A program made the position numbers and the translations under genes. A stretch of 39,766 nt of DNA from a virus. Location: positions 1 to 39,766 of IMG/VR virus record IMGVR_UViG_3300031951_000444, one strand, 5' to 3'. Shown piece after piece: positions 1 to 39,766 of this stretch. Each line of letters opens with the position of its first letter. The first letter of the stretch is position 1. The notes under the pieces are model-generated. The model was not told the DNA's origin, ran no database searches, and worked only from the letters and a program-made list of their open reading frames with translations.

Positions 1-16
1 TCGAGCGCTGCTCAGG
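1..16. repeat. Left terminus, half of an end-joining dyad
   Basis: Bases 2-10 (CGAGCGCTG) are repeated exactly as the last nine bases of the window, and GCTCAGG at 10-16 is the inverse of CCTGAGC at 39752-39758. If the ends are joined, CCTGAGC and GCTCAGG flank two direct copies of CGAGCGCTG, giving a hyphenated dyad of about 31 bp centred near the junction. This fits a circular or cos-ended phage chromosome cut near a symmetric site. It could also be an arbitrary opening point of a circular assembly. Confidence 0.45.
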
Positions 17-74
17 GTGTTGGGAAAAGCGTGCCGGAAGCCTCCTTAGTGGGGGGGGTAGGGTGACAAAAGAA

Positions 75-306
75 AGAGGTTGAGTCGCTGTGGTCGCTTT
101 TGAGGCACTTTGCAACCAGCCTCCAAACCACTAACCAATCTCTCAGCTCTCAAAAACCTCTCATAGCTACCCAACCTCTTGAAAACTTCCATTTCATCAG
201 GCTTCGAGCGTCATAGAGGTTTCATCTTACTCACCCGCTACTTGTCCAACCTGTGGCTAAATCATCCCCTGTTTCGCGTTTTTGATATGCGAAGTGCCTA
301 GAGGTT
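75..306. repeat. Five AGAGGTT iteron-like repeats, candidate origin
   Basis: The heptamer AGAGGTT occurs at 75-81, 215-221 and 300-306 on the plus strand and at 155-161 and 173-179 on the minus strand. Five copies in about 230 bp of non-coding DNA is far above chance (about 0.04 expected). The block is next to the two replication genes at 511-3715, which suggests iterons of a replication origin or binding sites for a phage regulator. The surrounding 1-510 stretch has no convincing gene. It also holds an inverted repeat, GCACTGCGGC at about 433-442 and GCCGCAGTGC at about 480-489, which could end minus-strand transcription after the primase/helicase gene. Confidence 0.4.
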
Positions 307-510
307 CGAGAGGTCGCACAGATAAAACCCTTCAAATAACAGGAGGTCCGGAGGGCGCGGGAGGCGGAGGAATCGAGCGCCGCTGCGCGGCGAAGCTCCC
401 GCCTTTCACGGGATGCGCAGACAAGAGGCGGCCGCACTGCGGCTGGCAGCCTGGTCACCTATGCGACGACCTTTAGACCGCCGCAGTGCTCACGTGTGAG
501 CCCCTCAACC

Positions 511-2403
511 TCACTTCACCTTCTCGACGGAATACCTCGCTGGCGACACGCCGGCGAGATGAGTGAGCCGGTAGAGCTGGCCGGAGCTGCTCTTAAAGTC
601 CAGCTCGTGCAGCCTGGTCTTCAGTTCGTTACCGAAGCTGCTTCGCGTCTTCGGTGACAGCCACTCGCTCGCCGAGCGTTCCCGCTTGGCTTGGTCATCG
701 CTCGACATCGCGGGCTCAGCATCAAAGTCAGGCACATCGGCCGCCGGTTCATGGCTCGTCGGCACGATGTATTTCCAGCCTCCGGCCTTGCCCTCGGTCT
801 GCATGACCGATTCGATGTCTTTTTCGGGCCAGAGCTTGTGCGTGGCCACCGCATGACGACGAGCCACACCAGCGAACTGCGCCACGGTGATCTCAAAGGC
901 CGCGCGCATCTCACCATCCGCTCCGGGGCCGAATTCATCCAGCGCAAAGGCCACCAGCTTGCGGATCTCGGTGGTCTCCTTGTCGCCGATGTTCTCATTC
1001 TGCGGCTCCAGAAGGCAGTTCCACTCTTGCTCAGCACCCTTGCGGCCCGCATGCAGCACGATCGCAGGCACCACGAGACTCCACTGGTTGAACGAGCCCA
1101 GCTCCTTGAACGGCCACTTCGGCCGTCCATCCGCATCCCACTCGCGGATCAGCGCCCACACGGCCGCCAGGCCGCGCTTGCGGTTCTCGACGTTGGCAAA
1201 AAACTTCGCATCCAGCTTCTCCACACTGTCAGGCAACTCGCGATCCTTCCCCGTCGTGCGATTCAAAAGGTCCGCCAGCAGCGTGCGACGTTGAAGGTCA
1301 GCGCTCAGCGTCACGTTGTTGCCCGTCCCCAACGTCACGGCACGCAGCACCACCTGGCCTTCATCATTGCCACCCAGCTTGCGGAATTCCTTCTCCGCAT
1401 TCGTCAGCCATTCATCGAGCAGCACCGTCTCCACGACTTGACCCTTCCAGTTCACGTTGTCGAAGAACACATACGGATTGCCTCGCAGCGCCGCCGTATT
1501 GAGCAGCTCCTGCAGCTTTTCCTCCGCATCCGGCAGCAGCGGCCGCGTCCGCATCGAGCCATGCACCAGCCAAGTCACATAGCTCGCCAGCGTCGTCTTG
1601 CCGCTCTCCTGGATGTTCGCGTTGTAGAAAAACATCGGCGCTTTGCCCGGATAAATCCCACGGCCAAACATCGTCACCATCGCCGCCAGATGGATCGAGA
1701 AATCACGCTCCGCATCACGCCATCCAAACCATCGAAACAGGTTCCAGAGGTAACTCACCGCGTCATCAAACGGCATGTCCTCCGCGTAGCTCACGCCGGA
1801 TCGACACGTGTAGATCCCGCTCGCCGGATCAAAGCCCGGCTGCAGCAGCCGCAGGCGTGGCAGGCCCCGCTCATCCAGCACGTCATCGATCACCGGCATC
1901 TTGATCGGATTCACCCCGCGCAGCTCCGGCAGCGACAGCCGCAGCACATCGCTCTCCAGGATCGTCTCCGCCTGGTCCTTCGTCAGCCCGCCCTTGATCG
2001 CCTTCAGCACATCGCGGCCCTCGCGATCCTTCTCCTCCGTTTTCAGCCAGCGCTCCACCGGATACACGCCCCGCGTGATCGGCAGCCAGGTGCGAAAACG
2101 CTTCGGCTTCATCTCCTCTCGCGCTCCTTCCTGTTCATCGACTGTCACGATGTCGCGCTGCCACCTGTATAAGCCCCACCTGCCATCCTTCGACGCCAGC
2201 AAGTTCGCCACCTCACGCGCCAGGTCATCCGGCGGCAGCTTCAAATTCAGCGTCGGAGCGATCTGCGCCGCCTCATCCGGTCTCGTCACCCCCGCCGTAT
2301 CAAACATCGGACCCAGCCGGGCCGCGATGTCTTGCAAAGCGGGATCGACAGGTGCAGCACCCGCCGGCGGCGGTGTGGCGTTCGTAGTGGCAGGCTCACT
2401 CAT
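511..2403 (-). CDS. Phage replication helicase (P4/plasmid primase-helicase type)
   Basis: A 630-residue protein with a P-loop NTPase core in its middle. Residues about 261-272 (NANIQESGKTTL) are a Walker A-like loop, 311-319 (YVFFDNVNW) a Walker B-like strand ending in acidic and polar residues, and 360-375 (TGNNVTLSADLQRRTL) a sensor/arginine-finger segment of the kind seen in superfamily 3 helicases attached to phage and plasmid primases. It likely unwinds DNA at phage replication forks. It starts at an ATG that overlaps the stop of the upstream primase-like gene (ATGAGTGA), so the two are translationally coupled and probably work as a split primase-helicase. The N-terminal 200 residues are unassigned. 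The family call rests on motif order, not on a search. Confidence 0.65.
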   Translation of the reverse strand: MSEPATTNATPPPAGAAPVDPALQDIAARLGPMFDTAGVTRPDEAAQIAPTLNLKLPPDDLAREVANLLASKDGRWGLYRWQRDIVTVDEQEGAREEMKPKRFRTWLPITRGVYPVERWLKTEEKDREGRDVLKAIKGGLTKDQAETILESDVLRLSLPELRGVNPIKMPVIDDVLDERGLPRLRLLQPGFDPASGIYTCRSGVSYAEDMPFDDAVSYLWNLFRWFGWRDAERDFSIHLAAMVTMFGRGIYPGKAPMFFYNANIQESGKTTLASYVTWLVHGSMRTRPLLPDAEEKLQELLNTAALRGNPYVFFDNVNWKGQVVETVLLDEWLTNAEKEFRKLGGNDEGQVVLRAVTLGTGNNVTLSADLQRRTLLADLLNRTTGKDRELPDSVEKLDAKFFANVENRKRGLAAVWALIREWDADGRPKWPFKELGSFNQWSLVVPAIVLHAGRKGAEQEWNCLLEPQNENIGDKETTEIRKLVAFALDEFGPGADGEMRAAFEITVAQFAGVARRHAVATHKLWPEKDIESVMQTEGKAGGWKYIVPTSHEPAADVPDFDAEPAMSSDDQAKRERSASEWLSPKTRSSFGNELKTRLHELDFKSSSGQLYRLTHLAGVSPARYSVEKVK

Positions 2404-3715
2404 TCCGCGTGCCCTCCTCTTCCACCGTCCCCGTCACTCCGGTCACTCCGGTCATTGAGGTCACCTCGCCCCCTTCCTCATTCCCCATCACCACCTTCGG
2501 CCCCACCATCTCGATCAGCGGCACCCCGCCCGGATCAGGCCGCGGATTGAGGTAGAGGAGCTTTTGCAGCCTCTCACCCCGCTTGCATCCCGGCAGCCGC
2601 GTCAGTTGCACCGCCTTCATCGCCGCCGGATCAGCCCCCAGCTTAGAAAACAGCGGCCCCAGGAGCCGCTTGGTGGCATCGAATCGCTCCTTCGTATCAC
2701 AGGGCAGCCACACTAGCGCATGCGTGCTCTTCCCGCCGCTCGTGTAGATCGCCTTGATCGGCAGCGGCAGCTTCGCCAGAAACCCCAGCCACAGCAGCTC
2801 AAACTCCGCCAGCAGCGCCGGGTCCTTCTTCACCTCATCCACCGGATCAGCCTCCAGCACCAGGTGCTTCCACTTCACCACCGATTCCTCGGAGCGACGG
2901 CTCAGCTTCGGCTTCTTCGTATGCGGATCGATCTCGCGAGGGTTCGGCATCCACTTCCCGTTCACCGGTTGCGACAGATACCAAACCCCATCCGGGCCGC
3001 CCTTCGGCAGCACCACCGGCTCCACCTTCCCGCCGTAGAGCTTCACCTCACGCTGCGCCGGGATGCCCGCACGCGACGCCAGCAGATACGCACGCCCCCG
3101 CCACCACATATACTGCCCCTGCGAGCCAAACTTCGTGAAGACAAGCACCATGTCCTCGCGATCAAACACCGCGTTCAGAAAATCCGCCGTCGAGCACGTC
3201 TTTACATCCACCGGCGATCTCGCCGCCAGCCAGGCCTCATCCACACGCACCCCCGCCGGCTGCATCGCCCGCAGCGCATCCAGATCAAACGGCAGCCGCC
3301 ACTTCGCCTCATACTTCGGCGCTTGATGCTCCAGACTCATCTCCCGCTGGCCCGATGACCCCGCCGCACTTCGCGATCCCATGCCCGGCTTCCAGTAGCC
3401 CTTCTCGCGGCAGATCTTCCGATACAGCCAGCCCTTCGGATACCGACTCGAAGTCGCACGCGCACCGCTCAGCTTATGCAGCAGCTCCGCCTCCGTCCAC
3501 GGTGGCAGGCACTTCGTCGCGTTGTAGATCCCCAGCACGCTCATCAGGTCAGCGTCACCCAGGTCAAAGCCATGCAGCAACGTGCAGACCGTCTTGAAGG
3601 TCGTGTCATGTCCACCCTTCTTGCTCTCCGCGATCTCCGCCTCATCACGCACCCACACCTCCGCCAGTTCGATCTGCGAAGGCATCGGCGTTCCTGATGG
3701 TTGGGAGTCAGGCAT
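2396..3715 (-). CDS. Primase-like replication protein (AEP/PriCT type)
   Basis: About 439 residues. The N-terminal 100 residues (LLHGFDLGDADLMSVL, then KCLPPWTEAEL) resemble the helical PriCT-type domain found beside archaeo-eukaryotic-type primases. The C-terminal half has LEADP, a candidate metal-binding acidic strand, then SGGKSTHALVWL and QLTRLPGCKRG, matching the pattern of viral and plasmid AEP-like primases. It probably makes primers for the helicase encoded immediately downstream, with which it overlaps by 8 nt. The reading frame extends to a TTG at 3721, but the first ATG is at 3715 and is chosen here. No Shine-Dalgarno site is visible. The 54-bp gap to the upstream gene carries copies of a host-like 'GTTCGTTGTTCAC' intergenic repeat. 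Confidence 0.6.
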   Translation of the reverse strand: MPDSQPSGTPMPSQIELAEVWVRDEAEIAESKKGGHDTTFKTVCTLLHGFDLGDADLMSVLGIYNATKCLPPWTEAELLHKLSGARATSSRYPKGWLYRKICREKGYWKPGMGSRSAAGSSGQREMSLEHQAPKYEAKWRLPFDLDALRAMQPAGVRVDEAWLAARSPVDVKTCSTADFLNAVFDREDMVLVFTKFGSQGQYMWWRGRAYLLASRAGIPAQREVKLYGGKVEPVVLPKGGPDGVWYLSQPVNGKWMPNPREIDPHTKKPKLSRRSEESVVKWKHLVLEADPVDEVKKDPALLAEFELLWLGFLAKLPLPIKAIYTSGGKSTHALVWLPCDTKERFDATKRLLGPLFSKLGADPAAMKAVQLTRLPGCKRGERLQKLLYLNPRPDPGGVPLIEMVGPKVVMGNEEGGEVTSMTGVTGVTGTVEEEGTRNE

Positions 3716-3769
3716 GGTCAAAAAAGTCGTTCGTCGTTCAGTCGTTCGTTGTTCACACTTCAGCGTGCC

Positions 3770-6034
3770 TCACAGCATCTCAAACAGCACCCCCTGCCGC
3801 GTCGCATTCGCCAAGTTCTCACACGCCGTCTTGAAGTAGCTCTCCTTCAGCTCCGCGCCGATGAATCGACGCCCCATTTGCAGGGCGCAGTAGCCCTCGC
3901 TGCCGATGCCAGCAAAGGGCGAAAAGATCACATCATCTTCCGCACTCCACAGCGTCAGCGCACGCTCGATCACATCCAGTTGCAGCGGGCAGATGTGGCG
4001 CTCGTCCTTCGACTCACTCGCCTCGCGGCCATTTAGCACGCGCCCTTGATCCACCGTCATCCACACCGGGCTCGCCAGTTCCTGCCAGCGACCCAGCGGC
4101 AGCGACTCCACCGTGTGCGTGATTGGCTTCGGATTCACTCCCGGCTTGCGAAAGACCAGCAGATAGTCCGCACTGCCCACCCGGCTCTTGCTGCTATCCG
4201 TGCGCAGCGTCTTGTAGAGCAGCCCGTGCGCCTTCGTGCGCTGCATTTCCGTCACCGGATCTTTCCAGATGCACACCCGCGAATGCAGCAGCCATCCCCG
4301 ATCTCGAAACGCACTCGCGATCGCACCCGAGAAGTCCTTGAACTCGATGTCGCCATCCTTCCACTTCGTCGCCAGCAGATCACAGCAATGCACCGCGCAC
4401 TCACGGCCCGGCATCGTGATCCGCATCAGCTCATCGATCAGGTAGCCAAACTGCTCCATGAATCCCTCCATGTCCTTGCAGTTGCCCATGTCCTGCACGT
4501 CCGATGAATAAGTGAACAAATCCGCGAAGGGCGGCGAAAACACCGCCATCCCCACGCTGTTATCCGCAAGTGTTTTCGCCACGCGCACGCAGTCGCCGTG
4601 ATACATCGTCCAGTTGTCGCCGATTCGTTGTTTGATCTCCGTGTTCATGATCGTGATATTTGATTGCCCTGCCAAACTCTCCTTCGTGAAGCGCATCAGC
4701 TCGCGCATCGTGTTGTGCTGCTCCGTCTTCCGCATGATCGCTGCCATCACGCCATCCTCTGTGTCCGCCTGCACGATGTAACGGCGCACCGTCCGCTGCT
4801 GCCCAAAGCGATGGATGCGCTTCCCCGCCTGATAAAAACGCTCATAGCTGTGAGTCATCCCCACGTAGATGTCGTGGCAGCAGTGCTGCCAGTTCAGTCC
4901 GAAACCCGCGATGCTCGGCTTCGTCACGATCACCCGCGCCTGCCCCGTTTGGAAAAGGTGCATCTTTCGCTCCTTGTGCTCCGGCTTGTCCGATCCCGTC
5001 ACCTCCACCGCATCAGGGATCGCCAGCGCCAGATCGTTGCTCTCCTCATTGCTCTCCGTCCACACGATGAACTGCTCCGCCGTCGCATTCACGATCTTCG
5101 CCGCGGCCTCCACCCGCTCCTTCATCGTCCGGCGCATCTCCTTGTGCAGATTCGTCGCAGACGTGTTCGCCGTGCGGAAAAGCTCAAACCCATCATCCGC
5201 CCGCTGATCCACATGCACCGTCACGATCTGCGTCTCGATCGGTGGCAGTTCATATCCCTCATCACTGAATCCCAAATCGCTCGGCTTGCTCACGCATGCC
5301 GCCCATGACGAAACCCACCGCCAAAACGCCTCTTCGCTGTGACCCTTCAGCCTCCACGTTCCCGTGTCGAAGGTGTCGTTGATGAAATACGTCGCCAGCA
5401 TCTCCGCCGGTTTACAGATGCCCAAGAAGTCCGCGTGCTGGCCCAGCTCCGTAAAATCATTCGGTGCAGGCGTCGCCGTGCAGCACAGCCGAAACCGCGT
5501 GCCCTCAAACCGCTTCGCCAACAGTTGCCGCGTTTTACCCGTGAACGACTTTAGGATGCTCGATTCATCCAGCACCACGCCGCCAAACGCCACCTCATCA
5601 AACTTCTCCAGCCGTTCGTAGTTCGTGATATAGATGCCCGCGCCCTGCACATCCTCCGGCTCGCGCACGTGGCGGATCGTAATGCCAAACTTCTGCCCCT
5701 CCGCCACCGTCTGCTCTGCCACCGCCAGCGGGCACAGGATCAGCACCGGCATCTGCACATGCTCCGCCACCTGCCGCGCCCACTCCATCTGTTGCAGCGT
5801 CTTGCCCAGCCCGCAGTCTTCAAACAAAGCCGCGCGCCCCTGCTTTAAAGCCCACCGCACCACCATCTTCTGCCACTCAAACAGCGGCGCATGGATCTCC
5901 ATCGGCTCAAAACCCGCCGCCTCTACCGGCCGGATCTTGCCCCGCACAAACTCCTCATATTTTAGCTTTCGATCACTCATAAAAATCTTCGTTTCAGGTT
6001 CCCCATTCGTCATTCCTCCTTCTGGTTTCGTCAT
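3770..6034 (-). CDS. SNF2-type helicase fused to a DNA methyltransferase
   Basis: A 754-residue two-enzyme fusion. Residues 50-430 are a superfamily 2 helicase: EDCGLGKTLQ (72-81, Walker A), DESS (156-159, DEAD-like box), TATPAPN (186-192, motif III) and GKRIHRFGQQR (404-414, motif VI). Residues 470-754 are an amino-methyltransferase of the N4-cytosine/N6-adenine class: VFSPPF (498-503, catalytic SPPF motif IV) and FSPFAGIGSEG (704-714, SAM-binding FxGxG motif I). Motif IV before motif I is the beta-class order. It may remodel replicating phage DNA while methylating it against host restriction. The annotated ATG lies in a repeat that encodes MTKPE; MSDRKLKYEEF (start about 5980) is a plausible truer start. 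Upstream lies the ParB-like gene, 16 bp away. Confidence 0.8.
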   Translation of the reverse strand: MTKPEGGMTNGEPETKIFMSDRKLKYEEFVRGKIRPVEAAGFEPMEIHAPLFEWQKMVVRWALKQGRAALFEDCGLGKTLQQMEWARQVAEHVQMPVLILCPLAVAEQTVAEGQKFGITIRHVREPEDVQGAGIYITNYERLEKFDEVAFGGVVLDESSILKSFTGKTRQLLAKRFEGTRFRLCCTATPAPNDFTELGQHADFLGICKPAEMLATYFINDTFDTGTWRLKGHSEEAFWRWVSSWAACVSKPSDLGFSDEGYELPPIETQIVTVHVDQRADDGFELFRTANTSATNLHKEMRRTMKERVEAAAKIVNATAEQFIVWTESNEESNDLALAIPDAVEVTGSDKPEHKERKMHLFQTGQARVIVTKPSIAGFGLNWQHCCHDIYVGMTHSYERFYQAGKRIHRFGQQRTVRRYIVQADTEDGVMAAIMRKTEQHNTMRELMRFTKESLAGQSNITIMNTEIKQRIGDNWTMYHGDCVRVAKTLADNSVGMAVFSPPFADLFTYSSDVQDMGNCKDMEGFMEQFGYLIDELMRITMPGRECAVHCCDLLATKWKDGDIEFKDFSGAIASAFRDRGWLLHSRVCIWKDPVTEMQRTKAHGLLYKTLRTDSSKSRVGSADYLLVFRKPGVNPKPITHTVESLPLGRWQELASPVWMTVDQGRVLNGREASESKDERHICPLQLDVIERALTLWSAEDDVIFSPFAGIGSEGYCALQMGRRFIGAELKESYFKTACENLANATRQGVLFEML

Positions 6035-6056
6035 TCCGCGCTCCGCGCGGTCACTT
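6012..6056 (-). repeat. Gene-junction linker repeat (stop, hairpin, MTKPE segment)
   Basis: On the minus strand this junction reads TGACC, a small hairpin of GCGCGG/CGCGC type, GG, then AATGACGAAACCAGAA. The TGA is the stop codon of the ParB-like gene and the following ATG ACG AAA CCA GAA is the annotated start of the helicase-methyltransferase. Related copies occur at about 6340-6375, 10035-10068, 18097-18140, 18940-18985, 19620-19655, 25125-25150, 25340-25395 and 26455-26510. The hairpin arms vary while the flanks stay similar. Confidence 0.7.
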
Positions 6057-8231
6057 CGCCAGCCCCGCCTTCCGCAGCAGCTTCATGCGCAGGCCGTTCC
6101 AGTTCTTGTAGGCGATGGCATCCTTCTTCCGGTCCGGCTTCGAGCCGATCAGCGTCGTGATGTCATGCGTCTTCGCCTTCAGCAGCGCTGCCCCCGCCTC
6201 CACATCCGCTGGCGTCCAGCCCGTTGCCTTGCCCAGCTTGGAGTCTTGAATGCCCGTGGCCTCTTCCGTCGCACTCGGCCCAGCTTCCTTCGTCATTCCC
6301 CCGCCCGCATCGCTACGCGAAGCGTTGCGGGCGGGGCCTTCGGGCTTCCTCATTCCGCGCTTCGCGCGGCTGTCCGCCGCCTTCGTCTTGCTCGCCTCCT
6401 TGGCGCTGTCCACGTGCGTCGGGTCCGTGTGATCCTTCGCGGCCACCTTCTCAGGCTTCTTGTTCGCGGCCTTTGCCTCGATCTCCGCCTTCACCTCAGC
6501 CGTCGCCAGCGCCTTGATCGTCTTCGCATCAAAGCCGAAGAACGCCTCCAGCGGCTCCTTCGAGCTAAAGCCCAGGCCCCAGTTCTTCACATACTTCGCG
6601 ATCACCCCCAGCATGATCAGCGCATCGATCTCCGATTTGCCTGTGTCGGTCATACGCAGCGCCTCCAGGATCGGCTCGCGATACGCATCCGCCACCACGC
6701 CATACTCGTTCTTCTTCTTCTCACGCGGCTGGATCGCCAGCGTCTCCGCCATGAGCTGGCAGCCGTCTTTGCCCGCCTCACGCAGCACCGTGTCGAGCAC
6801 GGCGAGCGCCGCGTCACGATCCATGCCCTTCTCCAGGGCGCGATCCCGCAGATACTGCATGTAGCACACCTTCGAGCGGGCGGTCACCTTCGCCTCAAAA
6901 GCCTCCTTCTCCTTCGCCTTCTTCTCGTCATCGCTGAGCACCTTCTTGCCGCTGGCGGTCACCTTCTGGAAGAGCTTCCCATGCTTCTTGTGCTCGCGGG
7001 CGGCCGCGATGGCCACCTTCACCTCGACGAGCTCGATCACGCCCGCCTCCTTCGCGTTCACCACCTGGATGGCCCCCGCCGGCAGCCGGTCCTCCACCAG
7101 CTCACGCCACACCGGGTTCTTGTCACGGTCATAGTGCCCCGTGTGCTCATAGCCCGGCTTCTCATCGAGGCGCACATAGTTCGAGTTCAGCACCGTGCCA
7201 TTAAAATCCACCAGCTTGTCAGCCTCCTTCGCCGGCACGATCGTCACCGTTCCCGCCTCCTTCGCCTCCGCCTTCTTGCGGGCAAAGATCGCATCGTTCT
7301 TCGCCTTGTGGCATTTCGGATTCAAGCACGTCAGCGGGTCCGTTTGACCGCGACCATTGCCCAGCTCCGCAGCCAGGTCCTTGTCTTCCTTGGCAGCATG
7401 CTGGGCAAAGAACGGGCACGTGGCACACGCACCCGCATCCGGCACGAGCTGCGGATCTTCCAGATCCCACGGCACGCCTTTCAGTGAGGCCCGGTATTCA
7501 TCATTAATCACCGCCAGCGTGGCCCGAATGCTCAGTGGCCGCTTCACCCACTTCTGTGCGTTGTCATCCCAATCCTCGCCACCGCTCAGCACCTTCTTCG
7601 CGCATTCCTCACGCGCCTTTTGGCCGGGAATCGCCGCCACCAGCACCAGATGCCTTTCCCCGATGAGGCCCGCATCCAGCGCCTCCTGCATCGCCTTCGG
7701 AGCCTTCAGCATCTTCAGCTTGTTCAGCACCGTGTCCACGCTCTTGCCGATCTTCGCGGCGATCTTTTGCGGCGTGTAGCCCTTGTCATTCAGATCGAGC
7801 AGGCGCTGATAGCCTCGCGCCTCTTCCAGGGCCGTGAGGTCCCTCCGCTGCAGGTTCTCGATCAGTTGCAGCTCCAGCACCGTAGCGTCGTCGAGGTCCT
7901 CAACGATCACCGGCAGCGTTTCCAGCTCCTTCACGCGAGCTTCATCCTCGCCCGCGATCTCCATGCGCTCCGGCAGCCGGGTCACCAGCAGCGACGTCGC
8001 CCGGAAGCGACGCTCCCCCGCCACGATCTCATACTTGCCCGGCTCGCTTTTCGACGGCCGCGCCAGCAGCGGCATCTTCACCCCATGCTCCTCGATGCTC
8101 GACGCCAGCTCCGCCAGCGCCTCCGCATCAAAGTGCTGCCGCGGATTCGTTGGGCTCGCATGCAGCTCGCCCAAGTTGATGCGGCGGATCGTCACCGCCT
8201 GCGTGCCATGGATGTCCAGTTCGTTGATCAT
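6051..8231 (-). CDS. ParB/Spo0J-family DNA-binding protein
   Basis: About 726 residues from the ATG at 8231, chosen because AAGGAG lies 8 nt upstream; the open frame continues 44 codons further but without support. Residues 14-130 form a ParB N-terminal nuclease/CTPase-like domain with SPTNPR (26-31) and GERRFRA (72-78). ENLQRRDLTALEEA (about 124-137) and the following helices resemble the ParB helix-turn-helix. A cysteine pair pattern near 280-320 (CATCP, then CLNPKC) may bind zinc. The long charged C-terminal half is unassigned. ParB-like proteins in phages act in partition of plasmid prophages or as replication or transcription regulators; the role here is open. About 25 residues (PEGPARNASRSDAGGGMTKE region) are encoded by a repeat element inserted in frame. 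Confidence 0.8.
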   Translation of the reverse strand: MINELDIHGTQAVTIRRINLGELHASPTNPRQHFDAEALAELASSIEEHGVKMPLLARPSKSEPGKYEIVAGERRFRATSLLVTRLPERMEIAGEDEARVKELETLPVIVEDLDDATVLELQLIENLQRRDLTALEEARGYQRLLDLNDKGYTPQKIAAKIGKSVDTVLNKLKMLKAPKAMQEALDAGLIGERHLVLVAAIPGQKAREECAKKVLSGGEDWDDNAQKWVKRPLSIRATLAVINDEYRASLKGVPWDLEDPQLVPDAGACATCPFFAQHAAKEDKDLAAELGNGRGQTDPLTCLNPKCHKAKNDAIFARKKAEAKEAGTVTIVPAKEADKLVDFNGTVLNSNYVRLDEKPGYEHTGHYDRDKNPVWRELVEDRLPAGAIQVVNAKEAGVIELVEVKVAIAAAREHKKHGKLFQKVTASGKKVLSDDEKKAKEKEAFEAKVTARSKVCYMQYLRDRALEKGMDRDAALAVLDTVLREAGKDGCQLMAETLAIQPREKKKNEYGVVADAYREPILEALRMTDTGKSEIDALIMLGVIAKYVKNWGLGFSSKEPLEAFFGFDAKTIKALATAEVKAEIEAKAANKKPEKVAAKDHTDPTHVDSAKEASKTKAADSRAKRGMRKPEGPARNASRSDAGGGMTKEAGPSATEEATGIQDSKLGKATGWTPADVEAGAALLKAKTHDITTLIGSKPDRKKDAIAYKNWNGLRMKLLRKAGLAK
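6297..6337. repeat. REP-like palindrome translated inside the ParB gene
   Basis: The element has arms CCCGCCCGCATCGC and GCGTTGCGGGCGGG around TACGCGAA. Near-identical copies are intergenic at 8311-8346 and 24287-24328, so this is a mobile repeat family. Here it lies inside the ParB-like reading frame and adds the peptide PARNASRSDAGGG, flanked by MRKPE and MTKE from the adjoining linker repeat. Confidence 0.7.
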
Positions 8232-8310
8232 GTTCGTTGCTCCTTGTGTTCGTTGGTTTGTGGTTTGTTCGTTGTCAGTCCCGTCAATCAGGTCATTGAA
8301 GTCATTCAGG

Positions 8311-8346
8311 CCCGCCCGCATCGCTTCGCGCAGCGATGCGGGCGGG
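8311..8346. repeat. REP-like palindrome, 14-bp perfect arms
   Basis: CCCGCCCGCATCGC (8311-8324) and GCGATGCGGGCGGG (8333-8346) pair perfectly around an 8-nt loop. It sits between the stop of the 251-residue gene (8351) and the ParB start (8231), so it could also act as a transcript-processing or attenuating hairpin in the early operon. It belongs to the same family as 6297-6337 and 24287-24328. Confidence 0.75.
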
Positions 8347-8350
8347 TCAC

Positions 8351-9106
8351 TCAGTCGTTCCACTCGGGATCGATCCGCCGCAGGTCGATCTCCTCCGGCT
8401 TGCAGCCAAGCTCACGCGCCAGCTCACGCCGCTCCGCCTCCTCGCGCATCAGCTTCGCGCGGCGCTTCGCCTGGCTGCTCAAAGGCTCATCCTCCCGTTG
8501 CTTCGCCGGCAGCGGAGGCAGCTCATCACCGGGCCTGCGGCCACCCTTGCGGCTCGTGTTCCCCATGCGCTGCTTCGCATACGCCAAACGCGCCGCATGG
8601 CTCTTCCCGCCGGCGTGAATGAACTCCGACCGGCTGAACCGCGTCACCAGGTCCTCAATGATCCGCTCCACCTTGTGCTGCCAGTTCTGCTTCGAGTGCC
8701 CGAACAGCATCGATATCTCCGTATCCTTCGCCCCCCACACGTGATGGCGACTCCGCACGCTCACGTAAAGGTAAAGCCTTTCGAGCACCGCCAGCGGATC
8801 CGGCCCATCCGTGAACAGGAAATCAAAAAACACCCGCTGTGTTCTCAGCCCTGCCTCGCGACACTGCTCCCGCAGTCGCAGCACCTCCGCCAGCAGCTCC
8901 TCACGCGACGCCGCTGCCACATCCTCCAGCTCCGCCGGCATCTGCTCACCGTCGACACGTGTCGACCCCTCTTCGGCCTCCAGCACCGCCGTCAGCGGCG
9001 TCCGCAGATCCGCCGGATCAACGACAAGCCACTCCCCTTCCCGCTTCCACACCTGCGAAAGCACACCGCCCACTTGGGCTTCATATTCATCACTCGCCCG
9101 GCTCAT
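8351..9106 (-). CDS. Early-region protein of unknown function, helix-turn-helix-like
   Basis: About 251 residues from the ATG at 9106, which has GGAGG 8 nt upstream; the frame runs 13 codons further without support. I do not recognise the family. The central part (residues about 110-160, AVLERLYLYVSVRSRHHVW then EISMLFGHSKQNWQHKVERI) has the look of a winged or simple helix-turn-helix. The C-terminal 80 residues are highly charged and rich in Arg, Lys and Glu (for example SSQAKRRAKLMREEAERR). Position upstream of ParB and the replication genes suggests a role in replication initiation or early regulation. A 16-bp perfect palindrome, GTCGACACGTGTCGAC, sits inside the frame at 8951-8966 and also occurs at 32687-32702. 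Confidence 0.6.
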   Translation of the reverse strand: MSRASDEYEAQVGGVLSQVWKREGEWLVVDPADLRTPLTAVLEAEEGSTRVDGEQMPAELEDVAAASREELLAEVLRLREQCREAGLRTQRVFFDFLFTDGPDPLAVLERLYLYVSVRSRHHVWGAKDTEISMLFGHSKQNWQHKVERIIEDLVTRFSRSEFIHAGGKSHAARLAYAKQRMGNTSRKGGRRPGDELPPLPAKQREDEPLSSQAKRRAKLMREEAERRELARELGCKPEEIDLRRIDPEWND

Positions 9107-9471
9107 GCAGCAGCCCTCCGTTCTTCTTGGAGGGCGGGATTGCATTCCCGCCCATGCTCATCCGCCAACGTGTCATCTTTCTCAAACCGCAGCTCCTCCT
9201 GCTCACGCCGCCTCGCCAGCAGCCTGCGCTCCTCCTCAATCTCCCGCAGCCGCGCCGCCGCCCCGCACAGGTTCACCCCCGCCAGCTTCAGCCGCAGCCC
9301 CATCTCCTCCACCGCATCCGCCTCATCCGCCGCGCAGGCCGCTGCCAGCACCGTCCCTGGTGCCACCAGATCACGCACCAGCGCCAGCGTGTCCTTCACG
9401 CTCGCCCGCGCATGCTCCAGCTTCCATTCCGGCCGCAGATCCCACAGGTGTGATTCGTGATTCGTGCTCAT
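9103..9471 (-). CDS. Small early protein, coiled-coil-like
   Basis: About 122 residues from the ATG at 9471, supported by AGGAGG about 8 nt upstream; it overlaps the preceding gene's end by 4 nt and the next gene's start by 4 nt (ATGA). The middle is helical and alanine-rich; residues 70-105 (RLREIEEERRLLARRREQEELRF) are a strong coiled-coil or long charged helix. No family recognised. The 3' end contains a palindromic GGCGGGAATG/CATTCCCGCC type repeat that is translated (GRECNPAL). Tight overlaps place it in the early operon. Confidence 0.6.
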   Translation of the reverse strand: MSTNHESHLWDLRPEWKLEHARASVKDTLALVRDLVAPGTVLAAACAADEADAVEEMGLRLKLAGVNLCGAAARLREIEEERRLLARRREQEELRFEKDDTLADEHGRECNPALQEERRAAA

Positions 9472-9806
9472 GCATGCTTCCTCCTTTTCAGTTTCCCCGC
9501 CGCAAAACTCTCCGCGTGCAGCACATCGGCGCGACCATACAACGCACTCCAGCCCTTCGTGCCCTCGAGAGCACGCAGACCCCACGCACGGCACTTCCGG
9601 CTCAAATACAGCAGGCGCAGCGCCTCCGTCGGAGCCTCCACATGCCAGCGCTCGCACAGCTCCAGCGCCGTCAGCGGCCTCGTCTCATCCACCACCGGCC
9701 GCGCCACACCGGCCCGCAGCTCACGCAGCTCCGTCAAGATCAGCCCCAGGCACTCATTCAGCTGCATCAGCCCCGGATCGCTCGGCATTTCAATGGTCGC
9801 GCTCAT
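9468..9806 (-). CDS. Small early protein, possible DNA-binding
   Basis: 112 residues, ATG at 9806 close behind the previous stop (9810) with a GAGG just upstream. The central stretch TALELCERWHVEAPTEALRL followed by YLSRKCRAWGLRAL and a basic C-terminus (GKLKRRKHA) resembles an excisionase-like winged helix, where a helix-turn-helix reads a 'target column' sequence followed by a short wing. This is a weak family guess. It overlaps the next gene by 4 nt. Confidence 0.5.
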   Translation of the reverse strand: MSATIEMPSDPGLMQLNECLGLILTELRELRAGVARPVVDETRPLTALELCERWHVEAPTEALRLLYLSRKCRAWGLRALEGTKGWSALYGRADVLHAESFAAGKLKRRKHA

Positions 9807-9809
9807 ACC

Positions 9810-10355
9810 TCAGCCCACCCTCCCTTCATCAAAGGTCCGGCCCAGCTCCCGCAGCGTCACCCGCACCTGCGCCAGGCGACGCGACACGCCCTGCAGCGCA
9901 TCGCCATAATCCTCCACACACATCGAGCGCAGCGCCCCGTCCACCATCCGCCGGCACAGCTCCAGCTCCGCCGCCGCCGCCCTCGCGATCCTCGCCGCAT
10001 CCGCCCTCGACATGCCTTCAGGCATCCGTCCTTCCTCATTCCTCATTCTGGTTTCGTCATTTTGCGCAGCCTCCCTTCGCTCCATCCACGCATCCCACAC
10101 CAGCCTCGCCACCAAAAAAACAACCACCACACCCACCGCCACAAACGCCACCCAATCCGGAAACCCCGCCCGCCGCATCGGAGGCATCACATCTCCAAAC
10201 ACCGCCGCATGCCGCACCCAGCTCCACAGCCACCCCGCCAGCGCCGCCAGCGTCAACAAGGTCAATGCCGTCAACACCGTCATCCACCAGCCCCGCCTCA
10301 CCCGGCGCGGCCCGGCATATTCCAGTCCAAATTTGTTATTCGAGTTCATGGTCAT
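9810..10355 (-). CDS. Two-pass membrane protein of the early operon
   Basis: 181 residues with two clear hydrophobic helices, about 24-47 (WMTVLTALTLLTLAALAGWL) and 67-88 (DWVAFVAVGVVVVFLVARLV), followed by a cytoplasmic-looking helical domain rich in Arg and Glu. The segment AAQNDETRMRNEEGRMPEG after the second helix is encoded by the linker repeat seen at several gene junctions (about 10035-10068), so the repeat lengthens the linker between membrane and helical parts. Two in-frame ATG codons open the gene (10355, 10349). Function unknown; early phage membrane proteins can act in superinfection exclusion, which is only a possibility here. Confidence 0.55.
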   Translation of the reverse strand: MTMNSNNKFGLEYAGPRRVRRGWWMTVLTALTLLTLAALAGWLWSWVRHAAVFGDVMPPMRRAGFPDWVAFVAVGVVVVFLVARLVWDAWMERREAAQNDETRMRNEEGRMPEGMSRADAARIARAAAAELELCRRMVDGALRSMCVEDYGDALQGVSRRLAQVRVTLRELGRTFDEGRVG

Positions 10356-10379
10356 CGTCGTGTTTGAATGGTTCGTTGT

Positions 10380-10775
10380 TCACGCTTTAGCGTGCGCCCT
10401 CGCCGCCTCCTCCAGCCGCTCCTCAAGCTCCCGCAGCGTCGCCATCAGCCCCTTCTCCGTCGCCTCCCGCAGCACCGCATGGCCCGTTGGCGTCAGCCGG
10501 TAGTGCTTCATCGGCGCCACATACCCAGCCCAGCCCGCCTTGATCACGATCCCCATCGCCTTCGCAGGCTGGCACACCGCACCGGCCCGGGCCGCGCACG
10601 TCGTCGTCGCCGCCGGCATGATGCCATCTTGGGCTGCCATTTCCCGCAGCAGCGCAAAGGCCCCCATGCTGATACCCTTCGGCACCACCATGCCCGACTC
10701 GCGAATCGCCACCGCAAACTGCCCGCCCACATTCGAGCGCAGCGACTTCAAATTCGTCACCGGCCGCGTATTCAT
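10380..10775 (-). CDS. Small early protein, winged-helix-like
   Basis: 131 residues, starting in an ATGA overlap with the upstream gene. Residues 30-100 contain ISMGAFALLREMAAQDG, a basic loop, GIVIKAGWAGYVAP and HYRLTPTGHAVL, the pattern of a winged helix-turn-helix with a wing strand (YRLTPTG) like that in MarR/PadR-type folds. The C-terminal helix (ATLRELEERLEEAARAHAKA) could dimerise. It may be a regulator paired with the neighbouring gene, which has a similar plan. Family not confirmed. Confidence 0.5.
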   Translation of the reverse strand: MNTRPVTNLKSLRSNVGGQFAVAIRESGMVVPKGISMGAFALLREMAAQDGIMPAATTTCAARAGAVCQPAKAMGIVIKAGWAGYVAPMKHYRLTPTGHAVLREATEKGLMATLRELEERLEEAARAHAKA

Positions 10776-11155
10776 AACTTCGAGCCCTCCTTCCCCCCGC
10801 GCGCCACCAGCACCAGCTCACGCACCAGCTTCTCGCCAGCCTCCGTGATATGCACCATCTGGCCCTTCGTCTCTGCCAGCCCCGCATCCTCCAGAGCCCG
10901 CATCGCCTCCGCGTCGATCCGCAGCAGCCTGTCCGCCCGCCCCACCAACGACGAGCGCATCGCCCGGCCATGATCCGTGCAGCTTAGCGCAAACAGCGCC
11001 AGCACCGACGCCCGTGAAAAAAGCACCTCATGCACTGAATTCGGAGCCGCCTGCGCATCACTCAGCGCCTGCGCCCGGTTCGCATCGTGGCACTTTGAAC
11101 CATCCACTTCCCGATAGCCCCGCTGAACGCACGGCCGCACATCGTGTTGCGTCAT
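10772..11155 (-). CDS. Small early protein, winged-helix-like partner
   Basis: About 127 residues from the ATG at 11155, three bases after the upstream stop; a GTG at 11161 is an alternative. The C-terminal half, LLRIDAEAMRALEDAGLAE followed by QMVHITEAGEKLVRELV, fits a winged helix with an ITEAG wing, similar in plan to the next gene. Cysteines are scattered in the N-terminal half. It shares the start context GGTGGCAGC-RTGAG with the genes starting at 11520 and 34969. Probably regulatory; unconfirmed. Confidence 0.5.
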   Translation of the reverse strand: MTQHDVRPCVQRGYREVDGSKCHDANRAQALSDAQAAPNSVHEVLFSRASVLALFALSCTDHGRAMRSSLVGRADRLLRIDAEAMRALEDAGLAETKGQMVHITEAGEKLVRELVLVARGGKEGSKL

Positions 11156-11157
11156 GC

Positions 11158-11520
11158 TCACGCTGCCACCCCGCTTTCCATCGCTTGCAGGCGTTTGTTA
11201 AACTCGCGGCAAAAAGTCGTGCGCTCAGCATCCGCGGCATGCAGCGTCAAAGCCTCCATGGCCGCCATCATCACCGCACGCTCCACGCCCTTGGCATGCA
11301 GCGCATCCACCGACACCGGCGCGAAAGCCTTCTGCCCCTCCACATGCCTGGCCAGCTCGCATACCGCCTCATGAAGCACGCGGTAGTTTTTCGCTGCCTG
11401 CTCCACGGTCAACCGGTCCATGTCGGCCAGCGGCTCATCAGGCAGCTCCGGCATATCATGCCCCAGCGCGCAGAGCTGCTCCAGCAGCGCCACACCACAA
11501 TCATCCAGGATCGCGCTCAT
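11158..11520 (-). CDS. Small early protein of unknown function
   Basis: About 120 residues from the ATG at 11520, which has AAGGAGG seven nt upstream; longer in-frame starts lack support. Mostly helical and acidic (DMPELPDEPLADMDRLTVEQ), with several Cys, His and Met residues. No family recognised. It overlaps the upstream gene by 4 nt (ATGA), so translation is coupled. Confidence 0.55.
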   Translation of the reverse strand: MSAILDDCGVALLEQLCALGHDMPELPDEPLADMDRLTVEQAAKNYRVLHEAVCELARHVEGQKAFAPVSVDALHAKGVERAVMMAAMEALTLHAADAERTTFCREFNKRLQAMESGVAA

Positions 11521-11768
11521 GCTGCCACCTCCTTTCGATTCCAGCGGTTGGAGTAGCCCAGCGGAAAGAGGGCACCGAGGGCCGCGAAAAGCTCCGCGAG
11601 CACCCTCTTCGCTTCGGCGATCTCGCGGGCACGTGCCGCGATGCGTGTCAGGGGGCGGCCGCGTTTGGGATCGGCCTTCATGCCGCCTTGAGCGGCCCAC
11701 AGGTTCCAAGCCTGGGCGCAGGCTTGCCGGGCCTGCAGTTCGCGTTTGATCAGTGAGTCGGGTTTCAT
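11517..11768 (-). CDS. Small basic early protein
   Basis: About 83 residues from the ATG at 11768, with GGAGG seven nt upstream. Basic and helical (KRELQARQACAQAW, then RPLTRIAARAREIAEAKRVL). Function unknown. It lies between the ribbon-helix-helix regulator and the coupled early genes, and its short strong start suggests it is truly translated. Confidence 0.55.
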   Translation of the reverse strand: MKPDSLIKRELQARQACAQAWNLWAAQGGMKADPKRGRPLTRIAARAREIAEAKRVLAELFAALGALFPLGYSNRWNRKEVAA

Positions 11769-11883
11769 CGTCTTGCCTCCGATGTTGTTTGTGGGTTGAT
11801 TGGTTCCCCGCCTCGCCCGCGCTTCCCCAGAGGTTCCCTCTCGTCGGAGGTATCCCAAAAGCGCCGGCGGGCGGGGAAAGGGG

Positions 11884-12087
11884 TCAGGCCGCCATCGCGG
11901 GGGAGCCGTCCACCGGCGTGCCCAGTTGGCGCTTCAGGATCACCAGCCCGCGCTCCAGGCTCAGGCGGATCGTGTCTTGCTTGCTCAGCTTCACCTCAGC
12001 CGCCGTGCTCGTGATCATCTCGTCAAGCGCCGCTGGCATGCGCACCGGCACGCTGATGTTGTCAGAAGGGGTTTTGTTCTTTGCCAT
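11884..12087 (-). CDS. Ribbon-helix-helix regulator, minus-strand partner
   Basis: About 67 residues, ATG at 12087. NISVPVRMPAALDEMI is a typical RHH beta strand and first helix, followed by EVKLSKQDTIRLSLERGLVIL (second helix), the arrangement of CopG/Arc-type repressors. It is divergent from another RHH gene with a closely similar fold plan (LSKQDTIRLSLERGL versus LSKQDIIRLCIRIGL), so the pair may be related by duplication. A -35-like TTGACG and -10-like TACGCT lie 16 bp apart, ending six nt before the ATG, so the transcript may be nearly leaderless. It could repress the early operon in a lysogenic switch. Confidence 0.7.
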   Translation of the reverse strand: MAKNKTPSDNISVPVRMPAALDEMITSTAAEVKLSKQDTIRLSLERGLVILKRQLGTPVDGSPAMAA

Positions 12088-12096
12088 GTGGGGAGC

Positions 12097-12134
12097 GTAT
12101 GCGTTTTGCATACACCGTCAAGATTTTTGTATGC
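12097..12134. promoter_or_regulatory. Operator between divergent RHH genes
   Basis: GTATGC (12097-12102) and GCATAC (12108-12113) form a perfect inverted repeat with a 5-bp spacer, and a third half-site GTATGC lies at 12129-12134, exactly 32 bp (about three helical turns) from the first. These cover the putative promoter elements of both genes, so an RHH protein bound here would control both directions. Confidence 0.65.
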
Positions 12135-12163
12135 AAATCTTCCACAAGGGTTAGTTTGCACTC

Positions 12164-12496
12164 ATGGCCACCGACAAAACCGTCTCATTTCCCATCCGCT
12201 TACCCGCAGAGCTCGACCAGCTCTTGACCCAAATCTCCCAAGACACCGAGCTGTCGAAACAGGACATCATTCGTCTCTGCATCCGCATTGGCCTGGTTGA
12301 TCTCAAAGCGGCTGAAAAGGATCTCCCTGGCATCGTCAAACGCATTGCCGATGACAAAGGCGTCAGCTTCCAAGCCTTCGCCGATGCCAAACAGGCCGAG
12401 CACGAAAAGCCTCTCCAACGGCAGGACGTAAGTTACATCGCTCCACGCTCCTCACTCAAACCTCCCAAACGTCACGACCTCAACGAACGCGCGTGA
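12164..12496 (+). CDS. Ribbon-helix-helix regulator, plus strand
   Basis: 110 residues. KTVSFPIRLPAELDQLLTQI, then ELSKQDIIRLCIRIGLVDL, is an RHH DNA-binding domain (residues about 5-45). The C-terminal 60 residues (IVKRIADDKGVSF, ending in a basic, proline-rich tail) are not recognised. It is one of only two plus-strand genes and is followed by a strong bidirectional terminator. Together with the divergent 67-residue RHH gene and the shared operator it looks like a two-repressor switch for lysogeny. Confidence 0.7.
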   Translation: MATDKTVSFPIRLPAELDQLLTQISQDTELSKQDIIRLCIRIGLVDLKAAEKDLPGIVKRIADDKGVSFQAFADAKQAEHEKPLQRQDVSYIAPRSSLKPPKRHDLNERA

Positions 12497-12500
12497 CACA

Positions 12501-12531
12501 AAAAAGCCCGCTCACATCGAGCGGGCTTTTT
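12501..12531. terminator. Bidirectional intrinsic terminator
   Basis: AAAAAGCCCGCTC, loop ACATC, GAGCGGGCTTTTT: a 13-bp perfect stem with A and T runs on the two sides, so it can end transcription from both the plus-strand RHH gene and the convergent minus-strand gene. Confidence 0.9.
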
Positions 12532-12538
12532 CATATCC

Positions 12539-12970
12539 TCATTGCGGCTTCGCATCGTCCATCGCCTTAAACAACACATCCCGGTCCTCCTTCGAATACG
12601 TGTCCATCGCATGCACGACAAAATCATCCAGCGTCCGGCATTTGATCAGCTTGCCTTCGAGTGTGTAGCGCATCACCCAGTTCGCAAACACCGGCCCGCC
12701 AAACGCATTCTTGGCACGCACCTTCACGTCCTGCCAGTAACCGGCATCATGCTGAATCAACGGTCCGCGCCACACGATCTCTGCATCAGGATCAGGCACC
12801 GTTCGGCGCATGTAGTCCTGAATCTCACGCAACGTCAGCTCCTCAATCGTCAGCTTCAAAACCGGCTCAAGCCTCTCTTTTGTCGCAGCACCATCACGCA
12901 AGCCAAACAGAGCGAACACACCGCCCGCAATCATCACGCACACAATCAAAAACTGCTGAGTTCCATTCAT
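12539..12970 (-). CDS. Hypothetical protein with one N-terminal membrane helix
   Basis: 143 residues. Residues 5-25 (QQFLIVCVMIAGGVFALFGL) are a membrane anchor or uncleaved signal. The rest (IEELTLREIQDYMRRTVPDP, then DVKVRAKNAFGGPV and KLIKCRTLDDFVVHAM) resembles small exported or periplasmic domains with a helix and beta sheet. It lies between the terminator and the integrase, outside the main operons, and so may be a lysogenic conversion gene expressed from the prophage. No family named. Confidence 0.55.
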   Translation of the reverse strand: MNGTQQFLIVCVMIAGGVFALFGLRDGAATKERLEPVLKLTIEELTLREIQDYMRRTVPDPDAEIVWRGPLIQHDAGYWQDVKVRAKNAFGGPVFANWVMRYTLEGKLIKCRTLDDFVVHAMDTYSKEDRDVLFKAMDDAKPQ

Positions 12971-13005
12971 GCCCTCATCTAAAATCAGAAATCAGAAATC
13001 GTAAA

Positions 13006-14175
13006 TCACAAATTCTTCCACACCGCATCCCGCAGCGTCCACTTCACCGGCACCCACTCCACCGGCGGCATCAGCTCAAAAAACCTCTCCGCCTCACGCC
13101 TCGTCGTCAGCGCCCGGTAGTTCGTGTGCAGCACATCCGCCGAGCTTTGCCCCAGGATCGCCTGAAGCCCCGCCTCATCCCCATGCGCCGCGTAATGCAT
13201 GCTCGCGAACGTATGTCGCAGGCCATTGTGCGGCCAGCGTGAAAGCCCCGCCAGCCGCCAAAACTTCGGCCACAGCACCTTCAAATTTGCCGGTGCCACA
13301 GGCCCCTCCTTCATCATCTCCGGCGTCCATCCCGCCGCCGTCATCCACGCACGCATTTGCCCCGTGATCTCCACCACCCGACGCCGCCTCGTCTTCACCT
13401 TTCGCGCCGCCGCGATCACATCCCCGCTCTCCACATCCAGCTCCTCAAACCGCAGCCTCTCCAGCTCCGCGCGGCGCATCCCCCGAAACATTCCCAGCAC
13501 CAGGAACGGCATGAACCGCGGCACCTTCAGCGCCGTCATCAGCAGCGCCTCACACTCCTTCACCGTCAGCACCTCGATCTCCACCGGCATCACCGTCGCA
13601 TCCTCCAGCCCCTCGCACGGATCACTCGCCGCATGCTTCTCCGCGATCGCCCATTTGAACAACCCCCGCACATGCCCCACCGCCTTGTTCTGCGTGCTCG
13701 CCGACCATCCCGCCCCACGCAGCCAGGCACGCACCTCATCACGCGTCAGATCGTGCGCAAACCGCAAAGGCAGCGCCCTCGCCAGCGACCGCAGCACATG
13801 CCGATAGGTTTGGATCGTCCGCGCATCCCTCCCCAGCTCGATCCGGCTCCAGATAAAATCCTCAACCAGCTCCGGCAGCCGTTTCGGCCTCGTCACCTTC
13901 AGCCCCTTCGCCAAAAAAAACTCCACCGCCTCCAAGATCGACGCCCCCGATTCCCTCAACCGTTCCTTCACCGCCAAAAACTCCGCCATCTCCAACGGCG
14001 ACGCCATCACCCCCAGCGCCCCCAGTCGCTTCCGCGCATCCTTCGCCGCCACCAGAGCCCGCTCCGCCTCCTCCCGCGCATCAAACGACACCCGTTTTCG
14101 CTTCCCATCCACCATGCCATAATCCAGCTGCCACGACGTGGAGCCACTGCGGTTGGTTCTCTTCCTCAAAATCAC
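13006..14175 (-). CDS. Tyrosine recombinase, phage integrase
   Basis: 389 residues from a GTG (14175). Residues about 100-180 form a SAM-like core-binding domain (RDARTIQTYRHVLRSLARAL). The catalytic domain has GMFRGMRRAELERL (first Arg), GLRHTFASMHYA (His-Leu-Arg-His box) and SSADVLHTNYRAL (His and nucleophilic Tyr). The N-terminal 60 residues resemble an arm-binding domain, with KRKRVSFDAREEAERAL. It lacks the extra helix-bearing insert of integron integrases, so it is a phage integrase, not IntI. The adjacent upstream DNA holds a candidate attP. The gene ends before the AAATC-type repeat at 12980-13012. Confidence 0.85.
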   Translation of the reverse strand: MILRKRTNRSGSTSWQLDYGMVDGKRKRVSFDAREEAERALVAAKDARKRLGALGVMASPLEMAEFLAVKERLRESGASILEAVEFFLAKGLKVTRPKRLPELVEDFIWSRIELGRDARTIQTYRHVLRSLARALPLRFAHDLTRDEVRAWLRGAGWSASTQNKAVGHVRGLFKWAIAEKHAASDPCEGLEDATVMPVEIEVLTVKECEALLMTALKVPRFMPFLVLGMFRGMRRAELERLRFEELDVESGDVIAAARKVKTRRRRVVEITGQMRAWMTAAGWTPEMMKEGPVAPANLKVLWPKFWRLAGLSRWPHNGLRHTFASMHYAAHGDEAGLQAILGQSSADVLHTNYRALTTRREAERFFELMPPVEWVPVKWTLRDAVWKNL

Positions 14176-14185
14176 CCCTCATTGT

Positions 14186-14347
14186 GAGTGACGTCCTCGT
14201 GACGTTCAAACCGTCTTTTGCAGTCTTTTGAAGTCTCCTTAAGCCATGTCCGCCATCTAGTAAAGATGGCGACCCCTACGAGAATCGAAGGCGGGTTGGC
14301 TTTCGATTTTACAAGGCTTTGAGGACACGCGTGGCGTTTGAGTGACG
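14186..14347. other. Candidate attP with tRNA-like core
   Basis: Immediately upstream of the integrase, 14267-14289 read on the minus strand is TTCGATTCTCGTAGGGGTCG then CCA, which has the form of a tRNA T-loop, acceptor 3' strand, discriminator base and CCA. Flanking it are repeats that could bind the integrase arms: GAGTGACG at 14186-14193 and 14340-14347, GTGACG at 14199-14204, and tandem GTCTTTTG near 14212-14229. An 8-bp inverted repeat, CGCCATCT/AGATGGCG, overlaps the core (14251-14271). No full tRNA is present. Integration into a host tRNA gene is inferred. Confidence 0.55.
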
Positions 14348-14366
14348 CCATCGGTGCTTACCCAGC

Positions 14367-14825
14367 TCATGGCAAACGGCGGACGTGGGTGATGCGGCTG
14401 AGGGGGAAGGCGGTGATGTTGACGCTGTCAGCCTGGTTGCCGCCGAGGCATTCGATGCGGCCGTCTTTGGCGATGGCGTGGAAGAGGCACACGTGATTGC
14501 CTCCTGGGCGGGTCATGACGATGGTATCGCCTTGCTGCCACTGCTTGGGATCGAGGGGGACGGCGCGACCCCACTTGGCCCAGCTCGCGGCGCGATAATG
14601 TTCCGGCACGACGCCGGTGCCGGTGACGAGGCCGAGGTGGCCGCGAAAGCATCCGCACCAATGCGTCTTGCTGTCATCGCCATCGAGCCAGGTGGCGGCG
14701 GCTTTGATCCATGCTCGAATGCGAGGGTTGCTTTTGGAGCCGGGGACTTCGCGGACGCCGATGAATTGGAGGGCGGCGAGGTAGATGCGGCGGGAGGTGG
14801 TGAGCTGGGGGGCTTTGGTGGCCAT
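14367..14825 (-). CDS. Endolysin, TIGR02594-like amidase/peptidase
   Basis: 152 residues. LAALQFIGVREVPGSKSNP at the N-terminus, HWCGCFRGH (catalytic Cys region), and GDTIVMTRPGGNHVCLFHAI (catalytic His region) match the TIGR02594 group, an NlpC/P60-like cysteine peptidase fold common among phage endolysins. It should cleave host peptidoglycan at lysis. There is no signal peptide, so export would depend on a holin such as the multi-pass protein at 15341-15766. The ATG at 14825 is preceded by a TTTGACA box 13 nt upstream and by a long inverted repeat. Confidence 0.75.
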   Translation of the reverse strand: MATKAPQLTTSRRIYLAALQFIGVREVPGSKSNPRIRAWIKAAATWLDGDDSKTHWCGCFRGHLGLVTGTGVVPEHYRAASWAKWGRAVPLDPKQWQQGDTIVMTRPGGNHVCLFHAIAKDGRIECLGGNQADSVNITAFPLSRITHVRRLP

Positions 14826-14838
14826 GCTCTGACGCGCA

Positions 14839-14846
14839 TGTCAAAA
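14839..14846 (-). promoter_or_regulatory. TTTGACA box before the endolysin
   Basis: TTTTGACA on the minus strand ends 13 nt before the endolysin ATG. The same box at the same distance precedes seven other late genes (starts 18917, 25106, 29519, 32488, 34681, 36660, 39687) and lies 25 nt before the tape measure gene. Confidence 0.5.
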
Positions 14847-14851
14847 AAAAC

Positions 14852-14937
14852 GAATATCGAATATCGAACAAGGAATGTCGAAGAGTGAAGGCTTGGGCCT
14901 TCGGCATTCTGAAATCCTTGTTCGATATTCGATATTC
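14852..14937. repeat. Long inverted repeat, 23-bp perfect arms
   Basis: The arm 14852-14874 (GAATATCGAATATCGAAC, then AAGGA) is the exact inverse of 14915-14937, with partly paired sequence between them. It lies between the lipoprotein gene and the endolysin and next to a separate terminator. It is likely a host-type mobile repeat or a transcript hairpin. Confidence 0.8.
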
Positions 14938-14953
14938 TTGGCTTGGAAACGAA

Positions 14954-14981
14954 ACGCCCGCTCCCGTGAGGGAGCGGGCGT
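14954..14981. terminator. Intrinsic terminator, 12-bp stem
   Basis: ACGCCCGCTCCC, loop GTGA, GGGAGCGGGCGT. On the minus strand it is followed by TTCGTTTCC. It lies downstream of the small lipoprotein gene and upstream of the endolysin, so it should insulate the endolysin transcription unit. Confidence 0.8.
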
Positions 14982-15046
14982 TGTGAATGCTGCGGCAGCT
15001 TCAGGAGGCCGATCACACGGCCTATGGCGCGGGTGGTGTATAAAAG

Positions 15047-15193
15047 CTAAGGCTGGACGTTTTTCGGCTGCTTGGCGTTGAGGCCTTCGAGGACGACGGG
15101 GGCGGCGGCGTTGGTGGCAGCGACGGCGGCTTTTTGCCAATCGACGCTGCAGGCGGAGAGAGTAAGGGCGAGGGGGAGGAGGAGCAGTTTCAT
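15047..15193 (-). CDS. Small lipoprotein, Rz1-like candidate
   Basis: A 48-residue gene. MKLLLLPLALTLSAC is a lipoprotein signal with a lipobox (LSAC), giving a mature peptide beginning at the Cys of only 34 residues: SVDWQKAAVAATNAAAP and onward, with Pro and Gln/Lys near the end. A tiny outer-membrane lipoprotein beside holin and endolysin genes suits an o-spanin (Rz1-like) role in disrupting the outer membrane, but no i-spanin partner was seen. A TTTGACA lies 56 nt upstream of its ATG (15250). No Shine-Dalgarno site. Confidence 0.65.
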   Translation of the reverse strand: MKLLLLPLALTLSACSVDWQKAAVAATNAAAPVVLEGLNAKQPKNVQP

Positions 15194-15264
15194 GCGAGAA
15201 GGAATGGCGGGTGAATATTGGCAGCGTTGTGCTTGGACTGAAGGCGCGGTGTCAAAGCTCGGGC

Positions 15265-15316
15265 GAACTGCCGCTCATCGAACTTCGCCAAGCCTCAGTC
15301 GGTGAGCTCTTTGTTC
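15265..15316 (+). repeat. attC-like hairpin D (degenerate)
   Basis: GAAC at 15265-15268 pairs with GTTC at 15313-15316, an unpaired spacer follows (TGCC against TCTTT), then GCTCATCGA(A)CT faces AGTCGGTGAGC with one extrahelical A and one mismatch. It lacks the first extrahelical G seen in the other six sites. Located in the gap between the holin-like and lipoprotein genes, directly upstream of a TTTGACA box. Confidence 0.5.
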
Positions 15317-15340
15317 GCCCCGGACGGGCTAAAGCCCGAA

Positions 15341-15766
15341 CTACGAGCGCTGCTTTGGGTCGAAGGACTCGACCTTGCGTTTGGCGAGGTTGGCGAGGAT
15401 GGGGACGGCGGACTGGAGGACGGTCCAGCTCAGGAGGGCAACGGCAGCGCTGACGGCGAGGATGGAATCGGTCAGGTCGGCCCAGCGGAGGTAGCGGAGA
15501 AGCATGGGGGAAAACATGATGCCGGCGAGGGCGCTGGTGGTGAGCTTGGCGGCGAGTTCGCGGTTGGTTTTGACCTGGAAGAGCATGACGCTCATGACGG
15601 CTCCGCCAAGGCTGCCTGCCACGCAGATGAGGCGGAGGCGGTTGTCATCGACGAGCGAGAGCGCGGAGGTCGTGGTGGGATCTGGCAGCAGCGCGGCAGC
15701 CGCGGCGGAGATGATGCCGAGACCGGCGGCGATGAGGAGGGAGAGGGAGGTGGAGGCGAGGGGCAT
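15341..15766 (-). CDS. Multi-pass membrane protein, putative holin
   Basis: About 141 residues from the ATG at 15766; the frame extends upstream through a GAGACAATGAGACAAT-type repeat that should not be coding. Three or four hydrophobic helices are visible: SLSLLIAAGLGIISAAAAAL, LRLICVAGSLGGAVMSVMLF, LTTSALAGIMFSPMLL and ILAVSAAVALLSWTVL, ending in a basic tail (KRKVESFDPKQRS). Size, membrane plan and position next to lipoprotein and endolysin genes support a holin that releases the endolysin. No family signature is certain. Confidence 0.6.
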   Translation of the reverse strand: MPLASTSLSLLIAAGLGIISAAAAALLPDPTTTSALSLVDDNRLRLICVAGSLGGAVMSVMLFQVKTNRELAAKLTTSALAGIMFSPMLLRYLRWADLTDSILAVSAAVALLSWTVLQSAVPILANLAKRKVESFDPKQRS

Positions 15767-15830
15767 GGCGGTGGGAGACTTTGAGACAATGAGACAATCA
15801 GATGGGGAGACAATGAGACAGGGAGAGGGG

Positions 15831-18164
15831 TCACTGGGGGAGAAAGCCACCAGACTCGATGGCGGAGCGGACGGCATTGGCGATGAGGGTGCGCCCGGCG
15901 GCATTCGGATGGATGCGATTGGGTGTGGTGCCTTGGTAGTGGGTGCTGAATGACCAGCTCAATGCGGCGAGATCGACCACGGCATCAACGGCGAGCGTGT
16001 TGGCGCGGATGTAGGCGTTGTAGGTGGAGAGGGCGGCATTTTTGGCGCTGTCGAAATTCTCGCGAGGGATGGCGGTGCAAAGGATGATGCGGTTCCAGCC
16101 CGCAGTGCGCCGGGCGGCGACGTAGGTATCAAGGCGGCTGATGGCCGTGGCGGCGGTGGCACCGGCATTGATGTCATTCGTGCCGGCGAAGAGGACGATG
16201 GTGTTGTATGCATGGGACGCATCGAGCGCGGTATCCACTTTGTCAGCCGCGGCGGTGTTGAGGGTATCGAGGGTTTGCGAGCTGATGGCAAGATTGACGC
16301 CCTTCGTTGTCCTCCTAGCTGCAAGGCCGGTGTGGCACTCTTGAGGCCAGGACTTGTATCGGACATCAAAAAAGCCTTCACTCTCATCGTGCCCGGCTGT
16401 GATGCTGTCACCGTCGTAAACGATGTTGGCCGTCCATCGGCTCATGCTGAATCGTTGGCGCAGGGCAGCAAGGGTGGCGGCGAGTTGATCGTCGTCGTGC
16501 TCGGGATAGACGAGGGTGGCGATCCACTGTGTTTGCAAGCAATGGAGGGAAAAACCACCTAACCGTCCAATGGCTCCACTGCTAAGCGTGCCCGAAGGCT
16601 GCACAGTAAGCGTGCTGCGAGTGCCGTCGTGATGCGTGTAAGTGGTGGCGGTGGCTCCGTAACGCACAGCGATGACTTGTGTCGCAACATTCGCGAGGCG
16701 AGGATTGATGTCGGTGAAGCTGCCACCATACCACATGCGAGTGACTGGCCGATTGCCACTTTGGGCGGCAGACGTTCCGGTATAACCTCCGGCGGAGTTG
16801 TTCCAGCCAAACACTGCATGGTTAATCGCCAACTCTGAGCTGCTGCCACTCCAAGTGCGTTCCGCTGTGCGGATGACGTGATAGACGGTGAGGTTGCGAC
16901 TGGACCAGCTCGCATCGGGGATGCTGAAGAACGCATTGCGGGCGAGGTTGTCGCCATTCATGGCGGCGACGATGGTGCCATCGGGCAGCTCAAGCCAGGA
17001 TGGCTGCGCAGTGGTGGTGGCCTGCGTGAGATGAGCGGTGCCTACTTGATCGTAGATCTGTGTGAAGACGCCACGACGGGCATTGTAAGCGGTCTCAGCT
17101 CCTTTCCATGAATCGACGCTGGCTTTTGGAGTGGAACGGCCGGCGTTGAAAGTGAAGGTGCTCGTCGCGCTGTCCGTGGTGCGGCGCATGTCGAAAGCGT
17201 TGCCTCCCACGGCGGATGCCCTGAGAGGGACCAATCCCCAGCCGGCGAACGCACCGGGGATGGCATCGAGCGGATAAGCCACCTGCGCAATGATGCGTGC
17301 ATCATAGACATCGGCCTCACCGGCGGCTTTCAGCGTGGTGCGCTGTGCTGTGGCGGTGGCATCATCCATCAAGGCCAGGCCGGCAGCCGTGGCGGAGCTG
17401 AGGGTGGTGAGCGTGGCAGAGATTGGCTGATAAGCGGATCCGGCCGCCGCAGGCGTCAGGTAGGTGCTGGCGGCGGTGGCGGTATCGAGCAGGGTGACGT
17501 TGGCACTGTTGATGTCTGGCAGGTTGTAAGTGCGGAGCGAGCCATTGCGGGCGGGAAAATTGAGTTGGTTGCCTGCGTTACTACCGGCAACCAGAACGCT
17601 GATGCCGGTGGCGTTGACCGTGGTGATGGCTCCGCCCGTGCCATTGGCGGTGATGCTGCCGGTAAAAGTGGGGCTGGCGAGCGGGGCGTAGGTGCTGGCT
17701 GCGCTGGCGGTGGTGAGGTAGCCGCTGATGCTCGCTCCGCTGGGGATGGTGACGGTGCCCGTGAAGGTGGGTGAGGCGAGCGGGGCGTAGGTGCTCGATG
17801 CGCTGGCGGTGGTGAGGTAACCGCTGATGCTGGCACCGCTGGGGATGGTGACGGTGCCGGTGAAGGTGGGTGAGGCGAGGGGGGCGGCGTCCGTGATGCC
17901 GTAACCGGAGAGGGTGGTGGGTTTGCCGGTGATGTCGGCCCATGCGGACGAGGGGGATGGGAAGCCGGTGAGAGTGGCTCCGGTGACGTTGAGGGTGCCG
18001 CCACTTTCGACGGTGAGGGTTTTGCCGCTGGGAACTTTGAGGCTGCCGGTGAGGCGGTCGTTGGCTGTGAGCTTGGTGACGTTGGTGGTTTGAGCGAGCC
18101 CGCTGCGCGGGAATGACGAAACCAGAATGAGGAAGGACGAAGTGAGAAGAATGCGAAGGCGCAT
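15831..18164 (-). CDS. Tail fibre with SGNH hydrolase domain and signal-like N-terminus
   Basis: 777 residues. An N-terminal signal-like segment (MRLRILLTSSFLILVSSFPR, then SGLAQ) is partly encoded by the linker repeat. Residues 50-160 carry tandem tail-fibre repeats, APLASPTFTGTVTIPSGASI, followed by SGYLTTAS, nearly identical at the DNA level (17680-17890). The middle (about 290-580) has a lectin/LamG-like beta composition. Residues 585-777 are an SGNH/GDSL-like hydrolase: GDSI (Ser 587), GTND (661-664), and IHPN (His 752). The usual Asp three residues before the His is Asn here (NRIH). It probably binds and deacetylates or cleaves a host surface glycan. It overlaps nothing and lies at the end of the tail module. 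Confidence 0.75.
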   Translation of the reverse strand: MRLRILLTSSFLILVSSFPRSGLAQTTNVTKLTANDRLTGSLKVPSGKTLTVESGGTLNVTGATLTGFPSPSSAWADITGKPTTLSGYGITDAAPLASPTFTGTVTIPSGASISGYLTTASASSTYAPLASPTFTGTVTIPSGASISGYLTTASAASTYAPLASPTFTGSITANGTGGAITTVNATGISVLVAGSNAGNQLNFPARNGSLRTYNLPDINSANVTLLDTATAASTYLTPAAAGSAYQPISATLTTLSSATAAGLALMDDATATAQRTTLKAAGEADVYDARIIAQVAYPLDAIPGAFAGWGLVPLRASAVGGNAFDMRRTTDSATSTFTFNAGRSTPKASVDSWKGAETAYNARRGVFTQIYDQVGTAHLTQATTTAQPSWLELPDGTIVAAMNGDNLARNAFFSIPDASWSSRNLTVYHVIRTAERTWSGSSSELAINHAVFGWNNSAGGYTGTSAAQSGNRPVTRMWYGGSFTDINPRLANVATQVIAVRYGATATTYTHHDGTRSTLTVQPSGTLSSGAIGRLGGFSLHCLQTQWIATLVYPEHDDDQLAATLAALRQRFSMSRWTANIVYDGDSITAGHDESEGFFDVRYKSWPQECHTGLAARRTTKGVNLAISSQTLDTLNTAAADKVDTALDASHAYNTIVLFAGTNDINAGATAATAISRLDTYVAARRTAGWNRIILCTAIPRENFDSAKNAALSTYNAYIRANTLAVDAVVDLAALSWSFSTHYQGTTPNRIHPNAAGRTLIANAVRSAIESGGFLPQ

Positions 18165-18185
18165 GGTGATGATGAAGGGGAAAGG

Positions 18186-18917
18186 TTAGGCGAGTTGCTT
18201 CCAGACTTTGGCGTTGGTGGAGGCGTGGTAGTCATCGGGGCGGACGATGCCGGAAGCGGCATCCTCGGCATCGGTAGAGGAGGCGAGACGCCAGGTCTCG
18301 AGTCGCTCGATGCTGTCCACGCTGCGCATGATGTGGATCAAGGTGCGGGCGGCGAGAGTGGTGGTGGGGATGCCGTCGAGGTTGGTGCTGCCTCCGCCGG
18401 TGAGGCCGGTGATGCTGGGGTAGTAGCGGATGGCATTCAGGGCGAGCCAGGTGAGGGAGCTGTCGGCGGTGGCTTCGGGAGCGGGATCTTCGGGCCGGTT
18501 GTAGGCGGTGTTGAAGAGAAGCGGAAAGGCGATGCGGCCGATCTCGCCATCGAGCTCGTATTCGATCTCGGCCCGCATCTCGAAGGGCTGCCAAGGCTCG
18601 GAGAATTCATCGAGCACGGCGCGGAGGCGGACGCTATCGGCATTGGTCCACTCGAAAAGGTATTCAGCCTCTTCTCCGGTGCCGGTGAGGACGGCGGAGG
18701 TGTCGATGAGGGCGGGCGTGCCAGAGGGGGCGTCTTTGGGTTTGATGACGCATTTGGCAGTGCCGACATCGATCTCGTGCTGCGTGCCCTCCGCGAAAAA
18801 ACGGGCGGTGATGGCGAGCCGGGTGAGGAGCGTGGCGTGAACGCTGGGTGTGCCGGTGCCGGTCAAGCCGGCGCGTGCGACGCGGTTCGTGGTGTCCAGA
18901 TAAACGATGTTTGGCAT
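18186..18917 (-). CDS. Tail-associated structural protein, unknown
   Basis: 243 residues. N-terminal beta-rich region (MPNIVYLDTTNRVARAGLTG), then IDTSAVLTGTGEEAEYLFEW and ADSVRLRAVLDEFSEPWQ, resembling immunoglobulin-like or baseplate-associated domains; the C-terminus is helical. It is placed immediately upstream of the tail fibre gene, so a fibre-attachment or baseplate part is likely. A TTTGACA box ends 14 nt before its ATG. No family recognised. Confidence 0.5.
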   Translation of the reverse strand: MPNIVYLDTTNRVARAGLTGTGTPSVHATLLTRLAITARFFAEGTQHEIDVGTAKCVIKPKDAPSGTPALIDTSAVLTGTGEEAEYLFEWTNADSVRLRAVLDEFSEPWQPFEMRAEIEYELDGEIGRIAFPLLFNTAYNRPEDPAPEATADSSLTWLALNAIRYYPSITGLTGGGSTNLDGIPTTTLAARTLIHIMRSVDSIERLETWRLASSTDAEDAASGIVRPDDYHASTNAKVWKQLA

Positions 18918-18999
18918 CGGGGGATGCCGGGTGTCAAAACCCGCCCGCCTGCGGCGGGAATGACGAAACCAGAATGAGGAAGGATGAAGGTTCGCAGTC

Positions 19000-19059
19000 G
19001 AACGTCTGCTGCGCCGAACTCAGCTCGCTCAGGCTCGCTGGTCGGCGAGCTCTTTGTTC
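19000..19059 (+). repeat. attC-like hairpin A
   Basis: GAAC (19000-19003) pairs with GTTC (19056-19059); spacer GTCT/TCTTT is unpaired; GCT(G)CGCCGA(A)C faces TCGGCGAGC with extrahelical G and A. It lies between the tail gene at 18186 and a small gene whose last codons (ENKELADQRA and stop) fall within it. Near-identical copies: 25278-25337 and 34710-34769. Confidence 0.7.
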
Positions 19060-19346
19060 TCCGAAGGCAGCGAGAAGCTCACCGCGTCCTTAAGTCTCTT
19101 GAGCGTGCAGTTGTCGCCATCGGCCAAGTGAAGGTTCTCCATGATCGTTGTTTCGATTGCCCATCGGAGTGATTCGATCATGGCGGCAGCATCGCGAAGA
19201 CACATTGTGGGCACGTGGTCAGGAGCCTTGATGCCGTCTGCGATCAATCGCAGGGCTTTGGGCATGTCGTTTAGTTCAGCTTTAGTCATGGGTAAATCGT
19301 CGGAGAACACAGCACGGCAGCGAACCGGCTGGAGTTGGTCTGTCAT
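19029..19346 (-). CDS. Small phage protein inside an attC-bounded segment
   Basis: About 105 residues from an ATG at 19346 that overlaps the previous stop (ATGA). The middle (RLIADGIKAPDHVPTMCLRD, then AAAMIESLRWAIETTIMENL) resembles short phage proteins with a repeated amphipathic helix near the end of an early operon; this is a weak likeness. Its C-terminus (NKELADQRA) and stop codon lie inside attC-like site A. It and the next gene fill the DNA between sites A (19000) and 1 (19534). Confidence 0.5.
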   Translation of the reverse strand: MTDQLQPVRCRAVFSDDLPMTKAELNDMPKALRLIADGIKAPDHVPTMCLRDAAAMIESLRWAIETTIMENLHLADGDNCTLKRLKDAVSFSLPSENKELADQRA

Positions 19347-19591
19347 GTAGCGGAGTCCTGCGCAGCCGGTTCGCTGCGTTTGACGTTCTCCTCTTTCCAC
19401 TTTGCGTAGGTCACATAGCAGTTGTCGGGAGAGATGTTGCAGTTCATCGCCTTGCAGCGTTTGCCAGTTCCGGGGCAGACCTTGCCGCGCCAGAGCCTCC
19501 ATCGGAGCCACACCCGAAAGCGAAGCCAGAGGAGAACAAGACGGTGATCAGAACCGCCCGAAGGCGTATGTTTTAATTCGGGAGTTTTCAT
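19343..19591 (-). CDS. Small Cys-rich protein inside an attC-bounded segment
   Basis: 82 residues. The middle (VCPGTGKRCKAMNCNISPDN, then CYVTY) has four cysteines that might bind zinc or iron. The N-terminal part (GSDHRLVLLWLRFRVWLRWR) is encoded by attC-like site 1 DNA, and the start ATG sits inside that site. No function assigned. A start further downstream in the frame is possible because the N-terminus looks low in protein-like character. Confidence 0.4.
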   Translation of the reverse strand: MKTPELKHTPSGGSDHRLVLLWLRFRVWLRWRLWRGKVCPGTGKRCKAMNCNISPDNCYVTYAKWKEENVKRSEPAAQDSAT

Positions 19592-19618
19592 GATGGGCGG
19601 TCTGATACCTCAGCGTTC
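19534..19618 (+). repeat. attC-like hairpin 1
   Basis: GAAC (19534-19537) pairs with GTTC (19615-19618); unpaired AAGAC faces TCAGC; GGT(G)ATCAGA(A)CCGCCC faces GGGCGG TCTGAT ACC. All paired positions match and the two unpaired bases, G and A, lie on the 5' arm, as extrahelical bases do in classical attC sites. The loop between arms is about 35 nt. Confidence 0.75.
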
Positions 19619-19710
19619 GTCATTGATTCATCATTCCTCATTCTGGTTTCGTCATTGCTTCGAGTGCGTCAATGGCATCCCATTGTTTTTCGAGGAAGGC
19701 GCGGAGCACT

Positions 19711-19950
19711 TCAAATGCTCCAATCCTCGCCGACGCTGCGCGTGGGCAGCCGCTCGTTCTGGGCGAAGTGGGCGAGGACGCGGGAGACGGTGGCGGCTTC
19801 ATGGCGGCTGAGGTGGAGGCTGCGGGCGGTGGTGTGAGGGGTGAGGCACATGAACTCGTGCCCGGCGAAGTGGGTGAGGCTGAAGGCACGGCCGAGGGCG
19901 TCGTGGCCTTGGAGGTGGGTGGCACAGCCGGGATCTTCGCGAAGGATCAT
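19711..19950 (-). CDS. Small tail-region protein, unknown
   Basis: 79 residues, starting five bases after the previous stop. It is rich in His (THFAGHEFMCLTPHTTARSL, then HLSRHEAATV) and has a possible helix-turn-helix (RHEAATVSRVLAHFAQNERL). No function assigned. The reading direction and tight spacing support it as part of the tail operon. Confidence 0.4.
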   Translation of the reverse strand: MILREDPGCATHLQGHDALGRAFSLTHFAGHEFMCLTPHTTARSLHLSRHEAATVSRVLAHFAQNERLPTRSVGEDWSI

Positions 19951-19955
19951 GAGGA

Positions 19956-20393
19956 TCAGTTGTCGGGCAGGTTAAACTGAAATTGGTTGCCACCGGAGAG
20001 GACGGTGGCGCTGCCACCGGCTGGCGCGGTGATGCTGTAGGTGATCTCGCCGGGCCCGGTGACGCTGATGGTGTGTGGGACATCCGTGATGGTGCCGCTC
20101 ACGATGCGCCGCTCGATGAAATACCAATCAAAGGGCATGACGCGGCCGGTCAATTCGATGTAAACGGTGAGGGTATCCCCATCGGTGATGGTGCCACCGA
20201 CATGCGAGGGAAGATCATTGGTGAAACTGCCGTAACTGGTGGAGGTGGTGCCATCGTCCCAGCGACCACGCCACCACATGCGGATGCCGCGAGGATTCCG
20301 CCACGTGGAGATGGTGCCGAGGCGGGCGGGACAATGGTAATACGGCCGGAATGGGAAGCTGGTATCCGGGGCGCTGTTGCGATCTCGCATCAT
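19956..20393 (-). CDS. Tail tip or fibre-associated protein, unknown
   Basis: 145 residues, beta-strand rich with many aromatic residues (MWWRGRWDDGTTSTSYGSF), then DGDTLTVYIELTGRVMPFDW and an Ig-like end (ITYSITAPAGGSATVLSGGN). Composition and place suggest a virion protein of the tail tip. Two adjacent in-frame ATGs (20393, 20390) open the gene. Confidence 0.5.
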   Translation of the reverse strand: MMRDRNSAPDTSFPFRPYYHCPARLGTISTWRNPRGIRMWWRGRWDDGTTSTSYGSFTNDLPSHVGGTITDGDTLTVYIELTGRVMPFDWYFIERRIVSGTITDVPHTISVTGPGEITYSITAPAGGSATVLSGGNQFQFNLPDN

Positions 20394-20408
20394 GGCGTTG
20401 AGGAGGGA

Positions 20409-21017
20409 TCACAGGTTGCCGACACGGAGGAGGGTGCTGTCATAGCCGTTGTCCCACAGCGTCACAGGGATGGGGCTTCGATTGGCGTAGGTGTTGGAGG
20501 GCACGCCTGCGGTTATGGTGCCGATGAGGATGTATTTGGTGTCGTTGTCCTGAGCGGGGCTGGCACTGGTGGAGGTGTGAACGGTGACGTTGCCCTGGCT
20601 GAGTGACCAGGCTGAGAGATAGCCATCGGTCATCGTGATGGTGAATTCCAGTTTGAGGAAGACGTAGTGCGTGCCGGTGCTGACGCCGGTCATTTTGGGC
20701 GGGGTGGAGGCATCAAGGCGGGTGCTGCCGATCAATGGCATGATGGTGCCGTTGATGGTGCCAGGAACGATGCTGTAGTCGTCGCGGATGGTGAAGGCGA
20801 TCTCGCTGGAGGATGTGCCGCCGCGAGCGAGCTGAATTTGCGTGAGGCCGTCTTGATCGGTGCTGGCCCGAGATGCTCCGATGATTTGAAGCTGGATGCC
20901 GGAGGCAGCGGCGAGGCGATGGATGACGCGGATGAGCCACTTGAGCTTGGGGGCTACACCTTCGGGCTCGCGGCCGACGACGAGCTTTTTGGACTCAGTG
21001 GATTTGGGGGAGTTCAA
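20409..21017 (-). CDS. Tail structural protein, unknown
   Basis: 202 residues. Starts at a TTG (21017), the only start codon available because the upstream frame is the GGTCAAGGG repeat. The first 20 residues are basic (KSTESKKLVVGREPEGVAPK). The rest is beta-rich with Thr/Ser-rich strands (SIVPGTINGTIMPLIGST, then VFLKLEFTITMTDGYLSAW), suggesting a virion protein. The tandem repeat just upstream is described separately. Confidence 0.45.
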   Translation of the reverse strand: MNSPKSTESKKLVVGREPEGVAPKLKWLIRVIHRLAAASGIQLQIIGASRASTDQDGLTQIQLARGGTSSSEIAFTIRDDYSIVPGTINGTIMPLIGSTRLDASTPPKMTGVSTGTHYVFLKLEFTITMTDGYLSAWSLSQGNVTVHTSTSASPAQDNDTKYILIGTITAGVPSNTYANRSPIPVTLWDNGYDSTLLRVGNL

Positions 21018-21072
21018 GGGGTCAAGGGGTCAAGGGGTCAAAAGGTCAAGGGGTCAAGAGGTCAATAGGTCA
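21003..21072. repeat. GGTCAAGGG 9-bp tandem repeat
   Basis: About seven imperfect 9-bp units of GGTCAAGGG type lie at the boundary between two tail genes. Read on the coding (minus) strand each unit is CCCTTGACC. The repeats fill the upstream region of the TTG-started gene at 21017. Confidence 0.75.
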
Positions 21073-21321
21073 AGCGGGCTGAGTGTGGGGCATGAGCTTG
21101 AGCTGGTGGTAGCCATCGGCGGTGAGGTGGGTGGCGAAGACGGGCCAGCAAATGGTGCCGATGGCGGCCTTGTGGGCTGCGAGGAAAACGGCGGGATCTT
21201 CGACATCACTGGTGGAGACGCGGACGGTGTGGCGGCCGGTGGAGGCTTCCGTGCTGGTCTCGACGTGCTCGATGGGGAGCATCAGGGCGGCGGCGAGGGC
21301 GGTGCGGTAGGTGGAGAGCAT
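21070..21321 (-). CDS. Small tail-region protein, unknown
   Basis: 83 residues beginning MLSTYRTALAAALMLPIEHV; mixed helix and strand (GRHTVRVSTSDVEDPAVFLA). No family recognised. The ATG at 21321 directly follows the AAATCATAA-type leader repeat and the gene ends at the GGTCAAGGG repeat, so both ends touch repeats. Confidence 0.4.
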   Translation of the reverse strand: MLSTYRTALAAALMLPIEHVETSTEASTGRHTVRVSTSDVEDPAVFLAAHKAAIGTICWPVFATHLTADGYHQLKLMPHTQPA

Positions 21322-21373
21322 CAGGATTTATGATTTATGATTTGTGATTTATGATTTGGCAGGAAGGCCCGCA

Positions 21374-22495
21374 TCACTTGAGGAGGGCGGGCCAGACGAA
21401 TTCGTAAACGTTGCGGACGATGTTGAGGGTGATGCCGCTGGAGAGGGTGTCGATGGTGTCAGAGGCTTGAAGGGTCCAGCCGTAGGGGTAGTTGAAAATG
21501 AAGTCGGTGCCGGTGAAGGTGAGGGACATGACGGAAGGCGCATTCGGCGGGGTGGCGAAGGCGGGGAAGTCTCCCGTGGCGGGCGCACTGGTGGTGACGT
21601 AGGTGTCTGTGACAACGATGCGCGGGAGGCTGAAATTGGTGTAGAGGTAATCGGTCCAGCCTCCGGTGAGGAGGATCTGGATGGGGACGGAGCTGCTGAC
21701 GGTCTGGCCGTTGACCGTGATGATGCGGTGGTAGGGCCGCGGAGTGCGCTGGCCGATGTAGGTGCAGTCTGCCTGGTGCCACACATCCTCGGCGGTGCGC
21801 TTGAGGCTGACGTTGTCGAGGAACATCTGCGGGAGCGTGGGATGCGCGGAGCCGGGGAGATACTCGACGGGGACGAGGTAGCCAGCGGTGATGTTGGTGC
21901 TGAAATTGACGGCGGCTCCGCCTTCGGTGGTGGAGACCTGCAAGGTATCGGCGGTGGCGCTGATGACGTAGTAGGGCGTGGCGAGGGCGCTGGTGCTTTG
22001 ACCGGTGAGACCTGCGCCACCAGTGAGATCGAGGAAGGCGACGCGGCGGCCATCCGTGAGGCCATGCGCGGGGCAATCAATGACATCGGTGCTGGCGGTG
22101 CCGGTGATGGCCTTGGGCATGGCGTGATAGCTCAGACGGCCCTCGGTGAAGGTCTCCCACTGCGGCTTCAGCAGGCGGGTCTCACTGGTGCCGATGATCT
22201 TTTCGGGCTTGTCGTTGTCATAGGCTCCCTCCCACTCGCAATCGGCGAGGTAGATGCCAGGTGTTCGGCTGTCTGCGGTGATGAGGGCGGGCACGTCTTC
22301 CTCCGCGGCGAACTGGCGAAGAATGAGGCCGGGGTGTTTTGGATGCGACTGGCCTTCGCTGAGATCGTCGTGGTAGTCCATGCTCCAGCGGTCGGTGAGG
22401 CGATCCATGGAGGTCTGCGAGCGGGTGAGCACGGGACGGGGATCGGAGAGCTGGAAGAGGCCGCGGCGGCCTTGGATGACGAGGGGCTTCATCAT
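21374..22495 (-). CDS. Tail structural protein, unknown
   Basis: 373 residues. The N-terminal 120 residues (SMDRLTDRWSMDYHDDLSEG, then ICADCEW-like segments) are of the kind found in baseplate hub or distal-tail-like proteins; residues 130-260 carry beta-rich, hinge-like sequence with SISATADTLQVSTTEGG-like strands and a C-terminal beta domain. Two adjacent ATGs (22495, 22492) follow the AAATCATAA leader repeat. Placed directly downstream of the tape measure gene, as distal tail or hub genes usually are. Assignment from position only. Confidence 0.5.
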   Translation of the reverse strand: MMKPLVIQGRRGLFQLSDPRPVLTRSQTSMDRLTDRWSMDYHDDLSEGQSHPKHPGLILRQFAAEEDVPALITADSRTPGIYLADCEWEGAYDNDKPEKIIGTSETRLLKPQWETFTEGRLSYHAMPKAITGTASTDVIDCPAHGLTDGRRVAFLDLTGGAGLTGQSTSALATPYYVISATADTLQVSTTEGGAAVNFSTNITAGYLVPVEYLPGSAHPTLPQMFLDNVSLKRTAEDVWHQADCTYIGQRTPRPYHRIITVNGQTVSSSVPIQILLTGGWTDYLYTNFSLPRIVVTDTYVTTSAPATGDFPAFATPPNAPSVMSLTFTGTDFIFNYPYGWTLQASDTIDTLSSGITLNIVRNVYEFVWPALLK

Positions 22496-22497
22496 TT

Positions 22498-22526
22498 ATG
22501 ATTTATGATTTGTGATTGATGATTTG
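22498..22526. repeat. AAATCATAA leader repeat
   Basis: Minus-strand copies of AAATCATAA / AAATCACAA (9-bp period) directly precede the gene starting at 22495. Similar runs occur at 12980-13012, 21323-21358, 27352-27382 and 29124-29156, nearly always at gene junctions just before a start codon. Confidence 0.7.
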
Positions 22527-22527
22527 G

Positions 22528-24219
22528 TCATGAGCCGAGGAGGCCTTTTTGGGTGACTTTGAGGAGCTCGGTGAGGATGGCGGTGGGATCGGAGGGTTTG
22601 CGGTCCTGCTTTTCAGCGGCTGCGCTGGCGGCACTGCGGACATTCCCTGCGAGACCCATGCTGTGCTGGTCATGGCCTGCCTGGAGAGCAGACCAGGCGG
22701 AGGGGCCGCGCTGGAGCATTTCCCATTGGGAGGCGGTCTGCTGCATGCGGTAGAAGCCATTGAGACCGCCTCCGCCGGCGCTGCCCATGAGACGAGCGCG
22801 GCGGCGCGGGGCGGTGGATGCACCGGATGGCGGTGCGGCGGTGGAGCCGGTGCTGGCGGTGAAGGAGGGTGGCAGGCCCTGCAGTCCGGCGTCTGAGCTG
22901 GTGGTGAGGGTATTGGCCTGCTGCGCGGCGGCGACATCGGCGGCGACTTTCGCCCCGGCTTCGTCACTGGCCTGCTGGCGCTGCTTTTCGAGGTCGAGGG
23001 CCTCTTTGAGCATGCGGGTGACGTTGAGGAGTTCCTTGGTCTTGCCGGGGCTGCCTTCGAGGGACTTCATCCAGGCCTGCATGCCTTCGAGGGATTTGTC
23101 GAAGAAGGCCCCGCCTTCTTGATCCATGCGGGCAAAGACTTCCTGCTGCATGTGCGTGAGCTTGAGATGGCGAGCGGCGGGATCGAGGGCGGCGAGTTCG
23201 GCGGCGGCCTGCTGCTCTTTGAAGGCGGTGATTTCGGACTGGGCTTTCTTTTGGTCGAAGGGGGCTCCCATGCCGGCGATGCCCATGCGTGAGTAGGCAT
23301 CGGCGCGGAGCTGCTCGGTGACGGGCTTGGAGTAGCCAGCGGCTTCGATGCGGGCAATCTCGCGGGCGAGCTGGGCTTCCCGTTCTTTTTGATCGGCAAG
23401 ATCGTTTTGGCCGGTGGCGCGGAGGCGATCGATTTCGAGCTGGCGGGCGGAGGCAGCGACGGCGGCGGCTTCGAGTTTCTGGCGGGCCTCAGCTCCGGCC
23501 ATAATGGCTTTTTGCTGGCCTGCGAAGGCCTCATCGCCACTGGGACCACCGACGAGGGCGAGCAGCTCGGTGAAGTAGCCTTTCCAGCCCTGTGTGACGG
23601 TGGCGGCCTCCTGGAGGGCGGCAGCACTGCGGCTGCCGAGGGTGCTCATCTTGGCGGTGATCTCTTCGATGCTGCCACCTTGGGCGAGGGTCTCGATCTC
23701 GGCGCGGAGGGTCTGCGCTCCGGTGATGGTCTCGGTGAGGCTTTTCTGGGCGGCCTGCCCCATGGTGTAGAAGGCTCCGCCCACAGCGATGAGACCGCCA
23801 ATGACGGCTCCTCCAGCCCCGAACATGGAGAGCATCTGCGATCCCTGCTGGGTGAGGACGGTGGAGAGCTTCGTGCCCATTTGGAGCTGCACGGCGATGT
23901 CCTGGACCTGCATGGCGGCCCCACCGAGGGCCATGCCTCGACCGGCGCGGCCGCTCTGCGCCTTGGCGGCGGCGGTGGCGGCTTTTTCGGCCTGCAGGAA
24001 CATGGCCGTGTTGGCGCTGATGATGCGGCCGGAGGCTTGCTGGGCGGTGATGAGGCGGCCGTAGGCGCGGGAGACGTCGTCGATGGCGCGGGAGCCTTTG
24101 CCGCCAGCCGTTTCGAGCCTGGCTTTCCACTTGTCTGTCTCGGTGTTGGCGAGGGTGAGCTTTTGTTGAAGCTCGGCGATGTCGAGACGGAGGGCGGCTT
24201 CGATGGAGGCGACAGACAT
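22528..24219 (-). CDS. Tape measure protein
   Basis: 563 residues. MSVASIEAALRLDIAELQQK and KLTLANTETDKWKARLETAG give a coiled-coil N-terminus; the central hydrophobic segment (SMFGAGGAVIGGLIAVGGAF) and long Ala/Gln-rich helices (AQSGRAGRGMALGGAAMQVQ onward) match tail length-determining proteins. It is placed after the tail assembly chaperones. At 563 residues it is short for a tape measure, implying a tail of moderate length (roughly 80 nm by the usual 1.5 Angstrom per residue rule). A TTTTGACA box lies 25 nt before its ATG, inside the upstream repeat cluster. Confidence 0.7.
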   Translation of the reverse strand: MSVASIEAALRLDIAELQQKLTLANTETDKWKARLETAGGKGSRAIDDVSRAYGRLITAQQASGRIISANTAMFLQAEKAATAAAKAQSGRAGRGMALGGAAMQVQDIAVQLQMGTKLSTVLTQQGSQMLSMFGAGGAVIGGLIAVGGAFYTMGQAAQKSLTETITGAQTLRAEIETLAQGGSIEEITAKMSTLGSRSAAALQEAATVTQGWKGYFTELLALVGGPSGDEAFAGQQKAIMAGAEARQKLEAAAVAASARQLEIDRLRATGQNDLADQKEREAQLAREIARIEAAGYSKPVTEQLRADAYSRMGIAGMGAPFDQKKAQSEITAFKEQQAAAELAALDPAARHLKLTHMQQEVFARMDQEGGAFFDKSLEGMQAWMKSLEGSPGKTKELLNVTRMLKEALDLEKQRQQASDEAGAKVAADVAAAQQANTLTTSSDAGLQGLPPSFTASTGSTAAPPSGASTAPRRRARLMGSAGGGGLNGFYRMQQTASQWEMLQRGPSAWSALQAGHDQHSMGLAGNVRSAASAAAEKQDRKPSDPTAILTELLKVTQKGLLGS

Positions 24220-24244
24220 GGGGCGGGCGTTTGAGGGCGGCGCA

Positions 24245-24328
24245 TGTCAAAACCACGCCGACAGCTTCGCAGTCAGGCGGGCAGGGCCCCTGCCCGCATT
24301 GCTACGCGAAGCGTTGCAGGCGGGGGGG
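24245..24328. repeat. Repeat cluster: 42-bp element plus REP palindrome
   Basis: 24245-24286 is nearly identical to 32502-32543 (TTTTGACA then a shared segment with GCCGACAGCTTCGCAGTCAG). It is followed by a REP-like palindrome (arms CCCTGCCCGCATTGC and GCGTTGCAGGCGGG). The pair marks the junction between the tape measure and upstream gene. Confidence 0.65.
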
Positions 24329-24329
24329 A

Positions 24330-25106
24330 CTACGAACTCTTGAGCCCGCGTTTGGCGAGGGCGGCGAGCCAGGCTTCGTAGCGGCGGGTGAGGGCTCCTT
24401 CGCGGACTTTCATGGCGAAGGCGAGCTGCTCGGAGAATTTCTTGATCTGGCGGGCGTAGCGGACTTCGTTGACCATGGCGATCTCGATGGCCTGGTCGGT
24501 GATTTTGACGCGGAGGAAGCCGGGGGAGGCGGCGTGTTTATCAATGCCGTAAGGCAGCCGGGCTCCGAGCTGGCGGAGGGCATGGCCCCAGCCGCTGGCC
24601 AGGAACCAGACGTGCTCTTGAAGGGTGCGGACGTGCTCTTGAAGGGCGGCGGGATTGGAGATGTAGAAGAGGGCTTCCTTCCGGCGTTTTTTGCCGAGGA
24701 AGCCGCGAGCTGCTTTGCCGCCATCGAAAGGCACGAAGGATTTGCCGAGGACGTTTTTGACGATCTGCCCGGCCTCATGCATGCGCTCGTGTTTGAAGTG
24801 GGACCAGAAGGCATCGGCGGCGCGTTGGCTCTTGGCCTGGATGTCGCCATAGGCTCGCCCTGGCATGCCGTAGAGCTGATGGTAATCGCGGGTGATGGCG
24901 AGCTGGCCGGCCTTTTCAGCGGCCTTGCCTTTGAGCGTGGCTCCACTCTTGCCCCCGGCCGGGGGCGTGACATTAGCCACCTCGACGAAAAGCAGGCGGG
25001 CCTGCTGGCGCATGAGCTCGACGCTGCTTTTTTTCGAGGTGGCGACAAAGCGGGCGAGGGCGGCGGAGAAGCCGGCGTTGTCGATGGTGATGAGGCCGGT
25101 GGACAT
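24330..25106 (-). CDS. Tail gene upstream of the tape measure, unknown
   Basis: 258 residues. Rich in Lys, Arg and aromatic residues, with helices such as SVELMRQQARLLFVEVANVT and HEAGQIVKNVLGKSF. A 21-bp tandem duplication (near 24611-24652) gives the doubled peptide ALQEHVRTLQEHVWF. TTTGACT (a variant of the TTTGACA box) ends 13 nt before the ATG. In lambda-like order the slot between chaperones and tape measure is unusual for a protein of this size; function unknown. Confidence 0.5.
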   Translation of the reverse strand: MSTGLITIDNAGFSAALARFVATSKKSSVELMRQQARLLFVEVANVTPPAGGKSGATLKGKAAEKAGQLAITRDYHQLYGMPGRAYGDIQAKSQRAADAFWSHFKHERMHEAGQIVKNVLGKSFVPFDGGKAARGFLGKKRRKEALFYISNPAALQEHVRTLQEHVWFLASGWGHALRQLGARLPYGIDKHAASPGFLRVKITDQAIEIAMVNEVRYARQIKKFSEQLAFAMKVREGALTRRYEAWLAALAKRGLKSS

Positions 25107-25390
25107 GCGAGATGGCGGGAGTCAAACCCCGGCCCGCCTTCGGCGGGAATGAGGAAACCAGAGCCGAGCGAAGCGAGACAGACGAACGAAGTGAGCCCGA
25201 AGGGGAGCGAAGCGAATCAATGAGGAATGCAGAATGAAGGGACTTCACTGACGACATTGACTGGAGTGACGATGAGCGAACGCCCGCTGCGCCGAACGGC
25301 GCTCGCTCAGGCTCGCTGGTCGGCGAGCTCTTTGTTCGTCATTGATTCCTCATTTCTCATTCTGGTTTCATCATTCCGGGCGGAGCCGGG
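25107..25390. repeat. Repeat-rich gap, 284 bp
   Basis: No credible gene. From the right it holds a linker repeat with hairpin (about 25340-25395), an attC-like hairpin (25278-25337), a stretch of CGAAGCGAG/GAACGAAG-type repeats, and another linker copy (about 25125-25150) with a CGCC..GGCG hairpin next to TTTGACT. Within the attC-like site on the minus strand an 11-codon open frame, MTNKELADQRA, ends like the gene at 19029. Confidence 0.6.
25278..25337 (+). repeat. attC-like hairpin B
   Basis: GAAC (25278-25281) pairs with GTTC (25334-25337); spacers GCCC/TCTTT unpaired; GCT(G)CGCCGA(A)C faces TCGGCGAGC. No gene lies between this site and its neighbours in a cassette-like way, so it may be a lone site left after cassette loss. 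Confidence 0.65.
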
Positions 25391-26124
25391 TCATAGATCA
25401 CACTCGATGCCCTCTGCCTGGATCTGGCGGATGAAGGTGGCGGCGGCGCGGAGGGAGCGGCCGATGGGGGAGCGGGCGGGATCGGGCCAGATGACGGGTT
25501 CGCCATGGAGGAGGGCGGCGGCGTGAAGGGCTTCATGGGCGTCTGCGAGGGAGGTGTGCCATTCGCGTTCGAGGCGGGTGGTGCCTGGCATGGCCCGGCC
25601 GAGGAGGGCGTGAAACCACGCCCACTCGCCGGGCAGGGCTAGTTTCCCGCGGTGGCCTTGGCAGCGTCTTTGCCGGGGCGCGGGATGACGATCTTGTCTT
25701 TGTGCTCGGTGCGGATGAGCAAGGCGAGGCGGACGGCTTCGATGAGCTGGTCATCGGGGAGGGCGGTTTCGGCCCATTGATCAATGGCGGCCTGCATGTC
25801 GGCGAGGCTGCGCAGGGCGAGGATTTCTTCGGGGGTGCGCTGCGCGAGCCAGAGAACACGGGCGGCGGCGCGGGCGAAGCGAGGCCATTGAATGAGGGAA
25901 TCGAGACTGGGAGACGGGGAGACGGGGAGACTTTGAGACGGGGGAGACTTGGCGAGTTCGGCGGTGATGTTTTCTTCGAGGACGGGGAGGAGTTCGAGGG
26001 GGTTTTCGATTTCGGCGAGGATGTCGCCGGACTGAGCGACGTGCTTGGTGAGGGCGAGGAAGAGCATCTCGCGGCGGGAGGACCAAGGGTGGAGGGGCGT
26101 GGAGAAGAAGAGGTGGGGGAGCAT
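25391..26124 (-). CDS. Tail assembly chaperone, -1 frameshift extended form (GT-like)
   Basis: The frame of 25639-26124 can shift by -1 on GGGAAAC (25648-25642) and then continue as LALPGEWAWFHALLGRA into a 66-residue open frame ending at 25391, giving about 244 residues. Its C-terminal part (TRLEREWHTSLADAHEALHA, then GEPVIWPDPARSPIGRSLR) would bind tape measure protein as lambda GT does. The whole frame is open, in register and at the right place upstream of the tape measure gene. Confidence 0.65.
25639..26124 (-). CDS. Tail assembly chaperone, G-like short form
   Basis: 161 residues ending at TAG (25641-25639), directly after the codons GGA AAC. The protein is acidic and helical, with NPLELLPVLEENITAELAKS and PEEILALRSLADMQAAIDQW. 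A segment between residues about 60 and 75 (SPPSQSLPVSPSPSLD) is encoded by a GAGACGGGGAGA-type repeat and looks like a flexible insert. Following lambda G/GT logic, this short form is the major product and the frameshifted form the minor one. Confidence 0.65.
   Translation of the reverse strand: MLPHLFFSTPLHPWSSRREMLFLALTKHVAQSGDILAEIENPLELLPVLEENITAELAKSPPSQSLPVSPSPSLDSLIQWPRFARAAARVLWLAQRTPEEILALRSLADMQAAIDQWAETALPDDQLIEAVRLALLIRTEHKDKIVIPRPGKDAAKATAGN
25642..25648 (-). promoter_or_regulatory. Slippery heptamer GGGAAAC for -1 frameshifting
   Basis: In the zero frame the codons are GCG GGA AAC TAG, so GGGAAAC has the X XXY YYZ arrangement, closely similar to lambda's GGGAAAG. The stop follows at once and the -1 frame is open for 84 codons. 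A stimulatory structure downstream is possible (GC-rich) but was not modelled. Confidence 0.7.
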
Positions 26125-26129
26125 GGGAG

Positions 26130-26165
26130 GGGAATGAGGAATGAGGAATGAGGAATGAGGAAGGG
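26130..26165. repeat. ATGAGGAAT 9-bp tandem repeat
   Basis: Four units of ATGAGGAAT type between the chaperone gene and the 91-residue gene. On the coding strand they read ATTCCTCAT and form the leader just before the ATG at 26124. Confidence 0.7.
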
Positions 26166-26166
26166 A

Positions 26167-26442
26167 TCAGCGGAGCTGCATGCCGGCGGCGGTGAAGAGG
26201 GATTGGAAGGCTTCGCGGGTTTGTTTTTGGTGTTGCCTCACACCGGCATCGAAGATGGCTTGGCGAATGTGACGCGGGGTTTCTTGGCGATGCACCTCGA
26301 AACGATGCAGCCCAAAGCTGACCTCAATGACCTCAGTGACTGGACTGTAAGCATCAAGCTGGTAACCGAGATGCGTGAGGACGGTGAGAACATCGGCAGA
26401 CCAGCCTGATTCCCGAAGTAAAGTGAGATCGTTTTCGGTCAT
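26167..26442 (-). CDS. Small tail-region protein, unknown
   Basis: About 91 residues from the ATG at 26442 (MTENDLTLLRESGWSADVLT); the open frame extends upstream into a linker repeat encoding MTKPE, which is not needed. A mixed alpha/beta sequence with EVIEVSFGLHRFEVHRQETP and QAIFDAGVRQHQKQTREAF. Position fits a small tail protein just before the chaperones. Confidence 0.5.
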   Translation of the reverse strand: MTENDLTLLRESGWSADVLTVLTHLGYQLDAYSPVTEVIEVSFGLHRFEVHRQETPRHIRQAIFDAGVRQHQKQTREAFQSLFTAAGMQLR

Positions 26443-26454
26443 GGTGTTTAAAGT

Positions 26455-26510
26455 GCTTTCTGGTTTCGTCATTCTGGTTTCCTCATTCCGTGCGAAGCAC
26501 GGTCATACAT
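26455..26510 (-). repeat. Gene-junction linker repeat
   Basis: On the minus strand TGA (stop of the 282-residue gene), CC, GTGCTTCGCAC hairpin, GG, AATGAGGAAACCAG and AATGACGAAACCAG lead into the next gene. It is the best example of the linker supplying the stop of one gene and the leader of the next. Confidence 0.75.
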
Positions 26511-27351
26511 CCAGGCTGCCAGGGGCGGCGCGGAAGTGGCGTTCGATCTGGCGGTGGACGTGGCCTTTGGCGTTGAGGGTGATGAGGGCTTGTTTGCCGA
26601 GGTCCTCCTGGCTTTGGAGGAGGAGATTAGCCTTGGCGGTTTGGATGGCTTTTTTGAGCTCGCCGCGGGCGTGGGTGGCATCGTAGGCGATGACCATGGG
26701 ATGCAGGGGCTGGGCATCGAAGAGAGCGAGGCGCTTTTCGCCGCTGGGAGCGAAGGCGGTGAGGAGGCCGCTGGCGTGCTGGACGAGCTGGCCGCTGCTG
26801 TCGTGGATGGGGAGGCCCATGCTGGGGACCTCGTAGCTGTGCCGACCGGCGCTGCCATGGATGCGATAAGGCGGGAAGCCGAGCGGGAGCAGGGCGGCGG
26901 CGAGGCGGAGCTCATCGAGCGTCTGCGTGAGCAGGGGGCGGCTCATGACGGCGAGGGGCTCGACCTTGGCTTCGTAAGCGATGATGCGCTCTTCTTCGTC
27001 GCGGGAGGGTTTCCACAGGACGGGGACGGCGAGGATGTTTCCGCCTTCGGCCTGCGCTTTCTGGTAGGCGTCGTAGGCCATTTGCGCCCGCATGGAGACG
27101 GCGAAGGGATGCAGGGGCTGCGCAGGGAGGGTGACGGTGCTATCGAGCGCCAGAGGCCGCAGAAAGCGGGATTCCCGCCATTGCTGGATGAGCTGGCGGG
27201 GCTGCATCTGCGGAAAGCGCGGCGAGGGGGCGTCGAAGTGGACTTCGCCCCGGGTCTCGCGGGTGGCGGCGATGACGGTGGCATGCAGGGTGCCAGGGAA
27301 TCCGAGGCCGAGGAGGGAGGAGGCGAGGCGGAGATCGGTCAGAACAAGCAT
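26503..27351 (-). CDS. Tail-module protein with internal duplication
   Basis: 282 residues. Residues about 6-110 and 146-260 appear to be two copies of one unit: LRLASSLLGLGFPGTLHATV against LRLAAALLPLGFPPYRIHGS, and LPAQPLHPFAVSMRAQMAYD against FDAQPLHPMVIAYDATHARG, each with a following YDAYQKA/ELKKAIQTAK helix. Duplicated beta-rich units are known among tail tube and head-tail proteins, but identity here is uncertain. The stop TGA lies inside the linker repeat. Confidence 0.5.
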   Translation of the reverse strand: MLVLTDLRLASSLLGLGFPGTLHATVIAATRETRGEVHFDAPSPRFPQMQPRQLIQQWRESRFLRPLALDSTVTLPAQPLHPFAVSMRAQMAYDAYQKAQAEGGNILAVPVLWKPSRDEEERIIAYEAKVEPLAVMSRPLLTQTLDELRLAAALLPLGFPPYRIHGSAGRHSYEVPSMGLPIHDSSGQLVQHASGLLTAFAPSGEKRLALFDAQPLHPMVIAYDATHARGELKKAIQTAKANLLLQSQEDLGKQALITLNAKGHVHRQIERHFRAAPGSLDV

Positions 27352-27372
27352 TTATGATTTATGATTTGGGAT

Positions 27373-27447
27373 TTATGATTTGGGCCAAGCATCCCAAACA
27401 CATGCGCCGCAGATCGTGGCGGTGAGGCGGGAGATCATGCGGCGCAT
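27373..27447 (-). CDS. Possible 24-codon peptide
   Basis: A 24-codon frame, MRRMISRLTATICGACVWDA then WPKS, ends in the AAATCATAA repeat. It sits in the 136-bp gap between two tail genes. It has no Shine-Dalgarno site and no similarity I recognise, so it may be chance. Confidence 0.25.
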   Translation of the reverse strand: MRRMISRLTATICGACVWDAWPKS

Positions 27448-27487
27448 GGGTGGTGAATGGGGTGGGGTGATGTGAGCGGCGGGCGGG

Positions 27488-27967
27488 TTACGCGGCGGCG
27501 GCGGTGTGGGCGATATACGGGAAGTATTCGAGCTGAGTCTTGAACTTGGCGGCGGTCTCGGGGCTGAGTTCGAGATCGGGCTTGACCACCTGGAGGAGCT
27601 TGGCGGGATCTCGGGTGAAGCCGAGACGCTCGACGGCGGCCTTGGTAACAGTGCCATCACCATCGACGGTGGCGGCGGCGAAGTGGGCGCAGACGGCGAG
27701 GTTCATACCGGCGTAGGCTTTGGCGATGCCGGTGATGTGGCCGTTGGCATCCAGGATTGTTTCGCCTTCGATGTCGATGAGCAGGCTGCGGGTGATGGTG
27801 CGGGTGCGGACGTATTGGTCGAGAGCCTCGGGAGAGACGTGGGCTTTGGTTTTGCGCACGTCGCTGTCGAGGCTGAATTTCACGCTGTCGGTGAGGAGGC
27901 CGGATTCTGCGAGCTCGTCCACATTCCAGGGACCGACGCTGCCTTGATAAATGGTGGGCTTGTGCAT
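27488..27967 (-). CDS. Tail or head-tail structural protein, unknown
   Basis: 159 residues. MHKPTIYQGSVGPWNVDELA, DSVKFSLDSDVRKTKAHVSP and RTITRSLLIDIEGETILDAN suggest a mixed beta fold; the alanine-rich end (AVCAHFAAATVDGDGTVTKA) is helical. Place two genes before the chaperones suits a tail tube protein, but no signature confirms it. Its leader is a GAAGGATGAAGGACGAA-type repeat. Confidence 0.5.
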   Translation of the reverse strand: MHKPTIYQGSVGPWNVDELAESGLLTDSVKFSLDSDVRKTKAHVSPEALDQYVRTRTITRSLLIDIEGETILDANGHITGIAKAYAGMNLAVCAHFAAATVDGDGTVTKAAVERLGFTRDPAKLLQVVKPDLELSPETAAKFKTQLEYFPYIAHTAAAA

Positions 27968-28013
27968 GTGGCGAAAGGATGAAGGACGAAGGTTGAAGGA
28001 TGAAACCGGCAGA

Positions 28014-28508
28014 CTACGAGGAGACGACGACGGGACCGCGAAGGGGTTTGAAGACGGCCTTGGTGGTGCTGCGGGCGATGAGCAGGACGACGGGGTAATC
28101 GCCAGCAGCGAGATCGGCGAGGGGTGCGATGCCGCCTGCGGTGCCGCTGAGCACGTAGATGGGGGCGGTCATGCTGAGGGTGCCGCCGACGGTGAGGTTG
28201 TCGTCTTCGAGGATAATGCGGCCTTGCTGTCCTGCGGCTCCGCCACCGGCTACCATGCCAAGCTTGGTATCGGCTCCGCTGGTGGTGGCGCTGGCATCGG
28301 CATCGGCGAGCTTCCAGGTTCCTGCGGTGGTATCGAGATAGACGATTTGTCCGGCGGTGACGGTGGCACCAAAGGTGCCGGTGATGATGTCTGCATTGGG
28401 GCCGGGGATGACGCTGGCGGCGGTGATGGTGACATCGGCGGCTTGTGCATGCGAGGCGATGCCAAGAACGAGAGCGGCGGTGAGGGCGAGGAGGCGGAGG
28501 TGCTTCAT
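28014..28508 (-). CDS. DUF2190-like capsid decoration protein with Sec signal peptide
   Basis: 164 residues. The first 23 (MKHLRLLALTAALVLGIASH, then AQA) form a textbook Sec signal with an AQA-A cleavage site. The mature part (GQIVYLDTTAGTWKLADADA, GADTKLGMVAGGGAAGQQGR) matches the pattern of DUF2190-type phage capsid fibre or cement proteins. A decoration protein with a cleavable signal would be odd, since capsids assemble in the cytoplasm. TTTTGACA lies 56 nt upstream of the ATG, as it does for the lipoprotein gene. Confidence 0.6.
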   Translation of the reverse strand: MKHLRLLALTAALVLGIASHAQAADVTITAASVIPGPNADIITGTFGATVTAGQIVYLDTTAGTWKLADADASATTSGADTKLGMVAGGGAAGQQGRIILEDDNLTVGGTLSMTAPIYVLSGTAGGIAPLADLAAGDYPVVLLIARSTTKAVFKPLRGPVVVSS

Positions 28509-28604
28509 GGTGAGATGAGAGATTATGGATGAGAGATCAGTGATGCCTGACGATGAGGTGGAGATGTCAAAACCGGACGGGCTGAAGCGTGAACAACGAA
28601 CGGG

Positions 28605-29117
28605 CTAGACGGCCCAGGCGAAGGAGAGCTCGACGGCGAGGGCGAGGGTGACTTCGTTGGGGGCCTGGCCTTCGGTGCGTTGGATCTCGGGTTGCTTGAG
28701 GGTGCGGTAGGAGATGATCTGCCAGCCTTCGCGGTCGGCCTCGGGGAGGGCTCCGCAGTAGGCGAAGAAGGAGGCGCGATCTCGCAGGCGGGCTTCGAGC
28801 TGCTCGATGTAGCCGGCGGCGGTGGCGGCGGTGAGGGTGCGTGCCTGGCTGGCGGTATCGGTGGGCTTGCTGGCATCGCTATTCCGCAGGAGGTAGGGCA
28901 GCAGGCCGACGACGGTGACGACGCGGCGGGCTCCGTTGCTGTCTTTGCTTTCCATGCCGTTGAGGCTGAGGCAGGGCGCGGGGCGGGTGTTGCCGCTGTC
29001 CATGCGGAACTTCGGCAGGGTGTCTTCATCGGGGACGCCTGCGGTGATGCTGTCGGCATGCTGGAGGTAGCCGAGGAGGAGATCGGTGGCGAGGATGCTG
29101 GGGGTGGAGCGGGGCAT
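28605..29117 (-). CDS. Head-tail or tail completion protein, unknown
   Basis: 170 residues. Contains SILATDLLLGYLQHADSITA, GARRVVTVVGLLPYLLRNSD and TLALAVELSFAWAV at the C-terminus. The size and slot between head genes and tail genes fit a tail terminator or completion protein. The leader holds AAATCATAA repeats at 29124-29156. Unconfirmed. Confidence 0.45.
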   Translation of the reverse strand: MPRSTPSILATDLLLGYLQHADSITAGVPDEDTLPKFRMDSGNTRPAPCLSLNGMESKDSNGARRVVTVVGLLPYLLRNSDASKPTDTASQARTLTAATAAGYIEQLEARLRDRASFFAYCGALPEADREGWQIISYRTLKQPEIQRTEGQAPNEVTLALAVELSFAWAV

Positions 29118-29153
29118 CTCGGAATTTATGATTTATGATTTATGATTTTTGAT

Positions 29154-29519
29154 TTACGGGGCCGGGGGGAGGCGGATGGCTTCGATGACGTGGGCGATCT
29201 CGCTGGTGCTTTGGCCGGTGGTTTCGAGGACGGTGAAGTCGATGCCGGTGGTGCTGCCGGCGGGGGTGATGGTGAGCAGCGTGTCCCGAGGTGGCGCGGC
29301 CTTGAGGAGGGCCTTGCGGATCTTGACGACGATGCGCTGCGCGAGGCGGAAGCCGCTGCCATCGGCATGGGATTCGATCTTGATGCCGCCGAGGAATACT
29401 TCGGCCTGCGGGTAGCTGCGGCCGCCCAGGGTGATGCGCATGCCATCCCGCTCATCGCGGGCGGCTTGGGCTCGCTCTTTTTCGGCGAGGATGGATCTGC
29501 GAGGCGCGAAGGCGGGCAT
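29154..29519 (-). CDS. Head-tail region protein, unknown
   Basis: 121 residues. The N-terminus is basic and helical (FAPRRSILAEKERAQAARDE); later GGIKIESHADGSGFRLAQRI then VVKIRKALLKAA and a beta C-terminus (TGIDFTVLETTGQSTSEIAH). Fits the size of small head closure or tail attachment proteins. A TTTGACA box ends 13 nt before its ATG, suggesting a new expression unit begins here. Confidence 0.45.
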   Translation of the reverse strand: MPAFAPRRSILAEKERAQAARDERDGMRITLGGRSYPQAEVFLGGIKIESHADGSGFRLAQRIVVKIRKALLKAAPPRDTLLTITPAGSTTGIDFTVLETTGQSTSEIAHVIEAIRLPPAP

Positions 29520-29532
29520 GCGGGAAGCGGGG

Positions 29533-29539
29533 TGTCAAA
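29533..29539 (-). promoter_or_regulatory. TTTGACA box before the 121-residue head-tail gene
   Basis: TTTGACA ends exactly 13 nt before the ATG at 29519 and is preceded on the coding strand by the hairpin CACGCTTTAGCGTG, the arrangement repeated at most other boxes. Confidence 0.5.
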
Positions 29540-29572
29540 GCCCGGACACGCTAAAGCGTGAACAACAAACAA

Positions 29573-29612
29573 AGAACCCGCCGCGATCCCAACCAAAGAC
29601 GCGACGGGTTCT
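29573..29612. terminator. Intrinsic terminator after the 83-residue gene
   Basis: AGAACCCG and CGGGTTCT form the outer stem of a hairpin, with CGCG/CGCG inside and one mismatch. On the minus strand it is followed by TTTGTTTGTTGTT. It should end transcription reading from the coat gene side, before the TTTGACA box that starts the next unit. Confidence 0.75.
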
Positions 29613-29662
29613 GTTAGCACCAACAACAGCGGATGAGGAAGCACCCGCTGAGGGTAAGGGGT

Positions 29663-29914
29663 TTACGGATCGAGCTTTTCGTGCTCATCGCCGCTTTGAT
29701 CGTCGGCCTCGTCGTCGGCATCGACGGCATCGGCGGAGTCACCGAGGACAGCATGGCCGGGCTGCGGCGTTTTGGAAACGGGAGCGCCGCAGATGAAGGG
29801 CTTTCCACCTTCTTTTTTGGCAAGCGTAACGGTAGGGCCATCGGCGTTTTTGCCTTCTTCGATGACGATGCCTTTGAGGGCTTTGGAGCCAAGGTAATAG
29901 ACTGCTTTTTTCAT
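29663..29914 (-). CDS. Small acidic head protein, unknown
   Basis: 83 residues: a folded N-terminal part (MKKAVYYLGSKALKGIVIEE, then VTLAKKEGGKPFICGAPVSK) and a highly acidic tail (DSADAVDADDEADDQSGDEH). Placed directly after the coat gene and its terminator, the slot of small capsid or head-completion proteins. Tail acidity is typical of several phage head proteins and might mask a DNA- or coat-binding site. Unassigned. Confidence 0.45.
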   Translation of the reverse strand: MKKAVYYLGSKALKGIVIEEGKNADGPTVTLAKKEGGKPFICGAPVSKTPQPGHAVLGDSADAVDADDEADDQSGDEHEKLDP

Positions 29915-29946
29915 GGCGTGGGAAAAGTGAGGGATGAAATGGGAAA

Positions 29947-29973
29947 GCCCGCGTCACGAGGTGTGACGCGGGC
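29947..29973. terminator. Hairpin after the coat gene
   Basis: GCCCGCGTCAC, loop GAGGT, GTGACGCGGGC: a perfect 11-bp stem 11 bp past the coat protein stop (29984). On the minus strand it is followed by TTTCCC. It may reduce read-through so that coat protein is made in excess. Confidence 0.75.
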
Positions 29974-29983
29974 CGTGGAGGGC

Positions 29984-31285
29984 TTAGCCGAGCAGAACGG
30001 CGAGGTGCTCAGGCTTCATGACGGCGACGCCCCAGGCGATGGAGACATGGTAGGTGACCATGCGGTAGCCGGGATACACGGCGAGCTCAAAGGACAGGCC
30101 GCTGCGCGGATCGGTGATGATCTCGCGGTCAGTGGCGAGGTCTCCTTCCCGCGGCAGCGCCGGGAGGCGGGTTCCCAGCAAGATGGAATTGCGGGTGAAG
30201 CCGAGGTTGCGCTGGCTGGTGTTGTTCACCGTGATGGCGGTGTTGTCAGCCACGACTTCCTGAATGCCAGGAGCCGCCACCGTGAACGAACCGCCGCTCA
30301 AAGCCGTGGCGGCGACATACTTGTGGTTGCCAATGGTAACGACATCACCGGCGAGGATGGTGCCGCTGCCAGTATCCACATTGACGGTGGTATCACCGAC
30401 CGCGAGGGCGGCGCTGAGCTGGTAGCTGGCACCGGTGCCTTTGGTGGCGTTGTTGATCTGCGCGGAGGTGCGGAAATCAAAGTTGAAGATGTTGCCCAGC
30501 GAGCCCTGACGAAGGAAGCTGGAATCACCCGCTTCATTGACTTTGAAGAGCGAGGTTTGCTTGCCGCGCATCGTGGCGACAGCGGTGGTGCCCAGCACGC
30601 AATGACGATCCGACATGGGAGCGCCGTTGTCGTCGAGGATCTTGGCGAGCTGCGCAATATCGCTGAGATCGCCTGCGGTGCCGAAGGGTGTGGTGCCGGC
30701 GGTGCCATACGCACGGGAAGCACCGAGAGCGCCGTAATCGCAAAGGTCGTTTTCGATTTCGTTGACCAGTGCGCGGAGCGCCTGCGCAATCTGGTCCTGC
30801 TGGATGGTGAGGAAACCCGCGCCTGTTTCGACGGCTCCCTGCTCTTCACCCGTCCAGGAGAACGGCGCAAAGCGGCTTTTCTGGATGGTGAAGGTTTTAC
30901 TCGCAATGGTTTGATCCGAAGCGGACGGGATAGACATGGCAGGCGTGATATTCCCGACGGCGCTATTGATCGGAGCGACCGGGCTGCGCATGGTGGCATT
31001 GAGGGCACAGCGATCTGCACGGGGATCACGCTGGACGGCTGGGATCATGCCGACCATCTCACGACTCACGACATCGAGCGCGGCGAAGAAATCGGGGATG
31101 AGATTGGTGAGCGTATTGGCGAAGCAGGCACCGGCGGCGCGAGTTTCTGGCGTGCCATTGATGCCGAAGAGAACGGCACCACCAGCGACAGTGAAAAGCA
31201 GCGCGGTGCCGATGTGGCCGAACGATGCCTGGACGAGGATGGCGGCGACGATGCCGATGGTGAGGAGGGCGTTGAACAGTTTCAT
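29984..31285 (-). CDS. Major coat protein, P22-like, fused to a membrane segment
   Basis: 433 residues. From residue 56 (ANTLTNLIPDFFAALDVVSR, then EMVGMIPAVQRD) it matches the start of P22-type coat proteins, and the body has the expected inserted beta domain (DTTVNVDTGSGTILAGDVVT) and closing segment (YHVSIAWGVAVMKPEHLAVL). The preceding 55 residues are an in-frame extension holding two hydrophobic helices (3-21 FNALLTIGIVAAILVQA and 25-43 IGTALLFTVAGGAVLFGI), where the usual coat would start with Met at this ANTLTN site. No start codon lies at the fusion point. It has no Shine-Dalgarno site and its leader is an ATGGAGTG-type repeat. An unusual design for a capsid protein. Confidence 0.7.
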   Translation of the reverse strand: MKLFNALLTIGIVAAILVQASFGHIGTALLFTVAGGAVLFGINGTPETRAAGACFANTLTNLIPDFFAALDVVSREMVGMIPAVQRDPRADRCALNATMRSPVAPINSAVGNITPAMSIPSASDQTIASKTFTIQKSRFAPFSWTGEEQGAVETGAGFLTIQQDQIAQALRALVNEIENDLCDYGALGASRAYGTAGTTPFGTAGDLSDIAQLAKILDDNGAPMSDRHCVLGTTAVATMRGKQTSLFKVNEAGDSSFLRQGSLGNIFNFDFRTSAQINNATKGTGASYQLSAALAVGDTTVNVDTGSGTILAGDVVTIGNHKYVAATALSGGSFTVAAPGIQEVVADNTAITVNNTSQRNLGFTRNSILLGTRLPALPREGDLATDREIITDPRSGLSFELAVYPGYRMVTYHVSIAWGVAVMKPEHLAVLLG

Positions 31286-31320
31286 GAAAAAGAGATGGAG
31301 TGGTGAAGTGATGGAGTGAT
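31286..31320. repeat. ATGGAGTGG-type 9-bp leader repeat
   Basis: Imperfect 9-bp units (ATGGAGTGG, ATGGAGTGA, ATGGAGGAA) fill the leader between the protease gene and the coat protein start. Confidence 0.65.
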
Positions 31321-31330
31321 GGAGGAAGAA

Positions 31331-32488
31331 TCAGTCGATGAGCTTGCCGCCTTTTTTGATGAACTCGGCGCGGTTGAGAGGGGAGAGCTTGCTCCACTCA
31401 TCGCGTTTCATGGTGTTGGCTGGAGCCTCGGTGGCCACGGCGGCGACAGGCTGAGCACCGCCGAGGTTTTGAGGGGTGATGCCGTGATTGCTGAGATCGG
31501 TGAGGCGCTTGATCTCGGCTTGCAGCGGGGCGACGGCTGCATTGACCGCATTGGTGATCTGCGTGGCGAGATCGGGAGCGGCGGGAGCAGCAGGCGGCAC
31601 GGCATTGACCGGAGCGGCATTGACCGGAGCGGCGGGCGCTGCGGGAGCGGCGGCGGGTTGAGCGGGTGCGCCACTGCCGCCAGCGGGCGGACTTTCAGTG
31701 GCGGCGTTGAAGAGCGGTGTGTTTGGCTTGAGCATGGGAAGTGGCGCACGGGCGGCGTTCGAGATGCGGGACATGTCAAACCAGGCGCGGGCACCTTCCG
31801 GCATGGTGTTGAGCAAGGCGGGCCGGTAGTTCTCCGGCGCGGTGAGCTTTTCAGGATCGACGGTGATGGGCTCGATGACCTCATCGGCGAGGCCGAGGGC
31901 GACGGCGGCATTGCCATCCATCCACGTGTCGGCATCCATGATGTCCTGGATTTCTTCGAGGCTTTTGCCGGTGCGGGCGGCATAGAGTGCCGCGATGGAA
32001 TCATCGGCGACATCGAGCATGGCGGCGCACTGGCGCATGTCCTCGGCATTTCCCCAGCATCCGCCCGAGCTGTTGTGGATGAGGAAGAAGCTGTTGGCGG
32101 GGATTTGGACCTTCTGGCAGGCCAGGGCCGCATACGTGGCGGCGCTGGCGCAGATGCCGTAGATGACGGCGGTTTTGTTCGCGGGATGCTCCAGCAGCTT
32201 GTCGTGGATACCCTTGCCCACGGTGACGCTGCCGCCGTAGCTGTGGATCTCCACTCGCAGCTCCGGCACGTTGCCGATTTTCTTCAGCTCGGCGGCGAAC
32301 TCCTGGAAGGTTCCGGCTCCACCTTCAAGCCCCCACCAGGGGTCTCCGGCCTTGGAGACGCCGATGTCGCCAAACAGCTCGATCACCGGCACGCCGTTCG
32401 CGGCATTGCGGATCGCCCATGGGCGAGGCTGGGCATTGGAAGGAGCAAGGGCGGTGGAACGATGGAGATGGCGGTCTTTGCGGCGCAT
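31331..32488 (-). CDS. Prohead protease with C-terminal scaffold-like domain (ClpP/S49 type)
   Basis: 385 residues. Residues about 30-205 have the ClpP-like fold: HSYGGSVTVGKGIHDKL (oxyanion region), GICASAATYAALACQ (nucleophilic Ser), FFLIHNSSGG (His) and ADTWMDGNAAVALGLADEVI (Asp). A Pro/Ala-rich linker (PAQPAAAPAAPAAPVNAAPV) leads to a helical C-terminus (PDLATQITNAVNAAVAPLQA), likely the scaffold for coat assembly, as in lambda C/Nu3-type fusions. A TTTGACA box ends 13 nt before its ATG. Confidence 0.8.
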   Translation of the reverse strand: MRRKDRHLHRSTALAPSNAQPRPWAIRNAANGVPVIELFGDIGVSKAGDPWWGLEGGAGTFQEFAAELKKIGNVPELRVEIHSYGGSVTVGKGIHDKLLEHPANKTAVIYGICASAATYAALACQKVQIPANSFFLIHNSSGGCWGNAEDMRQCAAMLDVADDSIAALYAARTGKSLEEIQDIMDADTWMDGNAAVALGLADEVIEPITVDPEKLTAPENYRPALLNTMPEGARAWFDMSRISNAARAPLPMLKPNTPLFNAATESPPAGGSGAPAQPAAAPAAPAAPVNAAPVNAVPPAAPAAPDLATQITNAVNAAVAPLQAEIKRLTDLSNHGITPQNLGGAQPVAAVATEAPANTMKRDEWSKLSPLNRAEFIKKGGKLID

Positions 32489-32501
32489 GATGCGCGGCGG
32501 G

Positions 32502-32543
32502 TGTCAAACCACGCCGACAGCTTTGCAGTCAGGCGGGCAGGGC
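32502..32543. repeat. Repeat element shared with 24245-24286
   Basis: About 42 bp nearly identical to 24245-24286, including the TTTGACA box of the protease gene. It indicates that box and neighbouring sequence moved or duplicated as a unit. Confidence 0.65.
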
Positions 32544-32552
32544 GGTGAGAAG

Positions 32553-32704
32553 AGGTGGTTCCGGAATTCCGGAACCACCTCAGGGGCCAATGATCGGCAC
32601 GTGCCGATCATTCGGAAATCTCGAGCCCGGAATTCCGGACTCGAGATGTCACGCAGGAACGGGCTAAAGCCCGAACTACAAACGGGGTCGACACGTGTCG
32701 ACCC
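32553..32704. repeat. Four consecutive long palindromes
   Basis: Within 152 bp: a perfect 28-bp palindrome (32553-32580, half AGGTGGTTCCGGAA), a perfect 24-bp palindrome (32589-32612, half AATGATCGGCAC), a near-perfect 28-bp palindrome (32619-32646, CTCGAG ends and CCGGAATTCCGG centre), and a perfect 20-bp palindrome (32685-32704, GGGTCGACAC and inverse). A GGGCTAAAGCCC hairpin lies between the third and fourth. Two have a CACGTG centre. It fills the gap between the protease and portal genes. Confidence 0.8.
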
Positions 32705-34345
32705 TCAATTCTGCTGCATGGCATCGGCGAGATCGAGGGCGGAGACGCCGGCGGGATTGCTGCCTGGCATGCTTTGGCGAACGAGCTCATAGGGGACTCC
32801 ATGTTCCTCGCAGAGATCGAGCCAGGCTTTGACCTCGAGCACGCGGGCGCGGCGGACATCGGAGGCCTCAAGGCCGAGATCGGCGTAGAATTCTTCTTCG
32901 GTGCCGAGGCCTTTGTCGAGGCGATCGAGCCAGGTCTTGTAGAAGTAGCGCTCGTCGATGGTGATCTTGCGAGGGCCATGCCAACGGCAGAGGAAGGGGG
33001 ATGCGCCGTTGCGGGGCGGGCGGCCGTTATTGATGCGGCCGGTGAGGAGGCCCCAGCGGATGACGAAGTCACGCGTGGGCTTGCAGAAGCGGGAGATCAT
33101 GCGCCGCATGATGAATTTGAAGAACCAATCTGCCTGCGAGAGCGTGAAGCGGGTCTCCGGGCCGGTGCGGCCGGCGATGGCCCACACAAAGGAGGGCGGG
33201 ATGCCGAAGCCCCAAGCGATGTCATTGACGAGCCAGTCCATGAAGCCGGTGAAGGTGAGTGAGGGGCGATCGCTCTTCACCATTTCGAGCTTTTCGCCTT
33301 CTTTGAGGACGGGGATCAAGGCACCGCCCATGAAGTTGGCGTATTTGCGCATGATCTCGGTGTCGGTGGTGCCGGTGGTCCGTTTTTCGTCGGTCTTGGT
33401 GGCGCGGCGTTTGAAGATTTCACCTTCAAAGCCTTCGGGCATTTCACCGTCGGGGGTGGTGATGACGGCCCCGAAAAAAGCATTGAGATACGCGGCGGAT
33501 TCTTCGAGCGTCTTGAGATCCATCATGGTGATGGCGCTGCTTTGGCCGTGATGCGTCCAGGGGAGGCCACGGCCGATGCCAATGCGCTTCGGATCGAGCA
33601 CGAGCATGAAGTCACGGGCATCAAATTCGGCGAAGTTGCCATTCATGGCCGCGCCGAGGATGGGGCTGCGTGGATAGCCGGGGGCGGCATCGAGCTGGAT
33701 GCGGTATTTGAGGGCCTTGCCGAATTCATCACGGAGAACACCTTCGCTCCAGTTCTGCTTTGCACCTGGCGTGATGGGGGCCCAAGGCGTGAGGCCATCG
33801 CTGATTTGATCGGTGGCGAAGAGCTGGAGCTTGGGGGTATCGACGACGCGGCCGTTGAGATCACGACGGAGGATTTTTGCCGCGCCGCAGTCGCCATCCT
33901 TCATCATTTCCGGGGCGACGACTTCTTGCATCTCATACCAATTCCGACCGCCAGCGATGTCCATGCAGGTATCGTCCTCATTGGCCTCGAAGAGGGCATC
34001 GAGGACGCGGTTGCAGGAGTCGTCGAACTCTTGATCGCCGGTGGCGGCGTAGGAGACGAGGCCCTCGCCGATGGCGTAGCGGCCGCTGCCTTCGATCATG
34101 GCGCGGCCGAGGCCGGTGCGGTTGGCGATGAAGCGGGAGCGAGCGATGGAGGTTTTTCGCTCGATGGGCTTCATGTCCTGCAGCGCCCTCGTCGGCATGC
34201 CGCTGGGCTCGGTGCCGCGACCGGTGATGCCGGTGCCCCAGGGCGTGGCTGGGGCGGAGGCAGAATCGCCGGTGACGCTGTTTTGCGGCCCTTTGGCGAA
34301 CAAAGCGCCGATGGCGTTGGAGAGGCGGGAGCGAAAGGTGGTCAT
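32705..34345 (-). CDS. Portal protein, lambda B type
   Basis: 546 residues. ERKTSIARSRFIANRTGLGR near the N-terminus and later LDPKRIGIGRGLPWTHHGQS (the conserved wing region), LKTLEESAAYLNAFFGAVIT, and SDRPSLTFTGFMDWLVNDIA match the lambda-type portal family. It forms the ring at the DNA entry vertex, working with the GpA-type terminase and gpW-like joiner. The ATG at 34345 follows an ATTCCTCATTCG-type leader. Confidence 0.8.
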   Translation of the reverse strand: MTTFRSRLSNAIGALFAKGPQNSVTGDSASAPATPWGTGITGRGTEPSGMPTRALQDMKPIERKTSIARSRFIANRTGLGRAMIEGSGRYAIGEGLVSYAATGDQEFDDSCNRVLDALFEANEDDTCMDIAGGRNWYEMQEVVAPEMMKDGDCGAAKILRRDLNGRVVDTPKLQLFATDQISDGLTPWAPITPGAKQNWSEGVLRDEFGKALKYRIQLDAAPGYPRSPILGAAMNGNFAEFDARDFMLVLDPKRIGIGRGLPWTHHGQSSAITMMDLKTLEESAAYLNAFFGAVITTPDGEMPEGFEGEIFKRRATKTDEKRTTGTTDTEIMRKYANFMGGALIPVLKEGEKLEMVKSDRPSLTFTGFMDWLVNDIAWGFGIPPSFVWAIAGRTGPETRFTLSQADWFFKFIMRRMISRFCKPTRDFVIRWGLLTGRINNGRPPRNGASPFLCRWHGPRKITIDERYFYKTWLDRLDKGLGTEEEFYADLGLEASDVRRARVLEVKAWLDLCEEHGVPYELVRQSMPGSNPAGVSALDLADAMQQN

Positions 34346-34381
34346 TGGAATGACGAATGAGGAATGGCGAATGCGGAATGA

Positions 34382-34681
34382 TCAGCCGACGCCCGGAGTG
34401 AATTGGACTTGAAGGAGAGAGCCGCCACCGAGGTCAGAGCCGCCGAGGAAGCGGAGGGCCGCAACAATGGCGTCGTGCTGCGTGAGATCGGAGATGCCAC
34501 GGCGCGACGTGGACGAACCGGCCTCACCACTGGCGCTTTGCGTCTCCCAATCACCGGCATCGATGGCGGTGGTGTATTCGCGGCGCTTGGCTTTGAGCCA
34601 CTCGATTTGCTTGTCTGGATCGGTCCCGACAGCGTCTTCCGCGTCGAGCAGCCATTTGTTTCTGAGTCGTGTGTCCGCCAT
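34382..34681 (-). CDS. gpW-like head-tail joining protein
   Basis: About 99 residues from the ATG at 34681; TTTGACA lies 15 nt upstream. KWLLDAEDAVGTDPDKQIEW and KRREYTTAIDAG form the helix-rich start seen in gpW-type joiners, and QHDAIVAALRFLGGSD continues it. Position between terminase side and portal agrees. The 3' end overlaps no gene. gpW-type joiners seal the portal after packaging. Confidence 0.6.
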   Translation of the reverse strand: MADTRLRNKWLLDAEDAVGTDPDKQIEWLKAKRREYTTAIDAGDWETQSASGEAGSSTSRRGISDLTQHDAIVAALRFLGGSDLGGGSLLQVQFTPGVG

Positions 34682-34709
34682 GTGTTGGCGGCGGGGTGTC
34701 AAAGGGGCC

Positions 34710-34769
34710 GAACGTCCGCTGCGCCGAACTCAGCTCGCTGAGGCTCGCTAGTCGGCGAGCTCTTGGTTC
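34710..34769 (+). repeat. attC-like hairpin C
   Basis: GAAC (34710-34713) pairs with GTTC (34766-34769); spacers GTCC/TCTTG unpaired; GCT(G)CGCCGA(A)C faces TCGGCGAGC. The last codons of the 73-residue zinc-ribbon gene (NQELAD, stop) lie in it. Its left neighbour is a TTTGACA box. Confidence 0.7.
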
Positions 34770-34969
34770 CCCTGCTGATTGTTGTGGCTAGGACTTCGGC
34801 GCATGTTGTTTAAGCACGACGGACACACCCACGTTTTACCGCCAGGAACCAGCCCCCACCCCTCTTTGCGGAAAGTTTTGATGCACGCCGATTTTGTGCC
34901 GCTGACTTGATTCCATGCCGTGCAGACCCCGCACCAGACGGTCCATTGTGGTGTTAGTCCCTCACTCAC
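34748..34969 (-). CDS. Small zinc-ribbon protein
   Basis: 73 residues starting with GTG (34969), backed by AGGAGG eight nt upstream and overlapping the prior stop. WCGVCTAWNQVSG and WVCPSCLNNM give two CxxC pairs, a zinc ribbon. Small zinc-ribbon proteins in phages may bind host RNA polymerase or DNA. Its C-terminus (SHNNQQGNQELAD) is encoded by attC-like site C DNA. Confidence 0.6.
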   Translation of the reverse strand: MSEGLTPQWTVWCGVCTAWNQVSGTKSACIKTFRKEGWGLVPGGKTWVCPSCLNNMRRSPSHNNQQGNQELAD

Positions 34970-35214
34970 GCTGCCACCTCCTTATCCATGCGAGCCAGCA
35001 GGGTTTTCGCATTGCTCACGATCTCGGCTTTACGCTGCGCGATCTCGGCCTCCATTGCCGCGATGTCGCGCAGGTCACGACAAATCTCGAAGTGGGTGTC
35101 TGTGTTTTGCCAGTAGCGCATTCCTTCGCCAGTCAGCGCCTCCCAATGGGCGGCGAGAGCTGGCAGAATCTCTGCGGTTGGCAAGGCGGCGATTGATTCA
35201 GCAGTGTGTTTCAT
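34966..35214 (-). CDS. Small helical protein, unknown
   Basis: About 82 residues from the ATG at 35214 (MKHTAESIAALPTAEILPAL); the open frame is longer but its upstream part overlaps the divergent regulator and has no protein character. The C-terminal half (RDLRDIAAMEAEIAQRKAEI) is a coiled coil. A promoter with -35 TTGCGC, a 17-bp spacer and -10 CATAAT ends nine nt before the ATG, so its transcript may be almost leaderless. The promoter overlaps a repeated operator. Confidence 0.55.
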   Translation of the reverse strand: MKHTAESIAALPTAEILPALAAHWEALTGEGMRYWQNTDTHFEICRDLRDIAAMEAEIAQRKAEIVSNAKTLLARMDKEVAA

Positions 35215-35223
35215 GGTGCTGCT

Positions 35224-35250
35224 ATTATGTCGGCAATGCCGATTTTGCGC
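35224..35250 (-). promoter_or_regulatory. Promoter TTGCGC-17-CATAAT
   Basis: On the minus strand -35 TTGCGC (35250-35245), 17-bp spacer, -10 CATAAT (35229-35224), then AGCAGCACC before the ATG at 35214. The spacer contains one of the 13-bp operators, so a bound regulator would block this promoter. Confidence 0.6.
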
Positions 35251-35274
35251 AAGCTCTATTTTCGGCATTGCCGA
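35230..35274. promoter_or_regulatory. Paired 13-bp operators
   Basis: TCGGCAATGCCGA (35230-35242) and TCGGCATTGCCGA (35262-35274) are two near-identical palindromes with centres 32 bp (three turns) apart, located between the small regulator gene (plus) and the divergent 82-residue gene (minus). Confidence 0.7.
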
Positions 35275-35283
35275 TTTATTTTT

Positions 35284-35532
35284 ATGGGCTACACTCCTGC
35301 CATGCCTTTCTCTGACCAACTTGCCGACTACACCGCAGCCGACATCATCGCCGCCTTGAACTGTCCGCGTGGCACGGCCTACGACTGGAAGGATGGCAGG
35401 CGCGAGCCTCCAGCGTGGCAACAGTCGCATTGGCTGGCGCTCCTTCAACGCTCCAGACCAACGCAGGGGAACAAGACGGTGATCCGAACAAATGCCAGCC
35501 GGGCGAGCACTGGGGCAAAGCGGAAGCGGTAG
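35284..35532 (+). CDS. Small helix-turn-helix regulator, Cro/YdaS-like
   Basis: About 82 residues from the ATG at 35284 (or MPFSDQL from 35302). QLADYTAADIIAALNCPRGT, then AYDWKDGRREPPAWQQSHWL is a helix-turn-helix with a DWKDGR recognition segment, as in Cro or YdaS-type regulators. The last 20 residues, including NKTVIRTNASRAST, lie in attC-like site 2. It is divergent from an 82-residue gene across two operators, so it likely controls its own region. One of only two plus-strand genes, with cassette-like placement before an attC-like site. Confidence 0.6.
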   Translation: MGYTPAMPFSDQLADYTAADIIAALNCPRGTAYDWKDGRREPPAWQQSHWLALLQRSRPTQGNKTVIRTNASRASTGAKRKR

Positions 35533-35577
35533 GGCGGCTGTCATTTGTCGGATACCTCCGCGGTATGCGAAGGGCAG
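35469..35577 (+). repeat. attC-like hairpin 2
   Basis: GAAC AAGAC GGT(G)ATCCGA(A)CAAATG (5' arm) faces CATTTG TCGGAT ACC (3' arm), with one mismatch pair further in and two extrahelical bases. The outer 3' box reads GGTA in place of GTTC, so it is the only site with a changed crossover box. The regulator gene ends inside the 5' arm; the 91-residue minus-strand gene ends inside the 3' arm. Confidence 0.65.
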
Positions 35578-35816
35578 CCCATGAGTGCCCACCGTAGCAG
35601 GTTCACGATTTCGCGTTTCGAGTGCCGTCCGTGTATGAGGTCCATCGCCAGTTCGTCAGCGCCATACACTTCGGGCACCTCCATCTCTGTCGGGTGACTG
35701 GCGGCGATTGCCTCAGCCACGTCTTTCCCGGTCATGCGGCCCACACGTTGCACGGTCGCATACCAGTCCACTGGTGCCAACCTTTGGTCGGCGTCGGAGT
35801 CTATTGGTGTTTTCAT
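35541..35816 (-). CDS. Small protein in the accessory region, unknown
   Basis: About 91 residues from the ATG at 35816, with GGAGG about 12 nt upstream. It contains VDWYATVQRVGRMTGKDVAE and a helical end (DLIHGRHSKREIVNLLRWAL). No function assigned. Its 3' end lies in the 3' arm of attC-like site 2 and it is followed by the cytosine methyltransferase gene upstream on the same strand (33 bp gap), so the two form a two-gene unit between attC-like sites 2 and 3. Confidence 0.5.
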   Translation of the reverse strand: MKTPIDSDADQRLAPVDWYATVQRVGRMTGKDVAEAIAASHPTEMEVPEVYGADELAMDLIHGRHSKREIVNLLRWALMGCPSHTAEVSDK

Positions 35817-35849
35817 GGTTTTTCTTCGCCTCCCGCAGGTCGGCACAGT

Positions 35850-36497
35850 TCAGCGGTTCGCCTGACGGAATCCGCCCCATTGGTGAGCCATCGCAGCGGC
35901 GATTCCTGCGAAGGTTTTCGAGCGTTCCTTCCATCGGTCGGCACTCGGCGGCATCTTGAAGATTCTCTGTTCGCGGCCTTCCACGATGTTCGTCGGCTGG
36001 AGCTTGGGCAGTCCCTTGAGCCAGAGGCACGTTGCCTTTGTCTCTCCATGGCCGAACTGCCACGGCTGGATTACTTGGTCGGGCTTCCGCCACATGCTGG
36101 ACATGATGCAGACCGGGTTTTCGATGGCGATTTTCGGGATCGGTGAGCGAGCCAGCATCATGAAGAAGCTCACGGCGCTTTGCTGCCGCCCGTCCTTGCG
36201 CTTTTCCGCGAAGTGCTTCGCACCGCTCACGCTCAGGTGAGTGCATGGCGGGTGAGCTATCATCAGATCCCACGGGTAGTCCATGAGGTCGCGCACGTCG
36301 CCGCAGTAGTGCGGGCCATCGGCATCGGACGGCAGCAGGTCACAGGACATGGCATCGTGTCCCAAGGCGCGGAAGGCATCTCTCACCGCTCCGCTGTATT
36401 CGCACGCCACCAGAACCCGCAAAGGCGAACAAGACGGTGCATGGAACACGGCGGGCGCGTCCAGGGCGAGTTCTAGCGTTGAGGGTGCCGTGTCCAT
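35850..36497 (-). CDS. DNA cytosine methyltransferase, phage type
   Basis: 215 residues. LRVLVACEYSGAVRDAFRAL (SAM-binding start), DLMIAHPPCTHLSVSGAKHF (PC-containing motif IV with the nucleophilic Cys) and KIAIENPVCI (ENP, in place of the ENV of motif VI) match C5-type DNA cytosine methylases, in the short form common in phages. The target recognition region is short, so specificity is unknown. It may protect the phage genome from restriction alongside the separate amino-methyltransferase fusion. Its N-terminus (FHAPSCSP) and start codon are encoded in attC-like site 3 DNA. Confidence 0.75.
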   Translation of the reverse strand: MDTAPSTLELALDAPAVFHAPSCSPLRVLVACEYSGAVRDAFRALGHDAMSCDLLPSDADGPHYCGDVRDLMDYPWDLMIAHPPCTHLSVSGAKHFAEKRKDGRQQSAVSFFMMLARSPIPKIAIENPVCIMSSMWRKPDQVIQPWQFGHGETKATCLWLKGLPKLQPTNIVEGREQRIFKMPPSADRWKERSKTFAGIAAAMAHQWGGFRQANR

Positions 36498-36511
36498 GAC
36501 CTTATGCGTTC
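36427..36511 (+). repeat. attC-like hairpin 3
   Basis: GAAC (36427-36430) pairs with GTTC (36508-36511); AAGAC faces TTATGC; GGT(G)CATGGA(A)CACGGC faces GCCGTG TCCATG ACC. Pairing is complete and the two unpaired bases are G and A. The methyltransferase start codon lies in its 3' arm. Confidence 0.75.
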
Positions 36512-36660
36512 GGCTCCTGTGTCGGTTTCACGATGCCGATGACGACGATGTTTTCATCGTGCCACCGCACTTTGAGCCCGGTTTGTTTGGCCTGTTCAAT
36601 GAACGAGGCGACGAGCGCTCGCTGGGCTTCTTCGCCCGGGGTTGGGAGGTCGTCAGGCAT
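36502..36660 (-). CDS. Small protein overlapping terminase end, unknown
   Basis: About 52 residues from the ATG at 36660, which overlaps the terminase stop. MPDDLPTPGEEAQRALVASF and HDENIVVIGIVKPTQEPNA; short alpha/beta. TTGACA lies 15 nt upstream of the ATG, inside the terminase 3' end. No family recognised. Confidence 0.45.
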   Translation of the reverse strand: MPDDLPTPGEEAQRALVASFIEQAKQTGLKVRWHDENIVVIGIVKPTQEPNA

Positions 36661-38761
36661 CGGAGTCGTCGGGGGTGTCAATGTCGGTGTCGTTTTCGTC
36701 GTCATCATCATCGGCATGCAGTGCTTCGAGTCCGATGCCGAAACGGGCGCGGATCTTATACCAGCCCGCGAGGCATTCGGTCACGGCATCGCCCCAGTCA
36801 TCGGGGCCGCCATCACGGAACCAATCGCCGATCTTCAGCACGCGACCGCGGCGCGTGAGCTTTTTTTTGTTTCGCTGGCGCTCTTTCTCGTCGTCTTCGG
36901 TCCACCGACGATGCGTGGTGAGCTCAGCGCAGAGATCGTTGTCAGGATTCCGGTAGATGCGGAATTGGCCGGCGGGCGGTGTGAGGCCTTTGCGCAGCGC
37001 CGCGGCGATCTCGGCGGCCTGGCCGATGCGCTCGTCGTAGAGCTCCTCCGCGAAAGCATCGGCATTGAAGATGTAGCGCGGCAGTGCCATGCGGTTGTAG
37101 CGGTTCTGCGCCTGCTTTTGAACAAGGTCCTTCATGGAGGCCGTTTGCGATCCACCACGCCCTTTTGCCGGGTAGAAGAGGCGGTAGGCTCCTTTGGTGG
37201 TGCAGAATTCGAGCACGGATTTCGTGCGCTGGCCGTCGCCTTCGTCGATAAGCGCGAAATCGACGACTGGATTGATGCGCTCGTCTTCGGGTGTGTCACC
37301 CCAATCATCGACGATGACAGGTTTTCGCGCCTCATCCAGGAGGCCGGTGTAGCCTTTGAAGACGATGCCGTAGTCGAGCAGCTCCATGGAATCATCTTCG
37401 AAGAAGGCGCACTTGACCCATTTCCGGCCGTAGTGCTGCACATCGACGCCCATGATGATGGCGAGCGGCACGCGGCTGCAGTGACCGCGGGCGAACTGGC
37501 CCTGGAGGGCGCGAATATCGGCGATGGTGCGTGCGTTGTCGCGGTTCTCGGGGCCCACAGGCAGGCCTTCGCGGGAACGGCGGAATTTTTTGCGCTTCGA
37601 TGAGTTGTTGGCGCTGACGATCTCCAACGCGAGATGACCGAGCGTGGATCTCGGCATGTAGTGGAGCGCGTAGAAATCGCCCGCCTGGTAGCTGAGCTTT
37701 CGCGGGATGGGCTGGACGTGGCCGTCCTCGCTGATGTCCGCTTTGATGGTCTTTCCATCGTCCTGCAGTGCGCCGTCGGGTGTGTTCGTCGGGATGTAGA
37801 GGCGGTGCTGAAGCATCCACTCTTTGTGGTGCTCCTCGATGCGGCCGCCGCACTGGTTGCACTCATACCAGGTATCACGAAGGATGAGATCGTAGTCCCA
37901 GCGGCCCTCGGCGGTTTTGCAATGCTCGTAACGCAGCCCGGCGCGGACAAGGGTCTGATAGCCGCGTGGCAGTGGCATCTGCAATTGGGCGCGAAGGCGC
38001 GGGCCGTGTATGGCATCGGGCGGCAGCTCGCCGCTGCAGTGCGGGCATGGCACAAAGCATCGGTGCCGAGATCCAGAAAGAAACTCAGGCCAGATGACAT
38101 CTTCTTCATTGCGCGGCTTGCTGAAGACGATCAGCTTCGAGCCTTCTTGGCGCTTCAAGCGATCGCGGAGAAGATCGACAATGGTCGATTCGCCGCCTTT
38201 CATCTCCTCGGGCGTTTCATCCGTCTCATCGACAATAGCCCAGGCGGCGGATTTGTTCGCCGCGGCGCCCGGCGACTGCGAGCCGATGAGATAGACCGTC
38301 ATGCCGTTGAGGTAGAGGGTCATGTTCTGCAGCTTGTCCTCGTCGATCTGGCCTTTGGACTGCGGCAGCCGTGAAGCGATCGCTTCGCAGTTGCGGATCA
38401 TCGGCTTGAGCCTGGTCTCGCCGATGCGCTTGATTTCTTCGCGGTTGTTGATGGCGTAGATGACATCCTGCGGGTTGAACTTCATCTTGTGCATCAGCGC
38501 GGCGAGCACTCCGAGCGTCATGCCTTGCTGCGAGGACTTCGGATTGATGAACTCGTCGTAGTCATCGGACTCGATGAAATCGAACAGGATCGAGACCGTG
38601 GGCGAGCGGTCGGGATCGTAGTAGCCGGGGAATTGCTTCGACTCTTCTTTGGTGAGCTTGACGTTCTTTTTCACCCACGCCTCGACACGCTCCGGCAGAT
38701 CGAGCGTAAAAGCCCGCATCATGAGGGCCATCGTCCAGTTTTGAACGTCACGCCATTTCAT
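36653..38761 (-). CDS. Terminase large subunit, GpA type
   Basis: About 702 residues from the ATG at 38761 (MKWRDVQNWTMALMM), overlapping the small subunit stop. KSSQQGMTLG is a lambda-like variant Walker A; AAWAIVDETDETP is Walker B. Two Cys pairs (CPHC and CNQC) form a zinc-binding insert. The nuclease part has IIMGVDVQHYGRKW and VDFALIDEGDGQRT, with conserved Asp residues. It cuts and translocates phage DNA with the small subunit and portal. The lambda-like type suggests cos-end or pac-type packaging in the lambda style; ends at the window edges are consistent with this. Confidence 0.85.
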   Translation of the reverse strand: MKWRDVQNWTMALMMRAFTLDLPERVEAWVKKNVKLTKEESKQFPGYYDPDRSPTVSILFDFIESDDYDEFINPKSSQQGMTLGVLAALMHKMKFNPQDVIYAINNREEIKRIGETRLKPMIRNCEAIASRLPQSKGQIDEDKLQNMTLYLNGMTVYLIGSQSPGAAANKSAAWAIVDETDETPEEMKGGESTIVDLLRDRLKRQEGSKLIVFSKPRNEEDVIWPEFLSGSRHRCFVPCPHCSGELPPDAIHGPRLRAQLQMPLPRGYQTLVRAGLRYEHCKTAEGRWDYDLILRDTWYECNQCGGRIEEHHKEWMLQHRLYIPTNTPDGALQDDGKTIKADISEDGHVQPIPRKLSYQAGDFYALHYMPRSTLGHLALEIVSANNSSKRKKFRRSREGLPVGPENRDNARTIADIRALQGQFARGHCSRVPLAIIMGVDVQHYGRKWVKCAFFEDDSMELLDYGIVFKGYTGLLDEARKPVIVDDWGDTPEDERINPVVDFALIDEGDGQRTKSVLEFCTTKGAYRLFYPAKGRGGSQTASMKDLVQKQAQNRYNRMALPRYIFNADAFAEELYDERIGQAAEIAAALRKGLTPPAGQFRIYRNPDNDLCAELTTHRRWTEDDEKERQRNKKKLTRRGRVLKIGDWFRDGGPDDWGDAVTECLAGWYKIRARFGIGLEALHADDDDDENDTDIDTPDDSDA

Positions 38762-39687
38762 GCCGTGAGCGCTTCGAGGTTCAGAACTGGCGCGAAACGC
38801 CCCTCGCGGAGGCCGTTGCAATGCTCAATCCAGGCTGTGCGCCAGATTTTGCGGCCTTCCGCATGATCGGTGATGCCGCGGAGCTTCGGGCCGATTTTGT
38901 CATACAACAGCATCCCGCTGGTGACGACGGTGGTGAGCAGCGGAAGCAAGGCTCTTTCAATCATCGCGACCTCGACAAGACTGCCTTCTTCGGCGGCGAT
39001 TTTCAGGTAGCGCTGCTGAATCAGTGAAAGCGCATCGAGTGCCTCTCGGTAACGGCGGTCGTAGGCGTCGCCATCCGTGAGCTTGTCGTTTTTGTAGGCT
39101 TCATCGCGTGCGACTCGCAGCGAAGCGACCCGCTTTTCCTCGGCCTCGATCTCGAATTTCAAACCCTGCGCCACTCCATGATCAGCGGTGAAGGCTGATG
39201 GCACGGGATTGCCCGGTGCAGTTGCCTCGTCAAGCCGTCTCGCCTGGCCAGCGGGCAAAGTGAATGAGGCCGCTTGCTTTGGTGGAGATCCTCGCAAGTG
39301 CTCAGTGATGGCCTCGCGGACTTTTTTGGGAAACTGGTGTGTAAAAGCTCCGCGTGCTTTCATTCGCTCATACCAGGCCCCGAGTTGCTCAGGCTCGTCA
39401 AATGGCGGCAAGTCTGGCCCGCCGGGATTACTCTCACCGGCGGCTTTCCAGCGAAAGAAGGTCCGGCGGGCCACACCAATGTGCATGTAGTCATCGGCCG
39501 CGCGGACATAGCCGTTGCTTTTTGAGCGAGAGACCGAGACCGCAACCGGCAAGATGTGCTCGATTTCGGCTTGCTCGCTCTTGCTGAGGTTTCCACCGGC
39601 GAGCCATTTTCCCAGGATGACAGATTCCCGAGCCTCAGCAGCACCGAGGCCCATGATCATCTGCGATGGCATTGCTTTTTCATCCAC
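38758..39687 (-). CDS. Terminase small subunit-like protein
   Basis: 309 residues with a GTG start (39687), with the box TTTTGACA 13 nt upstream; an in-frame ATG is at 39672. It has a helix-turn-helix region (MHIGVARRTFFRWKAAGESN) near residues 70-90 and a long helical C-terminus (QQRYLKIAAEEGSLVEVAMI). Position first in the packaging operon and overlap with GpA support terminase small subunit, though it is longer than many such proteins and no single family is certain. Confidence 0.6.
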   Translation of the reverse strand: MDEKAMPSQMIMGLGAAEARESVILGKWLAGGNLSKSEQAEIEHILPVAVSVSRSKSNGYVRAADDYMHIGVARRTFFRWKAAGESNPGGPDLPPFDEPEQLGAWYERMKARGAFTHQFPKKVREAITEHLRGSPPKQAASFTLPAGQARRLDEATAPGNPVPSAFTADHGVAQGLKFEIEAEEKRVASLRVARDEAYKNDKLTDGDAYDRRYREALDALSLIQQRYLKIAAEEGSLVEVAMIERALLPLLTTVVTSGMLLYDKIGPKLRGITDHAEGRKIWRTAWIEHCNGLREGRFAPVLNLEALTA

Positions 39688-39700
39688 AGTGCCGGGCAGG

Positions 39701-39708
39701 TGTCAAAA
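39701..39708 (-). promoter_or_regulatory. TTTGACA box before the terminase small gene
   Basis: TTTTTGACA ends 13 nt before the GTG start, the same distance as at 14825, 25106, 29519 and 32488. Here it stands at the head of the late operon. Confidence 0.5.
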
Positions 39709-39751
39709 ATAGCAGTGCCAAAAACCTTTTGAGTGCCTTGTGTGCCGATTG

Positions 39752-39766
39752 CCTGAGCGAGCGCTG
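39752..39766. repeat. Right terminus, half of an end-joining dyad
   Basis: CCTGAGC (39752-39758) is the inverse of GCTCAGG at 10-16, and the last nine bases CGAGCGCTG repeat bases 2-10. See the left terminus. Confidence 0.45.

Follow-up and report, generated by a model that had tools for sequence, protein, structure and literature searches.

What are the hairpins that bound a block of accessory genes between the terminase and gpW-like genes of an environmental phage, and by which route did these genes arrive? The locus lies in a viral sequence of 39,766 nucleotides (IMG/VR record IMGVR_UViG_3300031951_000444, positions 1 to 39,766), which was analysed as a whole and is called the window below. 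The original prediction, made from the sequence alone, had described three attC-like sites enclosing two cassettes. We conclude with high confidence that the region is an integron array lacking an integrase (CALIN), built by an integron integrase (IntI) in a temperate phage of Verrucomicrobiaceae, with inverted cassettes to which the attC sites would offer a start codon, a leader or a tail.

A covariance model, R1, was built from 9 attC sites taken from intI-adjacent arrays in Verrucomicrobiaceae genomes, with no phage sequence included. Its top seven matches in the window are all on the plus strand and start at 36424 (47.2 bits), 19531 (35.3), 19302 (27.3), 34707 (20.4), 35471 (14.9), 18997 (12.6) and 25275 (11.5), the last three being too weak to stand singly; the remaining matches score 11.1 bits or less. 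A rule-based scanner, set to the order R''-spacer-L'' (one extra base)-loop-L'-spacer-R', returned two window sites (36424 and 19531); dinucleotide-shuffled windows gave a mean of 0.5 sites each, and of 0.025 when only equally strong sites (score of at least 11) are counted. An Rfam search at the gathering threshold gave no match, and the motif GTTCGGC by itself occurs at chance level. Chance does not account for the hairpin sites or for the gene ends within them; both are real.

Positions 34707-36514 of the window (1.8 kb) comprise four attC sites, all on the plus strand, and three cassettes, flanked by phage genes on both sides (a gpA-type terminase on one, gpW-like and portal-like genes on the other):

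34382-34681, minus strand: gpW-like gene, one flank; no match in Pfam and PHROG searches, homologues in the relatives L007-L012
34707-34772, plus strand: attC site C, short type; R'' GCCGAAC, R' GTTCCCC; L'' CGCCG[A]ACT, L' AGTCGGCG; cut between 34766 and 34767; R1 20.4 bits, E 0.0015
34748-34969, minus strand: Zn-ribbon-like ORF, 73 aa, C-terminus ...GNQELAD* inside site C; no match in Pfam and PHROG searches
34767-35562: cassette 1, between the G^TT of sites C and 2; Zn-ribbon gene, small gene and divergent HTH gene
34966-35214, minus strand: small ORF, 82 aa, overlapping the Zn-ribbon start; no match in Pfam and PHROG searches
35230-35274: two operator-like palindromes, TCGGCAATGCCGA at 35230 and TCGGCATTGCCGA at 35262, between the divergent genes of cassette 1
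35302-35532, plus strand: HTH ORF, 76 aa, running forward into site 2; weak HTH_23 match, E 0.0064
35466-35568, plus strand: attC site 2; R'' GGGGAAC, R' GGTATGC; L'' ATCCG[A]ACAAATG, L' CATTTGTCGGAT; R1 14.9 bits, E 0.043 (match start 35471)
35541-35846, minus strand: cassette 2 ORF, 101 aa
35563-35856: cassette 2, between the G^TT cuts of sites 2 and 2b; a single small ORF
35758-35862, plus strand: attC site 2b; R'' GCATACC, R' GTTCGCC; L'' GTGCC[A]ACCT, L' AGGTCGGCAC; no R1 match
35850-36497, minus strand: DNA methyltransferase, 215 aa, ATG at 36497 inside site 3; phrog_757, E 1.2e-72
35857-36508: cassette 3, between the G^TT cuts of sites 2b and 3; the DNA methyltransferase
36424-36514, plus strand: attC site 3; R'' GGCGAAC, R' GTTCGGC; L'' CATGG[A]ACACGGC, L' GCCGTGTCCATG; cut between 36508 and 36509; R1 47.2 bits, E 1e-10
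36502-36717, minus strand: 71-aa ORF after the terminase, C-terminus ...TQEPNA* in site 3
36653-38821, minus strand: gpA-type terminase, other flank

The R''-L''-loop-L'-R' anatomy with an extra base in L'' is present in the array sites, the exception being site 2b, where R'' ends in ACC instead of AAC and a mismatch replaces the extra base. For this reason 2b was overlooked in the original prediction: sites C, 2 and 3 hold, but what had been taken as one segment with a small gene and a methyltransferase is two cassettes divided at 35758-35862. The gene ends described earlier were found again, namely the NQELAD-stop of the Zn-ribbon gene in site C, the HTH C-terminus in site 2 and the methyltransferase start in site 3, as were the operator-like elements of the first segment (the twin palindromes) and the interruption of the terminase to gpW order. 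No transposase was found among the proteins of the array segment in searches with Pfam, PHROG and TIGR02249 profiles. A CALIN is recognised by at least two attC sites within about 4 kb with no intI nearby, and this is what the window array presents.

The R boxes tell more than the hairpins. In an array built by an integrase, the bases following the G of R' come from the next cassette, and R' should therefore match the R'' of the next site. Here R' of site C (GTTCCCC) is the exact reverse complement of R'' of site 2 (GGGGAAC), R' of site 2 (GGTATGC) that of R'' of 2b (GCATACC), and R' of 2b (GTTCGCC) that of R'' of site 3 (GGCGAAC), while R' of the last site (GTTCGGC) returns to R'' of the first (GCCGAAC). 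Site 2 looked like an exception to this rule until a comparison with contig L101 exposed site 2b. Over four arrays of this phage lineage the crossed boxes are exact in 11 of 13 cases and agree in 6 of 7 bases in the other two, whereas the R'' and R' of the same site match exactly in 1 of 13; none of 200,000 permutations reached the crossed-box score of these arrays. The corresponding figure is 28 of 29 in Verrucomicrobiaceae host arrays, and 25 of 33 over 16 phage arrays with uncorrected window coordinates, where two of the eight misses stem from the window array and are exact after correction. We infer from this signature that the array arose by integron recombination at G^TTRRRY.

Further attC-like sites occur in the window:

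15262-15319, plus strand: lone short site, own R'' and R' 7/7 complementary; R1 10.7 bits
18997-19621, plus strand: second array with two small inverted cassettes; sites 18997-19062, 19302-19391 and 19531-19621
25275-25340, plus strand: lone short site, weak (R1 11.5 bits); the same position in the relative L083 is 12282-12347, cassette-free in both

Crossed boxes of the second array match in 7/7, 7/7 and 6/7 bases. This slot lies before a gene of about 243 aa (18186-18917); the window has two cassettes in it, and L083 has one, which is not the same as either. The lone sites at 15262 and at 2315 of L008 have self-complementary boxes of their own, as expected of an unused site; for the pair at 25275 and L083 12282 the own boxes agree in 5/7 and 6/7 bases.

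Presence, absence and replacement of the cassettes were followed in close relatives. Scans with the portal protein and a conserved 17-mer gave seven in the collections, counting the window: the window itself, L007, L008, L009 (the same as L023 and L083), L010, L011 and L012; contig 3300042691_037444 (L002, L006, L036) belongs to the same population as the window. In L007 and L009/L083, with portals 92-94% identical, the whole block is absent and the terminase lies directly beside gpW, and the same is found in L011 and L012 (about 71%). The slot of L010 holds three different cassettes, one of them with an N6/N4 DNA methyltransferase, and four sites with all crossed boxes exact. Contig L008 starts precisely at the R' box of an attC upstream of gpW, as would be expected if the population carries varying cassettes there. 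An empty attC in precisely the gpW slot was found in none of these relatives. At 14217-14480, L012 has a short attC-like site (R' GTTATGC), after which comes what may be a small cassette, its R'' being GCATACC.

One cassette was also found elsewhere. Positions 35850-36510 of the window are 93% identical to 7703-8362 of L101, a phage-like contig with late genes different from those of the window, where the insertion point is the end of a 759-aa late gene. Homology ends 2 bp past one predicted G^TT cut and 6 bp past the other, on the site 2b side; the 3.5 kb compared show no similarity outside the cassette, and L101 has no match to any other ORF of the window. As judged from this alignment, the methyltransferase cassette has moved between unrelated phages. 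Its product matches the phrog_757 family of phage DNA methyltransferases in residues 25-213, and what sets the window and L101 proteins apart from that family is an N-terminal leader encoded by attC. The methyltransferases of the window and L010 were not found in 67 host-family genomes, in a search run without a positive control. The cassette methyltransferases probably act against host restriction.

These comparisons favour the original prediction, which had proposed modular acquisition by site-specific recombination at the hairpins and had looked to precise absence or replacement in relatives: four relatives are empty, one is replaced and the methyltransferase cassette stands alone in L101, and relatives with the same genes but breakpoints elsewhere were not seen. 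The proposal has to be amended in two respects, the second segment being two cassettes and the genes being oriented against attC.

In phage arrays this orientation is the rule. The longest ORF runs against attC in 24 of 25 intervals from 12 phage arrays, most of which were found by searching for a pattern derived from this type of attC; the arrays of L010, L083 and the window are independent of it. Host integron intervals of Verrucomicrobiaceae have the longest ORF along attC in 26 of 29 cases and reversed in 3; in both sets orientation was scored by the longest ORF, with firm homology for methyltransferases only. Of 32 phage intervals, 28 have a main reversed ORF that extends in frame into its own attC, 23 have an ATG or GTG inside that attC, and 30 have an ORF that ends in the next attC. 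For forward host cassettes the corresponding measures are 19/29 (into the upstream attC), 9/29 (ATG or GTG there) and 7/29 (end within attC), and the first body start is usually 5-25 nt after R'. Continuity with attC is thus frequent in GC-rich host arrays as well (the same 19/29).

The first approximately 24 residues of the window methyltransferase, MDTAPSTLELALDAPAVFHAPSCS, are encoded by site 3. In 13 viral contigs a site-3-like attC with AAGG, ATG and the leader MDTAP..LE...DAPA.FHAPSCS is in frame with a gene, and the leader, in the form MD[TA]A[PS]..LE...DAPA[VA]FHA, precedes at least four different genes: the phrog_757 methyltransferase (window, L101), a DPPYG methyltransferase family, an unassigned protein with the motif HPPCQRW (L114) and a small protein (L112). 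At window position 19591 and in L090 and L094 the leader is of a second type, M[KN]..P....GGS[DN]HRLV. The start codons in attC may be used for translation; the Shine-Dalgarno-like motif upstream of the leader ATGs has poor spacing, and it is possible that the methyltransferases start instead at a TTG just after attC. Common descent may explain part of the in-frame reading of the leader. Leader and site 3 had no match among 50,697 named phages. The attC type AACAAGACGGTG...ACCT was found 0 times in 289 Verrucomicrobiota genomes, a set with far less DNA than the viral collection, so that this count is no proof of phage specificity.

At the other end of the genes, the 71-aa ORF would read ...TQEPNQELAD* if the outer halves of sites C and 3 were joined at the cut without the insert. 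The Zn-ribbon gene appears in this way to have taken over the original tail of the 71-aa ORF. Genes of L010, L110 and the second array end in one frame of the short attC, as NKEISDNG*, NTKLTDK* and NKELADQRA*. Related HPPCQR-type proteins stand behind two different attC leaders at L114 2562 and at 32304-32969 of record G365, which suggests capture of the same gene together with different attC sites.

We propose the following mechanism. A resident short attC beside gpW would have received the cassettes one by one, through an integron integrase that cuts the folded single strand at the G^TT of R'. This enzyme would come in trans, either from the host or from a co-infecting phage carrying intI. 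A gene running against attC would have its own attC at the 5' end, offering a start codon and a leader peptide, and the attC on its far side would offer a C-terminal tail and a stop. Read in the phage direction, the array would be a series of swappable attC-linked genes, DNA methyltransferase being the typical cargo. The basis is what the nucleotide sequences hold: site anatomy, crossed boxes, presence, absence and replacement, one cassette transfer, inverted orientation and in-frame continuity; from these we infer the recombinase, the use of start codons in attC and the function of the cargo.

A wider reading, which we hold tentatively and put at slightly below an even chance, is that of an integron system specific to phages. 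Inverted cassettes, with attC as mobile 5' and 3' coding ends, would pass among unrelated phages as a common pool; a phage-encoded IntI such as that of G365, or host IntI, would move them, and resident short attC sites in late operons would be their docking points. Against this stands the view that the cassettes are true integron cassettes whose inversion is merely selection by the phage operon from a mixed pool, the starts and stops in attC being incidental. In the window, L010 and L083 the docking attC is oriented against phage transcription, which means that only reversed genes would be expressed there, and reversed genes are also a small minority in host arrays, as counted above. It is harder to reconcile with this view that the same inverted type with its leader recurs in unrelated phages and slots, and that cassettes of 124-157 bp can be read through in one open frame over their whole length, from attC to attC; on balance we regard it as rather unlikely.

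Far less probable is an explanation that sees the hairpins as terminators or as dispersed palindromic repeats, with ordinary homologous recombination between these repeats having moved the modules. The short sites are indeed near-identical and dispersed within one phage, and attC can act as a weak terminator (PMC9892861). Crossovers within such repeats would however give sites whose own R'' and R' boxes are matched or mixed, not the match to the next site seen above (11/13 versus 1/13); the homology shared with L101 would not be expected to end within 2 and 6 bp of the G^TT cuts, nor the sites to fit an attC model trained on hosts, with the extra A in the L'' arm. That these are ordinary phage morons, swapped by illegitimate recombination and bearing an incidental likeness to attC, is hardly credible, even though late-operon intervals often house morons and the methyltransferase family is common in phages (phrog_757 relatives in 968 records), since sites reach 47 bits with a model free of phage sequence, crossed boxes recur over 16 similar arrays, an unrelated phage has the same cassette, and the crossed boxes already contradict it.

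As to the source of the recombinase, no IntI was found in the window record, where the best TIGR02249 match has 26-28 bits (cut-off 265), and a complete integron, with intI and attI beside the array, is absent from the window. The tyrosine integrase of the phage (13006-14175, minus strand; phrog_1, E 2.4e-35) was considered as an integron integrase and rejected at 28 bits against the same cut-off. IntI above the cut-off is present in 24 of 68 Verrucomicrobiaceae genomes; the L009/L023 virus sits in a Verrucomicrobiaceae MAG that has two. Among 18 array-bearing virus records a phage-encoded IntI was found in G365 only (IMGVR_UViG_3300031857_000421; contig L121, 1514-2515; 354 bits), beside an inverted-cassette array. 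It is 42-49% identical to IntI of the host family, and its closest PDB entry is IntI4 (2a3v). The record of 42.6 kb has genes for a virion protein, DnaB and primosome functions. Its array lies directly beside intI, the attC sites being oriented away from that gene, which is the usual arrangement, and an inverted methyltransferase gene reads towards intI; the attI was assigned by position only. Just before the first cut of both arrays, L101 (8340-8400) and L121 (1440-1520) have TCTGGATAAT in common, possibly a remnant of attI. G365 has a second array at record positions 32227-33857; the idea that it runs against the phage genes was dropped, as the local gene direction is ambiguous.

Integrons and CALINs in phages, with methyltransferase cargo, are already known (Qi et al. 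2023, PMC9892861). In that study 5 of 6 tested phage attC sites were recombined with attI1 by IntI1, and the TJE1 and PH101 arrays are presented as typical, with genes in the same direction (PMC9892861). On re-reading, TJE1 has its gene forward, up to attC, and gives no R1 match. The window array resembles those phage CALINs in its integrase-free attC sites and its cargo, and differs from them in its inverted genes, for which attC carries start and stop, in the reuse of slots by relatives and in the sharing of cassettes among unrelated phages. A forward gene with attC at its 3' end, as is usual in CALINs, is what the phage intervals lack, 24 of 25 being reversed; this orientation is usual and not obligatory in integrons, and our claim is therefore one of an inverted variant. 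The sedentary chromosomal integrons of Verrucomicrobiaceae share the attC grammar and the R boxes, with crossed boxes as given above, and differ in their forward genes (26/29), which usually start 5-25 nt after R'. Cassettes can also be inserted at G-TT sites other than attC, termed attG. Like such insertions, the cassettes lie in the phage backbone outside an integron, for example in L101 at the end of the 759-aa late gene; unlike them, the entry point in the window and L010 is a full attC, and L101 and G365 have the attI-like TCTGGATAAT before the first cut. The literature searched, which took in no subscription journals or preprints, has no account of phage cassettes that are inverted and have their starts in attC. 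What seems new relative to known phage CALINs is the inversion of the cassettes, with attC seeming to supply gene start and stop.

Phage mosaicism is usually ascribed to homologous or illegitimate recombination. The arrays suggest a site-specific process in which phages whose hosts bear integrons acquire, drop and exchange genes one at a time in set positions, the genes often being methyltransferases. If real, the inverted arrangement would give attC a dual role, as a folded recombination site and as a coding leader, would turn round the order of gene and attC given in textbooks, and would account for how cassettes without a promoter can be expressed from a phage operon. Traffic of cassettes from phage to phage becomes directly testable.

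By the contigs compared, the inverted module type is found in many unrelated phages. Arrays are accompanied by terminase and portal genes (L108, L092), primase and terminase-like genes (L114), a head-tail adaptor (L115), DnaB (L117, L094), head morphogenesis and tape measure genes (L106), RecT-like genes (L090, L116), a tail fibre (L112) and an integrase (L113). In the distant phages L092 and L029, too, an attC lies between terminase-like and portal-like genes. Record G071 has a further R1 match at 30772-30897. An intergenic repeat close to GAATGACGAAACCAGAATGAGGAATGA occurs in the window near 6000, 10030, 18100, 18926-18990, 19626-19656, 25345-25377 and 26132, and also in L083; it lies outside the attC sites. 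Two large window ORFs, 6051-8363 and 3770-6034, match ParB-like and helicase/DNA methyltransferase PHROG families.
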